Of a stretch of DNA of 52,023 nt, positions 1-52,023 are shown piece by piece. Position 1 is the stretch's first letter, and each line of letters opens with the position of its first letter. The notes beneath the pieces are model-generated. The model did no database searches. It had not been told where the DNA came from and was given only the letters and a program-made list of their open reading frames with translations. A program made the position numbers and the translations under genes. The stretch covers positions 1-52,023 of the forward strand of contig JAJYTX010000003.1 in assembly GCA_021792815.1 (NCBI GenBank), in the 5' to 3' direction. The DNA is from Pseudomonadota bacterium (lineage in GTDB: Bacteria > Pseudomonadota > Gammaproteobacteria > Steroidobacterales > Steroidobacteraceae).

Positions 1-663
1 AACCTCGCCGAGAAGCTGGGGGCGGACATCGAGAAGGTGCGCATCGGGATCGGCTCCGATCCTCGTATCGGCTACGGGTTCATCTATCCCGGGGTCGGCT
101 ACGGGGGGTCCTGCTTCCCCAAGGACGTGAAGGCGCTCATCCGCTCGAGCCACGAAGTCGGCCACGAGCCGAAGGTCCTGGATGCGGTCGAGGCCGTGAA
201 CGCTCGCCAGAAGGAGGTGCTGTTCGAGAAGATCGATCAGCACTTCGGGGGCAAGCTCAGGGGCCGGACGATCGCCCTCTGGGGGCTGGCCTTCAAGCCC
301 GACACGGATGACATGCGGGAGGCCTCCTCGCGCGCCCTCATGGAGCGGCTCTGGGGTGAGGGTGCCCGGGTGCGGGCCTATGACCCCGTCGCCTCGGGTG
401 AGGCGAGGCGCCTCTACGGCGAGCGGGAGGACTTGGTCCTCGCCGGCAATGCCTACGAGGCCGTGGAAGGGGCGGATGCGCTCGCCATCGTGACGGAGTG
501 GAAGGAGTTCCGCAGCCCGGACTTCGATCGGTTGCGCGAGCGGCTGGCGACGCCGGTGATCTTCGATGGACGCAATCTCTACGACCCGGCCATGGTGGAA
601 CGCTTTGGGCTCGCCTACTATGCCATCGGTCGCGGCCGGTCCATCGGGCAGGCTAAAAAGTAG
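1..663 (+). CDS. ugd: UDP-glucose 6-dehydrogenase, C-terminal part (5' end outside window)
   Basis: The reading frame is open from base 1, so the N-terminal NAD-binding domain lies outside the window; about 220 residues remain. The motif [10 protein letters not shown] carries the catalytic cysteine of the UDP-glucose/GDP-mannose dehydrogenase family, and [14 protein letters not shown] is the usual start of the C-terminal UDP-binding domain. The family oxidises UDP-glucose to UDP-glucuronate with two NAD+ in the cytoplasm. It lies 46 bp upstream of a GDP-mannose synthesis gene on the same strand, which suggests nucleotide-sugar supply for an exopolysaccharide or LPS. A GDP-mannose dehydrogenase is the main alternative, because the C-terminal half alone separates the two poorly. 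Confidence 0.9.
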
Positions 664-709
664 ACCAGGCCAGGGAATCCAGGCCAAGACAGAAACTCAG
701 GACTCGCTC

Positions 710-2155
710 ATGCTCATCCCCGTCATTCTCTCCGGCGGCGCCGGCACGCGACTCTGGCCGCTGTCGCGAGAGCTCTACCCCAAACAGCTGCTGGCGCTCA
801 CCGGCCAGCGCACCATGATCCAGCAGACGGCGCTCCGGATCGAGGGACTCCCGGCGGCCGCACCGGTGATCGTGTGCAACGAGGCCCATCGGTTCCTCGT
901 GGCCGAGCAGATGCGCGAGATCGGGGTCGTACCGCAGGCCCTGGTTCTGGAGCCGGTGGGGCGTAATACCGCACCCGCCATTGCGCTCGCCGCCCATGCG
1001 GCGCTTCAGGCCGTGGGCGACGATGACGGAGCCGATCCGCTGCTCCTGGTGTTACCGGCGGATCACGTCATCCGGGACGTTCCGGCCTTCCACAAGGCCG
1101 TCCAAGCGGCTCTGGGGGCGGCTTCGGGCGAAAAAAAGCTCGTGACTTTCGGTATCGTCCCCACCTCGCCTGAGACCGGCTATGGCTATATCCAGCGCGG
1201 CGCCGCGGAGGGTGCGGCCCAAGAGGGACCCTTTCGGATCACGCGCTTCGTCGAGAAGCCCGATCCCGATCGGGCGCAGCAGTTCCTGAGCTCCGGCGAG
1301 TACTACTGGAACAGCGGCATGTTCCTCTTCGGTGCCCGGCGGTATCTCGCCGAGCTCGAGCACCTGGCTCCCGAAATGGCCTGTGCGGTGGCCGCGGCCT
1401 TCGAGGCGGCGAAGGCCGATCTCGATTTCACGCGCATCGATGCGCAGCGTTTCGAGGCCTGCCCGGCCGATTCCATCGACTATGCGGTCATGGAGAAGAC
1501 CTGCGATGCGATCGTCGTGCCGCTCGCCGCGGGCTGGTCGGACGTGGGCTCCTGGGCGGCGCTGCACGAGGCATCGAGCGCCGATGCCCAGGGGAACGTG
1601 GCCCGAGGGGATGTGATCGCGGAAGACTCCACGGGGTGCTACCTCTACTCCGAAAGCCGGCTGGTCGCAGCCGTGGGCTTATCCGACCACGTGGTCGTGG
1701 AGACCAAGGACGCGGTGCTCGTTGCGCCCAAGGACCGGGTGCAGGATGTCAAGAAGCTGGTGTTTCGGTTGAAGGAGGCCGGACGCTACGAGCACAGCCT
1801 GCACCGGGAGGTCTTCCGCCCCTGGGGCAGCTACGACAGCATCGAGAACGGCCCGCGATTCCAGGTGAAGCGACTGAAGGTCAAGCCGGGAGCGGTGTTG
1901 TCTTTGCAGTTGCATCATCACCGCGCCGAGCACTGGGTGGTGGTCTCGGGCACGGCGCGCATCACGCGCGGGGACGAGGTGTTCCTGCTGGAGGAAAACC
2001 AGTCGACCTACATACCCGTGGGCGTGCGCCACCGCATCGAGAACCCGGGCAAGATCGCACTCCACATCATCGAGATCCAGTCGGGCTCCTACCTGGGCGA
2101 GGATGACATCGTGCGCCTGGAGGACCAGTACGGGCGCAAGGGGACGACGAGCTGA
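710..2155 (+). CDS. manC: Mannose-1-phosphate guanylyltransferase / mannose-6-phosphate isomerase (type II, bifunctional)
   Basis: The 481-residue protein starts MLIPVILSGGAGTRLWPLSR, the nucleotidyltransferase signature GGxGTRLWPxSR, at its very N-terminus. That fixes the ATG at 710 although the frame is open further upstream. FVEKPD and the WNSGMF segment follow in the transferase domain. The C-terminal 110 residues form a cupin with HHHRAEHW, the metal site of type II phosphomannose isomerases (AlgA/XanB/ManC class). The enzyme isomerises fructose-6-P to mannose-6-P and converts mannose-1-P plus GTP to GDP-mannose. The missing middle step, phosphomannomutase, is encoded at 4514-5869. Length and domain order are normal for the family. 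Confidence 0.95.
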   Translation: MLIPVILSGGAGTRLWPLSRELYPKQLLALTGQRTMIQQTALRIEGLPAAAPVIVCNEAHRFLVAEQMREIGVVPQALVLEPVGRNTAPAIALAAHAALQAVGDDDGADPLLLVLPADHVIRDVPAFHKAVQAALGAASGEKKLVTFGIVPTSPETGYGYIQRGAAEGAAQEGPFRITRFVEKPDPDRAQQFLSSGEYYWNSGMFLFGARRYLAELEHLAPEMACAVAAAFEAAKADLDFTRIDAQRFEACPADSIDYAVMEKTCDAIVVPLAAGWSDVGSWAALHEASSADAQGNVARGDVIAEDSTGCYLYSESRLVAAVGLSDHVVVETKDAVLVAPKDRVQDVKKLVFRLKEAGRYEHSLHREVFRPWGSYDSIENGPRFQVKRLKVKPGAVLSLQLHHHRAEHWVVVSGTARITRGDEVFLLEENQSTYIPVGVRHRIENPGKIALHIIEIQSGSYLGEDDIVRLEDQYGRKGTTS

Positions 2156-2199
2156 CGCGGGGTCGGATAACAACGCAGGCGGTAAGCGCGCTCGATCGA

Positions 2200-2304
2200 G
2201 ATATCGGCGGCAGCATGCACCTGCGGCAATTTGCGGATCGCCACTTTCTCAACGGCCCTGAACCGCTTCGGCGATCTACCCTCGAACAATGCCTGCGTGT
2301 CCAC
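2200..2304 (-). pseudogene. HigB/RelE-type toxin remnant
   Basis: From a GTG at 2304 the minus strand reads DTQALFEGRSPKRF and then RAVEKVAIRKL and HAAAD. This resembles the N-terminal third of HigB-family toxins, ribosome-dependent mRNA interferases of about 92 residues. After ADIS the similarity stops, and the conserved later part (PPGNRLE..., RINDQWRICF) is absent. The few residues expected before DTQ are also replaced. No HigA antitoxin follows. I read it as a broken, non-functional toxin fragment lying directly downstream of the small coiled-coil gene. The family assignment is from memory of the consensus and rests on about 35 residues. Confidence 0.55.
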
Positions 2305-2317
2305 GCGGCGGCGCTTC

Positions 2318-2683
2318 TCAATCGGTGAGCTCCAGCCGTCGCTCGATGCGTTCGATGCGGTCGCTCATGCGGTCCATCCGCAAGTTTATGCCGGCGATCG
2401 ATTCCTCGCAGTGCCCGAGCTCACGCCGCAGTGTGGCGACTGATATCTCGACGTTTCCCAGGCGACAGATAATCTCTCGGTCCCGCTCGCGGGAAGCCGA
2501 GAGCTCCGCCTGAATCTTCTTCAGGTGCTCGAGGACGAGGCTGTCCGGGTCGGCTACCCGACCGCGCGAGCCCGGTGGCTCACCACAGGGGCTCGTGGGG
2601 TATCGACAGGCCGGAGTACGAGCCTGACGGATCGGATCCGGGTCGGGCCGCCCCGCCGCAGTCAGGTTGTTTTTGAGCGTCAT
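2318..2683 (-). CDS. Small coiled-coil protein of unknown function
   Basis: This 121-residue protein has an ATG preceded by a strong ribosome binding site (GGAGGAAG, minus strand 2693-2686), which supports the start. The first 45 residues are proline- and arginine-rich and look disordered. From LVLEHLKKIQAEL to the end (RMDRMSDRIERIERRLELTD) it is one long amphipathic coiled coil. Short proteins with this ending are common as hypotheticals next to toxin-antitoxin genes and in mobile DNA. Here the stop lies just before a HigB remnant on the same strand. The function is unknown; an oligomerisation or regulatory role would be a guess. A perfect inverted repeat lies 21 bp upstream of the start. 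Confidence 0.6.
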   Translation of the reverse strand: MTLKNNLTAAGRPDPDPIRQARTPACRYPTSPCGEPPGSRGRVADPDSLVLEHLKKIQAELSASRERDREIICRLGNVEISVATLRRELGHCEESIAGINLRMDRMSDRIERIERRLELTD

Positions 2684-2703
2684 GATCTTCCTCCGCGAGA
2701 GCT

Positions 2704-2720
2704 GGAACCGTACCGGTTCC
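2704..2720. promoter_or_regulatory. Perfect 7-bp inverted repeat, operator candidate
   Basis: GGAACCG-TAC-CGGTTCC is a perfect dyad with a 3-base spacer, 21 bp upstream of the ATG of the minus-strand coiled-coil gene. The short spacing fits an operator for a dimeric repressor better than an RNA terminator, since no T-tract follows. The binding protein is unknown. Confidence 0.45.
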
Positions 2721-2842
2721 TGCGCTCAAACACAAGAATGATGTTGGCCGCACCAGGAAACTCTTGACGTGTTGTTAGAGGTCTTGCTGCACGTCGAGTG
2801 TGACGTCCAAATCGGATGTCCTATGCGGACTGTGCGATGTGA

Positions 2843-3946
2843 TCAAGCCGACACCGCGTCGGCCACCTGTTCCGCGATGGCGAGCGATGCGGTGAGTCCC
2901 GGGGACTCGATGCCGTAGAGATTGATGAGGCCGGGGATGCCGTGCGCTTCCGGACCCTGGATGAGAAAGTCCGCGGCAGGCGCCCCGGGCCCGCCGAGCT
3001 TCGGCCGGATGCCGGCATAGGCAGGGGTGAGCGCCCCGTCGGGCAGCCCCGCCCAGTAGCGGCGGATCTCACGGTAGAAGTGGGCCGCACGGCCGGGATC
3101 GACCGAGTACTCCGGCCGCTCGATCCACTGCACGTCGGGGCCGAAGCGGACCCGGCCGGCGAGATCGAGCGTCAGATGCACTCCGAGCCCGCCGGGCTCC
3201 GGCACCGGATAGACGAGGTGCCGGAAGGGCGAGCGTCCTTGCACTCCGTAGTAATTCCCCTTCGCGTAGTGCAGCGGCGGGATGGTCTGCCGCGGTATCC
3301 CGAGGCGATGCGCCACCTGCTGCGCCTGCAGCCCCGCGCTGTTGACGATGACCGAGGCTGCAATCTCCATCGCGCCCTCTCCGGAGCCGGCCTGCAGGCA
3401 GGGGCGTTCCTCAACGCGGCCACTCATCACCGGCGTGCGGCAGAGCACCGCGCCGCCGGCTGCCTCGATCTCGCCCTGCAGCGAGAGCATGAATGCGTGG
3501 GTGTCGAGAATTCCGGTGGAGGGCGAGAGGAGCGCTCCGGCGCAGCGCAGCTCCGGCTCCAGCCGCTGCGCCTGCGCGGGACTCAGCCATTTCAGGTCCT
3601 CGACGCCGTTGCGGTGCGCGGTCTCCTCGATCGATTTCAGTTTCGGCAGCTGTGCCTCGTCGGTGGCGACGATCAGCTTGCCGCAGCGGCGAAACGGGAC
3701 GCCGTGCGCCTCACAGTACTCGTACAGGCGGTGCCGGCCCTCGAGGCACAAGCGTGCCTTGGCGGACCCCGGCGGGTAGTAAATCCCGGCGTGGATCACC
3801 TCGCTGTTGCGTGAGCTCACGCCCGTGCCGATCGCACTTTCGGCTTCGAGGACGAGGACCTCGCGCCCGCGCCGTGCGAGCGCCCGGGCCACGGCCAGAC
3901 CGACGGCCCCGGCCCCGATGACCAGGCACTCGACTCGTTCCGCCAT
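2843..3946 (-). CDS. lhgO: FAD-dependent L-2-hydroxyglutarate oxidase-like protein
   Basis: The 367-residue protein begins with a Rossmann FAD site (VIGAGAVGLAVARALARRG). It carries the family-typical segment SSRNSEVIHAGIYYPPGSAK near residue 50 and ends with an IESPGLTAS-type FAD-binding loop. This is the DAO-superfamily group of L-2-hydroxyglutarate oxidases (LhgO/L2HGDH), which oxidise L-2-hydroxyglutarate to 2-oxoglutarate and feed electrons to the respiratory chain. It removes a by-product of malate and 2-oxoglutarate metabolism. The gene is followed on the opposite-strand side by panD, 24 bp away in the same direction, so the two could be cotranscribed from upstream of panD. A broader glycerol-3-P or amino-acid oxidase assignment is less likely. 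Confidence 0.88.
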   Translation of the reverse strand: MAERVECLVIGAGAVGLAVARALARRGREVLVLEAESAIGTGVSSRNSEVIHAGIYYPPGSAKARLCLEGRHRLYEYCEAHGVPFRRCGKLIVATDEAQLPKLKSIEETAHRNGVEDLKWLSPAQAQRLEPELRCAGALLSPSTGILDTHAFMLSLQGEIEAAGGAVLCRTPVMSGRVEERPCLQAGSGEGAMEIAASVIVNSAGLQAQQVAHRLGIPRQTIPPLHYAKGNYYGVQGRSPFRHLVYPVPEPGGLGVHLTLDLAGRVRFGPDVQWIERPEYSVDPGRAAHFYREIRRYWAGLPDGALTPAYAGIRPKLGGPGAPAADFLIQGPEAHGIPGLINLYGIESPGLTASLAIAEQVADAVSA

Positions 3947-3970
3947 GGCTGCACCGGGCCCGTGCGGGCG

Positions 3971-4348
3971 CTAGGGGCGGGCGCCGCCCTGGAGCGCCCG
4001 CGGCTTCGGCCGGTTGTGCTCGTCCACCAGCACCACGACGGGCCGGTAGGAGGCGAGCTCGGCTTCCGAGTACTGAGAATAGGCGCAAAGGATCAGCAGG
4101 TCGCCCACCATGGCCTTGCGGGCCGCTGCACCGTTCAAGCTGATGGTCCCGCTGCCCCGCGGTGCGCGGATGGCGTAGGTGGCGAAGCGCTCGCCATTGT
4201 TGACATTGTAGATCTCGAGGTACTGGAACTCGCCGATCCCGGAAGCCTCGAGCAGCAGCTCATCGATTCCGCAGGAGCCCTCGTAGTCGAGGTCGGCCTC
4301 GGTGACACGGACGCGGTGAAGCTTGGCCTGCAAGAGGGTCTTGAGCAT
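3971..4348 (-). CDS. panD: Aspartate 1-decarboxylase
   Basis: This 125-residue pyruvoyl enzyme makes beta-alanine from aspartate for pantothenate and coenzyme A synthesis. The self-processing site YEGSCGID places Gly24-Ser25 exactly as in E. coli PanD; Ser25 becomes the pyruvoyl group. Lys9, His11, Arg54 (NGERF) and Tyr58 of the active site are conserved, as is the SLNGAAARKAMVGD segment. The length is standard. Other pantothenate genes are not nearby. The gene starts about 165 bp from the divergent phosphomannomutase gene, leaving room for both promoters. Confidence 0.97.
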   Translation of the reverse strand: MLKTLLQAKLHRVRVTEADLDYEGSCGIDELLLEASGIGEFQYLEIYNVNNGERFATYAIRAPRGSGTISLNGAAARKAMVGDLLILCAYSQYSEAELASYRPVVVLVDEHNRPKPRALQGGARP

Positions 4349-4513
4349 CGGAGGTCTCGCCGGAGTAATGAGGAATTCCCGTGCAAGAATACCGCAAGCG
4401 GCTCTCCTGGGCCGCGCGCAATGCCGCTGCCTGCCGAGGCCGGCAAGTCCGCTGCGGGCTTGCTGCGCTTCCCATCACCTGCAATCCTAAGAGCCCGCTT
4501 GACCGGAGGGATC

Positions 4514-5869
4514 ATGCCGAATCTCAACGCCTTCAAGGCCTACGACATCCGCGGCCGCATACCCGAGGAGATCAACGAGCCTCTCGCCTATGACATCGCG
4601 CGGGCCTACTACGCGCTGGTCAAGCCCAAACGGGTCGCGGTGGGCTACGACATCCGTCTCACGAGCCCGCACATCGCCGCCGCGTTGAGGCGCGGGCTCA
4701 CCGATTGCGGCGCCGATGCGCTCGATATCGGCCTCTGGGGCACCGAGGCGGTCTATTTCGCCACCTTCGCCTATGAGCTCGACGGCGGCATCATGGTCAC
4801 CGCCAGCCACAATCCGTCGGATTACAACGGCATGAAGTTCGTGCGCGGTGAGGCGCGCCCGGTGAGCTCGGACACCGGCTTGAATGACATGCGCGCCATG
4901 ATCGAGGCCGGGCGCCTGCCAGGGAAGAGCGCTGTGCCCGGCATCGAGAGCCGGCTCGACGTCCGCGAGATGTACCTCGAGCATCTGCTCGGCTACGTCG
5001 ATCGGGGGAAGCTGCGCAAGCTCAAGGTGGTGGTCAATCCCGGCAACGGCGGGGCGGGGCCGGTGATCGACCAGCTCGAGCCGCACCTGCCGTTCGAGTT
5101 CATCAAGGTCAACCACGCCCCCGACGGCACCTTTCCCAACGGCATCCCCAACCCCATGCTCGAGGAGAACCGCGCCGCCACGGCCGATGTGGTGCGCCGC
5201 ACGGGCGCTGATGTGGGGCTTGCGTGGGATGGGGACTACGACCGCTGCTTCTTCTTCGACGAGCGGGGCCATTTCATCGAGGGGTACTACCTGGTCGGGC
5301 TGCTCGCCGAGGTGTTCTTGAAGCGCGAGCCGGGCGGGCGCATCGTGCACGACCCGCGTCTTACCTGGAATACCCTCGAGATCGTGCGCGCGCACGGAGG
5401 GCAGCCGGTGTTGTGCCGCTCGGGGCACGCTTTCATCAAGCAGAAGATGCGCGAGGTCGATGCCGTCTACGGCGGGGAGATGAGCGCGCATCACTACTTC
5501 CGCAGCTTCTCCTACTGCGACAGCGGCATGATCCCGTGGCTGGTGGCGCTGCAGGTGATCGCCGAGCGCGGGCCGCTCTCCGAGCTCCTCGGCGAGCGCA
5601 TGCGGCGCTTCCCGGCGAGCGGGGAGATCAACCGCCGCCTCACGGAGGACGCAACGTCCATTTTGGAGCGCGTCCGCAAGCGCTACCAGAGCGAGGCCAT
5701 ATCAGTCGATCTCACCGATGGCCTGTCGATGGAGTTTCGCGAATGGCGCTTCAATCTGCGCGGCTCGAACACCGAGCCTCTGGTGCGCCTGAATGTCGAG
5801 AGCCGCGGGAGTGAGGCGCTGATGCGCGAGAAAACAGCCGAGGTGCTGCAGCGGATCGACGGCACTTGA
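4514..5869 (+). CDS. manB: Phosphomannomutase / phosphoglucomutase
   Basis: The 451-residue alpha-D-phosphohexomutase has the phosphoserine loop TASHNPSDYNGMK near residue 98, the metal-binding DGDYDRC loop near residue 240, the sugar-specificity GGEMSAHH segment and the C-terminal phosphate-binding RGSNTEP. The ATG at 4514 has a good Shine-Dalgarno (GGAGGG, 4505-4510). The family includes AlgC and XanA, which often act on both mannose and glucose phosphates. With manC (710-2155) it completes fructose-6-P to GDP-mannose, and it can also make glucose-1-P for the UDP-glucose used by Ugd. A dual role in exopolysaccharide and LPS precursor supply is inferred. Confidence 0.95.
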   Translation: MPNLNAFKAYDIRGRIPEEINEPLAYDIARAYYALVKPKRVAVGYDIRLTSPHIAAALRRGLTDCGADALDIGLWGTEAVYFATFAYELDGGIMVTASHNPSDYNGMKFVRGEARPVSSDTGLNDMRAMIEAGRLPGKSAVPGIESRLDVREMYLEHLLGYVDRGKLRKLKVVVNPGNGGAGPVIDQLEPHLPFEFIKVNHAPDGTFPNGIPNPMLEENRAATADVVRRTGADVGLAWDGDYDRCFFFDERGHFIEGYYLVGLLAEVFLKREPGGRIVHDPRLTWNTLEIVRAHGGQPVLCRSGHAFIKQKMREVDAVYGGEMSAHHYFRSFSYCDSGMIPWLVALQVIAERGPLSELLGERMRRFPASGEINRRLTEDATSILERVRKRYQSEAISVDLTDGLSMEFREWRFNLRGSNTEPLVRLNVESRGSEALMREKTAEVLQRIDGT

Positions 5870-5997
5870 GAACTCCGTCACGGTGTGCGGGCGATGTGTC
5901 TGCGGCAGAAGACACTAGCCCTGGGGCGCGGTTTGGGGGTACCTTTTCCGTTCGGTATCTCGTTTAAATTTCCTGTTCAAATTTCGGGGGTATCTCC

Positions 5998-6513
5998 ATG
6001 GCGTTGTGGAAAGATTCAGCTTCCTCGGGCACAGGCTTCTCCGGGAGTGTGCCGTCGGGCAGTGCCAGTGCGCCAGCGCGCGAGAGCGCTCCGGCCAATG
6101 TCGCCCCGTTGAGCCCCGAGGCGCCGCGCCGCGCCGCCAAGGAGCGTGCTGGAGGCGGAGAATCGATCATCTCCTCGGGCCTCACGCTCGAGGGCAAGAT
6201 TGTCGGCTCGGGCAGCGTGCGTGTCGCGGGCCGATTCAAGGGCGATGTGCAGATCGACGGGACGCTGACGGTGGATGGCGGCGCGCGCCTCGAAGGCCAG
6301 GTCAAGGCCGGCGCGGTCATCGTCTCCGGCGAGATCATCGGCAACATCATCGAGGCCAGGCAGGTCGACCTGCTGCAGGGCGGGCGTGTCGAGGGTGACG
6401 TCAAGGCCGGATCCTTCACCGTGGCCCCCGGCGCACGGATGCGCGGCAAGGTGGAGTTTGGCTGGGACGAGGAAAGCCAGGCGCTTTCTGACACGGGTAC
6501 CGGCGCTCTATGA
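5998..6513 (+). CDS. Bactofilin (polymer-forming cytoskeletal protein)
   Basis: This is a 171-residue protein with a central bactofilin (DUF583) beta-helix. It contains repeated short strands such as GLTLEGKIVGSG, VRVAGRFKGDVQIDG, LTVDGGARLEGQVKAG and VIVSGEIIGNI, flanked by a Ser/Pro/Ala-rich N-terminal tail of about 55 residues and a short C-terminal tail. Bactofilins polymerise without nucleotide into membrane-associated filaments. They localise cell-wall or polysaccharide enzymes and influence shape, stalks or motility. The stop overlaps the start of the next gene (ATGA), so translation is probably coupled. Its position behind sugar-nucleotide genes may hint at a role in envelope assembly, which is inference. 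No Shine-Dalgarno close to consensus precedes the ATG. Confidence 0.93.
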   Translation: MALWKDSASSGTGFSGSVPSGSASAPARESAPANVAPLSPEAPRRAAKERAGGGESIISSGLTLEGKIVGSGSVRVAGRFKGDVQIDGTLTVDGGARLEGQVKAGAVIVSGEIIGNIIEARQVDLLQGGRVEGDVKAGSFTVAPGARMRGKVEFGWDEESQALSDTGTGAL

Positions 6514-6974
6514 GCGCCGCGGTGCCCGCGGGCAAGACGCGTGTCTGTCCACATTGCAAGGCTGTCGTTCTCGAGAGCCTGAGCGTCTGCCCGGGGTGCC
6601 GCCATCATTTGCGTTTCGACGTCGAGGCTCAGCGGCGCGAGGAGGCCGCGATCTGCGCGCTGAAGGTTGAAGGCGTGTTCAGCCATCCCGGCACGGTAGA
6701 GCCCTCCGAATACAACGTCGTCATCGTCATCCGCGACGACCAGGGAGAGGAGGTCGCCCGCAAGGTGGTGGGTGTCGGGGCGCTGAAGCCGGGCGAGAAG
6801 TGCGGCATCACTCTGTCGGTGGAGGTCCTGCCCCCGCCGCGCGCGGTGGAGGCGCCCGCCCCGGTCACGCTGACCGCGGTGCCCAAGACGTCCACGTCCG
6901 CCGCCGGCGGGGGGATCCGCCTGGCCGACGGCACGGTGCTCACGCCGCCGGGCCTCGGGTCGAAGTCGAAATAG
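6510..6974 (+). CDS. Zinc-ribbon protein coupled to bactofilin
   Basis: A 154-residue protein with two CxxC pairs, VCPHCKAV and VCPGCRHH, in the first 45 residues, forming a probable zinc ribbon. A predicted beta-rich domain follows (VEGVFSHPGTVEPSEYNVVI to ITLSVEVLPPP), then a Pro/Ala-rich tail. It overlaps the bactofilin gene by four bases. No catalytic motif is visible and no characterised relative is recognised. The beta domain alternates strands in the manner of FxLYD- or Ig-like folds, a loose impression only. Tight coupling suggests it partners or regulates the bactofilin filament. Confidence 0.75.
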   Translation: MSAAVPAGKTRVCPHCKAVVLESLSVCPGCRHHLRFDVEAQRREEAAICALKVEGVFSHPGTVEPSEYNVVIVIRDDQGEEVARKVVGVGALKPGEKCGITLSVEVLPPPRAVEAPAPVTLTAVPKTSTSAAGGGIRLADGTVLTPPGLGSKSK

Positions 6975-6980
6975 ACGCAG

Positions 6981-8717
6981 TCAAAAATTCTTGTGAGTCG
7001 TCACCAGGAACTGCACCCGCTTGATGGAGGAGCCTCCGTTGAGAGGGAAGGCCAGGTCGACGTGGATCACGTTGCCGAAGGCGGTGCGGGCATTGCCGAA
7101 GCGCAATCCGAAGCCCGCGTCCTTGAGCAGGCCTAGGCTCGGGGCCGCAAGGGGCGGGCGTCCCCAGGTGCGCCCCATGTCGAAGAACATCGCCGCCCCG
7201 ACGCGAAACAGCCGCAGCGGATACCAGTCGCTGAACCAACGCTCCTCGATCGTAAAGAGCGCGCTCGCCGTGCCGTCCTGGTAGCGCAGCGGGTATCCCC
7301 TGAGGCCGTTGTCGCCGCCCAGCAGGATCTGGTTGTCGAGAGCGAGCCGGCGGCCGGCCCGGGCGGTGAGCGCGCTGTAGAGCAGCCAGTGCGAGGACTG
7401 CTCGTCGAAGTTGGTGAGACTCGCGCTCACCAGGCCGTTCTCGATCGTGCCGCGCTCGATGCGCCCGCTCGCCGCGCCCGCCAGGAGCAGCAGGTCGCGG
7501 TGACCGATGGAGTAGCCGTCGCCCGAGTGGATCCGGATCATGAGCGCATTGCGACTGGACCCGAAGGAGCGCGGCGCCCAGCCGGCCCGGGCGCTGAGGT
7601 AGGTCCCGAGGTGGAAGTCCTCCGTACGGTCGATCTGATTGTGGTTGCGCAGCTTCACGTACTCGTCCTGAACCAGATCGAACTGCACCCAGGGAAAGAC
7701 GAACCTGCGGTTTCGGGGCAGCAGCACCGGGCCGCTCCAGGCGCTGGCCGCAGCGGGCCCGAAACGGTGCTCGTCGTAGGTGAGCCCCACGCTGTAGCGC
7801 CGGGTCCAGCCGTGCACGAGCCCTTGCGACCAGCCCCCGTATATCTGGTACTGGCGGTTGCGCTCGTGGAATCTGTCGATGATGTGGCCGAGGTCATAGA
7901 GCGAGTTGTCGAATGAGGTGTCGATGAGCGACACCCCGCCGGCGTGCCGGGTCTCGAGCGCATAGAACGGGCGGTTCACGATCAGCTGGCGCAGCCGCCC
8001 GTCGCTCAACCTGCCGTAGGCCGCATCGACGGCCGTCCAGGTATCGAACACATGCTGGTTGGAGACATCGACGGTCGACTCCGTCCGGTCGACCGTGCGA
8101 ATGTGCGCGAGCGTGATGTCGGTGCCGGTGCCGAGGGCGTTGAGCTCCTGAAGCTGAAAGCCGATCGAGCTCTTGCCGCCGCTGCGCGAGAAGTCGACGC
8201 CGGGGTTGAGCGTCCAGACATCGCGGGTGCTCACGAGCACATCGACCTTGCCGTCGTGGTAGCGAATCGGGCGGATGGAGGCATCGTAGAAATACGGGTC
8301 CGCGCGCAGGATGCGCGCCGATTCCGCGAGCAGGTGCGGCGAGTAGCGCTCGCCTGCGTGAAAGAGCAGCTGATGGCGAATGAGGCTCTTGCGCGTCGTG
8401 CGGTGCAGGTGGTCGGCGAGGCGAAAGAGCGGCCGGTCGTCCTTGGGGTTTGAGAGGTCGAAAACGTTCGCATTGTGGATCTCGATCCGGCCGATCACCG
8501 CGCCCATGCGCACGAGTGCCGCGTTCGAGGGCAAAGACCGGGTGGTGCCGCCGCCGTGCGCCGCTTCGCTCTGGAGTGGCGCGTGCACGGGGGCCTCGGC
8601 GGGGGCGCTCGCGGCCGCCGCGGAAGCGGCCAGACCGAGCAGCAGAGCCGGCACGGCCGCGAGGGCGGCGCCCGGTGAGCGCAGGTGAAATGTCAGCCTG
8701 TGGTCCGCAGCGCTCAA
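6981..8717 (-). CDS. Omp85/BamA-like outer-membrane barrel with POTRA-like domain
   Basis: A 578-residue protein with an N-terminal hydrophobic signal segment (ALAAVPALLLGLAASAAAA). A POTRA-like region follows at about residues 70-170 (IGRIEIHNANVFDLSN..., GKVDVLVSTRDVWTLNPGV). The remainder is a beta-barrel with alternating aromatic and polar residues, a Gly-rich LALDNQILLGGDNGLRGYPL segment typical of Omp85 barrels, and a final aromatic residue (THKNF). It resembles surface-antigen (D15) proteins with one POTRA rather than BamA, which has five. A transport or two-partner-secretion role (FhaC-like) or a lipid/TamA-like role is possible; the substrate is unknown. Its ATG overlaps the stop of the upstream ModE-like gene (ATGA), implying cotranscription. 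Confidence 0.8.
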   Translation of the reverse strand: MSAADHRLTFHLRSPGAALAAVPALLLGLAASAAAASAPAEAPVHAPLQSEAAHGGGTTRSLPSNAALVRMGAVIGRIEIHNANVFDLSNPKDDRPLFRLADHLHRTTRKSLIRHQLLFHAGERYSPHLLAESARILRADPYFYDASIRPIRYHDGKVDVLVSTRDVWTLNPGVDFSRSGGKSSIGFQLQELNALGTGTDITLAHIRTVDRTESTVDVSNQHVFDTWTAVDAAYGRLSDGRLRQLIVNRPFYALETRHAGGVSLIDTSFDNSLYDLGHIIDRFHERNRQYQIYGGWSQGLVHGWTRRYSVGLTYDEHRFGPAAASAWSGPVLLPRNRRFVFPWVQFDLVQDEYVKLRNHNQIDRTEDFHLGTYLSARAGWAPRSFGSSRNALMIRIHSGDGYSIGHRDLLLLAGAASGRIERGTIENGLVSASLTNFDEQSSHWLLYSALTARAGRRLALDNQILLGGDNGLRGYPLRYQDGTASALFTIEERWFSDWYPLRLFRVGAAMFFDMGRTWGRPPLAAPSLGLLKDAGFGLRFGNARTAFGNVIHVDLAFPLNGGSSIKRVQFLVTTHKNF

Positions 8718-9142
8718 TCCGTGCGCCCAGGCCCGGGGGAGGGGGTGCGGGAGAGCCTGCGGCGCTGCGCGCTCGGGGGGCGCCGGGCCTTCGGTCCCGG
8801 CCGGGTCTTGGCGTGCGCGGCGATGGGCGCGAGTGTCACCTGCGCCAGCGACTCGATGTCGCGCCCGAGCGAGCGGTAGGCGTCGATGAGCGCCCCGCCG
8901 AAGGCGGTGAGCTGCGCTCCTCCTCCGCCCGCGCCGCCCACCGTCGCCGTGGTGGCCGGCGCCGTGAAGGAGTGATTGAGCTCATCGAGCAGCAGCCATG
9001 CGCGGCGGTAGCTCATGCCGAGCGCGCGCGCCGCCCGGCGCAGCGAGCCGGTGTCGCGAATGCCTTCCAACAGCGCCACCTTGCCCGGGCCGATCGAGCA
9101 GCCGGTCGTGAAGTCCACTCGAAAGCGCACCGTCTGTTTCAT
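8714..9142 (-). CDS. ModE-like winged helix-turn-helix transcriptional regulator
   Basis: A 142-residue protein beginning MKQTVRFRVDF, with a LysR/ModE-type winged helix. GPGKVALLEGIRDTGSLRRA and ARALGMSYRRAW correspond to the recognition-helix region of ModE N-terminal domains, and LTAFGGALIDAYR is the family-typical end of that domain. No molybdate-binding (MOP/TOBE) domain follows; the C-terminus is an Arg/Pro-rich tail. Stand-alone domains of this type often regulate molybdenum or other genes. No molybdenum gene is near. The stop overlaps the start of the outer-membrane barrel gene, so it may autoregulate that operon. The ATG at 9142 was chosen because homology begins there; upstream codons look untranslated. 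Confidence 0.82.
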   Translation of the reverse strand: MKQTVRFRVDFTTGCSIGPGKVALLEGIRDTGSLRRAARALGMSYRRAWLLLDELNHSFTAPATTATVGGAGGGGAQLTAFGGALIDAYRSLGRDIESLAQVTLAPIAAHAKTRPGPKARRPPSAQRRRLSRTPSPGPGRTD

Positions 9143-9199
9143 CTCAGCCCGCCTATGGATGCGAGCATACCCGCAACCGGGGCGCGAGTGAGCAGGGGC

Positions 9200-9214
9200 T
9201 CGCGGATATCGCGA
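9200..9214. promoter_or_regulatory. Inverted repeat in the divergent promoter region
   Basis: TCGCG-GATAT-CGCGA is a perfect 5-bp dyad with a 5-base spacer in the 300-bp gap (9143-9442) between the ModE-like gene (minus) and the first glycosyltransferase (plus). It is a reasonable operator candidate for the adjacent winged-helix regulator. The rest of this gap is GC-rich with no clear gene. Confidence 0.3.
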
Positions 9215-9442
9215 AGTGCGCACCGAAAAGCGGCTGCGGATAACCCCTATTCACAGCCCCGGGCGCTCCGTGACTCGGGCGCGGCCCGCGCTCGGGTAGG
9301 CGCGGTGCGTATGCGGCAGGCCGCAGCCCGAGCGCCCGCGCGGCCGGGCTCATCGGTGCCCCGCCACCGGCGGCTTGCTGAACCTCACGCCCCTGCGTCA
9401 CAATGCCCGTTGGCCCCGGACGATCCTGCCCGACACCCGCCG

Positions 9443-10537
9443 ATGCCCGCAACGACATTGACCGCCGCTCCGGGGCCGCCGCTCAACCCCTTCGTGTTCC
9501 GGTTCGGCCGTATCGGCGACATGGTGATGCTGACGGCGGTCCTGCGGTTTCTGCATCGCCGCTACGGCGCTCCGTGTTATGTCGTCGGCATGGACCCGTG
9601 GATCCGCGACATGTACCTGGGGCATCCGGATGTCGAGGCCTGCTGGCACGTGCCGCGCAAGGCGCCGTTTGCGCTCAGCCTGGCGTGGCCCGCGGTGTTG
9701 CGCGCCCTGCGCTCGAGCGCGCCGGCTCCGGTGTACGTGCTCGAGCACCATCGCAGGCAGGTGCCGCGGATCAGACGCCTGTTGTCCTGGGGCGGTATCG
9801 ACCCGGGGCGCTGCCTGTACATCGACGAGGAGCCCGGCACCGAGCGGCTGTGGCTCGACTGTCAGCTGCAGTTCGCCGCGCGCACCCCCGCCTCGGTGCG
9901 GGAGCGGGACTATCCGCAGCCCGAGGCCGCGGATCTCTGGCGGCCGCATCTTCGGGTGATGGAGGATGAGCGGAGCGAGGGGCGGGCCTGGCTCGCCGGG
10001 CGGGGCTGGCGAGGCGAGCCGGTGGTCCTCGTGCAGCCGGGGAATCATCGCACCATGGGGCGGCGGCGCATGCGTCACTGGAGCGATCGGGACGACAAGG
10101 TCTGGCCGCTCGAGAACTGGATCGGCCTGCTCGAGGGAATCCACGCCGCCCATCCTGAGGCGCGGATCCTGCTGCGCGGTGCGGGGGCCGAAGCCTCGAT
10201 GCTCGAGCGGATCCGCGCGGCGGCCTCCGTCCCCCGGGTGGAGGTGGCCGCCTGCGGCCTGCGGCGCCTGTTCGCGCTGTGCGAGCTGGCCCACAGCATG
10301 ATCTCCATCGACACGGGGCCTGCGCATGCCGCCGCCGCGCTCGGTGTCCCGCTCGTGGTGCTCTATGGCATCCAGTCTCCCCGGGTCTGGCTGCCGCGCA
10401 GCGGCGGCAGCTCCCCGGTCCTGGCGATCGAGGCCCCCCACGTCGAGCAGATTTCCCCTCAGGCGGTGCTCGATCTGTGGCGCTCGCTGCCGGCCGGACC
10501 CGATCGGGTCCGGCCGGAGCGCTGCGGCGCCCGGTGA
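9443..10537 (+). CDS. Glycosyltransferase family 9 (heptosyltransferase-like), copy 1
   Basis: This 364-residue protein starts with a proline-rich lead and then FRFGRIGDMVMLTAVLRFL, the N-terminal GxxGD motif of ADP-heptose:LPS heptosyltransferases. The C-terminal half has VVLVQPGNH and the nucleotide-sugar binding loop MISIDTGPAHAAAALGVPLV. GT9 enzymes transfer heptose or related sugars onto LPS core at the inner face of the cytoplasmic membrane. The true acceptor cannot be read from sequence. A paralog follows after 5 bp in the same orientation, so the two form an operon. The frame is open far upstream, but homology supports the ATG at 9443. Confidence 0.88.
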   Translation: MPATTLTAAPGPPLNPFVFRFGRIGDMVMLTAVLRFLHRRYGAPCYVVGMDPWIRDMYLGHPDVEACWHVPRKAPFALSLAWPAVLRALRSSAPAPVYVLEHHRRQVPRIRRLLSWGGIDPGRCLYIDEEPGTERLWLDCQLQFAARTPASVRERDYPQPEAADLWRPHLRVMEDERSEGRAWLAGRGWRGEPVVLVQPGNHRTMGRRRMRHWSDRDDKVWPLENWIGLLEGIHAAHPEARILLRGAGAEASMLERIRAAASVPRVEVAACGLRRLFALCELAHSMISIDTGPAHAAAALGVPLVVLYGIQSPRVWLPRSGGSSPVLAIEAPHVEQISPQAVLDLWRSLPAGPDRVRPERCGAR

Positions 10538-10542
10538 TCCCC

Positions 10543-11598
10543 ATGAGCACGCCCGCGCGAGCACTCACGCCCGTCGTGATCCTCTTCGGCCGGGTCGGGG
10601 ACATGATCATGCTGACCGCCGTCTTGGGCCTGCTGCGCCGCCGCTATGGCGGTCCGTGCCACGTGGTCGGCGCCGGGCCGTGGAACCGCGATATCTATCG
10701 GAGTCATCCCGATGTGGCGCGGTGCTGGACGTTGCCGCGGCATCTGCCGTTTGCAGTCACCGGCGAGTGGCTGGGAGCTGTGCGCGCGCTGCGCCGGAGC
10801 GCGCCGGCGCCGATCTACATCGCCGAGGCGATGCCCCGCCAGCTCTTGCGCATCAGGCGCCTGCTGTCACTGAGCGCCATCGAGGCCGGACGCTGTGTGT
10901 TCCTCGAGGGCGCCCCGAATCTGCAGGAGCACTACCTCGAGTCGCTGGTGCGGTTGGCCGAGCGCACGCCGCCGGTTCTGGCGTCAGCGGACTACCCGTT
11001 GCCCGGCGGGCCGAGCGCACCGAGGCTCGTCACGCTCGAAGCGGAGCGATCGCAGTGCCAGGCGTTGCTGCAGCAAAGGGGTTGGTCCGGACGGCCGATC
11101 GTTCTGATCCAGCCCGGCACGGCGCGTACCTTGAGCGTGCGCAGCCGCAAGCGCTGGCAGCGCGACAATGACCGCTCCTGGCCCGTCGAGCGCTGGCGCG
11201 TGCTCTTGCATGCGCTGCGCGAGCGCCATCCGCAGGCCGCTCTCGTGCTGCGCGGGGCGGCGAGCGAGCTGCCGTTCCTCGAGGCGCTGCGCGAGGCGAT
11301 CGGGCTCGAGGGGCTGGAGGTCGCCGGGCTCGGCCTGCGCGCAAGCTTCGCCCTGATGGAGGCGGCCGAGAGCATGATTTCCATGGACACGGGCATGGCG
11401 CACGCCGCCGCGGCACTTGGACTGCCGGTGGTCGTGATCATGGGCGCGAATCCCCAGTCCCGGGTGCTGCCGCGTGCCGCCTCGGGCTCGGCGGTGGTCG
11501 GCGTCGGCGGCCCGCCGGTGAGCCGGCGGGCCGATCAGATCCCGGTGGAAGCGGTGCTTCAGGCCTGGTGCTCGCTGCCGGTGTGCCCCAGGGTGTGA
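10543..11598 (+). CDS. Glycosyltransferase family 9 (heptosyltransferase-like), copy 2
   Basis: The 351-residue paralog of the preceding gene has VILFGRVGDMIMLTAVLGLL at its N-terminus, VLIQPGTARTL in the middle and the donor-site loop MISMDTGMAHAAAALGLPVV. Many positions match copy 1 (RRRYGGPCHVVG against HRRYGAPCYVVG; RSSAPAP against RRSAPAP), but divergence is substantial, so the duplication is old. Copy 2 probably adds a second sugar of the same class or acts on a different acceptor; this is inference. The ATG at 10543 lies 5 bp after the copy 1 stop. Confidence 0.88.
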   Translation: MSTPARALTPVVILFGRVGDMIMLTAVLGLLRRRYGGPCHVVGAGPWNRDIYRSHPDVARCWTLPRHLPFAVTGEWLGAVRALRRSAPAPIYIAEAMPRQLLRIRRLLSLSAIEAGRCVFLEGAPNLQEHYLESLVRLAERTPPVLASADYPLPGGPSAPRLVTLEAERSQCQALLQQRGWSGRPIVLIQPGTARTLSVRSRKRWQRDNDRSWPVERWRVLLHALRERHPQAALVLRGAASELPFLEALREAIGLEGLEVAGLGLRASFALMEAAESMISMDTGMAHAAAALGLPVVVIMGANPQSRVLPRAASGSAVVGVGGPPVSRRADQIPVEAVLQAWCSLPVCPRV

Positions 11599-11616
11599 CG
11601 CTCCGGCGAGTGCTCG

Positions 11617-13629
11617 TCAGAAGGAGCGCGACACGTCAAACGTCCAGCTGTAGCTGCTCCATAAGACCTGGCCGCCCCTGACTTCCGTGCGCAGATCCCT
11701 CAGGCGCTGGGCCGAGATCACGTTGTGAAAGCCGACCCCGATGCCCCAGCCGGGCAATAGATTGCGCCACTCCAGTCCTGCTCCCACGTACAGGCCATAC
11801 GCCGGCGAGGCCAGCGCATAACGGGCCGCGCCGAGGAACGCGTGCGCCGCCAGGTGTCTGCCGAAGCGGTAGCGGTAATCGACCATCCGCACCCCGAGCA
11901 TCGGCCGCCCCCGGAGGGAATCGACATCGAGCGCCACCCCGATGTCCTGGTGCGCCGAGATGCGCCGGCGGGCGCCGATCGTGAAGTGCGGGCCGCCCGC
12001 CCACGGCGTGTAGTGGCGGGCGTAACCTGTCCTGTACACCAGCAGTCGGTAATAGTTGACGCCCGTCTTGATGAACCAGTGGTCCCCCTTGGGGGTCTTG
12101 CCGGCGAAGGCGGAGGTCGGATCGAAGTGGCTGAGCAGCGCCTCCCCGTCGCGCAGGTATCCCTCGACCCGCAGGTAGTGGTGGCCGAAGACGTCCCGGC
12201 CGGCCTGCAGCTCGAGACCGACGGCATAGCCGCGCCAGGGGTAGGAGTAGCTGAGCGAGCCCAGGTACTCGTTCCGGTAGGGGAAGGTGGCGAAGCGGGT
12301 GAGGTCCTCGTTGGTGAGCGCGCGCAGCTTCAGCTGCATGTAGCCGCCGAAGGACGGCGTCCAGCCGATGCGCAGCATGTCGCTCTGGCCGCCGACCTGG
12401 TCGGCGAGCGCGGTGGCCGTGGCGAGCACGCGCTGGTCGCCGAACCAGCTGCCGATGTTGGCGCCATAGTTGGTGAGGCCGTCGAGGTAGCCCGTTTGAA
12501 CGGGCGATGCGGGGTGCACGTACCACGTGGGCGCCCAGGAGGAGTATTCGAAGGTGAAGTCGAACGGTCCGATGAGCGGAAAGTCGATACCGGCCGAGAG
12601 CGCGGGCTTGCCGAGCAGGTAGTTCTGGCCCATGACGGTGTCGTTGCCGGCGTACTCGAAGTACACCGAGAAGGGGTAGCGGCCGGGGAAGATGAACCGG
12701 CTGGTGATCGAGGCCTCCTGCTTGGCGACCACGTGCGTGCCGGTGTTGAAGCCGGTGGTTTGCGCCTTGGCGGGATTGAAGAACGCCTGCATGATGTTGC
12801 TGACCGACTCCCCGCCGGCTGCGCCGCCGCCCCAGAAGAGCACCCGCTGCAGCGACAGCGCCCAGCCGCTCACCGGCTCGATGCCCACCCTGACGCCGCC
12901 CATCTTCGGATAGCCGCGGGTGAATCGATGCGGCGTGTTCACCGAGAGCGGCAGCTCGATCCGGCTCGACTCCGACATGCGCGCGAGGAACACCGAGTAG
13001 TGAAGCCTCAGGCGCGTCAGCGGCTGGTAGTTCGACAGGGTGATGGAGGGCATGGTGGGCGCCTCGGTGCTGATCAGCATCGAGCTGTCGGTCATGGGCG
13101 ACCACCAGTGATCGCGCCAGCCGATATCGAGCTGCGCCCAGTCGAACCCCAGGCTGAGGTACGTCCCCGTCGGGGTCGCGCGGCCCTGGTGGGCCTCGCC
13201 GCCCAAATTGAGCAGCACGTAGGGGCTGAACTGGATATAGGCCGCACCGGCGATCTGGTAGGGACTTTGCGCCGTGGTGCCGTGCTGGTTGGGCAGGGTG
13301 ATGTTGGAGTGCCCCGTGGTCAGGGCCGCGGAGATGCTCGCGAATTCCACGCCGGTGCCATGCATGTAGCGATGCAGATAGTGCCTGACGCGCTCGCACA
13401 GCGGCCGGTCCACCTTGCACGCCTTGGGCAGGGCCTGCAGCACCAGCGCCGCGGGAATGGGCCGGGACATGACCGGCTCGTCCCCCAGGATCATGACTCG
13501 CTCGATCGCATTCTCGACGTCCGGATCGAGGTTCAGCGGCAGGTAGGGACTTACGCCGCGCGCGAGTGCGCTCTGCCACAGGGAGAGAAAAACCATCAAT
13601 GAGACGGCCAGCGTCGCTCGGCGGGTCAT
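11617..13629 (-). CDS. Wzi-type capsule assembly outer-membrane protein
   Basis: A 670-residue exported protein: MTRRATLAVSLMVFLSLWQS is a signal peptide, with probable cleavage after SALA. A helical head at residues 25-100 (YLPLNLDPDVENAIERVMIL, PIPAALVLQAL) precedes a long beta-barrel with repeated aromatic strand ends, closing in SYSWTFDVSRSF with a C-terminal Phe. Wzi-family proteins sit in the outer membrane and bind or anchor capsular polysaccharide at the surface. The gene is convergent with the two glycosyltransferases and lies in a region making GDP-mannose and UDP-glucuronate, which fits surface polysaccharide attachment. It is longer than E. coli Wzi (about 480 residues), as in many non-enteric relatives. 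Confidence 0.82.
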   Translation of the reverse strand: MTRRATLAVSLMVFLSLWQSALARGVSPYLPLNLDPDVENAIERVMILGDEPVMSRPIPAALVLQALPKACKVDRPLCERVRHYLHRYMHGTGVEFASISAALTTGHSNITLPNQHGTTAQSPYQIAGAAYIQFSPYVLLNLGGEAHQGRATPTGTYLSLGFDWAQLDIGWRDHWWSPMTDSSMLISTEAPTMPSITLSNYQPLTRLRLHYSVFLARMSESSRIELPLSVNTPHRFTRGYPKMGGVRVGIEPVSGWALSLQRVLFWGGGAAGGESVSNIMQAFFNPAKAQTTGFNTGTHVVAKQEASITSRFIFPGRYPFSVYFEYAGNDTVMGQNYLLGKPALSAGIDFPLIGPFDFTFEYSSWAPTWYVHPASPVQTGYLDGLTNYGANIGSWFGDQRVLATATALADQVGGQSDMLRIGWTPSFGGYMQLKLRALTNEDLTRFATFPYRNEYLGSLSYSYPWRGYAVGLELQAGRDVFGHHYLRVEGYLRDGEALLSHFDPTSAFAGKTPKGDHWFIKTGVNYYRLLVYRTGYARHYTPWAGGPHFTIGARRRISAHQDIGVALDVDSLRGRPMLGVRMVDYRYRFGRHLAAHAFLGAARYALASPAYGLYVGAGLEWRNLLPGWGIGVGFHNVISAQRLRDLRTEVRGGQVLWSSYSWTFDVSRSF

Positions 13630-13697
13630 TCCTTAAGTCCTTCGTGCTTGCGCTTGCGCGGACAGGCGCGCCACGGTAGCCAGTGCGGCCACAAAGA

Positions 13698-14516
13698 TCA
13701 ATCGTCGTAGCGTATGCGGCACTGCGCGCCGCGCTCGAGTCGCTCGCCGACGCCTGTGGCGATGACGGCGTTCTCGCCGAACGTGACGCCGCGCAGCGTC
13801 GGGTCGAAGCGGAACGTGCGCAGCACCGGCAGGGGATCGAGCCCGCGGGTGCCGCTGAGTTGATCGGTCGAGGGGACGATGCAGCGCACGCAAGGCTTGA
13901 CCAGGCGCAGCCACACCGGGCCGATCCCGAGGGCGGCGATGCGGTCCTCCTCGAACGCTGGCAACCCCTCGATGACCAGATTCGGGCGGAAGCGCTCCAT
14001 CGGAAGCCTCTGCGGCAGGCGGCGGTTGAGCTCATCGAGCGAGGCGCGGTTGCAGACCAGCACGGGATAGCCATCCGGGAAGGCGATCGGGGCGGGCTGG
14101 GGGCCCGCGTACTCGGGGTTGGCCAGACGGGGCGGGGAGCGCGGAACGCGCACGATGCGCGCCGGCTCCCCGAGCACCGCGCTCACCCACTGCGCGGCCG
14201 CATCGCCCTGCTCGAGTCCCTCGCAGGAGTCCTTCCACACCCGGATCGGGTGCGCTTCGCCGCAAGGGGTGAGCGGTAGGGGCAGCGTCCGCTGGCCCTG
14301 CGTATCGAGGAGCAGGTGCTCGCTCGTCAGCGCGGTGGCGATGCGGGCCAGGCGGGGATGCGTGCGCTGGGTGAGGAACAGGCCGTCCTCGCGTACCACC
14401 ATCCAGTGCCGGTCCCACTCGAAGCCGGTGGCGGCGAGGCGCGCCGCCGGCAGGGCAATGCCGCGTGCGGATTTCAGCGGGTAGACGTTGATTTCCTGTA
14501 CGATCGGCGCGGACAT
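13698..14516 (-). CDS. MOSC domain protein (YcbX-like, without ferredoxin domain)
   Basis: A 272-residue protein with a MOSC N-terminal beta-barrel (INVYPLKSARGIALPAARLA, WDRHWMVVREDG, TQRTHPRLA) and a C-terminal MOSC domain with RFRPNLVIEG and the conserved cysteine segment VKPCVRCIVPSTDQ. MOSC proteins bind molybdenum cofactor through a cysteine. YcbX and mARC relatives reduce N-hydroxylated compounds. The [2Fe-2S] ferredoxin domain of E. coli YcbX is absent, so another electron donor would be needed. The presence of a ModE-like regulator nearby may be coincidental. The ATG at 14516 is well supported by homology at MSAPIVQEINVYPLKS. Confidence 0.9.
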   Translation of the reverse strand: MSAPIVQEINVYPLKSARGIALPAARLAATGFEWDRHWMVVREDGLFLTQRTHPRLARIATALTSEHLLLDTQGQRTLPLPLTPCGEAHPIRVWKDSCEGLEQGDAAAQWVSAVLGEPARIVRVPRSPPRLANPEYAGPQPAPIAFPDGYPVLVCNRASLDELNRRLPQRLPMERFRPNLVIEGLPAFEEDRIAALGIGPVWLRLVKPCVRCIVPSTDQLSGTRGLDPLPVLRTFRFDPTLRGVTFGENAVIATGVGERLERGAQCRIRYDD

Positions 14517-14710
14517 CCGAGAATTCTATAATCGTTCATGACCGGCGTGTCTGGCATCGCGAGGATTGCCCATCGGGTGCCGCTCGAGCCGGCATCGCGG
14601 GGCTCTCCGTGGGCCGAGCCCCCACGCCCCTGATCGGGCTTGCGCGAGCATCCCGGCATGAGCGAAGGCCCGGGGGGCGATGTCAGCGTTGCGTCAGGAA
14701 TGCGTGCCAT

Positions 14711-14730
14711 AATCGAATCATGATCCGATT
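14711..14730. promoter_or_regulatory. 20-bp near-perfect palindrome upstream of the FecR-domain gene
   Basis: AATCGAATCATGATCCGATT is a dyad in which nine of ten base pairs match, centred on ATCATGAT, 54 bp before the ATG of the FecR/DUF6600 gene. The divergent MOSC gene starts about 195 bp away. Position and symmetry fit an operator for a dimeric regulator. No regulator gene is adjacent. Confidence 0.4.
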
Positions 14731-14784
14731 ACGGTCGGAACGCGGAGCACCGGATCCGCGGCCCGACCGTCGGGAGTGTCCGCC

Positions 14785-17160
14785 ATGAAAAAATCGCCGG
14801 GAGCGATTTTGGACGGTGCGCAGCACCGGTCCCGATGGGGCGAGGCTCAGGATGGGCCGCGCAGAATCCGTCCGTCAACGGCGCTGGCCGTGATCGGCGC
14901 GGTCCTCGCTCTGTCGATGAGCGCGGTGACGGCCGCCCAGGGCAGCCCGCCGGGGCGCACGGCGCAGCTGAGCTATGTCTCCGGGAGCGTGTGGCTCGAG
15001 CCTGCCGGCACGCACAACTGGGTCGCTGCCGAGCTCAACCGGCCGATGACCATCGGTGACAAGATCTGGGCCGACCGCGATTCGCGCGTCGAGCTCAACA
15101 TCGGCGATGCGGTGATCCGGCTGTGGAGCATGACGGGATTCTCCTTTCTGAACCTCGACCGGCGCATCGCGCAGATGCAAGTGACGGCGGGCGATGTCAT
15201 CGTGCGCGTGTTCAGCCTGGCCGATGGCGGGCAGGACGAGATCGACACGCCCAATCTGGCACTGTCGCTTGAGCGGCCGGGCATCTACCGCGTGGAGGTG
15301 AGCGGGAGCGGCGATACCACGATCGTGGAAGTGGTCGAGGGCCAGGCGGTGGCGAGCGGAGGCGGCAAGACCTACACGGTGAGCGCACAGCAGAGCGTCA
15401 CCTTCATGGGCACCACCTCGCTGACGGCCGATTACGCGCTGTTGGGCGCGCCCGATGCGTTCGATGACTGGTCGATGTCGCGGGACCGGGAGGAGGCCAA
15501 GGCCGCCGCGGCTGTCGAGCAATACGTCTCGCCGGATGTGGTCGGCGCGAATGAGCTGGCCGGCTATGGCGATTGGCAGTACACGCAGTGGGGCTATGCC
15601 TGGTTCCCCGCCGTGCCGGCAGGCTGGGCGCCGTACAGCCTCGGCTACTGGACGTGGATCTTCCCCTGGGGCTGGACCTGGGTCGATGATGAGCCCTGGG
15701 GCTTTGCGCCGTTTCATTACGGGCGCTGGGGCTGGTGGAACGGGGACTGGTGCTGGGTTCCGGGTCCGCGCAGGGTGCGGCCGATCTATTCCCCGGCCAT
15801 GGTGGCCTTCACGCGCGGGCGCATCGGGCGTATCGGGGCCTCGGCCGGGGTGCGAAGGGTCCGGCCCGTCGGCTGGCTTCCGCTCGGTCCGCGGGACGTT
15901 TACCTGCCGGGCTATGCCGCCAGCCGCGCGTATGTGCGCAACATCAATCTTTCCAATTCCACGGCCCTCAACGCGACCGTGGTCAAAGCCAGATACGGCG
16001 CACACCGCCCCCGGGTGATCTACGCCAACAGCCGCGTTCCAGGGGCGATCACCGTCGTGCCGCGCTCCGTGTTCACCACGGCGCAACCAGTCGCTCCGCA
16101 CCGTATCACCCTGCCGCGGCGCGGCATCATGAGCGTGCATTTCACCAACGCGGCGCCGACCCTCACGCCAGTGAAGGCGAGCGTGCTCGGCCCGGGCGCA
16201 GCACGTCGATTCTCCCCGCCTCGCGGACTGATCGACCGGCCGGCGGTGGTGCGTCTCGCCCCCTCGCGGGCACCGGTGCCCTTCGCTGCGCAGCGGGTGG
16301 CGATCCGCGCCAACGGCGGGCATCCGCTGAGCCTCGGCCAGTGGGAGCGCCTGCGGCCCAACAGGCCGGTGGTTCCGGTGCGGCTCGCGGGTTTCGCGGC
16401 GCGCGGGGCGCCTGGGATGGCGGGTGAGGCGATACCGTCACTGCAGCGCCGGCCGGCCGTTGGGGGTGCGGGCGTCCCGAGCAATCGCCCACCGTGGCTG
16501 CTGCGCGAGGCGCGAGGGACGGCAAGCGGGGTAGTGCCTTCACGGCACCGGCCGGCGTTTGAGCGTCCCAGCGCCCCGTCCGGCCGCCCGCCGTGGGCGC
16601 TCGGCCGGACGGGGCGTTCGGCTGCCGGGCACCCGGCGAGGCCGCACAGTCCTCGTTTCGAGGGGTTTCATCCGCACAGAGCGCCCCGGCTCCAGAGACC
16701 CCCTCGCTATGTCGCGCCTGCGCCTCGCTACGCGCCTGCACCTCGCTACGCGCCTGCGCCTTCCCCCCATTTCGCGAATCCTCCCCGCTTCCGGAGAGCG
16801 CCTCGTCTGCAGAGTGCGCCTCACTTTCCTGCGTACCACCCCAGCCCTCCCGCTTGGCACGCTCCGGCGCCCCGATTCCACCCCGGCGGGCCGCCGCCTG
16901 GGCCCAGACGTCCTCTGCCGTTCCAGTCGGCTTTCGCGAGTCCGGCCGGGCTGCCCCGATGGCGCTCACCGCCGATGTATCGGGCTCAGCCGGGCACGGC
17001 CGGATCGGTCCCGGCTGCCCTGCCGGTGGCAGGCAACACCTATGCGCCGCCGACGACGCCGCCGCCGATGTATCGGCCCGTGGGCGCCATGGTGCCCCAG
17101 CACTTCGCTCCGCGTCCGTTCATTGCCCGCGCGCTCCAGGCGCCTCCCCCCAGGCTTTAG
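14785..17160 (+). CDS. Exported FecR-domain protein with DUF6600-like Trp-rich region and Pro-rich tail
   Basis: A protein of about 791 residues, starting at ATG 14785 (a GTG at 14776 is the alternative). Residues 30-55 hold a hydrophobic signal segment ending AVTAAQG. A FecR-like domain covers about 60-220 (GSVWLEPAG, ADRDSRVELNIGDAVIRL, IDTPNLALSLERPG). It is followed by a Trp-rich stretch at about 245-330 (WTWIFPWGWTWVDDEPWGF, HYGRWGWWNGDW) typical of DUF6600 proteins. The last 300 residues are Pro/Arg/Ala-rich with PRYAPA repeats. It is probably secreted to the periplasm or cell surface. There is no FecI sigma gene or TonB receptor nearby, so classic FecR signalling is unlikely. The function is unknown. 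Confidence 0.8.
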   Translation: MKKSPGAILDGAQHRSRWGEAQDGPRRIRPSTALAVIGAVLALSMSAVTAAQGSPPGRTAQLSYVSGSVWLEPAGTHNWVAAELNRPMTIGDKIWADRDSRVELNIGDAVIRLWSMTGFSFLNLDRRIAQMQVTAGDVIVRVFSLADGGQDEIDTPNLALSLERPGIYRVEVSGSGDTTIVEVVEGQAVASGGGKTYTVSAQQSVTFMGTTSLTADYALLGAPDAFDDWSMSRDREEAKAAAAVEQYVSPDVVGANELAGYGDWQYTQWGYAWFPAVPAGWAPYSLGYWTWIFPWGWTWVDDEPWGFAPFHYGRWGWWNGDWCWVPGPRRVRPIYSPAMVAFTRGRIGRIGASAGVRRVRPVGWLPLGPRDVYLPGYAASRAYVRNINLSNSTALNATVVKARYGAHRPRVIYANSRVPGAITVVPRSVFTTAQPVAPHRITLPRRGIMSVHFTNAAPTLTPVKASVLGPGAARRFSPPRGLIDRPAVVRLAPSRAPVPFAAQRVAIRANGGHPLSLGQWERLRPNRPVVPVRLAGFAARGAPGMAGEAIPSLQRRPAVGGAGVPSNRPPWLLREARGTASGVVPSRHRPAFERPSAPSGRPPWALGRTGRSAAGHPARPHSPRFEGFHPHRAPRLQRPPRYVAPAPRYAPAPRYAPAPSPHFANPPRFRRAPRLQSAPHFPAYHPSPPAWHAPAPRFHPGGPPPGPRRPLPFQSAFASPAGLPRWRSPPMYRAQPGTAGSVPAALPVAGNTYAPPTTPPPMYRPVGAMVPQHFAPRPFIARALQAPPPRL
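16702..16758 (+). repeat. Short in-frame tandem repeat (PRYAPA units)
   Basis: Three consecutive units of 21, 18 and 18 bases (CCTCGCTACGCGCCTGCA and variants) encode PRYVAPA, PRYAPA and PRYAPA inside the Pro-rich tail of the FecR-domain gene. The near identity of the last two units (one base differs) suggests recent slippage, so the number of units may vary between strains. Confidence 0.7.
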
Positions 17161-17441
17161 TGGGGGCCAGCCCCCCGGCGCGCACCATTGCGCACGCTCG
17201 TTCGCCGCTGAGGGTGCTGCGGCTTGCCCCGCTCCCAGACTCCACTTCTCGTGCCGCGCATGTGACCCGGCTCTCGTTTCTTAAATCCAACGCCGGCCAA
17301 TAGTTATACGAATACCGCCGCGCCCGCGGGGGGGTTCGGTTTTGCGAAACACCGGGGGGATTTTCCGTGCTGCCGGCACCGCCCGGTGCCACTTAAGCTG
17401 CCGGCTGTCCGTACATTGTGACGGGGTTCAGGAGGGTACAG

Positions 17442-18836
17442 ATGCGATTGCACACTAGATTCCAGCTTGCGGCGGCAGTTGCGGCGATGACACTACTTGC
17501 GCCGGTGGCGCAGGCGGTGCCGAGCTTTGCGCGCCAGACCGGCATGGCCTGCGCGGCCTGCCACACTGTCTTTCCGGAGCTGACCCCCTTCGGACGCCAG
17601 TTCAAGGCGAACGGCTACGTGCTCGACAACCTTCGGCAGGTGCGGGCCGTGAGCAGCGCCCGCCAGCAGTTGCTGTCGCTCTCGAAGATCCCGGACCTGT
17701 CTGCCATGGTGCAGATCAACTACAGCCAGGTCGACAAGCGTGTGCCGACCCAAAGCGGGCCTGCGCAGGCCGGCACGACCGAATTCCCGCGGCAGCTGAG
17801 CCTGTTCTACGCTGGCAAGATCGCCCCGCACCTGGGGACTCTCGCCCAGATCACCTACACGAGCTTCCAGAACGACTTCAACATGGACAACACGGACGTG
17901 CGCTTCGCGAAGCTCGCCGTGCTGCCCGGGAAGAACACCCTGACATACGGAGTGGATCTCAATAACAACCCGACGGTGCAGGACCTGTGGAACGATACGC
18001 CGGCATGGGGTTTCCCCTGGTCGCACGCGAATGCGTCGGTGTCGCCCGTGGCGGACGTCCAGCTCGATGAGCAGCAGGCGCAGAATGTGGCGGGCCTCAC
18101 CGTATACGGCTTCTACGACCAGTCGCTCTATGTGGAGTTCGGCGGCTACCACTATGCCCCGCTCGGCCCGTCGAAGACCGACGGTCTGATCGACGCAAAC
18201 AACAGCAACGTGCTGCATGGCTTCTCGCCGTACTGGCGTGTGGCGTACGAGTACGACTGGAGCGCGAACTCCCTCGAGGTCGGAACCGTCGGGGAGGATT
18301 TCGAGGAGTACCCGGGTGGCGGTAAGCCGCTCGTGGGGCGCAAGAACACCTACCTCGACATCGGCGAGGACTTCCAATATCAGTACATCGGCGAGGACAA
18401 CATCTTCAGCGTCTTCGGCAGCCACATTCACGAGAGCATACACTGGGGCGCGAGCTACCCCGGTACCGCCAGCAACCTGAGGGACAATCTCACGGTGACG
18501 AGGCTCACGGGGAGTTATTACTACCGGCGCAAGTACGGCGCCCAGATCGGCTGGTTCGACACCACGGGCAGCACCGACAGGGGTGAGTATCCTCCCACCA
18601 CCTGCGCCATCGGGGTCGAACAGTCCTACTGCGGCGTGGTCACGAGCGCCAACGGCTCGCCCGACACCAACGGGCTCGTCGCTGAGCTCGATTATGTACC
18701 CTGGTACAACGTGGAACTCGTGGCCCAGTACACCGCCTACAACAAGTTCAACGGGGCCGGCAACAACTATGACGGCTTCGGCCGCAACGCCTCCGACAAT
18801 AACGTGCTGAACGTCATGTTGTGGTATGCATTTTGA
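17442..18836 (+). CDS. Outer-membrane beta-barrel protein with one N-terminal heme c site
   Basis: The 464-residue protein starts at ATG 17442 behind a strong ribosome binding site (AGGAGGG, 17430-17436). It has a signal peptide (LAAAVAAMTLLAPVAQA) and then, near mature residue 15, GMACAACHTVFPELTPFGRQ with a CAACH heme-attachment motif. The rest is a barrel-like series of short amphipathic strands ending NVLNVMLWYAF, with the C-terminal Phe typical of outer-membrane proteins. This architecture, usually annotated only as cytochrome c or porin, is consistent with heme at a periplasm-facing plug of an outer-membrane channel. A diheme cytochrome gene follows 8 bp downstream. Electron transfer across the outer membrane is an inference; no multiheme cytochrome is present. 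Confidence 0.72.
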   Translation: MRLHTRFQLAAAVAAMTLLAPVAQAVPSFARQTGMACAACHTVFPELTPFGRQFKANGYVLDNLRQVRAVSSARQQLLSLSKIPDLSAMVQINYSQVDKRVPTQSGPAQAGTTEFPRQLSLFYAGKIAPHLGTLAQITYTSFQNDFNMDNTDVRFAKLAVLPGKNTLTYGVDLNNNPTVQDLWNDTPAWGFPWSHANASVSPVADVQLDEQQAQNVAGLTVYGFYDQSLYVEFGGYHYAPLGPSKTDGLIDANNSNVLHGFSPYWRVAYEYDWSANSLEVGTVGEDFEEYPGGGKPLVGRKNTYLDIGEDFQYQYIGEDNIFSVFGSHIHESIHWGASYPGTASNLRDNLTVTRLTGSYYYRRKYGAQIGWFDTTGSTDRGEYPPTTCAIGVEQSYCGVVTSANGSPDTNGLVAELDYVPWYNVELVAQYTAYNKFNGAGNNYDGFGRNASDNNVLNVMLWYAF

Positions 18837-18844
18837 GGTGGATC

Positions 18845-19492
18845 ATGCGGATCGATAATCTGAAAGTCTGGTTGCATCGTGGTCTGCTCGCAGCCTCGGC
18901 GGCGGCGCTCGCCGCGGCGAGCGTCCCGGTCCTTGCGCAGGGGGCGTACACGCCCCCGTCGCAGGCACGGGCGCTCGCGATCGGGGTCTGCAGCACCTGT
19001 CACGGGGTCGATGGCAATAGCAAGAATCCGATGTTCCCGCGGCTCGCCGGCCAGCACGCCTGGTACCTCGAGCAGCAGCTGAAGGAGTTCCGCGATCACA
19101 CCCGCGGCGATCCGTACGCGGTGGCCTACATGTACGGCATGGCGGGCGAGCTGTCCAATGCCACCATCGCCGCCCTGGCGCAGTATTTCTCGCACCAGAC
19201 GCCCGGTCCCGGCACACCCCATCCGGCGGCGGTGATCGCCGAGGGCAGTGAGATATACCATCACGGCATCCCTTCCCAGGGTCTGCCGGCGTGCGCCGCG
19301 TGCCACGGACCGCAGGGGCTTGGCAGCAAGGTCTTTCCACGCCTCGCCGGTCAGCACGCCGAGTACATCCTCAAGCAGCTCGCCGCCTTCCGCAGCAACA
19401 TGCGCAAGGTCGCCATCATGCACGGGGTGGCCTCGACGCTGCACGACGGACAGATGAAGGCGGTGGCCGACTACTTGGAATCGTTGCCGTAA
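18845..19492 (+). CDS. Diheme cytochrome c (c4/c553 type)
   Basis: A 215-residue periplasmic protein with signal peptide (LLAASAAALAAASVPVLAQG). Two c-type domains follow: VCSTCHGVDGNSKNPMFPRL and ACAACHGPQGLGSKVFPRL, each with CXXCH and a matching LAGQHA helix (QHAWYLEQQL and QHAEYILKQL). Distal methionines are likely in YMYGMAG and IMHGVAS. The two-domain layout matches cytochrome c4, which carries electrons to terminal oxidases. Its gene sits 8 bp after the heme-barrel gene, so the pair is one operon, closed by a terminator at 19541-19582. The ATG at 18845 is preferred over the upstream frame extension because of the signal peptide. Confidence 0.93.
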   Translation: MRIDNLKVWLHRGLLAASAAALAAASVPVLAQGAYTPPSQARALAIGVCSTCHGVDGNSKNPMFPRLAGQHAWYLEQQLKEFRDHTRGDPYAVAYMYGMAGELSNATIAALAQYFSHQTPGPGTPHPAAVIAEGSEIYHHGIPSQGLPACAACHGPQGLGSKVFPRLAGQHAEYILKQLAAFRSNMRKVAIMHGVASTLHDGQMKAVADYLESLP

Positions 19493-19512
19493 CAACCCCC
19501 GTAACGGCACGA

Positions 19513-19534
19513 CGCCGGCCGGTGACGGCCGGCG
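19513..19534. repeat. Perfect GC-rich hairpin after the cytochrome operon
   Basis: CGCCGGCC-GGTGAC-GGCCGGCG forms a perfect 8-bp stem 20 bp after the cytochrome stop, without a T-tract. It may stabilise the 3' end of the mRNA upstream of the true terminator at 19541. Confidence 0.4.
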
Positions 19535-19540
19535 GTTATG

Positions 19541-19582
19541 CGGGGCCTGTCGTGTTTGCCACGGCCGGCCCCGTGATTTTTT
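19541..19582 (+). terminator. Rho-independent terminator of the heme-barrel/cytochrome operon
   Basis: CGGGGCC (19541-19547) pairs with GGCCCCG (19567-19573), and six T residues follow at 19577-19582. It lies 48 bp after the diheme cytochrome stop. The 19-base loop is long, but GGCC pairs inside it could shorten it. Confidence 0.55.
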
Positions 19583-19657
19583 CGCCGTCCCGAGGGGCTT
19601 GCTCCATCCGGAAACGCTGTGCCCGCATGCGCGTCAGTCTTTCAGCGCCTGCGCCCG

Positions 19658-19879
19658 TCAGTCCAACGCTCCGCGCTCGATCTCGCGCAGAAAGTCCCTG
19701 ATATCGCCCGCTGAGCACTCCCCGGCGGCGAGCATGGCACGCAGCAACGCCTCGAGGTGCGTGCCCATCGCCCCGGCGAGCGCCCCTGGCGGGTGGCGCT
19801 CGAGGTGGAGGATGAGCTCATCGAGCGCCTCGATGCACTCCTCGACTGGCTCCTCGCAGCGTGCGGTCGCTAAGGGCAT
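19658..19879 (-). CDS. Small acidic helical protein divergent from the conjugation module
   Basis: A 73-residue protein starting MPLATARCEEPVEECIEALD and predicted almost entirely helical (LDELILHLERHP, THLEALLRAMLAAGE, IRDFLREIERGALD). The ATG at 19879 is preferred; codons upstream to 19972 look untranslated. It is transcribed away from ssb and the virB genes, the usual position of a small regulator or fertility-control protein. No helix-turn-helix signature is evident, so a DNA-binding role is not shown. No family is recognised. Confidence 0.5.
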   Translation of the reverse strand: MPLATARCEEPVEECIEALDELILHLERHPPGALAGAMGTHLEALLRAMLAAGECSAGDIRDFLREIERGALD

Positions 19880-20055
19880 GGAACGGCTCCTCACACCATC
19901 TGGGTGACCGAGAGGATACCCCCCTCGGGTCCGCCCGGGCGCAAGGAGGCGCATTTCTCCACAAACACGCACGCAAACGCGATTTCAATTCCGGCGGGGA
20001 TTCCTAGACTGTTGTGTAGTGCCACCGGGGCACCGACCACCACGGAGACCCTCAC

Positions 20056-20448
20056 ATGAACAGCTTCATGCTCACCGCCATCGGCAATCTAGCGCGCGAT
20101 CCGGAGCTCACCGTCAAAGGTGAGACCACCTACGCCAGGCTCTGCCTGATCGGCAACGATTACGCGGGCCGGGACGAGGACGGCGCGGAGCGCGAGATCA
20201 CCACCAGCATCTGGTTCGTCGCCTTCGGCGCCCTCGGGGAGGCGATCGGGCGCACCGCGCGCAAGGGCGATCAGCTCATCCTCTCGGCGCAGGTGCGCGC
20301 GGACACCTGGATCGACAAGCAGGGCGAGCGCCGCTACGACCATTCCTTCATCGTGCAGGGGTTCAGGTTCGGTGCTCCCGGGAGGGCGCGGCGCGAGGAG
20401 TTCTCGGCCGCCGCCGAGCAGCCGCAACCGCTCGTTGCAGGCGCCTGA
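20056..20448 (+). CDS. ssb: Single-stranded DNA-binding protein of the conjugation module
   Basis: A 130-residue OB-fold protein: MNSFMLTAIGNLARDPELTV at the start, TSIWFVAFGALGEAIGRTARKGDQL in the middle and a short Ala/Gln-rich tail (EQPQPLVAGA). It is shorter than chromosomal SSB and lacks the acidic DDDIPF-type C-terminal tip used to recruit repair and replication proteins. This is common for SSB-like proteins of plasmids and integrative elements, which coat transferred single strands. It is the first gene of the virB strand, with a Shine-Dalgarno GGAGAC (20043-20048). A 5-bp hairpin (20019-20033, GTGCC/GGCAC) lies in the leader. Confidence 0.9.
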   Translation: MNSFMLTAIGNLARDPELTVKGETTYARLCLIGNDYAGRDEDGAEREITTSIWFVAFGALGEAIGRTARKGDQLILSAQVRADTWIDKQGERRYDHSFIVQGFRFGAPGRARREEFSAAAEQPQPLVAGA

Positions 20449-20523
20449 AGCCCCTGTGCCGTTCGGGCAGCCCGGTCCTCGCGCGGACCGGGCACCGGCC
20501 TCATCCTCGCCCCGGGAGTCGCC

Positions 20524-20829
20524 ATGATCCGCACGCTCACCGTCCTCGCCCGTCCCGCGCTGCTTGCCGCGGCGCTCGCGATCCTCCTCGCGCTGCCTCA
20601 ATCCGCTCTCGCCCAGGCCTCGCCGTTTCTCACCGGCGCCACCGCGCTCGAGAGCAACATTCTCGCCTGGCTCACGCCGATCGCCGTCATTCTCGTGATG
20701 GTGCTCGGCGCCATGGCGATGGCGAACCGCATCTCCTGGGGCTGGTGCATCGCGGCCATCCTCGGTATCGCGATCGCCTTCGGCGCGCCGCAGATCGTCT
20801 CCTGGGTGCGCGGCATGTTTGGGGTGTGA
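20524..20829 (+). CDS. virB2: T4SS major pilin, VirB2/TrbC family
   Basis: A 101-residue protein with a long signal segment (VLARPALLAAALAILLALPQSALAQA) and two membrane helices (ILAWLTPIAVILVMVLGAMAM and WGWCIAAILGIAIAFGAPQIV), the VirB2/TrbC layout. The processed pilin assembles into the conjugative pilus. It lies between ssb and virB3 in canonical order. Confidence 0.92.
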   Translation: MIRTLTVLARPALLAAALAILLALPQSALAQASPFLTGATALESNILAWLTPIAVILVMVLGAMAMANRISWGWCIAAILGIAIAFGAPQIVSWVRGMFGV

Positions 20830-20844
20830 GGGAGGGGCGGCATC

Positions 20845-21240
20845 ATGACTCGCGCATCTTTTGCGCTCACGGCCGATCCGCTGTTCGTCGGCGCGACCCG
20901 GCCGCCGATGCGCTGGGGGGTCACCTATTCGGCACTGCTCGCCAACCTGGTGTGCACGCTCGAGACGTTCCTTGTCACCCGCAACCTCCTGACGTTGCTC
21001 ATCAGCCTGCCCGTGCACGGCGTGAGCGCATTGCTCTGCGCACGGGATGCGCGCTTCTTCGATCTCGCGCTGCTCGCGGCGCGCACACGCCTGCCCGCGT
21101 GGCTCGCCAACCGGCGGCTGTGGCGGGCGGTGAGCTACTCCCCGTTGCCGATTGACCCGCCGGATGCGCGCGGGCGGCGGCGGGCGATTCCCCAACCGGT
21201 ATGGTGGGAGCGCCGTGCCCGGGAGATCTTCCCATGCTGA
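20845..21240 (+). CDS. virB3: T4SS inner-membrane protein VirB3
   Basis: A 131-residue protein with the VirB3 N-terminal hallmark: ADPLFVGATRPPMRWGVTYS, followed by two adjacent hydrophobic stretches (ALLANLVCTLETFLV, LLTLLISLPVHGVSALL). The tail is longer than usual, with about 55 basic residues after the membrane part. VirB3 sits in the inner-membrane complex with VirB4. It is preceded by GAGGGAGGGG as ribosome binding site, and its stop overlaps the virB4 start (ATGCTGA). Confidence 0.9.
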   Translation: MTRASFALTADPLFVGATRPPMRWGVTYSALLANLVCTLETFLVTRNLLTLLISLPVHGVSALLCARDARFFDLALLAARTRLPAWLANRRLWRAVSYSPLPIDPPDARGRRRAIPQPVWWERRAREIFPC

Positions 21241-23681
21241 GGTCGCTGCCTTCGGCGCTGCGCCGCGAGCTGACGGCGGAACGCTATATTCCCTACAGCG
21301 TGCACGTGGCTCGCGATGTCCTCAGGACCGTCTCCGGGGACTACCTGCAGGTATTTCGCCTCGGCGGGGCGAGTTTCGAGAGCGCCGATGCCGAGCAGAT
21401 CAACCAGTGGCACGAGCGACTCAACGTGCTGTGGCGCAATGTGGCCGATCCCGCCGTTGCGCTCTGGGCGCACACCGTGCGCCGGCGCGAAAGCGCGCCG
21501 CTGCCCGCCGCGGACGAGACCGGCTTCGCCGGCCGGCTCTACGGACACTACAGCCGGCGCTTGTCCACCGAGCGGCTCATGGTCAACGAGCTGTATCTGT
21601 CGGTGCTGTATCGACCGGCCGCGGGACGCGCGCGCCACCTGCTCTCGCGGGCGCTCTCGCGGGCGCAGCCGGCCGCCTCGCGCCTCGAGCTCACCGACGC
21701 GCTCGAGGCGTGCGAGCGCCTCGCCCAGACCCTGCGGGCCGCGCTCTCGCACTATGAGCCGCAGCCCCTTGGCTGCTACCGCGACTCGGGCCGTTGGTGC
21801 TCCTCGACGCTCGAGTTCCTGGGGCTGCTCGTCAACGGCGAGGCGCGTCGCGTGCCGCTGCCGCGCGGCCCGTTGAGTGCGGCGCTCGCCACCACAAGGC
21901 TGTACTTCGGCAACGAGGTCATCGAGTACCGTCCGGTCAGCGGGTCGCGCGCGGGCGCCGTGCTCGGCATCAAGGAGTATCCGACGCCGAGCGTGCCCGG
22001 CATGCTCGATGCGCTGCTCGCCGCGCCGTTTGCCTTCGTGCTCAGCCAGTCGTTTGCGTTCCTCACCAAGGCAAGCGGTCAGGCGCTGCTCACCCGACAG
22101 ATCAACCGCATGGCCAATGCGGGCGACTTCGCGGTCTCGCAGGCCGAGGCGCTCGCGGATGCGCTCGATGCGCTCACCAGCAACGAGTTCGTCATGGGTG
22201 ATCACCATCTGTCGCTGCAGGTGATCTGCGAGCTCGATTCGAGCGAGGCGGCCGGTCCTTCGGGGCGGCTGCGCTCGCTGGAGCAGCACCTGGCTCAGGC
22301 GCGCGCCATGCTTGCCGACACCGGAATGGCGGTGGCTCGGGAGGACCTCGCGCTGGAGGCGGCATTCTGGGCGCAGCTGCCCGGCAACTTCGCGTTCCGT
22401 CCACGCAAGGCGCCGATCACCTCGCGCAACTTCGCCGCGCTCGCTCCCTTTCACAACTATCCCTCGGGACGGGCCGCCGGCAACCATTGGGGAGATGCGC
22501 TCGCGCTGCTGCAGACGCGGGCCCATTCCGCCTATCATTTCTCGCTTCACGCCGCCTCGGCGGCCGGTGGCCGGACCGATACCGGGCATACCTTCATCTG
22601 CGGCCCGACGGGCTCGGGCAAGACGGTGCTGGTCGGCTTCCTGGTGGCGATGCTCGCGCGCTCGGGAGCCACGCAGGTGGTGCTCGACAAGGACCGCGGG
22701 CTCGAGATCCTCGTGCGCGCTCTGCGCGGGCAGTACCTGCGGTTGCGCAACGGTGAGCCCACCGGCTTCAATCCCCTGGCCCTGCCCGCAGGTCCCGCAC
22801 ACCTCGAGTTCCTTCGCGACTGGCTGCAGCTGCTCGCGCGCCCCGGCGGGGGACGCTCGCTCTCGGTGCGCGAGCGCGAGGATCTCGAGCAGGCGCTGCG
22901 CGGGGTGCTGGCGCTCGCGCCGGAGGCGCGGCGGCTATCGAGGCTGCTCGAGTTCCTCGATCCGACCGATCCGGAGGGCGTCCATGCGCGCCTCGCGCCC
23001 TGGTGTGAGGAGGCGAGCGGGGAGTATGCCTGGGTGTTCGACAATCCCGCCGACTCGGTGGTGCGGCGCTTGTACGGCGCACAGGTTCTCGGCTTTGATG
23101 TCACGGACTTTCTCGACAACCCGCGCTGCCGCGCGCCCATCACGCTTTACCTGTTTCACCTGGTGCGCCAGATGCTCGATGGGAGGCGCCTCGTGTGCTG
23201 GATGGATGAGTTTTGGCGCCTGCTCGAGGACCCGGCGTTCGAGCGCTTCGCCAAGGAGGGGCCGAAGACATGGCGCAAGTTGAACGGCGTGATGGCGCTT
23301 GCCACTCAGAGCGCGAGCGATGTGCTGCAGAGCCGCATCAGCCGCACGATCATCGAGCAGACCCCGACCAAGATCTTCTTTCCGAACGCTGCCGCCTCGG
23401 AGGAGGAGTACCTGCAGGGCCTCGGCCTGACGCATCGCGAGCTCGCCCTCATCCGCGATGAGCTCGATCCCGGCGAGCACGCCTTTCTCGTCAAGCAGGG
23501 CCATCAGAGCGTGGTCTGCCGGCTCGACCTGGCAGGCCTCGGACGCGAGGTGCAGGTCATCTCGGCCCGCGCCGCCGGACTCGAGCGGCTGGAGCGTCTG
23601 ATGCGCGAGCGTGGCGCCGATCCGGATGCCTGGCTCGATGAGTTCCTGGCGCCCGGGGGCTCGGGCCCGGGCGGTGCGTGA
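21234..23681 (+). CDS. virB4: T4SS ATPase VirB4
   Basis: An 815-residue ATPase. The N-terminal domain (VSGDYLQVFRLGGASFESAD, then WAHTVRRRE) is the CagE/TrbE/VirB family domain. The C-terminal motor has Walker A GPTGSGKT at residues 457-464 and Walker B VCWMDEFWRLLED around D658-E659, followed by ALATQSASDVLQSRI and NAAASEEEYLQ. VirB4 drives pilus biogenesis and substrate translocation at the inner membrane. ATG 21234 is chosen because it overlaps the virB3 stop and gives the expected N-terminus. Confidence 0.96.
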   Translation: MLRSLPSALRRELTAERYIPYSVHVARDVLRTVSGDYLQVFRLGGASFESADAEQINQWHERLNVLWRNVADPAVALWAHTVRRRESAPLPAADETGFAGRLYGHYSRRLSTERLMVNELYLSVLYRPAAGRARHLLSRALSRAQPAASRLELTDALEACERLAQTLRAALSHYEPQPLGCYRDSGRWCSSTLEFLGLLVNGEARRVPLPRGPLSAALATTRLYFGNEVIEYRPVSGSRAGAVLGIKEYPTPSVPGMLDALLAAPFAFVLSQSFAFLTKASGQALLTRQINRMANAGDFAVSQAEALADALDALTSNEFVMGDHHLSLQVICELDSSEAAGPSGRLRSLEQHLAQARAMLADTGMAVAREDLALEAAFWAQLPGNFAFRPRKAPITSRNFAALAPFHNYPSGRAAGNHWGDALALLQTRAHSAYHFSLHAASAAGGRTDTGHTFICGPTGSGKTVLVGFLVAMLARSGATQVVLDKDRGLEILVRALRGQYLRLRNGEPTGFNPLALPAGPAHLEFLRDWLQLLARPGGGRSLSVREREDLEQALRGVLALAPEARRLSRLLEFLDPTDPEGVHARLAPWCEEASGEYAWVFDNPADSVVRRLYGAQVLGFDVTDFLDNPRCRAPITLYLFHLVRQMLDGRRLVCWMDEFWRLLEDPAFERFAKEGPKTWRKLNGVMALATQSASDVLQSRISRTIIEQTPTKIFFPNAAASEEEYLQGLGLTHRELALIRDELDPGEHAFLVKQGHQSVVCRLDLAGLGREVQVISARAAGLERLERLMRERGADPDAWLDEFLAPGGSGPGGA

Positions 23682-23697
23682 AGCGGGAGGTCATGTC

Positions 23698-24402
23698 ATG
23701 CGCAAGACTGCTCTTTTCTCCATCATTCTTCTGCCGTCCCTGGTGACCGCGATCGCGCACGCACAGTGGGCGGTGATCGATGTCGCGGCGGTTACGCGTC
23801 TCACCACCGAGGTGCGCACGCTGGAACAGGCCCTCACCACCGAGCGCCAGACCCTCGCCGGCACCCGTGAGCAGCTTGCCGCCATGACCGGCAACCGGGG
23901 CATGGGAGGGTTGCTCGCCAACGTGCGGCGCAACTACCTGCCCACCGACTGGGCGCAGCTCTCCGCGGCGCTCGGCGGCACGAGCGCATCTTATGGGACG
24001 CTCGCGGCCGGTGTGCGGGAGGCGCTCGCCGAGGACGCCGTGCTCAGCCCGGCGCAGCTCGGGGCGCTCTCACAGCCCGCTCGCGCGCAGATCCTCTCGG
24101 ATCGGCGCACGGCGGCGCTGCTGCAGGCGATCTCCCGCGAAGCGCTCGCGAACTCGAGCGGCCGGTTCGTCCTGCTGCGCCAGCTGATCGACACGATCGG
24201 CCGGGCGCACGACCAGAAGGCGATCCTTGACCTCACCGCGCGCATCGTCGCCGAGCAGGCCATGCTCGAGAACGAGCAGACCAAGCTGCGCGTGCTGTTC
24301 GCCACGGCCGAGGCCGAGCGCTGGGCCGATGAGGAGCGCGCGCATGAGCGCGCCATCGCCGCACAGGGGGAGTTCGCGACGCGTTTCCAGCCGACACCCT
24401 GA
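23698..24402 (+). CDS. virB5: T4SS minor pilus subunit VirB5
   Basis: A 234-residue exported protein with signal peptide MRKTALFSIILLPSLVTAIA. The mature part opens QWAVIDVAAVTRLTTEVRTL, typical of VirB5/TrbJ, followed by long helices (TLEQALTTERQTLAGTREQ) and a central NYLPTDWAQLSAALGG segment. VirB5 caps the pilus tip. It lies between virB4 (16 bp) and virB6 (18 bp). Sequence conservation of this family is low, so position contributes to the call. Confidence 0.87.
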   Translation: MRKTALFSIILLPSLVTAIAHAQWAVIDVAAVTRLTTEVRTLEQALTTERQTLAGTREQLAAMTGNRGMGGLLANVRRNYLPTDWAQLSAALGGTSASYGTLAAGVREALAEDAVLSPAQLGALSQPARAQILSDRRTAALLQAISREALANSSGRFVLLRQLIDTIGRAHDQKAILDLTARIVAEQAMLENEQTKLRVLFATAEAERWADEERAHERAIAAQGEFATRFQPTP

Positions 24403-24420
24403 GGGGGCGGTGAGGACGGC

Positions 24421-25437
24421 ATGGGCTTCTTTCAAACCTTCTGGACCTGGCTCAACGGCGAGCTTGCGAGCTACATCGGCTCGAGCACCGCCCGGGTCGC
24501 CTCGGCGATCGAGCCCGCGGCGATCGCCTTGGGCGCGGTGTACGTCATGGCGTGGGGCTACCTGATGCTCACCGGGCGTATCGAGGAGCCCGTCGCCGCG
24601 GGCTTGAAGCGCATCGTGACGCTCGCCGTGGTGCTCGGCGTGGGCCTGCACCTTTGGTTGTACAACACGCTGCTCGTCGACACCTTCTACCGGGCCCCGG
24701 CCGAGCTCGCCGCGCAGGTGGTGGGCGCGCGCGATCCGATCCGCACCCTGGATGCGATCTGGAACCAGGGAGGGGAGGTGGCAAGCCTCCTGTACGACAA
24801 GAGCCACTGGTGGAGCAACTGGGGTTTTGGCATCGCAGGCGTCACGGTCTGGCTGCTCGTGGGGCTGCTGTGCGTCTACACCATGTTTCTGCTGGCGCTC
24901 TCGAGCGTCGCGCTCTCGGTGCTGCTCGCCCTGGGGCCGTTGTTCATCGTCCTGTTTCTGTTCGATGCCACCCGACGGCTTTTCGAGGCCTGGATCGCCC
25001 AGCTCGCCAACTACGCGCTCATCACGATCCTGACGGTGATGGTTGCCGCGCTGATGCTGCACCTGGTGGCCTCCTATGCGCGCCAGACCGCAGCCCTCGG
25101 CAGCGCGCTCGACACCGTGGACGCGCTCGATCTGCTGCTGGTGACGGCGCTGGTGTTCCTGTTCATGCGCCAGGTCATGCCGATCGCCGCCGGGCTTGCC
25201 GGCGGCGTGGCGCTCACGACATTCGGGCTGCCCGGCCGCACCCTCGGCTGGGGCGCGCGCAAGGTCACGTTCGGCGCGACGAAGGTCATCGCGCCGGGTG
25301 TGGCGGTAGTCGGAGGAGCTCTCCTCTCGTCCGCGCGCGAGCGCTCTCGGAAGGCGCGTGCGCGCGCCGAGGAGCAACGGTCGCAGCAGGGTGTGCCGTG
25401 GCAGGGGACTGCGGCGGCCGGGGATTCGTGGGACTGA
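24421..25437 (+). CDS. virB6: T4SS polytopic channel protein VirB6
   Basis: A 338-residue inner-membrane protein with several hydrophobic segments (AIALGAVYVMAWGYLML, IVTLAVVLGVGLHLWLY, VTVWLLVGLLCVYTMFLLAL, LLALGPLFIVLFLFD, LITILTVMVAALMLHLVAS, LLLVTALVFLFMRQ) and the VirB6/TrbL family segment LGPLFIVLFLFDATRRLFEA. The basic, Gln/Arg-rich tail is cytoplasmic. VirB6 forms the inner-membrane channel for DNA transfer. The gene lies between virB5 and a VirB7-like lipoprotein. Confidence 0.93.
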   Translation: MGFFQTFWTWLNGELASYIGSSTARVASAIEPAAIALGAVYVMAWGYLMLTGRIEEPVAAGLKRIVTLAVVLGVGLHLWLYNTLLVDTFYRAPAELAAQVVGARDPIRTLDAIWNQGGEVASLLYDKSHWWSNWGFGIAGVTVWLLVGLLCVYTMFLLALSSVALSVLLALGPLFIVLFLFDATRRLFEAWIAQLANYALITILTVMVAALMLHLVASYARQTAALGSALDTVDALDLLLVTALVFLFMRQVMPIAAGLAGGVALTTFGLPGRTLGWGARKVTFGATKVIAPGVAVVGGALLSSARERSRKARARAEEQRSQQGVPWQGTAAAGDSWD

Positions 25438-25455
25438 TCTCAACGAGGTGTCAAC

Positions 25456-25641
25456 ATGAGACCATGGTTCGTCCTCGCGGCGCTCCTGGCGCTGTCCTCC
25501 TGCGCCGCCGGTCCGCGCTGCGATACGCATCTTACGCCCATCAACGCCTCGGTGTTGCGCCGGGCCGCGGCATCGGGCGCCGCACCCCTCCTGCCGGGAC
25601 GGCACGCCTCGCGGCGCGGCGGGCGCGGAGGCCGATCGTGA
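25456..25641 (+). CDS. virB7: VirB7-like T4SS lipoprotein
   Basis: A 61-residue protein with MRPWFVLAALLALSSCAAG, a signal peptide with lipobox LSSC, and a short mature part (CAAGPRCDTHLTPINAS) followed by an Arg/Gly-rich end. The second cysteine could form a disulfide with VirB9, as in Agrobacterium. It stabilises the outer-membrane core complex. The stop overlaps the GTG start of virB8 (GTGA). Confidence 0.8.
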   Translation: MRPWFVLAALLALSSCAAGPRCDTHLTPINASVLRRAAASGAAPLLPGRHASRRGGRGGRS

Positions 25642-26357
25642 GCGCCGATGCACCGCTTGAGACCTACCTGCAAGAGGCCGTCTCCTGGGATGAGGATCGC
25701 GTGGCCCGGGCGCTGCGCGCAGCGCGGACCGCCTGGCGGGTGGCCGCCGCGGCCTGCCTGTGCGTGGCGGCGCTCGCCGTGGCGCTCGCGCTGCTGATGC
25801 CGCTGAAGCGGGTGGAGCCGTTTCTGATCCGCGTCGACAGCCGCTCCGGGATGGTCGATGTGGTGCCCCTGTATACCGGGCAGGAGACATTCGGTCGAGC
25901 GGTCGCGCGTTATTTTCTGGCGCACTACATCGCTGTCTGCGAGCGCTTCGACTTCGCGATGGCGGCGAGCGATTACGAGCAGTGCGGCGCATTCAACTCC
26001 GCACGGCTGAACGCCGCGCTCTACGCCCGCTGGAGCCGCTCCAACCCCCGCTCGCCGCTCAATACGCACAGGGACGGCAGCACGGTGTCGGTGCGTATCG
26101 AGTCGGTGAGCTTCCTCGCGAGCACCCCCGGCACGGGCAATCTTGCCCAGGTGCGCTTCGAGCGCCGGGTGAGGCAGGCGGATGGGGCGCGCGGGCCCGC
26201 CAGGCACTGGATCGCGACGCTGCAATACACCTTCGCTCACCCCCCGAGCGATGCGCGCACGCGTCGCTGGAACCCGCTTGGCTTCGAGGTGTTGGATCTC
26301 GAGCTCGAGCCGGAGGTGCTGGGTCACGCGCGGCCCGCGGGAAGGGAGCGCCCATGA
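25638..26357 (+). CDS. virB8: T4SS bitopic inner-membrane protein VirB8
   Basis: A 239-residue protein with GTG start overlapping virB7. It has a short cytoplasmic lead (ETYLQEAVSWDEDRVARALR), one membrane helix (VAAAACLCVAALAVALALLM), then the periplasmic VirB8 domain with VEPFLIRVDSRSGMVDVVPL and the ARYFLAHYIAVCERFD helix. VirB8 is an assembly factor linking inner- and outer-membrane parts. Its stop overlaps the virB9 start (ATGA). Confidence 0.93.
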   Translation: MSADAPLETYLQEAVSWDEDRVARALRAARTAWRVAAAACLCVAALAVALALLMPLKRVEPFLIRVDSRSGMVDVVPLYTGQETFGRAVARYFLAHYIAVCERFDFAMAASDYEQCGAFNSARLNAALYARWSRSNPRSPLNTHRDGSTVSVRIESVSFLASTPGTGNLAQVRFERRVRQADGARGPARHWIATLQYTFAHPPSDARTRRWNPLGFEVLDLELEPEVLGHARPAGRERP

Positions 26358-27280
26358 GTGTCTCGAGAGCGGCGCGCGTGCGGGTGTGGCCGCTGGGACT
26401 TCTCTGCGTCCTCGCCGGCGCAGCCGCCGTGCGGGCGGCGGGACGGACGCCCCCCGTGAGGCCGGCGCCGAAAGCCTCCGTGCTCACGGCGCGGCCTGCA
26501 CCGCCCGATTCGCGGATTCGCGTGGTGATCTACAGCGCCAATCGCATCTATCGCCTGCAAGGCTATGCCGGCTACCAGATCGATGTGCAGTTTGCGCCCG
26601 GAGAGCATTTCGTGGGGGCCGGTGTGGGCGATGCCAAGGGCGTCACGCTCGCCTCGGCGGCCAATCACCTGTTCATCAAACCGAGGGCGGCGCACGTGGC
26701 CACCAATCTGACCGTTCTCACCAACCGGCGCACCTACCTGTTCGATTACACCGCGAGCCCCGGCCCTCCCGCTCACAGTGATCCGGACGTCATTTATGCT
26801 CTGCGTTTCGAATATCCGCTCACGGTGGTGCGAGCGGGTGCGGCCTCCCGACGGCGCGCCCGGATCGCAAGCGATCTGCGGGCGGCCGAGCGTGATGCGC
26901 CGCGCAACTACGACTACTGGTATTGTGGAGCGCCGGCCTTGAAGCCGCGGGCCGTGTGGGACGACGGCGTGCAGACCTACCTTCTCTTCGGCCCCCGCGC
27001 CGAGCTGCCCGCCGTCTTCGTGCGCAACGCCGATGGCAGCGAAGCGCTGGTGAATTTCGACATGCGCGGCGCCGACATGGTCATTCAACGGGTGGCGCGG
27101 CGTTTCGTGCTGCGGCGCGGCAAGCTCACGGGGTGCATCGTCAACCGAGGGTTCACCGGCTCCGGCCGGCGGCTGACGTCCGGGACGCTCTCGCCGAAAG
27201 TCTGGCGCGTGACGCGCCGCCCCGTACCGCAGGGGACGGGCGGCCGGTCCCGTGTCGTCCCGCGCGGAGTGCGACCGTGA
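26354..27280 (+). CDS. virB9: T4SS outer-membrane complex protein VirB9
   Basis: A 308-residue exported protein with signal segment LGLLCVLAGAAAVRAA. The N-terminal VirB9 domain has RIRVVIYSANRIYRLQGYAG, IDVQFAPGEHFVGAGVGDAK and HLFIKPRA, with ATNLTVLTNRRTYLFDY. The C-terminal VirB10-interacting domain has NYDYWYCGA, AVWDDGVQTYLLF and FVRNADGSEALVNF. The spacing and order are canonical. It overlaps both neighbours by four bases, so translation is coupled across virB7-virB10. Confidence 0.96.
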   Translation: MSVSRAARVRVWPLGLLCVLAGAAAVRAAGRTPPVRPAPKASVLTARPAPPDSRIRVVIYSANRIYRLQGYAGYQIDVQFAPGEHFVGAGVGDAKGVTLASAANHLFIKPRAAHVATNLTVLTNRRTYLFDYTASPGPPAHSDPDVIYALRFEYPLTVVRAGAASRRRARIASDLRAAERDAPRNYDYWYCGAPALKPRAVWDDGVQTYLLFGPRAELPAVFVRNADGSEALVNFDMRGADMVIQRVARRFVLRRGKLTGCIVNRGFTGSGRRLTSGTLSPKVWRVTRRPVPQGTGGRSRVVPRGVRP

Positions 27281-28539
27281 TCCGCTTCCCCTGGTCCGGC
27301 CGGCGGCCGCCCTCCCGGGGTGAAGGACACGAGAGACCGGCACAGTCCTCCGGCGGCGCTCCGGTGCAGGGGCTGATCCGGGGCGAGCGGGGGCACACCG
27401 TGGCGAGCCGCGTACGTTCGCTGCAGTCGCAGCTCAACGGCGTGTTGGCGGCGGCGCTCGCGGTCGGCGTAGGGGTGGCCATGCTGGCCTGGTACTACGC
27501 CGAGGCGCTGCATCGGCCCGGGCAGAGCGCTCATACGATCGCGGCGAGGCAGGTTGCTGAAGCACGCATGAGGCTTCCTCCGCTCGGTCCCATCGTCTTC
27601 CCCCATTCAGCGACGGTGTTGCATCCGGCTCGCGCCGCCTCTCCGGCGCCGGTCACGGTGCAACCGGCGCTGCCGCTGTCGCCTGCGCAGCCGGCAATGC
27701 CCCGGCGCACACGAATCGGCGCAGTGTCCGCAGCCGGCGCGCGCCGGCGCCGCGCGCTCGCCCGCCGCCTCTCCGGCGCGGTGTTCACCGGTGCGGGCAA
27801 TGGGCCGGGCGCCTCCAGGGGCGGCTTCGAGTCGGGCGGGATTGCCAGAGGCCGCCCGGTGAGCTCAGCGTATTCCGGCTACCCCGTCCCGCCGGGTCCG
27901 CAGGCTTTCGGCCGTGAGACCCTCGGCTCGCTGCTGCGTCCCACCGTGCTGCCCGCCACACGCGCCGAGCTGCTGCCGCAGCAGCGCCTGCTCCTTCCCA
28001 AGGGCGCCTTCATCGACTGCACGCTGGAGACGGCGATCGATTCGACGCTTCCGGGCATGACGACCTGCATCACGGCCACCGACACCTTCAGTGCCGACGG
28101 CACGGTGGTGCTGCTCGAGCGCGGCACGCAGCTCATCGGGGAAACCCGCGGCCAGGTGCGCCAGGGCATGGCTCGGGTGTTCGTGATCTGGACCGAGGCC
28201 CGCACGCCCTCGGGAGTCGTCGTCCGGCTCGACTCCCCGGGCACCGATGCATTGGGCCGCTCCGGGCTGACCGGCACCGTCAACCGGCATTTCTGGCAGC
28301 GTTTCGGGGCCGCATTGCTGGTGTCCACCATCGATGCGGGGGTGCAATCGAGTCTCGAGTCCGGCAGCGGGACGGTGGTGATCGATCCGACAACGTCAGA
28401 GAATGTCATGACGGAGGCGCTTCGCGGGACCGTGGACATCCCTCCGACCATCACGGTGCCGAACGGTGCGCGCATACAGGTGCTGGTGGCGCGGGACGTC
28501 GATTTCAGGTCGGTGTATGAGCTGGTCCCGCGCTCCTGA
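27277..28539 (+). CDS. virB10: T4SS core-complex protein VirB10
   Basis: A 420-residue protein with GTG start overlapping virB9. The cytoplasmic lead is followed by one membrane helix (VLAAALAVGVGVAMLAWYY), a Pro/Ala-rich periplasmic linker, and the TrbI/VirB10 beta-barrel domain: LLPKGAFIDCTLETAIDST, DGTVVLLERGTQLIGETRG, RVFVIWTEARTPSGVVVRLD, and a hydrophobic antenna-like helix around RFGAALLVSTIDAGVQS. VirB10 spans both membranes and senses ATP use. The last codons overlap virB11 by 23 bp. Confidence 0.96.
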   Translation: MIRFPWSGRRPPSRGEGHERPAQSSGGAPVQGLIRGERGHTVASRVRSLQSQLNGVLAAALAVGVGVAMLAWYYAEALHRPGQSAHTIAARQVAEARMRLPPLGPIVFPHSATVLHPARAASPAPVTVQPALPLSPAQPAMPRRTRIGAVSAAGARRRRALARRLSGAVFTGAGNGPGASRGGFESGGIARGRPVSSAYSGYPVPPGPQAFGRETLGSLLRPTVLPATRAELLPQQRLLLPKGAFIDCTLETAIDSTLPGMTTCITATDTFSADGTVVLLERGTQLIGETRGQVRQGMARVFVIWTEARTPSGVVVRLDSPGTDALGRSGLTGTVNRHFWQRFGAALLVSTIDAGVQSSLESGSGTVVIDPTTSENVMTEALRGTVDIPPTITVPNGARIQVLVARDVDFRSVYELVPRS

Positions 28540-29641
28540 GGAGACACTCCCGGCCCACGGGGCGGGGCGGGATCCGGGCACGGCCTCGGCGCTCGAGTTG
28601 ACCGTGCGCGTGCTGCGACCGCTGCTCGAGCGCCCCGGCGTGACCGAGCTGTGCATCAACCGGCCCGGTGAGGTGTTTCTGGAGGGCGGCAGCGGCTGGT
28701 GCCGCGAGCCGCTCCCGGGGGCGGATTTCGAGTGGTGCCGGCGCCTCGCGCGCCTGGTGGCCAACTATACCCGACAGCGCATCGACGAAGTGGCGCCGCT
28801 CCTCTCCGGCGCGCTGCCGAGCGGGGAGCGGGTGCAGATCGCATTGCCGCCGGCGACGATCCGGGGCTGCGTGGCCATCAGCATCCGCCGTCCCGCGCAG
28901 CTGGTGTGGTCGGTCGGGGAGCTGTCCGCGCGCGGCATCTTTCACGAGACGCGCCCGGCAGGGGAGGCGCCCCGGGAGGTCGAGCGGGAGCTGCGCTCGC
29001 TGCTCGCGGTCCGTCAGTACGAGGCGTTCATGCGCCTGGCGGTGCGCAGCCGCTGCAACATCGTGGTGTCAGGTCCCACCGGGTCGGGCAAGACGACCTG
29101 GACCAAGGCGCTGATCCGGGAGATCCCTGCGGATGAGCGCCTGATCACCATCGAGGATGCCCCGGAGCTCATCCTCGACGCCCATCCCAATCACGTGCGG
29201 CTCTTCTACAGCAAGGACGACCAGGGTCTTGCGAGAGTGACCCCGAGGCAGCTCCTCGAGGCCTCCCTCAGGATGAAGCCCGACCGCATCCTGCTCGCGG
29301 AGCTGCGCGCCGAGGAGGCCTTTGACTACCTGCGCAACGTCAACTCGGGGCATCCCGGCTCGATCACCAGCGTGCATGCCTCGAGCGCGCGGCTCGCCTT
29401 CGAGCAATTGACTTTGCTCGTCAAGCAAAGTCCGGCGGGCCGCCAGCTCGCCCGCCGCGACATCCGCAGCCTCCTTCACCTGTTGATCGACGTGGTCATT
29501 CAGTGCGGACTCGAGCGGCACCGGCGCTGCATCAAGGAGATCTGGTACCGGCCCGAGGGTGGGGGGGCGGCCGCGAGGAAGCTCCCCTCACGCGCCAGGG
29601 TGAGGCGGGATGCGGCGCACAGCGGGGTGTTGGTACGATGA
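28517..29641 (+). CDS. virB11: T4SS traffic ATPase VirB11
   Basis: A 374-residue hexameric ATPase of the PulE/VirB11 family. The N-terminal domain has RPLLERPGVTELCINRPGEV. Walker A GPTGSGKTT starts at residue 186; the Asp box follows as TIEDAPELIL, Walker B-like DRILLAELRAEEAFDYL and the His box GHPGSITSVHASSA. It switches the machine between pilus assembly and DNA transfer. ATG 28517 lies inside virB10 and is chosen because homology starts shortly afterwards. The stop overlaps the next start (ATGA). Confidence 0.96.
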   Translation: MSWSRAPEETLPAHGAGRDPGTASALELTVRVLRPLLERPGVTELCINRPGEVFLEGGSGWCREPLPGADFEWCRRLARLVANYTRQRIDEVAPLLSGALPSGERVQIALPPATIRGCVAISIRRPAQLVWSVGELSARGIFHETRPAGEAPREVERELRSLLAVRQYEAFMRLAVRSRCNIVVSGPTGSGKTTWTKALIREIPADERLITIEDAPELILDAHPNHVRLFYSKDDQGLARVTPRQLLEASLRMKPDRILLAELRAEEAFDYLRNVNSGHPGSITSVHASSARLAFEQLTLLVKQSPAGRQLARRDIRSLLHLLIDVVIQCGLERHRRCIKEIWYRPEGGGAAARKLPSRARVRRDAAHSGVLVR

Positions 29642-31413
29642 TCGGCGCACAGACGCTCCTCGATCTGACGCACGGCCTGTCGGGTCTCGCCTTCGCTTAC
29701 GGCAGCGTGCAGGCGCCGATGTGGGTCGCCATGGCGCGCGGGCGCGCAGCGCTCGAGCGGTGGCTCGCCTCCCCGCTGCTCGCAGCTCCCTTGCTGCTCG
29801 CCGGGGGGATCGGCATGTCGTGGGTGGCGCCTGCGCTGCGCGCGGCGGACCTCGGCACCACTCTCCCGTATGCCCTCTGCAGCGCCGGACTGTGCGCGGC
29901 ATTGGGATATGCCGGCGGACGCGTGCTCGCCTCGGCCCCACCGGTGGCCCGGGAGCAGCACGTGCGCGGCGCAGTCGTGCGCGAGCGCGCTGCGGCCGCG
30001 CCTGCCGCTGCGCAACGCATCCCCGAGATGGATCTTGCCCGCCGGCGGGGCGCTGCGGCCGAGGTCCGCCGCACCGGTCTTACGCTCGCGGGTGTGGCGG
30101 TGCCGGTGGCGGACGAGACCAAGCACTTCAAGCTGATCGGTGCCACCGGGGCGGGCAAGAGCACGGCCATCCGCGAGCTGCTCGCCGGGGCGCTCGCCCG
30201 CGGCGATCGGGCGGTGATCGCCGATCCCGATGCCGGGTATCTCGAGCGCTTCTGGCAGGCGCAGCGCGGCGATGTCGTGCTGAGCCCCTTCGAGCGCGGT
30301 GCGCGCCGGTGGGATCTGTTCGGCGAGATCACCGATCCCTACGACATCGATCAGCTCGCGCTTGCGCTCATTCCGGACCATGAGGGCTCCGATCGCAGCT
30401 GGCGCGGCTATGCCCGGACGTTGTTCGCCGCGGTCACCGGTCAGGCCCGCGAGGCGGGGGTATCGGATGTGGGGGAGCTCTATGACCTTCTGGTGACGGC
30501 CGAGCGCGGGGAGCTCAAGGTGCTCGTCGGCGGCACGCCCGCCCAGCCGTTCTTCGATGAGCACAACGAGCGGATGCTCGACTCCATCCGCTCGGTGCTG
30601 AGCTCGGCGGTGGGAGCGCTGCGCCACGTGGCTCGCCAGGACGCCGAGCCGCTCTCCGTCAGGGGCTGGGTGCAAGCGGGTGAAGGCGCGCTCTTCATCC
30701 CCTATCGCGCCGGACAGATCGCCTCGCTGCGCTCGATGATCTCGGGCTGGATGCGGCTTGCGATCTTCGAGGCCATGAGCGGGCCCGAGGGCGGGCGGGC
30801 GCTCTGGTTCGTGGCCGATGAGCTCGATGCGCTCGGAGCGATCGACGGTCTGAAGGATGCGCTCGCGCGGCTGCGCAAGTTCGGCGGGCGCTGCGTGCTC
30901 GGGTTCCAGTCGATCGCCCAGGTGTCCTCCACCTACGGAGCAGGGGAGGCTCAGACCATCGTGGAGAACTGCGGTAACACGCTCATCCTGCGCTGCTCGG
31001 CCAGCGAGCACGGCGGCACTTCGCGGTTCGCATCCCGCCTGATCGGGGAGCGGGAGGTGGTGCGCCTCACGCGCTCGAGGTCCAAGCGCCCGGGGGACTG
31101 GCGTGCCTCGGTCACCGATTCCGAGCACCGGCAGGTCGAGCCCGCGGTGATGGCCTCCGAAATCGAGCGGCTCGCCGACCTCGCCGGGTATCTCAAACTC
31201 GCCTCCTCTGCCGATTGGCGGCGGGTGGCGCTGCGTGCGCCCGCGCGCGAGGCGCCCGCTGCATCCGCCGCCCGCGCCCGGCCGGCGGCGATGGCGGCGC
31301 AGCGCTCGGCGCTTGCCGCGCAGGCGGGGGGCGTGTGCGAGGGGCCGGGCGGGATGTTGGAGCCTGAGGCGCGACAGGCGATGCGCGGCCGCGGGGGGTG
31401 GGAGCATGGGTGA
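29638..31413 (+). CDS. Coupling protein, VirD4/TraD type, copy 1
   Basis: A 591-residue ATPase of the TraD-type DNA-binding family that links the relaxosome to the T4SS. Residues 40-100 contain two hydrophobic segments (ASPLLAAPLLLAGGIGMSW; LPYALCSAGLCAALGYAGG). Walker A GATGAGKST begins at residue 168; Walker B is LWFVADELDALG; the following ARLRKFGGRCVLGFQSIAQ motif is typical of TraD. The C-terminal 60 residues are Ala/Arg-rich. A second coupling ATPase is encoded at 31918-33309, which is unusual. The start overlaps the virB11 stop. Confidence 0.93.
   Translation: MIGAQTLLDLTHGLSGLAFAYGSVQAPMWVAMARGRAALERWLASPLLAAPLLLAGGIGMSWVAPALRAADLGTTLPYALCSAGLCAALGYAGGRVLASAPPVAREQHVRGAVVRERAAAAPAAAQRIPEMDLARRRGAAAEVRRTGLTLAGVAVPVADETKHFKLIGATGAGKSTAIRELLAGALARGDRAVIADPDAGYLERFWQAQRGDVVLSPFERGARRWDLFGEITDPYDIDQLALALIPDHEGSDRSWRGYARTLFAAVTGQAREAGVSDVGELYDLLVTAERGELKVLVGGTPAQPFFDEHNERMLDSIRSVLSSAVGALRHVARQDAEPLSVRGWVQAGEGALFIPYRAGQIASLRSMISGWMRLAIFEAMSGPEGGRALWFVADELDALGAIDGLKDALARLRKFGGRCVLGFQSIAQVSSTYGAGEAQTIVENCGNTLILRCSASEHGGTSRFASRLIGEREVVRLTRSRSKRPGDWRASVTDSEHRQVEPAVMASEIERLADLAGYLKLASSADWRRVALRAPAREAPAASAARARPAAMAAQRSALAAQAGGVCEGPGGMLEPEARQAMRGRGGWEHG
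30850..30914 (+). repeat. 65-bp exact repeat, copy 1 (coupling ATPase motor)
   Basis: Identical base for base with 32887-32951, 2037 bp downstream. It encodes the LKDALARLRKFGGRC segment and part of the following GFQSI motif. The flanking coding sequence is also very similar but not identical. See the finding on possible gene conversion. Confidence 0.85.
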
Positions 31414-31915
31414 GGCGGCGGAGGCGGATCTTGCCATGCGGGCGGGGCTGCTGATGGAGGCGGCCCAGGCCCAGCAGCGGCTCGGCGAGGACTGTCTCGA
31501 GCGGCTGCAGGCGCATCTGCGCGATCTCGATACCGTCGTGCGCGATGAGATCCGCCATACGCTGACCGAGGCGATCGCGGGCCTGGTCGAGGAGACGACG
31601 CAGGCGGCACAGGCGCTGCGGCGCTTGAAACATGCGGCGGACCTGCGGGTGTTGTCCTGGACCGTGGCGGTCACCCTCCTCAGCGCCGCCCTGGGCGCGG
31701 GAGCGATGTGGCGGCTGCTGCCCTCACAGGGTGAGATCGCGGCCCTGCGGGCGCACCGCAACGCCCTTGCCGCCGACATTTCCCGTCTCGAGCAATACGG
31801 CGGACGGGTGCAGCTGCGAAGGTGCGGCGCGCGCGGCAGGCTCTGCGTACGGGTCGATCGCAAGGGGCCTGCATACGGGACGGATGGCGATTTTCTTCTG
31901 GTGAAGGGGCGCTGA
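31406..31915 (+). CDS. Membrane coiled-coil protein between the two coupling ATPases
   Basis: A 169-residue protein; ATG 31406 overlaps the end of copy 1 by 8 bp. Residues 1-75 are helical and charged (AAQAQQRLGEDCLERLQAHL, VRDEIRHTLTEAIAGLVEE), suggesting a cytoplasmic coiled coil. One membrane helix follows (SWTVAVTLLSAALGAGAMWRL). The remainder is a short second coiled coil (EIAALRAHRNALAADISRLE) and a Cys-containing periplasmic end (RRCGARGRLCVRVDRKG). It is not a recognised family. Its topology recalls MobB-type accessory proteins that tie relaxase to the membrane, but this is inference from layout only. Confidence 0.75.
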   Translation: MGEAAEADLAMRAGLLMEAAQAQQRLGEDCLERLQAHLRDLDTVVRDEIRHTLTEAIAGLVEETTQAAQALRRLKHAADLRVLSWTVAVTLLSAALGAGAMWRLLPSQGEIAALRAHRNALAADISRLEQYGGRVQLRRCGARGRLCVRVDRKGPAYGTDGDFLLVKGR

Positions 31916-31917
31916 TC

Positions 31918-33309
31918 GTGGCTCCGTGGGTGCACCACTTGAGTTCATCTGCCGTGCGCACAGGCCTCGCGGGGCTGCTCGCGCTGCTGTTGCCGCTCGT
32001 GCTGCTGCTCGCACGGCGCTCGGGGCAGTCGGATGAGCACCGGCGCGGCACCCGTATCATCGATGGGCGCCGGGACCAGCGGCGCGGCGCTCGCCTTCAG
32101 CGCCGGGGGGCGCCTGTCGTGACGCTGGCCGGCATCGCCATCGCTCCCTCGGAGGAAACCAAGCACTTCAAGCTGATCGGGACCACCGGGACCGGCAAGT
32201 CCACCGCCATCGGAGAGCTGCTCGGCGCGGCGCTCGCGCGCGGCGACCGTGCCGTCATCGCCGATCCGCACGGCGGCTACCGGGCGCGTTTCTTCAGTCC
32301 CTTGCGCGGCGATGTCCTGCTCAACCCCTTCGAGCCGGCCTCGGTGAGGTGGGATCCGTTCGCCGAGATTCTTGCGCCGGGGGATGCCGAGCAGCTCGCC
32401 GGGAGCCTCGTTCCCTCAACCGAGGATGCCTCGGGGCGCGAGTGGCGCGGCTACGCGCGCACCTTTCTCACCGCGGTGCTCAGGCGCTGTCACGAGGGGC
32501 GCCGCGATGCCGCCGAGCTGTGGCGGCTCATCGCCGTGGCCGACAGCGCCGAGCTGCGCTCCATCGTGTGCGCAACTCCGGCCCAGCCGTTCCTCGAGCC
32601 GGAGAACGCCCGCATGTTCGGCTCCATCCGCTCGGTGGCCGCCTCGAGCGCCGCGGCGCTCGAGCACGTGGGCTCTCAGCGCTCGCGCTCCTTCTCCGTC
32701 CGCAATTGGGTGAGGGAGGGGCGCGGGGTGTTGTTTCTGCCTTATCAGGCCGGACAGATCGCGGCGCTGCGCGCCGTCATTGCCGCCTGGGTGCGCCTCG
32801 CGGTCTTCGAGACCATGAGCGTGGAGGGCGACCGGCGGCTGTGGTTCGTCGTCGATGAGCTCGATGCGCTCGGGGCGATCGATGGCCTGAAGGATGCGCT
32901 CGCGCGGCTGCGCAAGTTCGGCGGGCGCTGCGTGCTCGGGTTCCAGTCGATTGCGCAGGTGTCCTCCACCTACGGGGCAGGGCAGGCCCAGACCATCGTG
33001 GAGAACTGCGGCAACACGCTGATCCTCAGATGCTCGGCGAGCGAGCGCGGCGGCACCGCCGAGTTCGCCTCGCGCCTGATCGGCGAGCACCAGGTGGTGC
33101 GCCGCTTGAGCTCGAGGGGTCGAGACGGGATGGGCGGGCTCGGCCAGGGCACGCGCGGGGCCCGCCGCTCGCTGCACGTGAGCGAGCAGCAGGTGATCGA
33201 GGCGGCCGTGCTGGCCTCCCAGATCGAGCAGTTGCCCGACTTCACCGGTTATCTGAAGACGGCTGGATCGCCAGCCTGGCTCAACGTGCGCTTCGGGTGC
33301 GCGCCCTGA
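31918..33309 (+). CDS. Coupling protein, VirD4/TraD type, copy 2
   Basis: A 463-residue paralog of 29638-31413, with GTG start 2 bp after the preceding gene. It has one N-terminal membrane helix (LAGLLALLLPLVLLLARR) and lacks the C-terminal extension of copy 1. Walker A GTTGTGKST begins at residue 88 and Walker B is LWFVVDELDALG, so the ATPase looks intact. The first 30 motor residues match copy 1 closely (ETKHFKLIG), the middle diverges to roughly half identity, and the region from DELDALG to RLIGE is nearly identical. Whether it works with copy 1, replaces it for another substrate, or is redundant is unknown. Confidence 0.92.
   Translation: MAPWVHHLSSSAVRTGLAGLLALLLPLVLLLARRSGQSDEHRRGTRIIDGRRDQRRGARLQRRGAPVVTLAGIAIAPSEETKHFKLIGTTGTGKSTAIGELLGAALARGDRAVIADPHGGYRARFFSPLRGDVLLNPFEPASVRWDPFAEILAPGDAEQLAGSLVPSTEDASGREWRGYARTFLTAVLRRCHEGRRDAAELWRLIAVADSAELRSIVCATPAQPFLEPENARMFGSIRSVAASSAAALEHVGSQRSRSFSVRNWVREGRGVLFLPYQAGQIAALRAVIAAWVRLAVFETMSVEGDRRLWFVVDELDALGAIDGLKDALARLRKFGGRCVLGFQSIAQVSSTYGAGQAQTIVENCGNTLILRCSASERGGTAEFASRLIGEHQVVRRLSSRGRDGMGGLGQGTRGARRSLHVSEQQVIEAAVLASQIEQLPDFTGYLKTAGSPAWLNVRFGCAP
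32887..32951 (+). repeat. 65-bp exact repeat, copy 2 (coupling ATPase motor)
   Basis: Exact match to 30850-30914. Differences resume at 32952 (T instead of C), but near identity continues for about 100 bases more. Confidence 0.85.
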
Positions 33310-33345
33310 GAGCGAAAGCCGGCAGGCTCCCGCGAGCGCTCGCAC

Positions 33346-34533
33346 ATGGCCATCTTCCACATGCAGATCAAGACCGTGACGCGTGCGCAGGGCCGCAATG
33401 CGCTGGCGTCGGCGGCGTATCGGGCCGGAGAGTCGATCCGCGACGAGCGCACCGGGGTGGTCTACGACCACCGCAAGCGCCAGGACGTGCTGCACAAGGA
33501 GATCCTGCTGCCCTCGAGACTCGAGGGTGCCGCCGGTGTCGGGATGGACTGGGCCCGCGACCGTTCGTCGTTATGGCACGCCGCGGAGCGCTCGGAGCGT
33601 CAGCGCAACTCGCGGGTGGCCCGAGAGTACATGGTGGCGCTGCCCGCGGAGCTCTCGGGCGGCGAGCAAGTGGCTTTGGCGAGAGCATTCTCTCGGGAGA
33701 TCGCGGACCGCTACCACGTGGCGGTGGATCTGGCGGTGCACGCGCCGCGGCCGTACGGTGACCCGCGCAACTTTCACGCACATCTGCTGACCACCACGCG
33801 CGAAGTCACGCCGGAGGGGCTCGGTGCCAAGACCGGCCTCGACATGCAGGGCACGGTGCGGGCCGAGCTGGGCCTGCCCCCCTCGAGGCAACAGTTCAAG
33901 GCGCTGCGCGAGCGCTGGGCGGAGCTCGCCAACGAAGCGCTGCAGCACGCGCAGGTCCCCGAGCGCATCGATCACCGCAGCCTCGCGGAGCGGGGGATCG
34001 ATCGCGAGCCGCGTCCGAATCTGCCGGTCGCCGCGGTTGCCGCGCTGAGAAGAGGCGAACGGAGCGAGCTCGCCGAGCGGCTCTTTGAGCGATACCACGA
34101 GAGACTCGCGCGGCGGCAGGCGGCACAGGAGCCGGGTGCAGGGGAGCGGGGCGCTGCCCCGCGCGCTCTTGAGGAACGGACGGCCCCCGTGCCGCCGCAG
34201 GGGCCGAGGGCCGCTGCGGCGCTGCCGGGGACGGAAGAGCAAGCGCCCGGCCCGGCGCCGCGGGACTCCGAAGCGCGCCGCCAACAGGCGGTCAGGGACT
34301 GGCTCGGCTATCGTGCCGCGCAGGGCCGGCCGGTCGGTGCGGCGGAGGAGCGGCAAGCGCGCCAGGGCGCCGAGGATCTTCGCCGCCAGGCCATCGAGGC
34401 CTGGCGCAGCCTCAGGGCAAAGGAGGGGGAAAGTCGCGGCGGTGGGCTCACAGCGGGCCGCGACCGGCAGGCCCAGCCGGAGGGCTCGTTGGGACAGCGC
34501 TCCCGCGGCCCAGACCCCGACCACTCCCTCTGA
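33346..34533 (+). CDS. mobA: MobA/MobL-type relaxase (MOBQ-like)
   Basis: A 395-residue relaxase. The N-terminus MAIFHMQIKTVTRAQGRNAL runs into SAAYRAGES, with Tyr25 as likely nicking residue, the same position as in RSF1010/R1162 MobA. The metal-binding histidines are in DPRNFHAHLL (His144, His146), with another in AVDLAVHAPRP. From about residue 250 the protein is Glu/Arg/Ala-rich and low in complexity, and it lacks a helicase or primase domain. It cuts oriT and stays bound to the strand for transfer. It follows coupling copy 2 by 36 bp; the ribosome binding site is weak. Confidence 0.92.
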   Translation: MAIFHMQIKTVTRAQGRNALASAAYRAGESIRDERTGVVYDHRKRQDVLHKEILLPSRLEGAAGVGMDWARDRSSLWHAAERSERQRNSRVAREYMVALPAELSGGEQVALARAFSREIADRYHVAVDLAVHAPRPYGDPRNFHAHLLTTTREVTPEGLGAKTGLDMQGTVRAELGLPPSRQQFKALRERWAELANEALQHAQVPERIDHRSLAERGIDREPRPNLPVAAVAALRRGERSELAERLFERYHERLARRQAAQEPGAGERGAAPRALEERTAPVPPQGPRAAAALPGTEEQAPGPAPRDSEARRQQAVRDWLGYRAAQGRPVGAAEERQARQGAEDLRRQAIEAWRSLRAKEGESRGGGLTAGRDRQAQPEGSLGQRSRGPDPDHSL

Positions 34534-34567
34534 TTGCGGCGCAAGGGAGGGCTTCGCGCCTGCGCCG

Positions 34568-35272
34568 GTGAGCTTTGCGAGCGGCTATGCCTATGCCCCC
34601 TTCGGGGAGGGGCCCCTTTGCGAAGCGGCGCGCGAGATGTGCGCACGCCTGAAGGAGGCCGATGCGCGCTGGTTGGCTCGCTTCGCCGTGCAGGTGTGGC
34701 GGCAGAAGACGGCCAACGGGCATTTCGCCGCGCTCTTCGGCCGGGACGTGGTGTTGGTGCCCGTGCCGGGAAGCCGCCCGCGAACCTGCGTGCCCTGGGT
34801 GGGGGAGCGGCTGGCCTGGTGCCTGAAGGACATGGGCCTCGCCTGCGCCGTGCGGCCCTGCCTGCGCCGCCGCCATCCCGTCAGCAAATCGGCGTTTGCG
34901 GCGGCGGGGGAGCGCCCTTCGGTGCTCGAGCACTACGCGTCGTTTGCCGTGGAGCGCGAGGAGGCGAGTCTCGGCGGGCTCGCCCAAGGGAGGCGGATGA
35001 GGCCGGCAGAGGGCTCACTCCGCGGTCTCGACGGGCGCCGGCTCCGGGGCACGGGCGCGGCTCCTCGCCTGGTGCTCATCGACGATGTCGTCACGCGCGG
35101 GCGCACCCTGCTTGCCGCCGCGGCGCGGCTTCGCGAGGCGTTTCCGGGCTGTGAGATCCGCGCCTTCGCCCTCATGCGCACCCTCGGCCGCGGGGAGCTG
35201 CCCTGGCGCAATCCCGATCCCTGCGAGGGGGAGGTGAGATGGCTTGAGGGTGATGCGCGCCGGATCCCGTAG
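34568..35272 (+). CDS. ComF-like phosphoribosyltransferase domain protein at the end of the module
   Basis: A protein of about 234 residues. It contains DVVLVPVPGSRPRTCVPW and the PRPP-binding loop LVLIDDVVTRGRTLLAAAARL, which define the type I PRTase fold of the ComF/amidophosphoribosyltransferase group. It lacks the zinc-ribbon N-terminus of ComF. GTG 34568 is the best start because no ATG is in frame near it; GGGAGG at 34545-34550 is a rather distant ribosome binding site. It lies 34 bp after the relaxase on the same strand. ComF acts in natural transformation; a role in handling transferred single-stranded DNA is possible, but the function is not known. Confidence 0.78.
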   Translation: MSFASGYAYAPFGEGPLCEAAREMCARLKEADARWLARFAVQVWRQKTANGHFAALFGRDVVLVPVPGSRPRTCVPWVGERLAWCLKDMGLACAVRPCLRRRHPVSKSAFAAAGERPSVLEHYASFAVEREEASLGGLAQGRRMRPAEGSLRGLDGRRLRGTGAAPRLVLIDDVVTRGRTLLAAAARLREAFPGCEIRAFALMRTLGRGELPWRNPDPCEGEVRWLEGDARRIP

Positions 35273-35297
35273 CGACCCCGGTCATGCGCGCACCACC

Positions 35298-35327
35298 GCG
35301 CCGTCCGCCGCTTCCGGCGGCGGGCGC
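35298..35327. terminator. Hairpin between convergent genes
   Basis: GCGCC-GT-CCGCCG-CTTC-CGGCGG-CG-GGCGC is an 11-bp stem with a 2x2 internal loop and a CTTC tetraloop, located between the phosphoribosyltransferase stop and the convergent PAP2 phosphatase stop. There is no T-tract, so it may be a Rho-aided or bidirectional transcript end. Confidence 0.4.
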
Positions 35328-35347
35328 CTCGAGTCCTGTGCCCGGGC

Positions 35348-36244
35348 TCAGTTGAACTCGGCGGCGCAGGCGAGCATCAGTCCGTCGCGCACGGGCACCA
35401 CCGACACCGCCATCTCCTCATGCCGGCGCTGCGCGCTGCGGTCCATGACGAAGTGCGCGGTGGCCATGCCGAGGGCGGCCCCGGCGACGGTATCCGAAAG
35501 CCAGTGCGCGTTCTGCTTCATGCGCAGGTAGGACGTGAACACACCGATCCCGTAGCCGATCGTCCGGCGGATCCAGCGGTACCTGGGGTTGCCCGATTCG
35601 GCGAACACCGTGCCGATGGCGAAAGCCGCGGTGGCGTGTTCCGAGGGGAAGGAGTCGCCGCCGGCGAACCAGTGGTTCGGGCCCGTCGTCTGGTACGGCC
35701 GCTGCCGCCCGAGGGTGTACTTGATCGCGTAGGCGCTGATGAAGGAGAGTCCGGCGGATTCCAGCATGTTCCACGCCTCGCTCTTGCCGGCGTGGCTGCC
35801 GATCAGCTCCGCGTAGCCCCAGGTTGCCGCAAACTCCGCGAAGCCCGGCAGGGCGTCGGTGAAATCGCTCGAGGTCGTGGGCTTGGGGCCGAGGGGAAGC
35901 TTCGAGCCCTGGTCGAAGTGGGTGCGCACCTGGGTGTCGTAGTGGTGTGCTGCGGCGATGGCCGCCAACGCGCCGCCGAAGTACTCCCACTGCCGCAGAT
36001 GCCAGTGCAGCGGGGCGGTGAAGTAGGCCTTGGTGTCCCCCCACGTGCGCTTGGCGAGGCCTTTCAGGCCCCGTCGCGGCCGCCGGTACTGGATGGGGCC
36101 GGAGCCCGCCGTCTCGTATGCCGATGGGCCGCTCGGCGTCATCGCCGTGGATGCGGCCTGGTGCGCGTCGACGGGCAGGGCGAAGGTGAGGAGAAAGGCG
36201 CCACCGAGCAGCCCTGCGCGCAGAAGGCCGATTTTGATTCTCAT
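35348..36244 (-). CDS. PAP2-family phosphatase
   Basis: A 298-residue exported or membrane protein: MRIKIGLLRAGLLGGAFLLT is a signal or anchor. The three acid-phosphatase motifs are present: KYTLGRQRP, GDSFPSEHATAA (usual PSGH, here PSEH) and SYLRMKQNAHWLSDTVAG. This family dephosphorylates undecaprenyl-PP, phosphatidate or related lipids on the outer face of the membrane. It is monocistronic and ends near the end of the conjugation module, so it marks the chromosome flank. The substrate is unknown. Confidence 0.9.
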   Translation of the reverse strand: MRIKIGLLRAGLLGGAFLLTFALPVDAHQAASTAMTPSGPSAYETAGSGPIQYRRPRRGLKGLAKRTWGDTKAYFTAPLHWHLRQWEYFGGALAAIAAAHHYDTQVRTHFDQGSKLPLGPKPTTSSDFTDALPGFAEFAATWGYAELIGSHAGKSEAWNMLESAGLSFISAYAIKYTLGRQRPYQTTGPNHWFAGGDSFPSEHATAAFAIGTVFAESGNPRYRWIRRTIGYGIGVFTSYLRMKQNAHWLSDTVAGAALGMATAHFVMDRSAQRRHEEMAVSVVPVRDGLMLACAAEFN

Positions 36245-36388
36245 CCGGCGGATTGTAGGGGATTCGGCGTCCCGGAACAGGAGGCGCTGTGAATAATTTT
36301 CCGGGTCTTACGCGCCTTTCCCGTATCGGCAACGAGCTGGCGCAGATCTGTTGGTGCGGTACCCCCTGTGCGGGCGGGGAGCGGATCG

Positions 36389-37654
36389 TCAGGGATGTCC
36401 TATCGCCGCCGCGGCGAGTGCCAGCAACAGCGCGGGCGGCATCACCAGCACGCCGAGCTTGAGGAAGGTCGCAGCGTCGATGCGCACTTTCTCGCGGCGC
36501 AGGGTGACCAGCCACAGGATGGTCGCGAGCGAGCCGGTCACCGAGAGATTGGGGCCCAGGTCCACGCCGATCAGCATGGCCTCGCGCAGCGCTGCGCCGT
36601 GGACGGCGCCCATGGCCCGTGCGATCAGAGCGACAGGCAGGTTGTTCATGACATTGCAGGCCACGGCGATCGCGCCTCCGGCGACGAAAAGCGCCAGATG
36701 ACCGGAGCGCCCCGCGAGCTGCCGCAGCGCCGCCCCCAATTGGGTGAGCAGCCCGGTGCGCCCGAGCCCCGCCACGAGGACAAACAGGCCCGCGACCAGA
36801 GGCAACACGCCCCATGAGACCTCCCTCATCAGGTGCCAGGGCTTGCGCCGGTCGAGGAGCACGGCGGTGCCGACCGTGAGCGCGCCGGCGGCGAATGTCG
36901 GCAGACCGAGCGGCCGGCCGGTCGCCGAGGCCCACAGCAGCACCGCCGCCGTCACGGCGATGCCGCAGGCGGCGAGCCTCGCGCCGCGCGTCAGCTTCGG
37001 CACCCGCACCTCCGTGGTGAACGCGACGTTGAGCGCGGTGCGCTGCGCGGCCCGCAGCGCGAAGTAAGTCGCAATGATCGCGGCGAGCGAGGGCAGGGCG
37101 AAGCGCCGCAGCCACTGCCCGAGCGCGGGAAGGTGACTCGCGTAGACCACCAGATTGGCGGGATTGGCGATGGGCAGCAGAAAGCTCGCCGCGTTGGCAA
37201 TGAAGGCGCAGGCCAGAAGGTACGGCAGCGGCTCGGTGCGCGCGTGGCGCGTGGCCGCATACACGGCGGGAGTCAGAACGACGGCGGTCGCGTCGTTGGA
37301 GAGGAACGCGGTCACGACGATCCCAACGGCGTAGATGAGTGCAAACAGCCGCCGCGGCGAGCCCCGCGCCGCGCGCACCGCATGGGCCGCCACCCAGTCA
37401 AACAGCCCTTCCGCCCGCGCGAGCTCCGACAGCAGCATCATGCCGGCGAGGAACAGGTACACGTCGGTGCCCTGGCGTATGGCGAGCCACGCCTGATGCC
37501 ACGAGAGGAGTGACCCGAGGACCAGGAGAGCGGCGCCCGAGACCGCCCAGATGACTTCCGGGAGGCCCCAGGGACGGAAGAGGATGCCGAGGATCGCCGC
37601 GGTGGCGATCAGCCAGATGACGTCGTTCGCGAGGCCGGTGTGTAGGAAGGGCAA
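36389..37654 (-). CDS. ArsB/SLC13-like ion permease
   Basis: A 421-residue polytopic membrane protein with about eleven hydrophobic segments. VTAFLSNDATAVVLTP and SFLLPIANPANLVV are the two conserved half-repeat signatures of the ArsB/NhaD (ion transporter) superfamily; the second repeat has NVMNNLPVAL and GVDLGPNLSVTGSLATILWL. This layout is close to ArsB, which exports arsenite. No arsR, arsC or arsA gene is adjacent, so the substrate is not certain. It is divergent from the BlaI-type regulator gene (37807), with a 152-bp gap containing a GC hairpin (37723-37745). Confidence 0.85.
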   Translation of the reverse strand: MPFLHTGLANDVIWLIATAAILGILFRPWGLPEVIWAVSGAALLVLGSLLSWHQAWLAIRQGTDVYLFLAGMMLLSELARAEGLFDWVAAHAVRAARGSPRRLFALIYAVGIVVTAFLSNDATAVVLTPAVYAATRHARTEPLPYLLACAFIANAASFLLPIANPANLVVYASHLPALGQWLRRFALPSLAAIIATYFALRAAQRTALNVAFTTEVRVPKLTRGARLAACGIAVTAAVLLWASATGRPLGLPTFAAGALTVGTAVLLDRRKPWHLMREVSWGVLPLVAGLFVLVAGLGRTGLLTQLGAALRQLAGRSGHLALFVAGGAIAVACNVMNNLPVALIARAMGAVHGAALREAMLIGVDLGPNLSVTGSLATILWLVTLRREKVRIDAATFLKLGVLVMPPALLLALAAAAIGHP

Positions 37655-37806
37655 GCACAGTCCCTGATGAGCGGTGGGTCATTGAACGTGCGGGACTGGG
37701 CGCCGTCAAGACCGCATGCCGGCCCGCGCCCCTGCGGGGCGGGCGTTCGACGCTTGCGCGGCTCACCCTTGCGCAGTTTCGACCCCCGTCGCAGACTTGT
37801 CCCACC

Positions 37807-38202
37807 ATGACACGCTATCGCCTGCCGGCCGATGACCTCGAGTACGCCGTGCTCGCCAAGCTGTGGCAGCTTGGCACCGCCTCGGTGCGCGAGCTTCACG
37901 AGCAGCTCGGCGCTCCGCAGGGCCTGGTGTATACGACCACCGCCAAGGTGGTCGATCGGCTGCGTGAGAAGGGCCTTGTTCAACGGCAGCGCAAAGGCGC
38001 GCTGTTCCAATACCGGCCCCGCGTGGCGCGCGAGGAGGTCGAGCGGGCCCGGGCGCGCAACGCGCTCACACGCCTGCTCGGCTCAACGCCCCGTGCGGCC
38101 GTGGCGGCCCTGGTGGAGGCGGCCGATGACATCGATCCTGCGCTGCTCACCGAGCTCGAGCAGGCGGTGGCCGCGCGCAGGAGGGCGAGGCATGGGGCGT
38201 GA
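37807..38202 (+). CDS. BlaI/MecI/CopY-family repressor
   Basis: A 131-residue winged-helix protein: LEYAVLAKLWQLGTASVREL, QGLVYTTTAKVVDRLREKGL and QRQRKGALFQYRPRVAREEVE are the typical three parts of the BlaI/MecI DNA-binding domain, followed by a dimerisation helix. Such repressors are inactivated by a M56 peptidase encoded next to them; here that gene overlaps the 3' end. No beta-lactamase or copper ATPase is near, and a TACA-TGTA operator was not seen upstream, so the target is unknown. Confidence 0.92.
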   Translation: MTRYRLPADDLEYAVLAKLWQLGTASVRELHEQLGAPQGLVYTTTAKVVDRLREKGLVQRQRKGALFQYRPRVAREEVERARARNALTRLLGSTPRAAVAALVEAADDIDPALLTELEQAVAARRRARHGA

Positions 38203-39085
38203 GATACTGCTCACCCTGATGATCACGATGTCCGGCGGGCTGATTCTGCAGGCGCTCGCAGGGTGGCCCGCGGATTTGCCGGACGGAGCGGGTCCGGCGG
38301 CGCTCGAGCATCAGGCTTGGCGCGCGCTCTGGCGGCCGCTCGCGCCGATTTCGGTGTGCGCCGCGTGGCTGCTCGGCTGGTGGCTCACCCAGCCCGATCC
38401 GGTGCAGGACCCCCTCAATCCCCTCGTCGTCCTCGCACTGTGGCTGCCGTTCGGCCTGCTGCTCGCACGGGCCGCCGTTCGCGGTGCCTGGGCGCTGGTG
38501 CGCGAGCCGCCGGAGTGCGGCGTGTCGACTTTCGGGTTCCTGCGGCCGCAGGTGGTGTTTTCCCCCTTCCTCGCCCGCCGGCTCGATGAGACGGTGATCC
38601 GCGCGGCGCTGGCGCATGAGCGGGCGCACGCGCACCACCGTGATCCCCTTCGCATCTGGCTCGCTCAACTCATCACCGATCTGCAGTGGCCCTGGCCGCA
38701 GGCGCAGCGGCGCCTCAGCGCCTGGCTCGCCGCGCTCGAGCTCGCCCGGGACGAGGAGGCGCGCCTCGAAGGCGTCGAGGGAGCCGATCTCGCCGCGGCC
38801 GTGCTGGCCTCGGTCCGATACCTGGGCGAGCTCGCGCCGCGCCAGCGAGCCGCTTTCGCCGGTACGCAGCTCGCGCACGCGAGGCTGCTCGGGGAGGGGC
38901 AGACCTTGCGGCACCGGGTATCGAGGCTGCTCGCGCCGCTCTCGCCGGCGTCCGGTGCCGCCTGCGCGAGGCGCCTCGGGCTGCGACGATGGGTCATGCC
39001 GATGATCCCGCTGCTGTTGGCCGCGGTGCTGCTGGGCATCGTGTACGGCCAGGTGATCATGCGGCCCCTGCTCGCACTCACCTGA
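38192..39085 (+). CDS. M56-family metallopeptidase (BlaR1-like, no sensor domain)
   Basis: A 297-residue membrane protein with hydrophobic segments at both ends (LTLMITMSGGLILQALAG; PMIPLLLAAVLLGIVYGQVI) and in the middle (LNPLVVLALWLPFGLLLARAA). The zinc motif is LAHERAHAHH (HExxH), with a downstream LELARDEEA glutamate. It is about half the length of BlaR1 and lacks the penicillin-binding sensor domain. It probably cleaves the BlaI-type repressor encoded just upstream, whose gene it overlaps by 11 bp. What activates it is unknown. Confidence 0.88.
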   Translation: MGREILLTLMITMSGGLILQALAGWPADLPDGAGPAALEHQAWRALWRPLAPISVCAAWLLGWWLTQPDPVQDPLNPLVVLALWLPFGLLLARAAVRGAWALVREPPECGVSTFGFLRPQVVFSPFLARRLDETVIRAALAHERAHAHHRDPLRIWLAQLITDLQWPWPQAQRRLSAWLAALELARDEEARLEGVEGADLAAAVLASVRYLGELAPRQRAAFAGTQLAHARLLGEGQTLRHRVSRLLAPLSPASGAACARRLGLRRWVMPMIPLLLAAVLLGIVYGQVIMRPLLALT

Positions 39086-39115
39086 TCTTCGGCCGCAGCG
39101 GCGGGCCCGGTCCGC

Positions 39116-40384
39116 TCACGCCCGGGTGTTGTCCGGTACCGACTTCGCCTGCGGCAGATCCATGCTGTCGATATGGCCGAAGAATCTCTGGTACAGCACC
39201 AGGTACAGCCCCTGCAGCGCCGCGGCGATCAGGAAGGGCGTGAGGAGCTGACCGTGTTGGATCAGCCAGCCGCCGAGCACGGGTCCCGCCGCGCGCGGAA
39301 TCTGCATCGAGAGGTTCTGCACCGTCGCGGAGAAGCCCCGGCGCTCCGGACGCGTCAGCGCCGCGGCGACGGCCTGGCGGGCACCCGCGGTTCCGCGGTT
39401 GAAGATGCTGCGCGTCGCGTTGAGCGTGGCGGCGAGCGCAAAGGTGGGGGCGAACGGGATGGCGAGCAGCAGTGCGAGGCCCGCCACGCGCATCCCGGTC
39501 ACCGCGCGCACCGTGCCGAAGCGGCGGCTGAGCCAGCCCGCGAGCACCGCGCCGAGCGCGGCCAGCATGAAGCTCAGCGCAAGCGCAGGGCCGATGATGG
39601 CCGGACCCACGCCATAGCGGCGCAGGAACCAGTAGGCGATCAGTGGAGCGATGATGCCGACGGCCGTGCCGTTGATGGCGTTGGTGAGCGCGAGCTTGCG
39701 GATCCTGCGGTTCTCCTGCTGTTTGATCTGCGTTTCACGCTGGGGCGGATGGGCTTGCACCGCCGGTGAGGCCTCGGCGGGCGCCGTCCGGGTCCAGATC
39801 ACCAGAGCGAGCGAGACGAGCGAGCCGGCGAGCGGCAGGGTGAACAGCACCCGGTAGGTCAGCAGGTGCTCGAACCCATACCCTGCGAGCGCCGGCACCG
39901 CCACCAGTGCGGCCCCGAGGCCCATGCCGAGAAAGCCCAGGGTGGCATTGATCGAGAGGGCACGGCGGCGCGCCTCGCCGGCCACCTCGCGTGCGAGCCA
40001 GGCCTGCTCGACCGGCGAGAAGGGGCCGGCCGCGCCGTTCGCGCCGCGCCCGAAGCTGGCGAGCGTTGCCGCGGCGATCAGCACGGCCTCATCGGGGGAG
40101 ACGATGGCGGCGAGCGCCGCGCAGGCGGAGGCGATCTCATAGCCGATCAGCAGGCCGCGGCGGCTCACCCGGTCGCTCAAGGGGCCGACGATGAGGGTGA
40201 GCAGGGCACCGAACAGGAGCCCCGCCATGAGCACCACGCCGATCGCCGAGCCGCTGAAGCCGAGAGCATGCAGATACAGGCTGAAGCTCGCCACGGTCGC
40301 ACCCTGGCCGACACTGCGTGCGGCGCGGGCGGTGAGCAGGCAGCGGACATTGTGGGGAAGGGGTGAGGGCACCTGCGAAGCCAT
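39116..40384 (-). CDS. MFS transporter
   Basis: A 422-residue protein with about twelve hydrophobic segments in two halves. The loop between segments 2 and 3 has GPLSDRVSRRGLLIG, the MFS motif A, and the second half repeats it as AGWLSRRFGTVRAVTG. A longer polar loop (about residues 205-230, AHPPQRETQIKQQENRR) joins the halves. It resembles drug or metabolite exporters; the substrate cannot be read. It is convergent with the M56 peptidase gene and shares no obvious operon. Confidence 0.87.
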   Translation of the reverse strand: MASQVPSPLPHNVRCLLTARAARSVGQGATVASFSLYLHALGFSGSAIGVVLMAGLLFGALLTLIVGPLSDRVSRRGLLIGYEIASACAALAAIVSPDEAVLIAAATLASFGRGANGAAGPFSPVEQAWLAREVAGEARRRALSINATLGFLGMGLGAALVAVPALAGYGFEHLLTYRVLFTLPLAGSLVSLALVIWTRTAPAEASPAVQAHPPQRETQIKQQENRRIRKLALTNAINGTAVGIIAPLIAYWFLRRYGVGPAIIGPALALSFMLAALGAVLAGWLSRRFGTVRAVTGMRVAGLALLLAIPFAPTFALAATLNATRSIFNRGTAGARQAVAAALTRPERRGFSATVQNLSMQIPRAAGPVLGGWLIQHGQLLTPFLIAAALQGLYLVLYQRFFGHIDSMDLPQAKSVPDNTRA

Positions 40385-40491
40385 CCTGGGGTCGCGAGCG
40401 GGGAAGACGGCAAGTATCGCGGGTGCGCCGCTCCGCGCGCAACCGGCACGGGCCGCCCTTTACAGCCGGGCTGAATGCCGCGGCGGCCCCT

Positions 40492-41718
40492 TCAGAGGGT
40501 GAGCTGCGCGCGCTGGGTGTGCAGCTGCTTGAGCCACGGCTCGAACTGATCGCCCGGCATGGCTTTGGCGAGCAGCCATCCCTGGGCCATCGTGCAGCCG
40601 TACTGGCGCACCAGGTGCCAGTCTTCGAGCGACTCGACACCCTCGGCGACGGTCTCCAGGCCGAGCTCGCTTGCCATGTCGAGCGCCGAGCGCAGGATGA
40701 CTTGGAGGTTTTCCCGCTCGGAGGCTCCGTGCACGAAGGTACGGTCGATCTTGAGCTCCGTGAACGGAATCCGGGTGAGCTGCTGCATCGAGGAGAAGCC
40801 GGTTCCGTAGTCATCGAGCGAGAGCCTGAAGCCGCGCAGCCTCAGACGCGTCAGCACGCCGAGCGCGATCGCCAGCTCGCGCAGCAGCGAGCTTTCGGTG
40901 ACCTCGAGCACCACTTGCTCGGCGCGCAGCTGATGCCGGCGTTGCAGATCGGAGATTTCCTGCACGAGATCGGCCCGGTCGAGCAGCAGCGGGGAGAGAT
41001 TGATGGCAATCGACAGGTCGAGGCCGTGGCGGCTCCACAGCGCCGCCTGAGTCATCGCCAGATCCATCACGCGCAGCGTCAGCGCGTGAATGAAACCGTG
41101 TTGCTCTGCGACGGGGATGAAGGCATCGGGCGAGACCCACCCGAGCCTCGGGTGCTGCCAGCGGGCCAGGGCCTCGAGGCCCCGAACTCGGCACGTGCCG
41201 ATCTCGACCTGAGGGTGGTAGAAGACGCTGATCTCGCCGCGCTCGAGCGCCAGGCGCAGCTCCTGCGGATCGACCGGCTCGCTCTTCGCCTGCGGTCTTG
41301 GCGCTTGCGCCGCTTCCGCCTGGCGCTGCAGCAGCGCACCGAGCCTGGCGCTTGTCAGCGGCTTGGGCAGGCTTCCGAGGATGCGCAGCCCGAGCGCAGT
41401 GCCCATGTCCTCCACCGAATGCCGCAGGGCGCTCTCACGGGAGGAGGCGACGATGATCGGCGAGTGTATGCGGCGGGCGGAGAGGGCATCGAGCAGCTCC
41501 GGGCCATCCATCTTGGGCATTTCCAGATCGATGATGAGCAGGCCCGGGGGCTCCGAGAGGGTATCGAGCAGGGCGAGAGCCGCCATGCCGTCCTCGGCCT
41601 CATAGATCCGGCCGATCCGCAATTCCCGGCACAGCGCCGCGCCAATGCTGCGCTGGACGCTGCTGTCGTCCACAATCAGCACTGAATCAATGGCTTGCAG
41701 CTCGGCGCTCGAGGACAT
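40492..41718 (-). CDS. Response regulator with EAL phosphodiesterase domain
   Basis: A protein of about 408 residues. The N-terminal receiver domain has SVLIVDDSSVQRSI and the phosphoacceptor in LLIIDLEMPKMDG. The C-terminal EAL domain has VRGLEALARWQHP, IAINLSPLLL, VLEVTESSLL, LSLDDYGTGFSS, ELKIDRTFV and ETVAEGVESLED; all glutamate and aspartate residues expected for c-di-GMP hydrolysis are present, so it is probably active. ATG 41718 (MSSSAELQ) is preferred over 41784. No partner kinase is adjacent. Lowering c-di-GMP would favour motility over exopolysaccharide. Confidence 0.93.
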   Translation of the reverse strand: MSSSAELQAIDSVLIVDDSSVQRSIGAALCRELRIGRIYEAEDGMAALALLDTLSEPPGLLIIDLEMPKMDGPELLDALSARRIHSPIIVASSRESALRHSVEDMGTALGLRILGSLPKPLTSARLGALLQRQAEAAQAPRPQAKSEPVDPQELRLALERGEISVFYHPQVEIGTCRVRGLEALARWQHPRLGWVSPDAFIPVAEQHGFIHALTLRVMDLAMTQAALWSRHGLDLSIAINLSPLLLDRADLVQEISDLQRRHQLRAEQVVLEVTESSLLRELAIALGVLTRLRLRGFRLSLDDYGTGFSSMQQLTRIPFTELKIDRTFVHGASERENLQVILRSALDMASELGLETVAEGVESLEDWHLVRQYGCTMAQGWLLAKAMPGDQFEPWLKQLHTQRAQLTL

Positions 41719-41934
41719 GGTCGCTTTAGAATCGCTAGGAACCCTTAGCCACCCGTCCGGCAGGGAGCGGCCTTTGTCGTACAAGGGTGTATCGACGGCA
41801 GCCGAGAGGGACTTGAGCCGGGAGAGGCCGGGATAAGCGTGATGTCCGTCTCATTCACCGACAGCATACGACGATACCTCCCTGATCGTTGCGTCCGGAC
41901 CCCTTCGCCGATAGACTGCCGTCCCTCGCGGGTT

Positions 41935-42009
41935 GGGCGGTTAGCTCAGCGGTAGAGCACTGCTTTCACACGGCAGGGGCCACTGGTTCGATCCCAGTAC
42001 CGCCCACCA
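41935..42009 (+). tRNA. tRNA-Val (anticodon CAC)
   Basis: The 75-base cloverleaf has acceptor GGGCGGT pairing with ACCGCCC, D-arm GCTC/GAGC, anticodon arm CTGCT-TTCACAC-GGCAG (one T-G pair, anticodon CAC), T-arm ACTGG-TTCGATC-CCAGT, and an encoded CCA end. It reads GUG valine codons. The following 2.2 kb contains decayed genes; no copy of the tRNA 3' end was found there, so an integrated island is not proven. Confidence 0.95.
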
Positions 42010-42337
42010 ATAAAATCAATAACTTGAGATCCTGCTCCCAACATATCGGGCGCGTATGGCAGGTGCTTTTGATTTTCCGGGGCTGAATACAGATAAACAG
42101 GGACAGACGAGCCTCGCCTGATCGCTCTGCATACGACGAGGCCGGGGAACGGCCGTCGCTGAAGCTCCGTGACCATGGCGCGCGACCAGTTCCGCGATGC
42201 GCTGGATCTTCTTCGTCAAGTCCTCCGTACCTCGGGCCGCCCTGCGGAAGACCTCCTGCGTTGATCCATACTGCGGTTCGCCGCCGCGTTCCCCGCTGAG
42301 TGGAGGCGAGTGGGGCGGAGGGCGATGCGCCCGCAAT
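42010..42337. other. Gene-poor stretch after tRNA-Val
   Basis: No convincing gene is visible in these 328 bases; the frames that are open look like random coding. Base composition is less GC-rich just after the tRNA (ATAAAATCAATAACTTGAGA), unlike the surrounding chromosome. It may be the scar of a lost insertion. Confidence 0.4.
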
Positions 42338-43504
42338 TCAGCAGATTCGCCACCATGGCACTGCCAGAACGCGCTTGGTCAGCGGAAATGTCTCCGAGCC
42401 CGCATAAAGCAGTAGGGCACCGTCCGTGATATCGGTGTATTCGTCCAGGAACGATTCGAGTCCACGCGCGTCCGCTGGACGCACTCGCGTCGCCGTCTTC
42501 ACCTCGATGGGGATCGCGCGGGACGGCGTCTCGATGACCAGGTCGACCTCTTCGCCCGCGGCCGTTCTCCAGTAGAGCACCTCCGGCCGGCGAGCCTGAG
42601 TGTCACGCCAGGCGAGCAAGTCCGTGACCACTAGGTTCTCGAGATGCGCGCCGCGCAGTTCCGACTCTCCCGCTAAATGGAGCGCGAGAGCCGTATCGCA
42701 CCAATAGAGCTTCGGGGCCTTGATGAGCCGTTTGGTGCGATTGACCGCATAGGCAGGCAGGCGTATGGCCTGAAAGCTTGTCTCCATGAGGCTCAGGAAT
42801 CTATGAACTTGCGGTTGACTGATGCCCACATCGCGCCCGAGCTCGGTCTGGTTGAGCAGCCCGCCGATACGCAGGCAGGCAGCACGCATCAGTCGGCGAA
42901 AGTCTACGAGGTTCTCAACCGCGCGTAGCGCTTGCAAATCGCGTTCGAGGTAAGTCTGAACGTATCCGGAAAACCAACTGGCACGCGCGTCATCATCGGA
43001 CATGTTATGAGCAGGCACTGGAAAGCCACCCAGCTGGACGGCGGCCCGCCAGTCCTCTTGTGGTCCGGCATGCTCATCGATCACCTCGCGCCAGTCGGCC
43101 GATCGGGTGGCAATGAGCTCGCTCCGGAGGCCGGCGCGACCCAGTCCAAGCCTTTCGCGCCGGGTGAACGGCCAAAGGGTCACGTATAGGGCACGGCCCG
43201 CCAGCGTCTCGCCGATCTGCTCCATCATTAAAAGGTTCGCGGAGCCCGTGAGAACGAAACGACCGGGCTTGCGTTTCGGGTCGCGGTCCACGGCCCGCTT
43301 CACCGCGATCATCAGATCCCGGACTCTTTGCACTTCATCGATCACGAGCGAGGGGGCGCGATTGACTACGGCCTCGGGGTCTGCAGCCGCCTGGGCACGC
43401 AGATCAAAGTCATCGAGCGTCAGGTAGGGCCGCTCGGCAAGCTGCGGCAGCGAACGCACGAGCGTTGCCTTGCCGGTTTGACGCGCCCCAAGCACCACGA
43501 CCAC
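42338..43504 (-). CDS. AAA ATPase with DUF4143 domain, altered Walker A and doubtful start
   Basis: This protein of about 388 residues matches the AAA_14/DUF4143 family of mobile or defence-associated ATPases. VVVLGARQTGKATLVRS is the P-loop, but the usual Ser/Thr after Lys is Ala (GKAT), which would impair Mg-ATP binding. The Walker B is SLVIDEVQRV, the sensor FVLTGSANLLMM, and the C-terminal nuclease-like domain has EVDLVIETPSRAIPIEVKTA. GTG 43504 is within the family's normal N-terminal helix; the expected earlier residues (ILPRAAASAIQHALRVSP) are in frame upstream but have no start codon before a stop, while an ATG occurs in another frame. I infer a damaged 5' end. It may be decaying. Confidence 0.75.
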   Translation of the reverse strand: MVVVLGARQTGKATLVRSLPQLAERPYLTLDDFDLRAQAAADPEAVVNRAPSLVIDEVQRVRDLMIAVKRAVDRDPKRKPGRFVLTGSANLLMMEQIGETLAGRALYVTLWPFTRRERLGLGRAGLRSELIATRSADWREVIDEHAGPQEDWRAAVQLGGFPVPAHNMSDDDARASWFSGYVQTYLERDLQALRAVENLVDFRRLMRAACLRIGGLLNQTELGRDVGISQPQVHRFLSLMETSFQAIRLPAYAVNRTKRLIKAPKLYWCDTALALHLAGESELRGAHLENLVVTDLLAWRDTQARRPEVLYWRTAAGEEVDLVIETPSRAIPIEVKTATRVRPADARGLESFLDEYTDITDGALLLYAGSETFPLTKRVLAVPWWRIC

Positions 43505-43609
43505 CGGGGAGACCCGCAGGGCGTGCTGGATGGCCGAGGCGGCGGCCCGTGGGAGGATTGGAGGATTTGATTCCGCTTACGTATGATAATCATACATGAT
43601 AGGAATGCA

Positions 43610-44119
43610 TTACCGATCGACCGATCGAGGTTCCGCCCCGAGCGTACGTAGAGTTTCCCGCCAGCACTGAGCGACCGTTGTGCCAATCCGCTTCAGTAGA
43701 TCTTCTGCGTGCTCGCGATCGAGGCCAAATTGGCCCGGCCGGGACAGCAGATTCCGCCGGCTGATTCGCCTGCCATCGTCTCCGCAGGCCATGGCAAGTT
43801 CCTTGGCGGGAAGGTCGGTCGAGGGGACGGGATCGAAAAGCGGTGCCAAACGATACCCATATTCCGGTCGATCGAGCACGAGGCCGTGGTTGGCCTCGTG
43901 GTCATCGCCGTTGCCGGTGGCCATGTTGAACGCGATGCGTGAGTAGAGCGAGCGCCGATCTTCGTCAGGATTGCGTATCCGGCGCGCGAGTTCGTGTGAG
44001 AGGCCCGTACCGGAGGCCATGTGGCTGTAGCGCATGACCTTAGGGGTTGGACCATGCCACGGTACGCGCGCTGGCATAAGGCGCTCTCCGTGCCGCTTCT
44101 TTGCACCGCGCCAACCCAC
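43610..44119 (-). pseudogene. HipA-like kinase toxin, C-terminal fragment
   Basis: Reading the minus strand from about 44035 gives MRYSHMASGTGLSHELARR and then RRSLYSRIAFNMATGNGDDH, EANHGLVLD, RLAPLFDPVPS, and a final KRIGTTVAQCWRETL. This is the C-terminal third of HipA-type Ser/Thr kinases, including the catalytic NGDDHxxNH and the metal-binding Asp in LFDP. The N-terminal two thirds and any HipB antitoxin are missing; the upstream part (44036-44119) has no similarity. The gene is therefore most likely an inactive remnant. It lies 105 bp from the DUF4143 gene, in the same orientation. Confidence 0.7.
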
Positions 44120-44200
44120 CGGTACCTTCGAGACGCCTCTGCTCGAGAGTGCCGCACGCGCTGGTACGGAGCGTGGGATCCGGGTCGCCCCTTCACCCCT

Positions 44201-45049
44201 TCACCCCAGATCCAGAATCACCGCCCCGACTGCGATCATCGCGAGCGCGGCCACGCGGCGCCGGCCCGGGCGTTCGGCGAGGAACCACCAGGCAAAGAGG
44301 ACACCGAACAGTATCGCCGTCTCGCGCAGCGCCGCGATGGCGCCGATCGGTGCAAGAGTCATGGCCCAGAGCGCCAGCGCGTACGAGGCGATCGAGCAAA
44401 GCCCCCCGCCAAGGCCCCTGCGAAGCAGGGAGGAGACCGTGTCGCCCGTGAACAGGTGGGAGACACGTCCCCGCGTCAGCACCAGTGCCGTCGGGATCGC
44501 CGGGAGCACGAAAGTCCACAGGGCATAGGCGAGGGGGGAGTGGGAGAGTCGGGCTCCGAGTCCGTCGTTGACGGTGTAGAGCGCGATGATGAGCGCGGTC
44601 GCCAGCGCGAAGCGCAGGGCCCGGGCCTCTCCGGGCTTGCCGGAGCGCCGGGCCTGCAGGGCGACGCCGAGGGAGATGAGAAGCAGGCCGCACCAGCCGC
44701 CAATCCCGAGGCGCTCGTCAAACCCGAGTGCGGCGATTGCGGCGGTCAGGGCCGGTGCGGCGCCGCGCATCACGGGGTAGGTCAGGCTCACCGCGCCGAG
44801 CGAATAGGCCTCGGCCACCAAGTTGAAATAGAGAACGTGCAGGAGGGCGGAGATGGCCAGGTGAGGCCAGGCGCCAACGGCGGGCGCGGGCAGGAAAGGC
44901 AGGGCTGCCGCGCCCGTCAGTCCGGCCGCGAGCACGAGCAATGCGGTCGATGCACGCCGGTTGGGGCCGCCCCGGATGCCCACGTTCCACGCGGCATGGA
45001 GGCCGGCCCCGGCGAGGACGGCTGCCGTCGCGATGGGTGGGACGGTCAT
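44201..45049 (-). CDS. EamA/DMT-family permease
   Basis: A 282-residue integral membrane protein with about ten short hydrophobic segments in two repeats, ending VAALAMIAVGAVILDLG. The first repeat has AGAGLHAAWNVGIRGG, and FNLVAEAYSLGAVSLTYPVM is the conserved EamA pattern. The second repeat shows YALALWAMTLAPIGAIAAL. These permeases export metabolites or amino acids; the substrate is unknown. There is no operon partner: a gap of 81 bp precedes it. Confidence 0.88.
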   Translation of the reverse strand: MTVPPIATAAVLAGAGLHAAWNVGIRGGPNRRASTALLVLAAGLTGAAALPFLPAPAVGAWPHLAISALLHVLYFNLVAEAYSLGAVSLTYPVMRGAAPALTAAIAALGFDERLGIGGWCGLLLISLGVALQARRSGKPGEARALRFALATALIIALYTVNDGLGARLSHSPLAYALWTFVLPAIPTALVLTRGRVSHLFTGDTVSSLLRRGLGGGLCSIASYALALWAMTLAPIGAIAALRETAILFGVLFAWWFLAERPGRRRVAALAMIAVGAVILDLG

Positions 45050-45132
45050 TGTCCTCTCATGCGCACGTTCGGGCCATCAAGGTCAGGAGGATTGGGAAGT
45101 CGATGGCCTATTCTAGAGCAGATTGCTTCACG

Positions 45133-46173
45133 TCAGGCTGGTTCGGCCTCCCGCCAGGCTCTCTCGAACTCCCGCCGCAGATCCTCTTCCCGCCCGAGGT
45201 AGCGCGAGGAGAAATGAAACGGCACTGCCGTTCGCACTCCCGCCGCTCGGGCGATCTCGCCGGCGGCTCGCGCGGTGAGGTGAGCCTTGCGCGTGGCGTG
45301 TTGCCGGTCTGCCTCGAGGAACACCGCCTCGATGAACAGCAGATCCGCGCCGCGAAGGAAGGGTGCGAGAGCCTCCCGGTTGCGCGGGTTGTCGGCGACA
45401 TCCGTGACATAGCACACCCTCTGTCCGGGACCGAACTGCAGAACCTTGGACCTGAGCTCCCCGAGAGGCATCATCACCTCGCGCGGCCCGCTTCGCGTGC
45501 GCCAGTGAACCCTGACCGGGGTATCCTCGGGGGCGCCGGCGCGCACCTGTTCCTTGAGAAGGGTGAGCCACGGGCCGCTCGGCAGTCCGAGCTCCTCGAG
45601 CCGATTCCTCCAGACGTTGATGTGCGTGCCTTCCTCGAAGGCGAACGCCAACGAGGGGATGCCGTGATGCTCGAGAGGCAGCGTGCGCACCCGGAACGAG
45701 GAGGCCTCGAGGAGCACTCCTGCGGGTGCCGCGAGGTCCGGCAGGGGCTCGCGCTCGAATCGCCCCCGGCTGCGGAATCGGGCGCGCCGCATGCGCCCGT
45801 CGGCTCCGAGCTCGTGCGCGGTGATCACGAAGTCCGTGTCGTAGTTCTGCACGAGATTCCACGTGTAGGCGGCAAGTTTGTGCCCGAGCTGCGCGATGAA
45901 ATGCCCGGGGCCGTACAGCCGCACCCCGGTGTCCCGGCCCAGGCAGACACGCAGCAGGTGATCGAATCCGGCAAAGTGGTCCATGTGGGTGTGCGAGACG
46001 AACACATCGCTCACCCGCAGAAGCTTGCGGGTCGGCAGACTCGAGACGTCGCCGATGTCAAAAAGGATCGCGCGACGCTCGAACTTCAGGTCAATGAGCA
46101 CTCCCGGATCCCCGAACGTCCGGTTGACGAGCATCGCATCGAAAATCGGGCGCATCGGGCTTAAGAATGCCAT
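45133..46173 (-). CDS. MBL-fold metal-dependent hydrolase, RNase Z-like
   Basis: A protein of about 346 residues. The metallo-beta-lactamase motif is FVSHTHMDHFAGFDHLLRV, and later conserved elements are LEHHGIPSLAF, CYVTDVADNP, LLFIEAVFLEAD with a following HLTARAAG, and TAVPFHFSSRY. The order resembles RNase Z, which trims tRNA 3' ends, but the first 35 residues and the long mid-section (FRSRGRFEREPLPDL) differ from classical enzymes. A tRNA-processing role is plausible but not certain. The ATG at 46173 or 46155 could be the start; neither has a clear ribosome binding site. Confidence 0.8.
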   Translation of the reverse strand: MAFLSPMRPIFDAMLVNRTFGDPGVLIDLKFERRAILFDIGDVSSLPTRKLLRVSDVFVSHTHMDHFAGFDHLLRVCLGRDTGVRLYGPGHFIAQLGHKLAAYTWNLVQNYDTDFVITAHELGADGRMRRARFRSRGRFEREPLPDLAAPAGVLLEASSFRVRTLPLEHHGIPSLAFAFEEGTHINVWRNRLEELGLPSGPWLTLLKEQVRAGAPEDTPVRVHWRTRSGPREVMMPLGELRSKVLQFGPGQRVCYVTDVADNPRNREALAPFLRGADLLFIEAVFLEADRQHATRKAHLTARAAGEIARAAGVRTAVPFHFSSRYLGREEDLRREFERAWREAEPA

Positions 46174-46216
46174 CCGGGGCCCCAAGGGACCCACTGCGTG
46201 CGGCGGCTGTTTTCCC

Positions 46217-46393
46217 TCAGATGCGCCGGGTGTGCGCCGGGGAGCGGGTCGCGGGCGAGGAACGCTCGTGCCGGGAGTGATCTTGCGGGGCGGTGGGCTT
46301 GCCCGGGTGCGGCAGCCTCAGGTGACAGCCCGCCAGGGCGAGCGCCAGGGAGGCGGCAATGAGCGAGCGGACGAGGAGTCGGGCGGGTCTCAT
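46217..46393 (-). CDS. Very small lipoprotein coupled to the Old Yellow Enzyme gene
   Basis: A 58-residue gene. Reading MRPARLLVRSLIAASLALAL gives a signal peptide with lipobox LAGC, followed by CHLRLPHPGKPTAPQDHSRH and an Arg-rich end. Its ATG (46393-46391) overlaps the OYE stop (ATGA), so it is translationally coupled. The lipobox plus coupling supports a real gene despite its length. The mature peptide is 38 residues and His/Pro-rich (HPGKP, HSRHER), which might bind metal; that is speculation. Confidence 0.5.
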   Translation of the reverse strand: MRPARLLVRSLIAASLALALAGCHLRLPHPGKPTAPQDHSRHERSSPATRSPAHTRRI

Positions 46394-47547
46394 GGGATCA
46401 CACTCTCTGCGGTCTTGGCGCCGGCCTTCAGGAACGGGTAGTCCGTGTATCCGTGCGCATCGCCTCCGAAGAAGGTGGAGCGGTCCGCAGCATTCAAAGG
46501 AGCGCCGGCCTGCAGCCGCTCGACCAGATCCGGATTGGCAATGTAGGGGCGGCCGAAGGCGATGAGGTCTGCACGGTTGGCGAGGCGCGCCTCGAGCGCG
46601 AGCGTCCGGTCATAGCCGTTATTGGCGATGAAGACGCCCTTGAACGCCCGCCTCAGCATCTGCAGGTCGAACTGCGAAGGAACCTCGCGTGGTCCCTGGG
46701 TCACGCCCTCGATCACGTGCAGGTACGCCAGGTCGAAGTCGTTCAATCGTTCGACTAGGTAGCCGTATGTGCCGCCGGGATCGCTGTCGAGGGCGAGGTC
46801 ATTGACGGGGCTGAGCGGCGAGAGTCGGATGCCGGTGTGCGGGCCTCCGCAGGCCATCGTGACCGCCTCGACGACCTCCAGAAGAAATCGCGCTCGCTTC
46901 TCGCGCGAGCCGCCATAGGCGTCCGAGCGATGGTTGGCCGTGTCGCGCAGGAACTGCTCGATGAGATAGCCGTTGGCGGCATGGATCTCGACACCGTCGA
47001 ACCCCGCATCGAGCGCGTTGCGCGCGGCGCGGGCATACTGAGAGATGATCGCCGGGATCTCCGTTTCTTCCAGCGCACGCGGCGTGGGGCAGGGCTTGTA
47101 GCCGGAGGCGGTGTACGCCTGAGCGTTCGCGCGGATTGCCGAGGGTGCGACCGGCGAGGCACCGCTTGGCTGCAGGGAGGGGTGGGAGATGCGCCCGACA
47201 TGCCAGAGCTGAAGGAATATTCTCGAGCCTGCGAGGTGGACGGCCTCGGTCACGGGCCGCCAGGCTCGCAGCTGCGCCTCCGTGTAAATTCCGGGCGTCG
47301 ATGCATAGCCGCGTGCCTGCGCCGAGATGTTGCACCCTTCACTCACGATGAGTCCCGCGGAGGCGCGCTGGCCGTAGTACTCGGCCATGAGCGCGCTCGC
47401 CGTGCCATCGGCATTCGCCCGGCTGCGGGTCATCGGCGCCATGACCACCCGGTTTGCGAGCAGGTAGGCGCCGAGGGAGACGGGGGAGAAAAGGTCGGTC
47501 TCGTCTGCGGGTGGATGTGCCTGTGCGCTCGGTGATCGGACGGTCAT
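46390..47547 (-). CDS. Old Yellow Enzyme family alkene reductase (NemA-like)
   Basis: A 385-residue TIM-barrel flavoprotein. LANRVVMAPMTRSRAN at the N-terminus binds FMN, and LQLWHVGRISHPSLQPSG and GFDGVEIHAANGYLIEQFLR carry the usual active-site residues; DTANHRSDAYGGSREKRARF is the family hallmark. The C-terminal part has FIANNGYDR and DLIAFGRPYIANPDL. These enzymes reduce activated alkenes, N-ethylmaleimide, nitrate esters and nitroaromatics with NAD(P)H. It is followed by a coupled small lipoprotein and preceded (47600-47833) by a possible small exported protein. Confidence 0.94.
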   Translation of the reverse strand: MTVRSPSAQAHPPADETDLFSPVSLGAYLLANRVVMAPMTRSRANADGTASALMAEYYGQRASAGLIVSEGCNISAQARGYASTPGIYTEAQLRAWRPVTEAVHLAGSRIFLQLWHVGRISHPSLQPSGASPVAPSAIRANAQAYTASGYKPCPTPRALEETEIPAIISQYARAARNALDAGFDGVEIHAANGYLIEQFLRDTANHRSDAYGGSREKRARFLLEVVEAVTMACGGPHTGIRLSPLSPVNDLALDSDPGGTYGYLVERLNDFDLAYLHVIEGVTQGPREVPSQFDLQMLRRAFKGVFIANNGYDRTLALEARLANRADLIAFGRPYIANPDLVERLQAGAPLNAADRSTFFGGDAHGYTDYPFLKAGAKTAESVIP

Positions 47548-47599
47548 GAAAGGCTCCCGCTCAGCGCAGCGTGTAGCCCCGACCTTTGATGTCTGATGC

Positions 47600-47833
47600 T
47601 CATATGCTCACCCTCCGGGAGATCCCGAATGCGCGCGCCCGATCACCGCGTCTTCCACGGTCCTGGCGCTCGGCGGATCGCCCGTGCAGCGGATAGCGGA
47701 AGACACGGGTCTTGGGGTGCGGTGGGGGCGGGGCCGGCAGGACGGGCTCGCTCACGCACGCGGCGCAGTCGGCGAGGATCGCCGCGACACCGAGCAACTG
47801 CAGCGCTCGGAGGGTTTCCGTCACGCGCCTCAT
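47600..47833 (-). CDS. Possible small exported protein upstream of the OYE gene
   Basis: A 77-residue reading frame: MRRVTETLRALQLLGVAAIL followed by ADCAACVSEPVLPAPPPPHP is a hydrophobic signal segment with a cysteine cluster, then a Pro-rich stretch and a basic end. LADC is not a good lipobox because of the Asp. It is on the OYE strand, 52 bp upstream. It could be an operon member or chance; I lean towards a weak gene. Confidence 0.35.
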   Translation of the reverse strand: MRRVTETLRALQLLGVAAILADCAACVSEPVLPAPPPPHPKTRVFRYPLHGRSAERQDRGRRGDRARAFGISRRVSI

Positions 47834-48032
47834 GACTCGAACTCCCGCTGTCGACCGGGCGCCCTCTTGACGCCCACGCGTGATGTTCTAGCCGAACATC
47901 TTGCGCGGAGATATCCGCAGAAACCGCCACCCGGGCAAGCGAGGGCGCCGTGAATGAGCGGGGATGACGCATCGGAGCCTCAGCTCCTGTGCCGATCCGC
48001 GAGGAGCCTGCGGGCGCATCTGCGGCAAGTGC

Positions 48033-49652
48033 CTACATCCCGGATTCCGCGGGCGCGGGCTCCTTCGTCTTCTCGGGCAGCTCGGTCATCGTCGCCTCCG
48101 TGAGGAGCAGCACGCTCGCCACGGACACCGCGTTCTCGAGCGCGATGCGCACTACCTTCGCAGGATCGACGATGCCGGCTTCAAAAAGGTCCACGAACTG
48201 CTTGCGCGCGGCATCGAAGCCGGTGTTGCCCGCGCCATTGAGCATCCGGTCGACCACCACGCCCCCGTCGGCCGCGGAGTTCTCGGCGATCTGGCGGGTC
48301 GGGGCCTCGAGGGCGCGGCGCAGGATCTGCGCGCCCGTTCGCTCATCGCCCGCGCACTGCGCCTCGAGCGCAGCCACCGCGCCGGTCGCTCGCAGGAGCG
48401 CAAGCCCGCCACCGGGCACGATGCCTTCGGCCACGGCGGCCTTGGTGGAGCTGATCGCATCATCGAGCGCTTCCTTCTTCGCCTTCATTTCCGATTCCGA
48501 CGGCGCCCCGACCCGTATGACCGCGACGCCGCCCGAGAGCTTCGCCAGACGCTCCTCGAGCTTCTCGCGGTCGTAGTCGCTCTGGGTGTCCTCGATCTCC
48601 TTGCGGATCATGCGAATGCGGCCCTCGATCCTGCCCTTGTCGCCCTCACCGCCGATGATCGTGGTGTCGTCCTTGTCGATGACGATGCGCTTGGCGCGTC
48701 CGAGCTGGGCGAGCTCGACGTCCTCGAGCTTGACGCCGAGCTCCTCGGAGATCACATCCCCTCCCGTGAGAATGGCGATGTCCTGAAGCATCGCCTTGCG
48801 GCGCTCGCCAAACCCCGGAGCCTTGACGGCGCAGCTCTTGAGCACGCCGCGGATCTGATTGACGATCAGCGTCGCCAGGGCCTCGCCTTCGATCTCCTCC
48901 GCGATGAAGAGAATGGGCTTGGCGGATTTCGCCACCTGCTCGAGCAGCGGCAGCATGTCCTTGAGAATATTGAGCTTGCGATCGCAGATCAGAATGTAGG
49001 CGTCCTCGAGCACCGCTTCCATGCTCGTGCTGTCCGTGACGAAGTACGGGGAGAGATACCCCCGGTCGAACTGCAAGCCCTCGACCACCTCGAGCGCGGT
49101 CTCGGTGGTCTTCGACTCCTCGACGGTGATGACGCCGTCGCCGCCCACTTTGTCCATCGCATCGGCCACGAGCTCACCGATCATCGGGTCGTTGTGCGCC
49201 GAGATGGTCGCGACCTGGGCTTTCTCCTTGCGCGCCACGACGGGCCTGGCCATCGATTTCAGCGCCTGGACAGCCGCCTCCAGTCCGCGGTCGAGGCCGC
49301 GTTTCAAGTCGATGGCGCTCGCACCGGCGGCGACGTTACGCACGCCTTCGGCGTAGATCGTCTGCGCAAGGATGGTCGAAGTGCTCGTGCCATCGCCGAC
49401 GATGTCGCCGGTCTTCTCGGCCGCCTGGCGCAGCATCTGCGCTCCGAGGTTCTCCTCGGGGTCCCCGAGCTCCATCTCCTTGGCGATGGTCACGCCGTCG
49501 TTGCAGATGATCGGTGCGCCCCATTTCCTCTGGATGAGGACGGACTTGGATTTGGGGCCGAGTGTGATGCGTACGGCATCGGCGAGCTGCGTGGCACCGC
49601 GCAGCACTTTCTCTCGCGCGCTGGACCGGAACAGTACCTGCTTGGCGCTCAT
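48033..49652 (-). CDS. groEL: Chaperonin GroEL, solitary copy
   Basis: A 539-residue group I chaperonin subunit. Key motifs are [35 protein letters not shown], the ATP-binding [12 protein letters not shown] (canonical GDGTTTATVLAQ), [20 protein letters not shown], and [13 protein letters not shown] with the conserved ATPase Asp in [11 protein letters not shown]. The C-terminus EPAPAESGM lacks the usual GGM repeats that line the cavity. ATG 49652 (MSAKQVLFR) has a GAGAGAGG ribosome binding site. No groES is adjacent; the genome probably has a main groESL elsewhere. The ring may be specialised. Confidence 0.93.
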
Positions 49653-49913
49653 GACCTCTCTCCGACGATGAATTTCCCGGGGCGTCGGAAGAGAACCGTA
49701 GCCCTTTGTCGCCATGCTGCTGATATGGATTTGTGCGTATCAGGCGCAGGCGACTCGGATGCGCCGGGGAAAATCGAGCGGTGGGCAGGGCGCCCCGGGG
49801 ACGATCATCCGCGAAACCCGCGTGGACTCCGTCCAGGAAGGCTCGCACCGCGCCGCTCGGGCTCGGCGGCGCGATGAGAGGTATTCTCATCCGCTCAGGG
49901 GCCGATCCCGGCC

Positions 49914-51497
49914 TCACCTCGTCGGGGTGTCCTGGGCGCCTGCGGCAAGGAATTCCCGCAGCAGGGTGAGCAGGTGCTCGGCGCGGATCGGCTTGCTCGT
50001 GACACGCAGGTTCGGGTCTCGGGGCAGATCGTTCACGGCCCCGGAGGTATCCCCCGTGATGAGCACGGACTTGATGGGTGCTCCACGCATCTCTCGCAAC
50101 GCGGAGATCACTTGGATGCCGGTCTCGTTGTTGCCGAGGTGATAATCGGTCAACACCAGGTCGAGCTCCAGGGCAGCTGCGGTCCGCCGCGCCTGCTCGA
50201 GCGAGTCGACGGCCGTGACCTGGTAGCCCTCGACCTTCAACAGCATCTCGGTCGCATCCCGGACCGCCGGATCGTCCTCCACCAGCAGCACGCGCGGCCG
50301 TCTGCCGTCGCCCTGGCGCGTGGCGGCCACCGGCTCATCCGGCCGCTCGCGGTAGGGCGCCTCGTCCGCCGCCGGCAGCAGCAGCGCGAAGACCGATCCC
50401 TCCCCTACGCGAGAGCTTACCTCGATCTTCAGGCCCAACAGCTCGACGATCCGCCTGACGATCGACAGTCCGAGGCCGTAGCCATCGCGCGGGCCGCTGC
50501 CCGTTATGCCCACCTGGTAGAACTCGTCGTAGATGCAGGGGATCTGGTCGGCGGGAATGCCGATGCCGGTGTCGAGCACCTCGAGGCGCACCATCGAGTC
50601 TGTCGCGGGCGGGCAGCTGATCCGCACTCGTCCCTGGCGGGTATATTTGATGGCGTTCGACACCAGGTTGCGCAGGACCTGCTCGAGGAGCGAGGGGTCG
50701 CTGCGAACGCACGCGTTGGTCGCTTCGACTTCGAACGTCAGCCCCTTGCCGGCGGCGATGGTGGAGAACTCACGGCGCATCTGCTCGAGGAGACGGGTCA
50801 CGGGAAAGTCCGTGACCTCCGGTCTCACTGCGCCCGATTCGAGCTTGCTGATGTCGAGCAGCGCATTCAGCAGCCGCGCCATCGCGGCAATGGCCTGCTC
50901 CTGCTGCGACAGCGCATCCATGACCATCGGGTCGCTCACGGTGCGGCGCAATGCGCCGTTGAGCAGGGCGAGCGCCTGCAGGGGCTGGCGCAGGTCGTGG
51001 CTCGCGGTGGCGAGGAATCGGCTCTTGCTCTGGTTCGCGCGATCGGCGGCATCACGCGCCAGGTCGGCCACTTCACGGGCGTGCTCTGCCGCCGCCCGCG
51101 CGGCGATCAGCTCTTTTTGAATGCGATGCCGCTCGGTGACGTCGCGGATGGCCGCAACCACCAGGGCGTGCTCGCCATCGGTTACCGGACTGAGGCTCAC
51201 CTCGACGGGAAACTCGCTCGAGTCCCGCCGCAGCGCGCGCAACTCGAGGTTCTGGCCCATCGGCCGTACCCGCATGTGAGCCATGTAGTTGCCGCGGTGA
51301 TCGGCATGCCGGCCCCGGAAGCGCTCCGGAATGAGCTTCTCTACCCCCTGCCCGGTGATCTCCTCCGGCGCGTAGCCAAAGAGCGTAAGGACTTGTCGGT
51401 TGGCGTAATGGATCGTTCCCCCGGCATCGACGATGACCATCGCGTCCGGGGCTGCATCAAGCGCGCTTCGCGCGAGTTCGGGAGGCGTCTGGCGCAC
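49914..51497 (-). CDS. Hybrid sensor histidine kinase with PAS and C-terminal receiver domain
   Basis: About 527 residues. A PAS domain starts at LARSALDAAPDAMVIVD and contains DAGGTIHYANRQVLTLFGYA. A helical linker (AARAAAEHAREVADLARDAA) leads to the H-box FLATASHDLRQPLQALALL; the ATPase has NLVSNAIKYTRQGR (N-box), DTGIGIP and GYGLGLSIVRRI. The receiver domain has RVLLVEDDPAVRD and LDLVLTDYHLGNNETG with the acceptor Asp, and ITGD plus the TSKPI lysine. There is no membrane segment, so it is probably cytoplasmic. GTG 51497 (with AGGA upstream) is preferred; an in-frame ATG at 51641 would add 48 Arg/Gly-rich residues. No separate regulator gene is next to it. Confidence 0.9.
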   Translation of the reverse strand: MRQTPPELARSALDAAPDAMVIVDAGGTIHYANRQVLTLFGYAPEEITGQGVEKLIPERFRGRHADHRGNYMAHMRVRPMGQNLELRALRRDSSEFPVEVSLSPVTDGEHALVVAAIRDVTERHRIQKELIAARAAAEHAREVADLARDAADRANQSKSRFLATASHDLRQPLQALALLNGALRRTVSDPMVMDALSQQEQAIAAMARLLNALLDISKLESGAVRPEVTDFPVTRLLEQMRREFSTIAAGKGLTFEVEATNACVRSDPSLLEQVLRNLVSNAIKYTRQGRVRISCPPATDSMVRLEVLDTGIGIPADQIPCIYDEFYQVGITGSGPRDGYGLGLSIVRRIVELLGLKIEVSSRVGEGSVFALLLPAADEAPYRERPDEPVAATRQGDGRRPRVLLVEDDPAVRDATEMLLKVEGYQVTAVDSLEQARRTAAALELDLVLTDYHLGNNETGIQVISALREMRGAPIKSVLITGDTSGAVNDLPRDPNLRVTSKPIRAEHLLTLLREFLAAGAQDTPTR

Positions 51498-51649
51498 GAA
51501 TCCTCGTCCTCTACATATTCCGGTGAGCGCGGCCGGGCGATACCGCCACCCCCGGAGTCCACCATTGCGATATTCGAAAGATTCGGCTTCCCCTGGAGCA
51601 AAGCGATCGGCGCTCGTACGCGATGCCTCCGTACCGTCCACCCTTCCTG

Positions 51650-51933
51650 AGGTGCTCTTCGACGGCTTCGTGCAGGATATTACTCACTCTGGGCAAGATC
51701 AAACGTGAACGGGATTCGGGCCCGTTTCGGGGCCGCAAGGAGCCCGGCGCGGTCGCGATCCGATGTGCTTCGCATCGAAGCGAACTGGGAGGTGAGCGAC
51801 CCCGGCGGTTTCCATCAGCGCGCAGCGGGATGTCCGCCGGCCCGAGCGACCAGACCCAAGACCGGCATCGGCTCGCGCAGCTGTATGAAATCCAGGGGCC
51901 TCCATTTAGCTGCAGAACAGGCATTCTTGGGCT
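51650..51933. other. Non-coding stretch before the transposase, possible IS end
   Basis: No supported gene is visible here. The strand upstream of the transposase would contain the terminal inverted repeat of the IS element, but its sequence cannot be located without the other end. Confidence 0.3.
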
Positions 51934-52023
51934 ATGGACGAGGCCCCAAAGCCCGTTGGAGGCACCGACTACCCGGCCACCTGGAGCCAGTTTCTCGAGT
52001 GGTTCGGCAATGAGGCGGTGTGC
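51934..52023 (+). mobile_element. IS1595-type transposase, N-terminus only
   Basis: The last 90 bases encode MDEAPKPVGGTDYPATWSQF then LEWFGNEAVC, running off the right edge. The pattern TYPxTxxEFLEWFxxEExC is the N-terminus of IS1595-family transposases, which continue with a zinc ribbon and a DDE-like catalytic core. Only 30 residues are visible, so the assignment is provisional. It is transcribed away from the histidine kinase. Confidence 0.55.

Follow-up and report, generated by a model that had tools for sequence, protein, structure and literature searches.

Conjugation systems and other type IV channels are usually described with one coupling motor, a hexameric ATPase that recruits the substrate and whose N-terminal membrane domain usually consists of two helices, and how such a channel picks one substrate over another has yet to be settled for type IV secretion. 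Other systems with two coupling proteins may exist, for example TcpA and TcpB of pCW3. Here we describe a stretch of 52,023 nucleotides from a member of the Steroidobacteraceae (the window), in which a virB cluster carries two coupling ATPases, TraD1 and TraD2, on either side of a small membrane protein, Mid. The closest described proteins are TrwB of plasmid R388 and TraD, with which both ATPases share, by sequence, the ATPase and all-alpha regions as well as a location near the relaxase gene. The locus differs from these in having two paralogues per cluster and a TraD2 with a reduced membrane region, and both of its ATPases fall short of the F-type TraD cut-off of NCBIfam.

Two TrwB/TraD proteins per replicon have been reported for IncA/IncC plasmids, in 120 of about 620 plasmids with a coupling protein (PMC9709138); that tally is per plasmid, where several relaxases or transfer systems are possible, and the portion of the study considered here describes no tandem locus with a common membrane protein. 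Coupling ATPases with partner proteins are also known, as for DotM/DotN with DotL and CagF with Cag-beta (portions of PMC12857230), and Mid might be likened to these by the idea of its role, not by its sequence, with the difference that two ATPases are present here. In a search of the literature outside subscription journals, we recognised no description of a tandem TraD1–Mid–TraD2 arrangement.

Layout and chromosomal setting of the cluster

The cluster spans virB2 through virB11, then traD1–mid–traD2, then mobQ, all on the forward strand. Genes virB2 to virB10 form one operon-like run (20524..28539), in which virB8, virB9 and virB10 were named through their position and matches among relatives, and a 61-residue ORF at 25456–25641 encodes a VirB7-like lipoprotein, both the VirB7 likeness and the lipobox being read by eye. 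Next come virB11 (28520..29641, with a start codon of our choice), whose product matches TIGR02788 over the cut-off; traD1 (29638..31413, ATG start, 591 residues), with a long N-terminal membrane region; mid (31406..31915, ATG start, 169 residues), encoding a single-pass membrane protein with a helical first part and a C-terminal two-cysteine domain; and traD2 (31918..33309, GTG start, 463 residues), with a short N-terminus and one hydrophobic segment. The 395-residue product of mobQ (33346..34533) is a MobA/MobL (MOBQ) relaxase, matching PF03389 as well as NF041496 (207.5 bits against a cut-off of 200). An earlier note on this DNA had described two intact TraD/VirD4-type ATPases flanking a presumed coiled-coil membrane protein, the three genes being packed without gaps between virB11 and the relaxase gene; the coordinates and the Walker A and B motifs bear this out, as do the overlaps of 4 nt (virB11/traD1) and 8 nt (traD1/mid) and the gap of 2 nt between mid and traD2, beyond which 36 nt separate traD2 from mobQ.

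At the upstream end of the cluster lies an ORF (20056..20448, forward strand) that we take to be ssb-like and that recurs in the upstream stretches of relatives (9 of the 11 stretches L166–L176, and also L012 and L080). The downstream end is marked by an ORF at 34085..35272 on the same strand, presumably ComF-like from a motif, with its true start unset and with no Pfam matches. It opens a flank (34085–41784) whose genes recur among 50 loci, window included: ComF-like in 22, PAP2 in 19, a transporter in 13, the BlaI/BlaR region (a BlaI-like gene in the window) in 11, MFS in 9 and EAL in 8, with the window's order kept where several co-occur. The window's upstream flank genes are common to four genomes (G189, G070, G105 and G084) and its downstream ones to three of these (G189, G070 and G084). 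Six others checked on both sides (G174, G111, G143, G026, G100 and G045) have in common with it the end genes, ssb-like and, in four, ComF-like; apart from these there was a weak match to a manC-like gene and an inverted match to PAP2. Because flank genes on both sides recur in G189, G070 and G084, the cluster looks to have been long resident at one chromosomal place in the window's lineage, and to lie in other places elsewhere. The ten flank-region proteins scanned included no integrase, and the repeats around the cluster formed no clear pair of element ends. Further downstream, at 41935–44119, a tRNA-Val gene precedes a gene for an AAA_14/DUF4143 ATPase and a short ORF that partly matches HipA_C, a region that might mark a former site of insertion.

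The two ATPases and the protein between them

TraD1 was assigned to the TrwB/TraD type from Pfam and NCBIfam matches, from its sequence match to the solved TrwB structure (PDB 1e9r, E = 1e-51) and from trees. Both ATPases match TrwB_AAD_bind (PF10412) over the cut-off, at E = 2e-94 for TraD1 and 5e-94 for TraD2, both match TraG-D_C, and both are over the cut-off for the TrwB-type DNA-binding/all-alpha region (PF10412, PF12696); against F-type TraD (TIGR02759) they reach 242 and 226 bits, below the cut-off of 521. Walker A reads GATGAGKS in the window's TraD1 and GTTGTGKS in its TraD2, and Walker B is complete in both. Across relatives, Walker A is intact in all rows with the region sequenced (34/34 for TraD1 and 41/41 for TraD2), the other 5 of the 39 TraD1 rows being contig-end pieces of 266–349 residues left out of this count, and Walker B is present in 39/39 and 41/41 rows. 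A plasmid search with TraD1 gave 5084 match places in the best 5000 records, so that at most 84 of those records hold a second place, adjacent or otherwise; a second coupling-ATPase copy is thus unusual among the best 5000 plasmid records matching TraD1. A phage protein search with TraD1 and a plasmid DNA search with traD1, mid and traD2 gave no match.

A quick tree built on 103 coupling-protein cores (taken from 118 T4CP rows, the rest being fragments or split pieces) places the copies before and after Mid in separate groups, with support of 86 and 98. The TraD1 and TraD2 groups persist in a tree of 143 rows, drawn from 168 after dropping fragments, split pieces and the long-branch row L045, as well as in a careful tree built from 61 selected rows, including two pieces, where their support is 99/91 and 98/95, respectively. 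Since the copies group separately in these trees, their split predates the divergence of the sampled lineages. Values of dN/dS of 0.06–0.16 for TraD1 and TraD2 over six ortholog pairs (Mid, 0.28 in one pair) indicate that both copies are under purifying selection. The earlier note had named two ways in which its reading might fail, a recent duplication seen only in this strain and an ATPase absent or degenerate in all relatives; the former is ruled out by the separate tree groups and the latter by the motifs, the dN/dS values and the trees.

Within this old divergence, the window's TraD1 and TraD2 are 91% identical over some 89 residues surrounding Walker B. The blocks of DNA that encode these residues (30787..31080 in traD1 and 32824..33117 in traD2, both on the forward strand) are 87% identical, and third codon positions agree at 78% in the block versus 51% in the part before it. 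Across 36 loci, the two copies of one locus are 75–96% identical in the protein sequence of this block, and the best third-position match is the within-locus pair in 10 of the 36. This identity and third-position likeness point to local gene conversion as the probable cause in some lineages, including the window's, and not to a recent duplication of the whole gene.

Mid has a single hydrophobic region at about residues 77–106, and its AlphaFold2 model (mean pLDDT 81.5, pTM 0.32) consists of a long helix at 2–104, a second helix at 108–130 and a strand pair. The two cysteines of the C-terminal domain are conserved in 27/27 aligned rows, and the family profile extends into that domain in 59 of 62 Mid matches. 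The three exceptions are a weak match (L116) and two loci, L039 and L040, in which Mid ends after the membrane helix, the genes run mobQ–mid–traD2 and virB genes are absent from the fetched stretch. The description of Mid in the earlier note as unrecognised holds as far as named families go, with no Pfam family at E = 0.01, a sole NCBIfam match far below its cut-off and a fold search against the PDB that gave 38 matches at E up to 10 and none at E ≤ 0.001; it does not hold for relatives, of which 658 were found at E ≤ 0.01 among 1734 candidates. Among the matches listed, these come from metagenome-assembled bacteria, whose titles are in many cases Gammaproteobacteria or Proteobacteria and in some Steroidobacteraceae.

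A plasmid protein search with Mid returned 53 records (41 from Acinetobacter and 7 from Pseudomonas), of which 51 are typed mobilizable. In the four records opened (pA85-1b, pA22J2, pGLE121P1 and pACMV4), the relatives (L001 2954–3454, L002 1558–2193, L003 16494–17099 and L004 1591–2232) are all annotated hypothetical, carry the same two-cysteine C-terminal motif and lie directly downstream of a MobA/MobL, MobQ or TraA relaxase gene, with a 4-nt overlap or a 32-nt gap. Comparison of the Mid family profile with these four genes (probability 99.5, E = 2e-22) identifies these hypothetical genes beside MobQ-type relaxases on mobilizable plasmids as members of the Mid family. The plasmids differ from the window in that the stretches shown, for which the gene tables are incomplete, list no full-length coupling protein or virB gene; one of the four records has a protein of about 138 residues named TraD.

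Hydropathy of the window proteins gives two weak hydrophobic regions in TraD1 and one in TraD2. Since start codons are not fixed, we measured the N-terminus in relatives as the residues from the preceding stop to Walker A; 22 of the 41 TraD2 frames have fewer than 143 residues there, 143 being the minimum among 34 TraD1 frames. The last 85 residues before Walker A contain a hydrophobic segment in 35/41 TraD2 versus 4/34 TraD1 frames, and over 160-residue windows TraD2 has one such segment in 33/41 frames and two in 2/41, compared with one in 19/34 and two in 14/34 for TraD1. The TraD2-type frames of L039 and L040, where Mid lacks the outer domain, have 155 and 146 residues before Walker A. Because the loss of the outer domain in Mid coincides with a long TraD2-type N-terminus, this domain exchange, seen in two loci of one clade, suggests a role for Mid in completing TraD2's membrane part.

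Distribution of Mid and the loci without an adjoining TraD1

The surroundings of relatives were fetched and their genes typed with profiles, which gave 62 loci matching Mid, the window among them. The three-gene order that the earlier note had described from this stretch alone, TraD1–Mid–TraD2, is present in 44 of the 62, several with one copy cut by a contig end. The order is virB11–Mid–TraD in nine and mobQ–Mid–TraD in three (one with a broken TraD); two more have TraD, then Mid, then a contig end, and the remaining four are cut or have no adjoining coupling protein. A scan of species genomes gave 19 Mid loci. Mid is present in 55 of 200 genomes of one family and in 2 of 369 genomes drawn from the class, one of which is the centre genome itself and the other a match at E = 8e-4.

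Six loci (L041, L044, L046, L121, L129 and L163) might have formed a separate class of VirB–TraD1 clusters without Mid, a candidate that we rejected, as all of them are truncated by a contig end within or close to TraD1. In five cases, the matching remainder lies on another contig of the same genome (L022, L018, L096, L130 and L079), and the genome of L041 already holds a full cluster (L020). On a 3.47 Mb contig of genome G044, locus L136 (7424–18999) has virB4–11, then a TraD1-group gene interrupted by a stop, then a MobQ gene; Mid and a second ATPase were looked for there and not found. Seven further loci (L134, L144, L145, L146, L153, L154 and L158) carry MobQ and coupling-protein genes with no virB genes in the fetched stretch, and are probably mobilizable elements with their own coupling protein.

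Seven of the nine genomes without TraD1 beside Mid hold a TraD1-group gene elsewhere. It is full-length in five (G012, G157, G177, G059 and G075), cut by a contig end in G008 and represented in G042 by two contig-end fragments, of which the first alone was placed in the tree. Of the other two genomes, G150 has Mid–TraD2 and no second coupling-ATPase copy found in the genome, and in G160 the placed copies all belong to another group, one end fragment being unplaced (short extra fragments from G174, G167, G195, G010, G084 and G160 were left unplaced in the trees). The relocated copies form one group (support 100 in the 143-row tree and 100/100 in the 61-row tree), which also includes copies from G020, a genome whose Mid locus runs into a contig end, and from two genomes in which no Mid was found, G176 and G181. 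Pairwise dN/dS within the group is 0.07–0.28, with many pairs saturated at silent sites. Among the matches listed, with the six best candidates taken per genome, a copy of this group was placed in none of the 46 genomes with TraD1 in place.

Fisher's test on TraD1 beside Mid versus elsewhere gives 2e-7 and ignores relatedness; with relatedness taken into account, the same pattern rests on four independent pairs, of which 3.7 on average are as expected (p = 0.125). With relatedness allowed for, the tendency of a missing TraD1 beside Mid to go with a copy elsewhere is thus only suggestive. One VirB4 was found in each of G012, G059, G042 and G075, which leaves the separate TraD1 a single known channel in these genomes; in G008, G157 and G177 there is more than one VirB4 match. 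Some relocated copies may belong to other mobilizable elements, because the group occurs in G176 and G181, which lack a detected Mid, and because the relocated gene of G177 (L118) adjoins another MobQ gene.

Partner correlations and competing explanations

Coupling-protein and relaxase trees are often congruent, according to two reviews (PMC7434980, PMC12857230). We compared partners by rank correlation of pairwise protein distances in 29 loci with all genes, an earlier permutation run having used 24 loci. The partial correlation with Mid is 0.59 for TraD2 (controlled for TraD1) versus 0.03 for TraD1 (controlled for TraD2), and that with MobQ is 0.54 for TraD1 versus 0.16 for TraD2; both contrasts are stable when a random third of the loci is dropped and when thinning of close relatives leaves 22 loci. 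For VirB11 the difference is weaker (0.45 for TraD1 versus 0.27 for TraD2), with overlapping subset ranges, and the 24-locus permutation run agrees with the 29-locus contrasts. MobQ, therefore, tracks TraD1 although mobQ adjoins traD2, distance correlations being an indirect measure, and we set aside TraD2 as the coupling protein matched to the relaxase, a role that the adjoining mobQ might imply.

Two intact, old paralogues are thus kept in a conserved order and under purifying selection, with separate partner correlations and with TraD1 unlinked in some genomes. We favour, at a probability of roughly one half, the reading that the two anciently duplicated ATPases feed one VirB channel as separate coupling units. 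TraD1, the one matched to MobQ, would load relaxase–DNA as a conventional type IV coupling protein, and TraD2 would work with Mid, whose membrane helix and outer domain may complement the shortened membrane part of TraD2; this pair would tether a second substrate or hold the relaxosome at the membrane. We infer that each ATPase forms homohexamers and that TraD2 and Mid pair physically, and the substrates named are likewise those we would expect. A related account goes further, in that TraD2 would have given up part of its membrane domain, which Mid now supplies, and a conventional TraD1 ring for relaxase–DNA and a TraD2/Mid ring for another substrate would serve the one VirB channel, both being needed even where TraD1 is encoded elsewhere; we hold this as tentative and somewhat doubtful.

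The earlier note had offered two mechanisms, two docking platforms, which might serve DNA and protein as their substrates, or a mixed hexamer. The docking platforms fit better because TraD1 can sit elsewhere in the genome and because the ATPases track different partners. A single ring at the channel base, composed of both ATPases and bridged by Mid, would agree with the tandem genes of most Mid loci, with the likeness of the Walker-B blocks within loci, which show local gene conversion in the window's case and in certain relatives, and with a TraD1–TraD2 distance correlation of 0.53 that persists after control for virB10/virB11 (p = 0.001, 24 loci). We nonetheless consider it quite unlikely, given that TraD1 is unlinked in seven of the nine genomes without it beside Mid and was not found in one, that partners correlate separately, and that the ATPases of type IV systems assemble as homohexamers according to the portion of a review considered here (PMC12857230).

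Two observations would suit a history in which mid–traD2–mobQ was captured from a mobilizable element that encoded a coupling protein of its own and was joined to a VirB–TraD1 system, leaving the coupling proteins partly redundant today: the position of Mid relatives beside MobQ-type relaxases on plasmids typed mobilizable, and the basal branching in the TraD2 group of the mobQ–mid–traD2 loci L039 and L040, whose fetched stretches contain no virB genes. Purifying selection on both copies in 6/6 pairs and the tracking of TraD1, not TraD2, by MobQ make this unlikely as a full account; it explains origin, and as such is compatible with two coupling units on one channel. Plain redundancy or dosage, with two copies doing the same job and no division of labour, would be in keeping with the TraD2-only genome G150 and with G044, which has a TraD1-group copy alone, its frame interrupted by a stop, but the old split, the differing N-termini and partner correlations, and the tendency of TraD1 to persist elsewhere when absent beside Mid render it very unlikely.

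Whichever account applies, one group of environmental bacteria has indeed kept an old, conserved coupling-ATPase pair together with a membrane protein that they share. Diverged motors that correlate with different partners on a single channel make substrate choice testable, and the natural variants without one motor, or with a motor elsewhere, offer a further handle on it. Beyond this group, the Mid family provides context and a testable role for the small hypothetical genes that lie beside MobQ-type relaxases on mobilizable plasmids.
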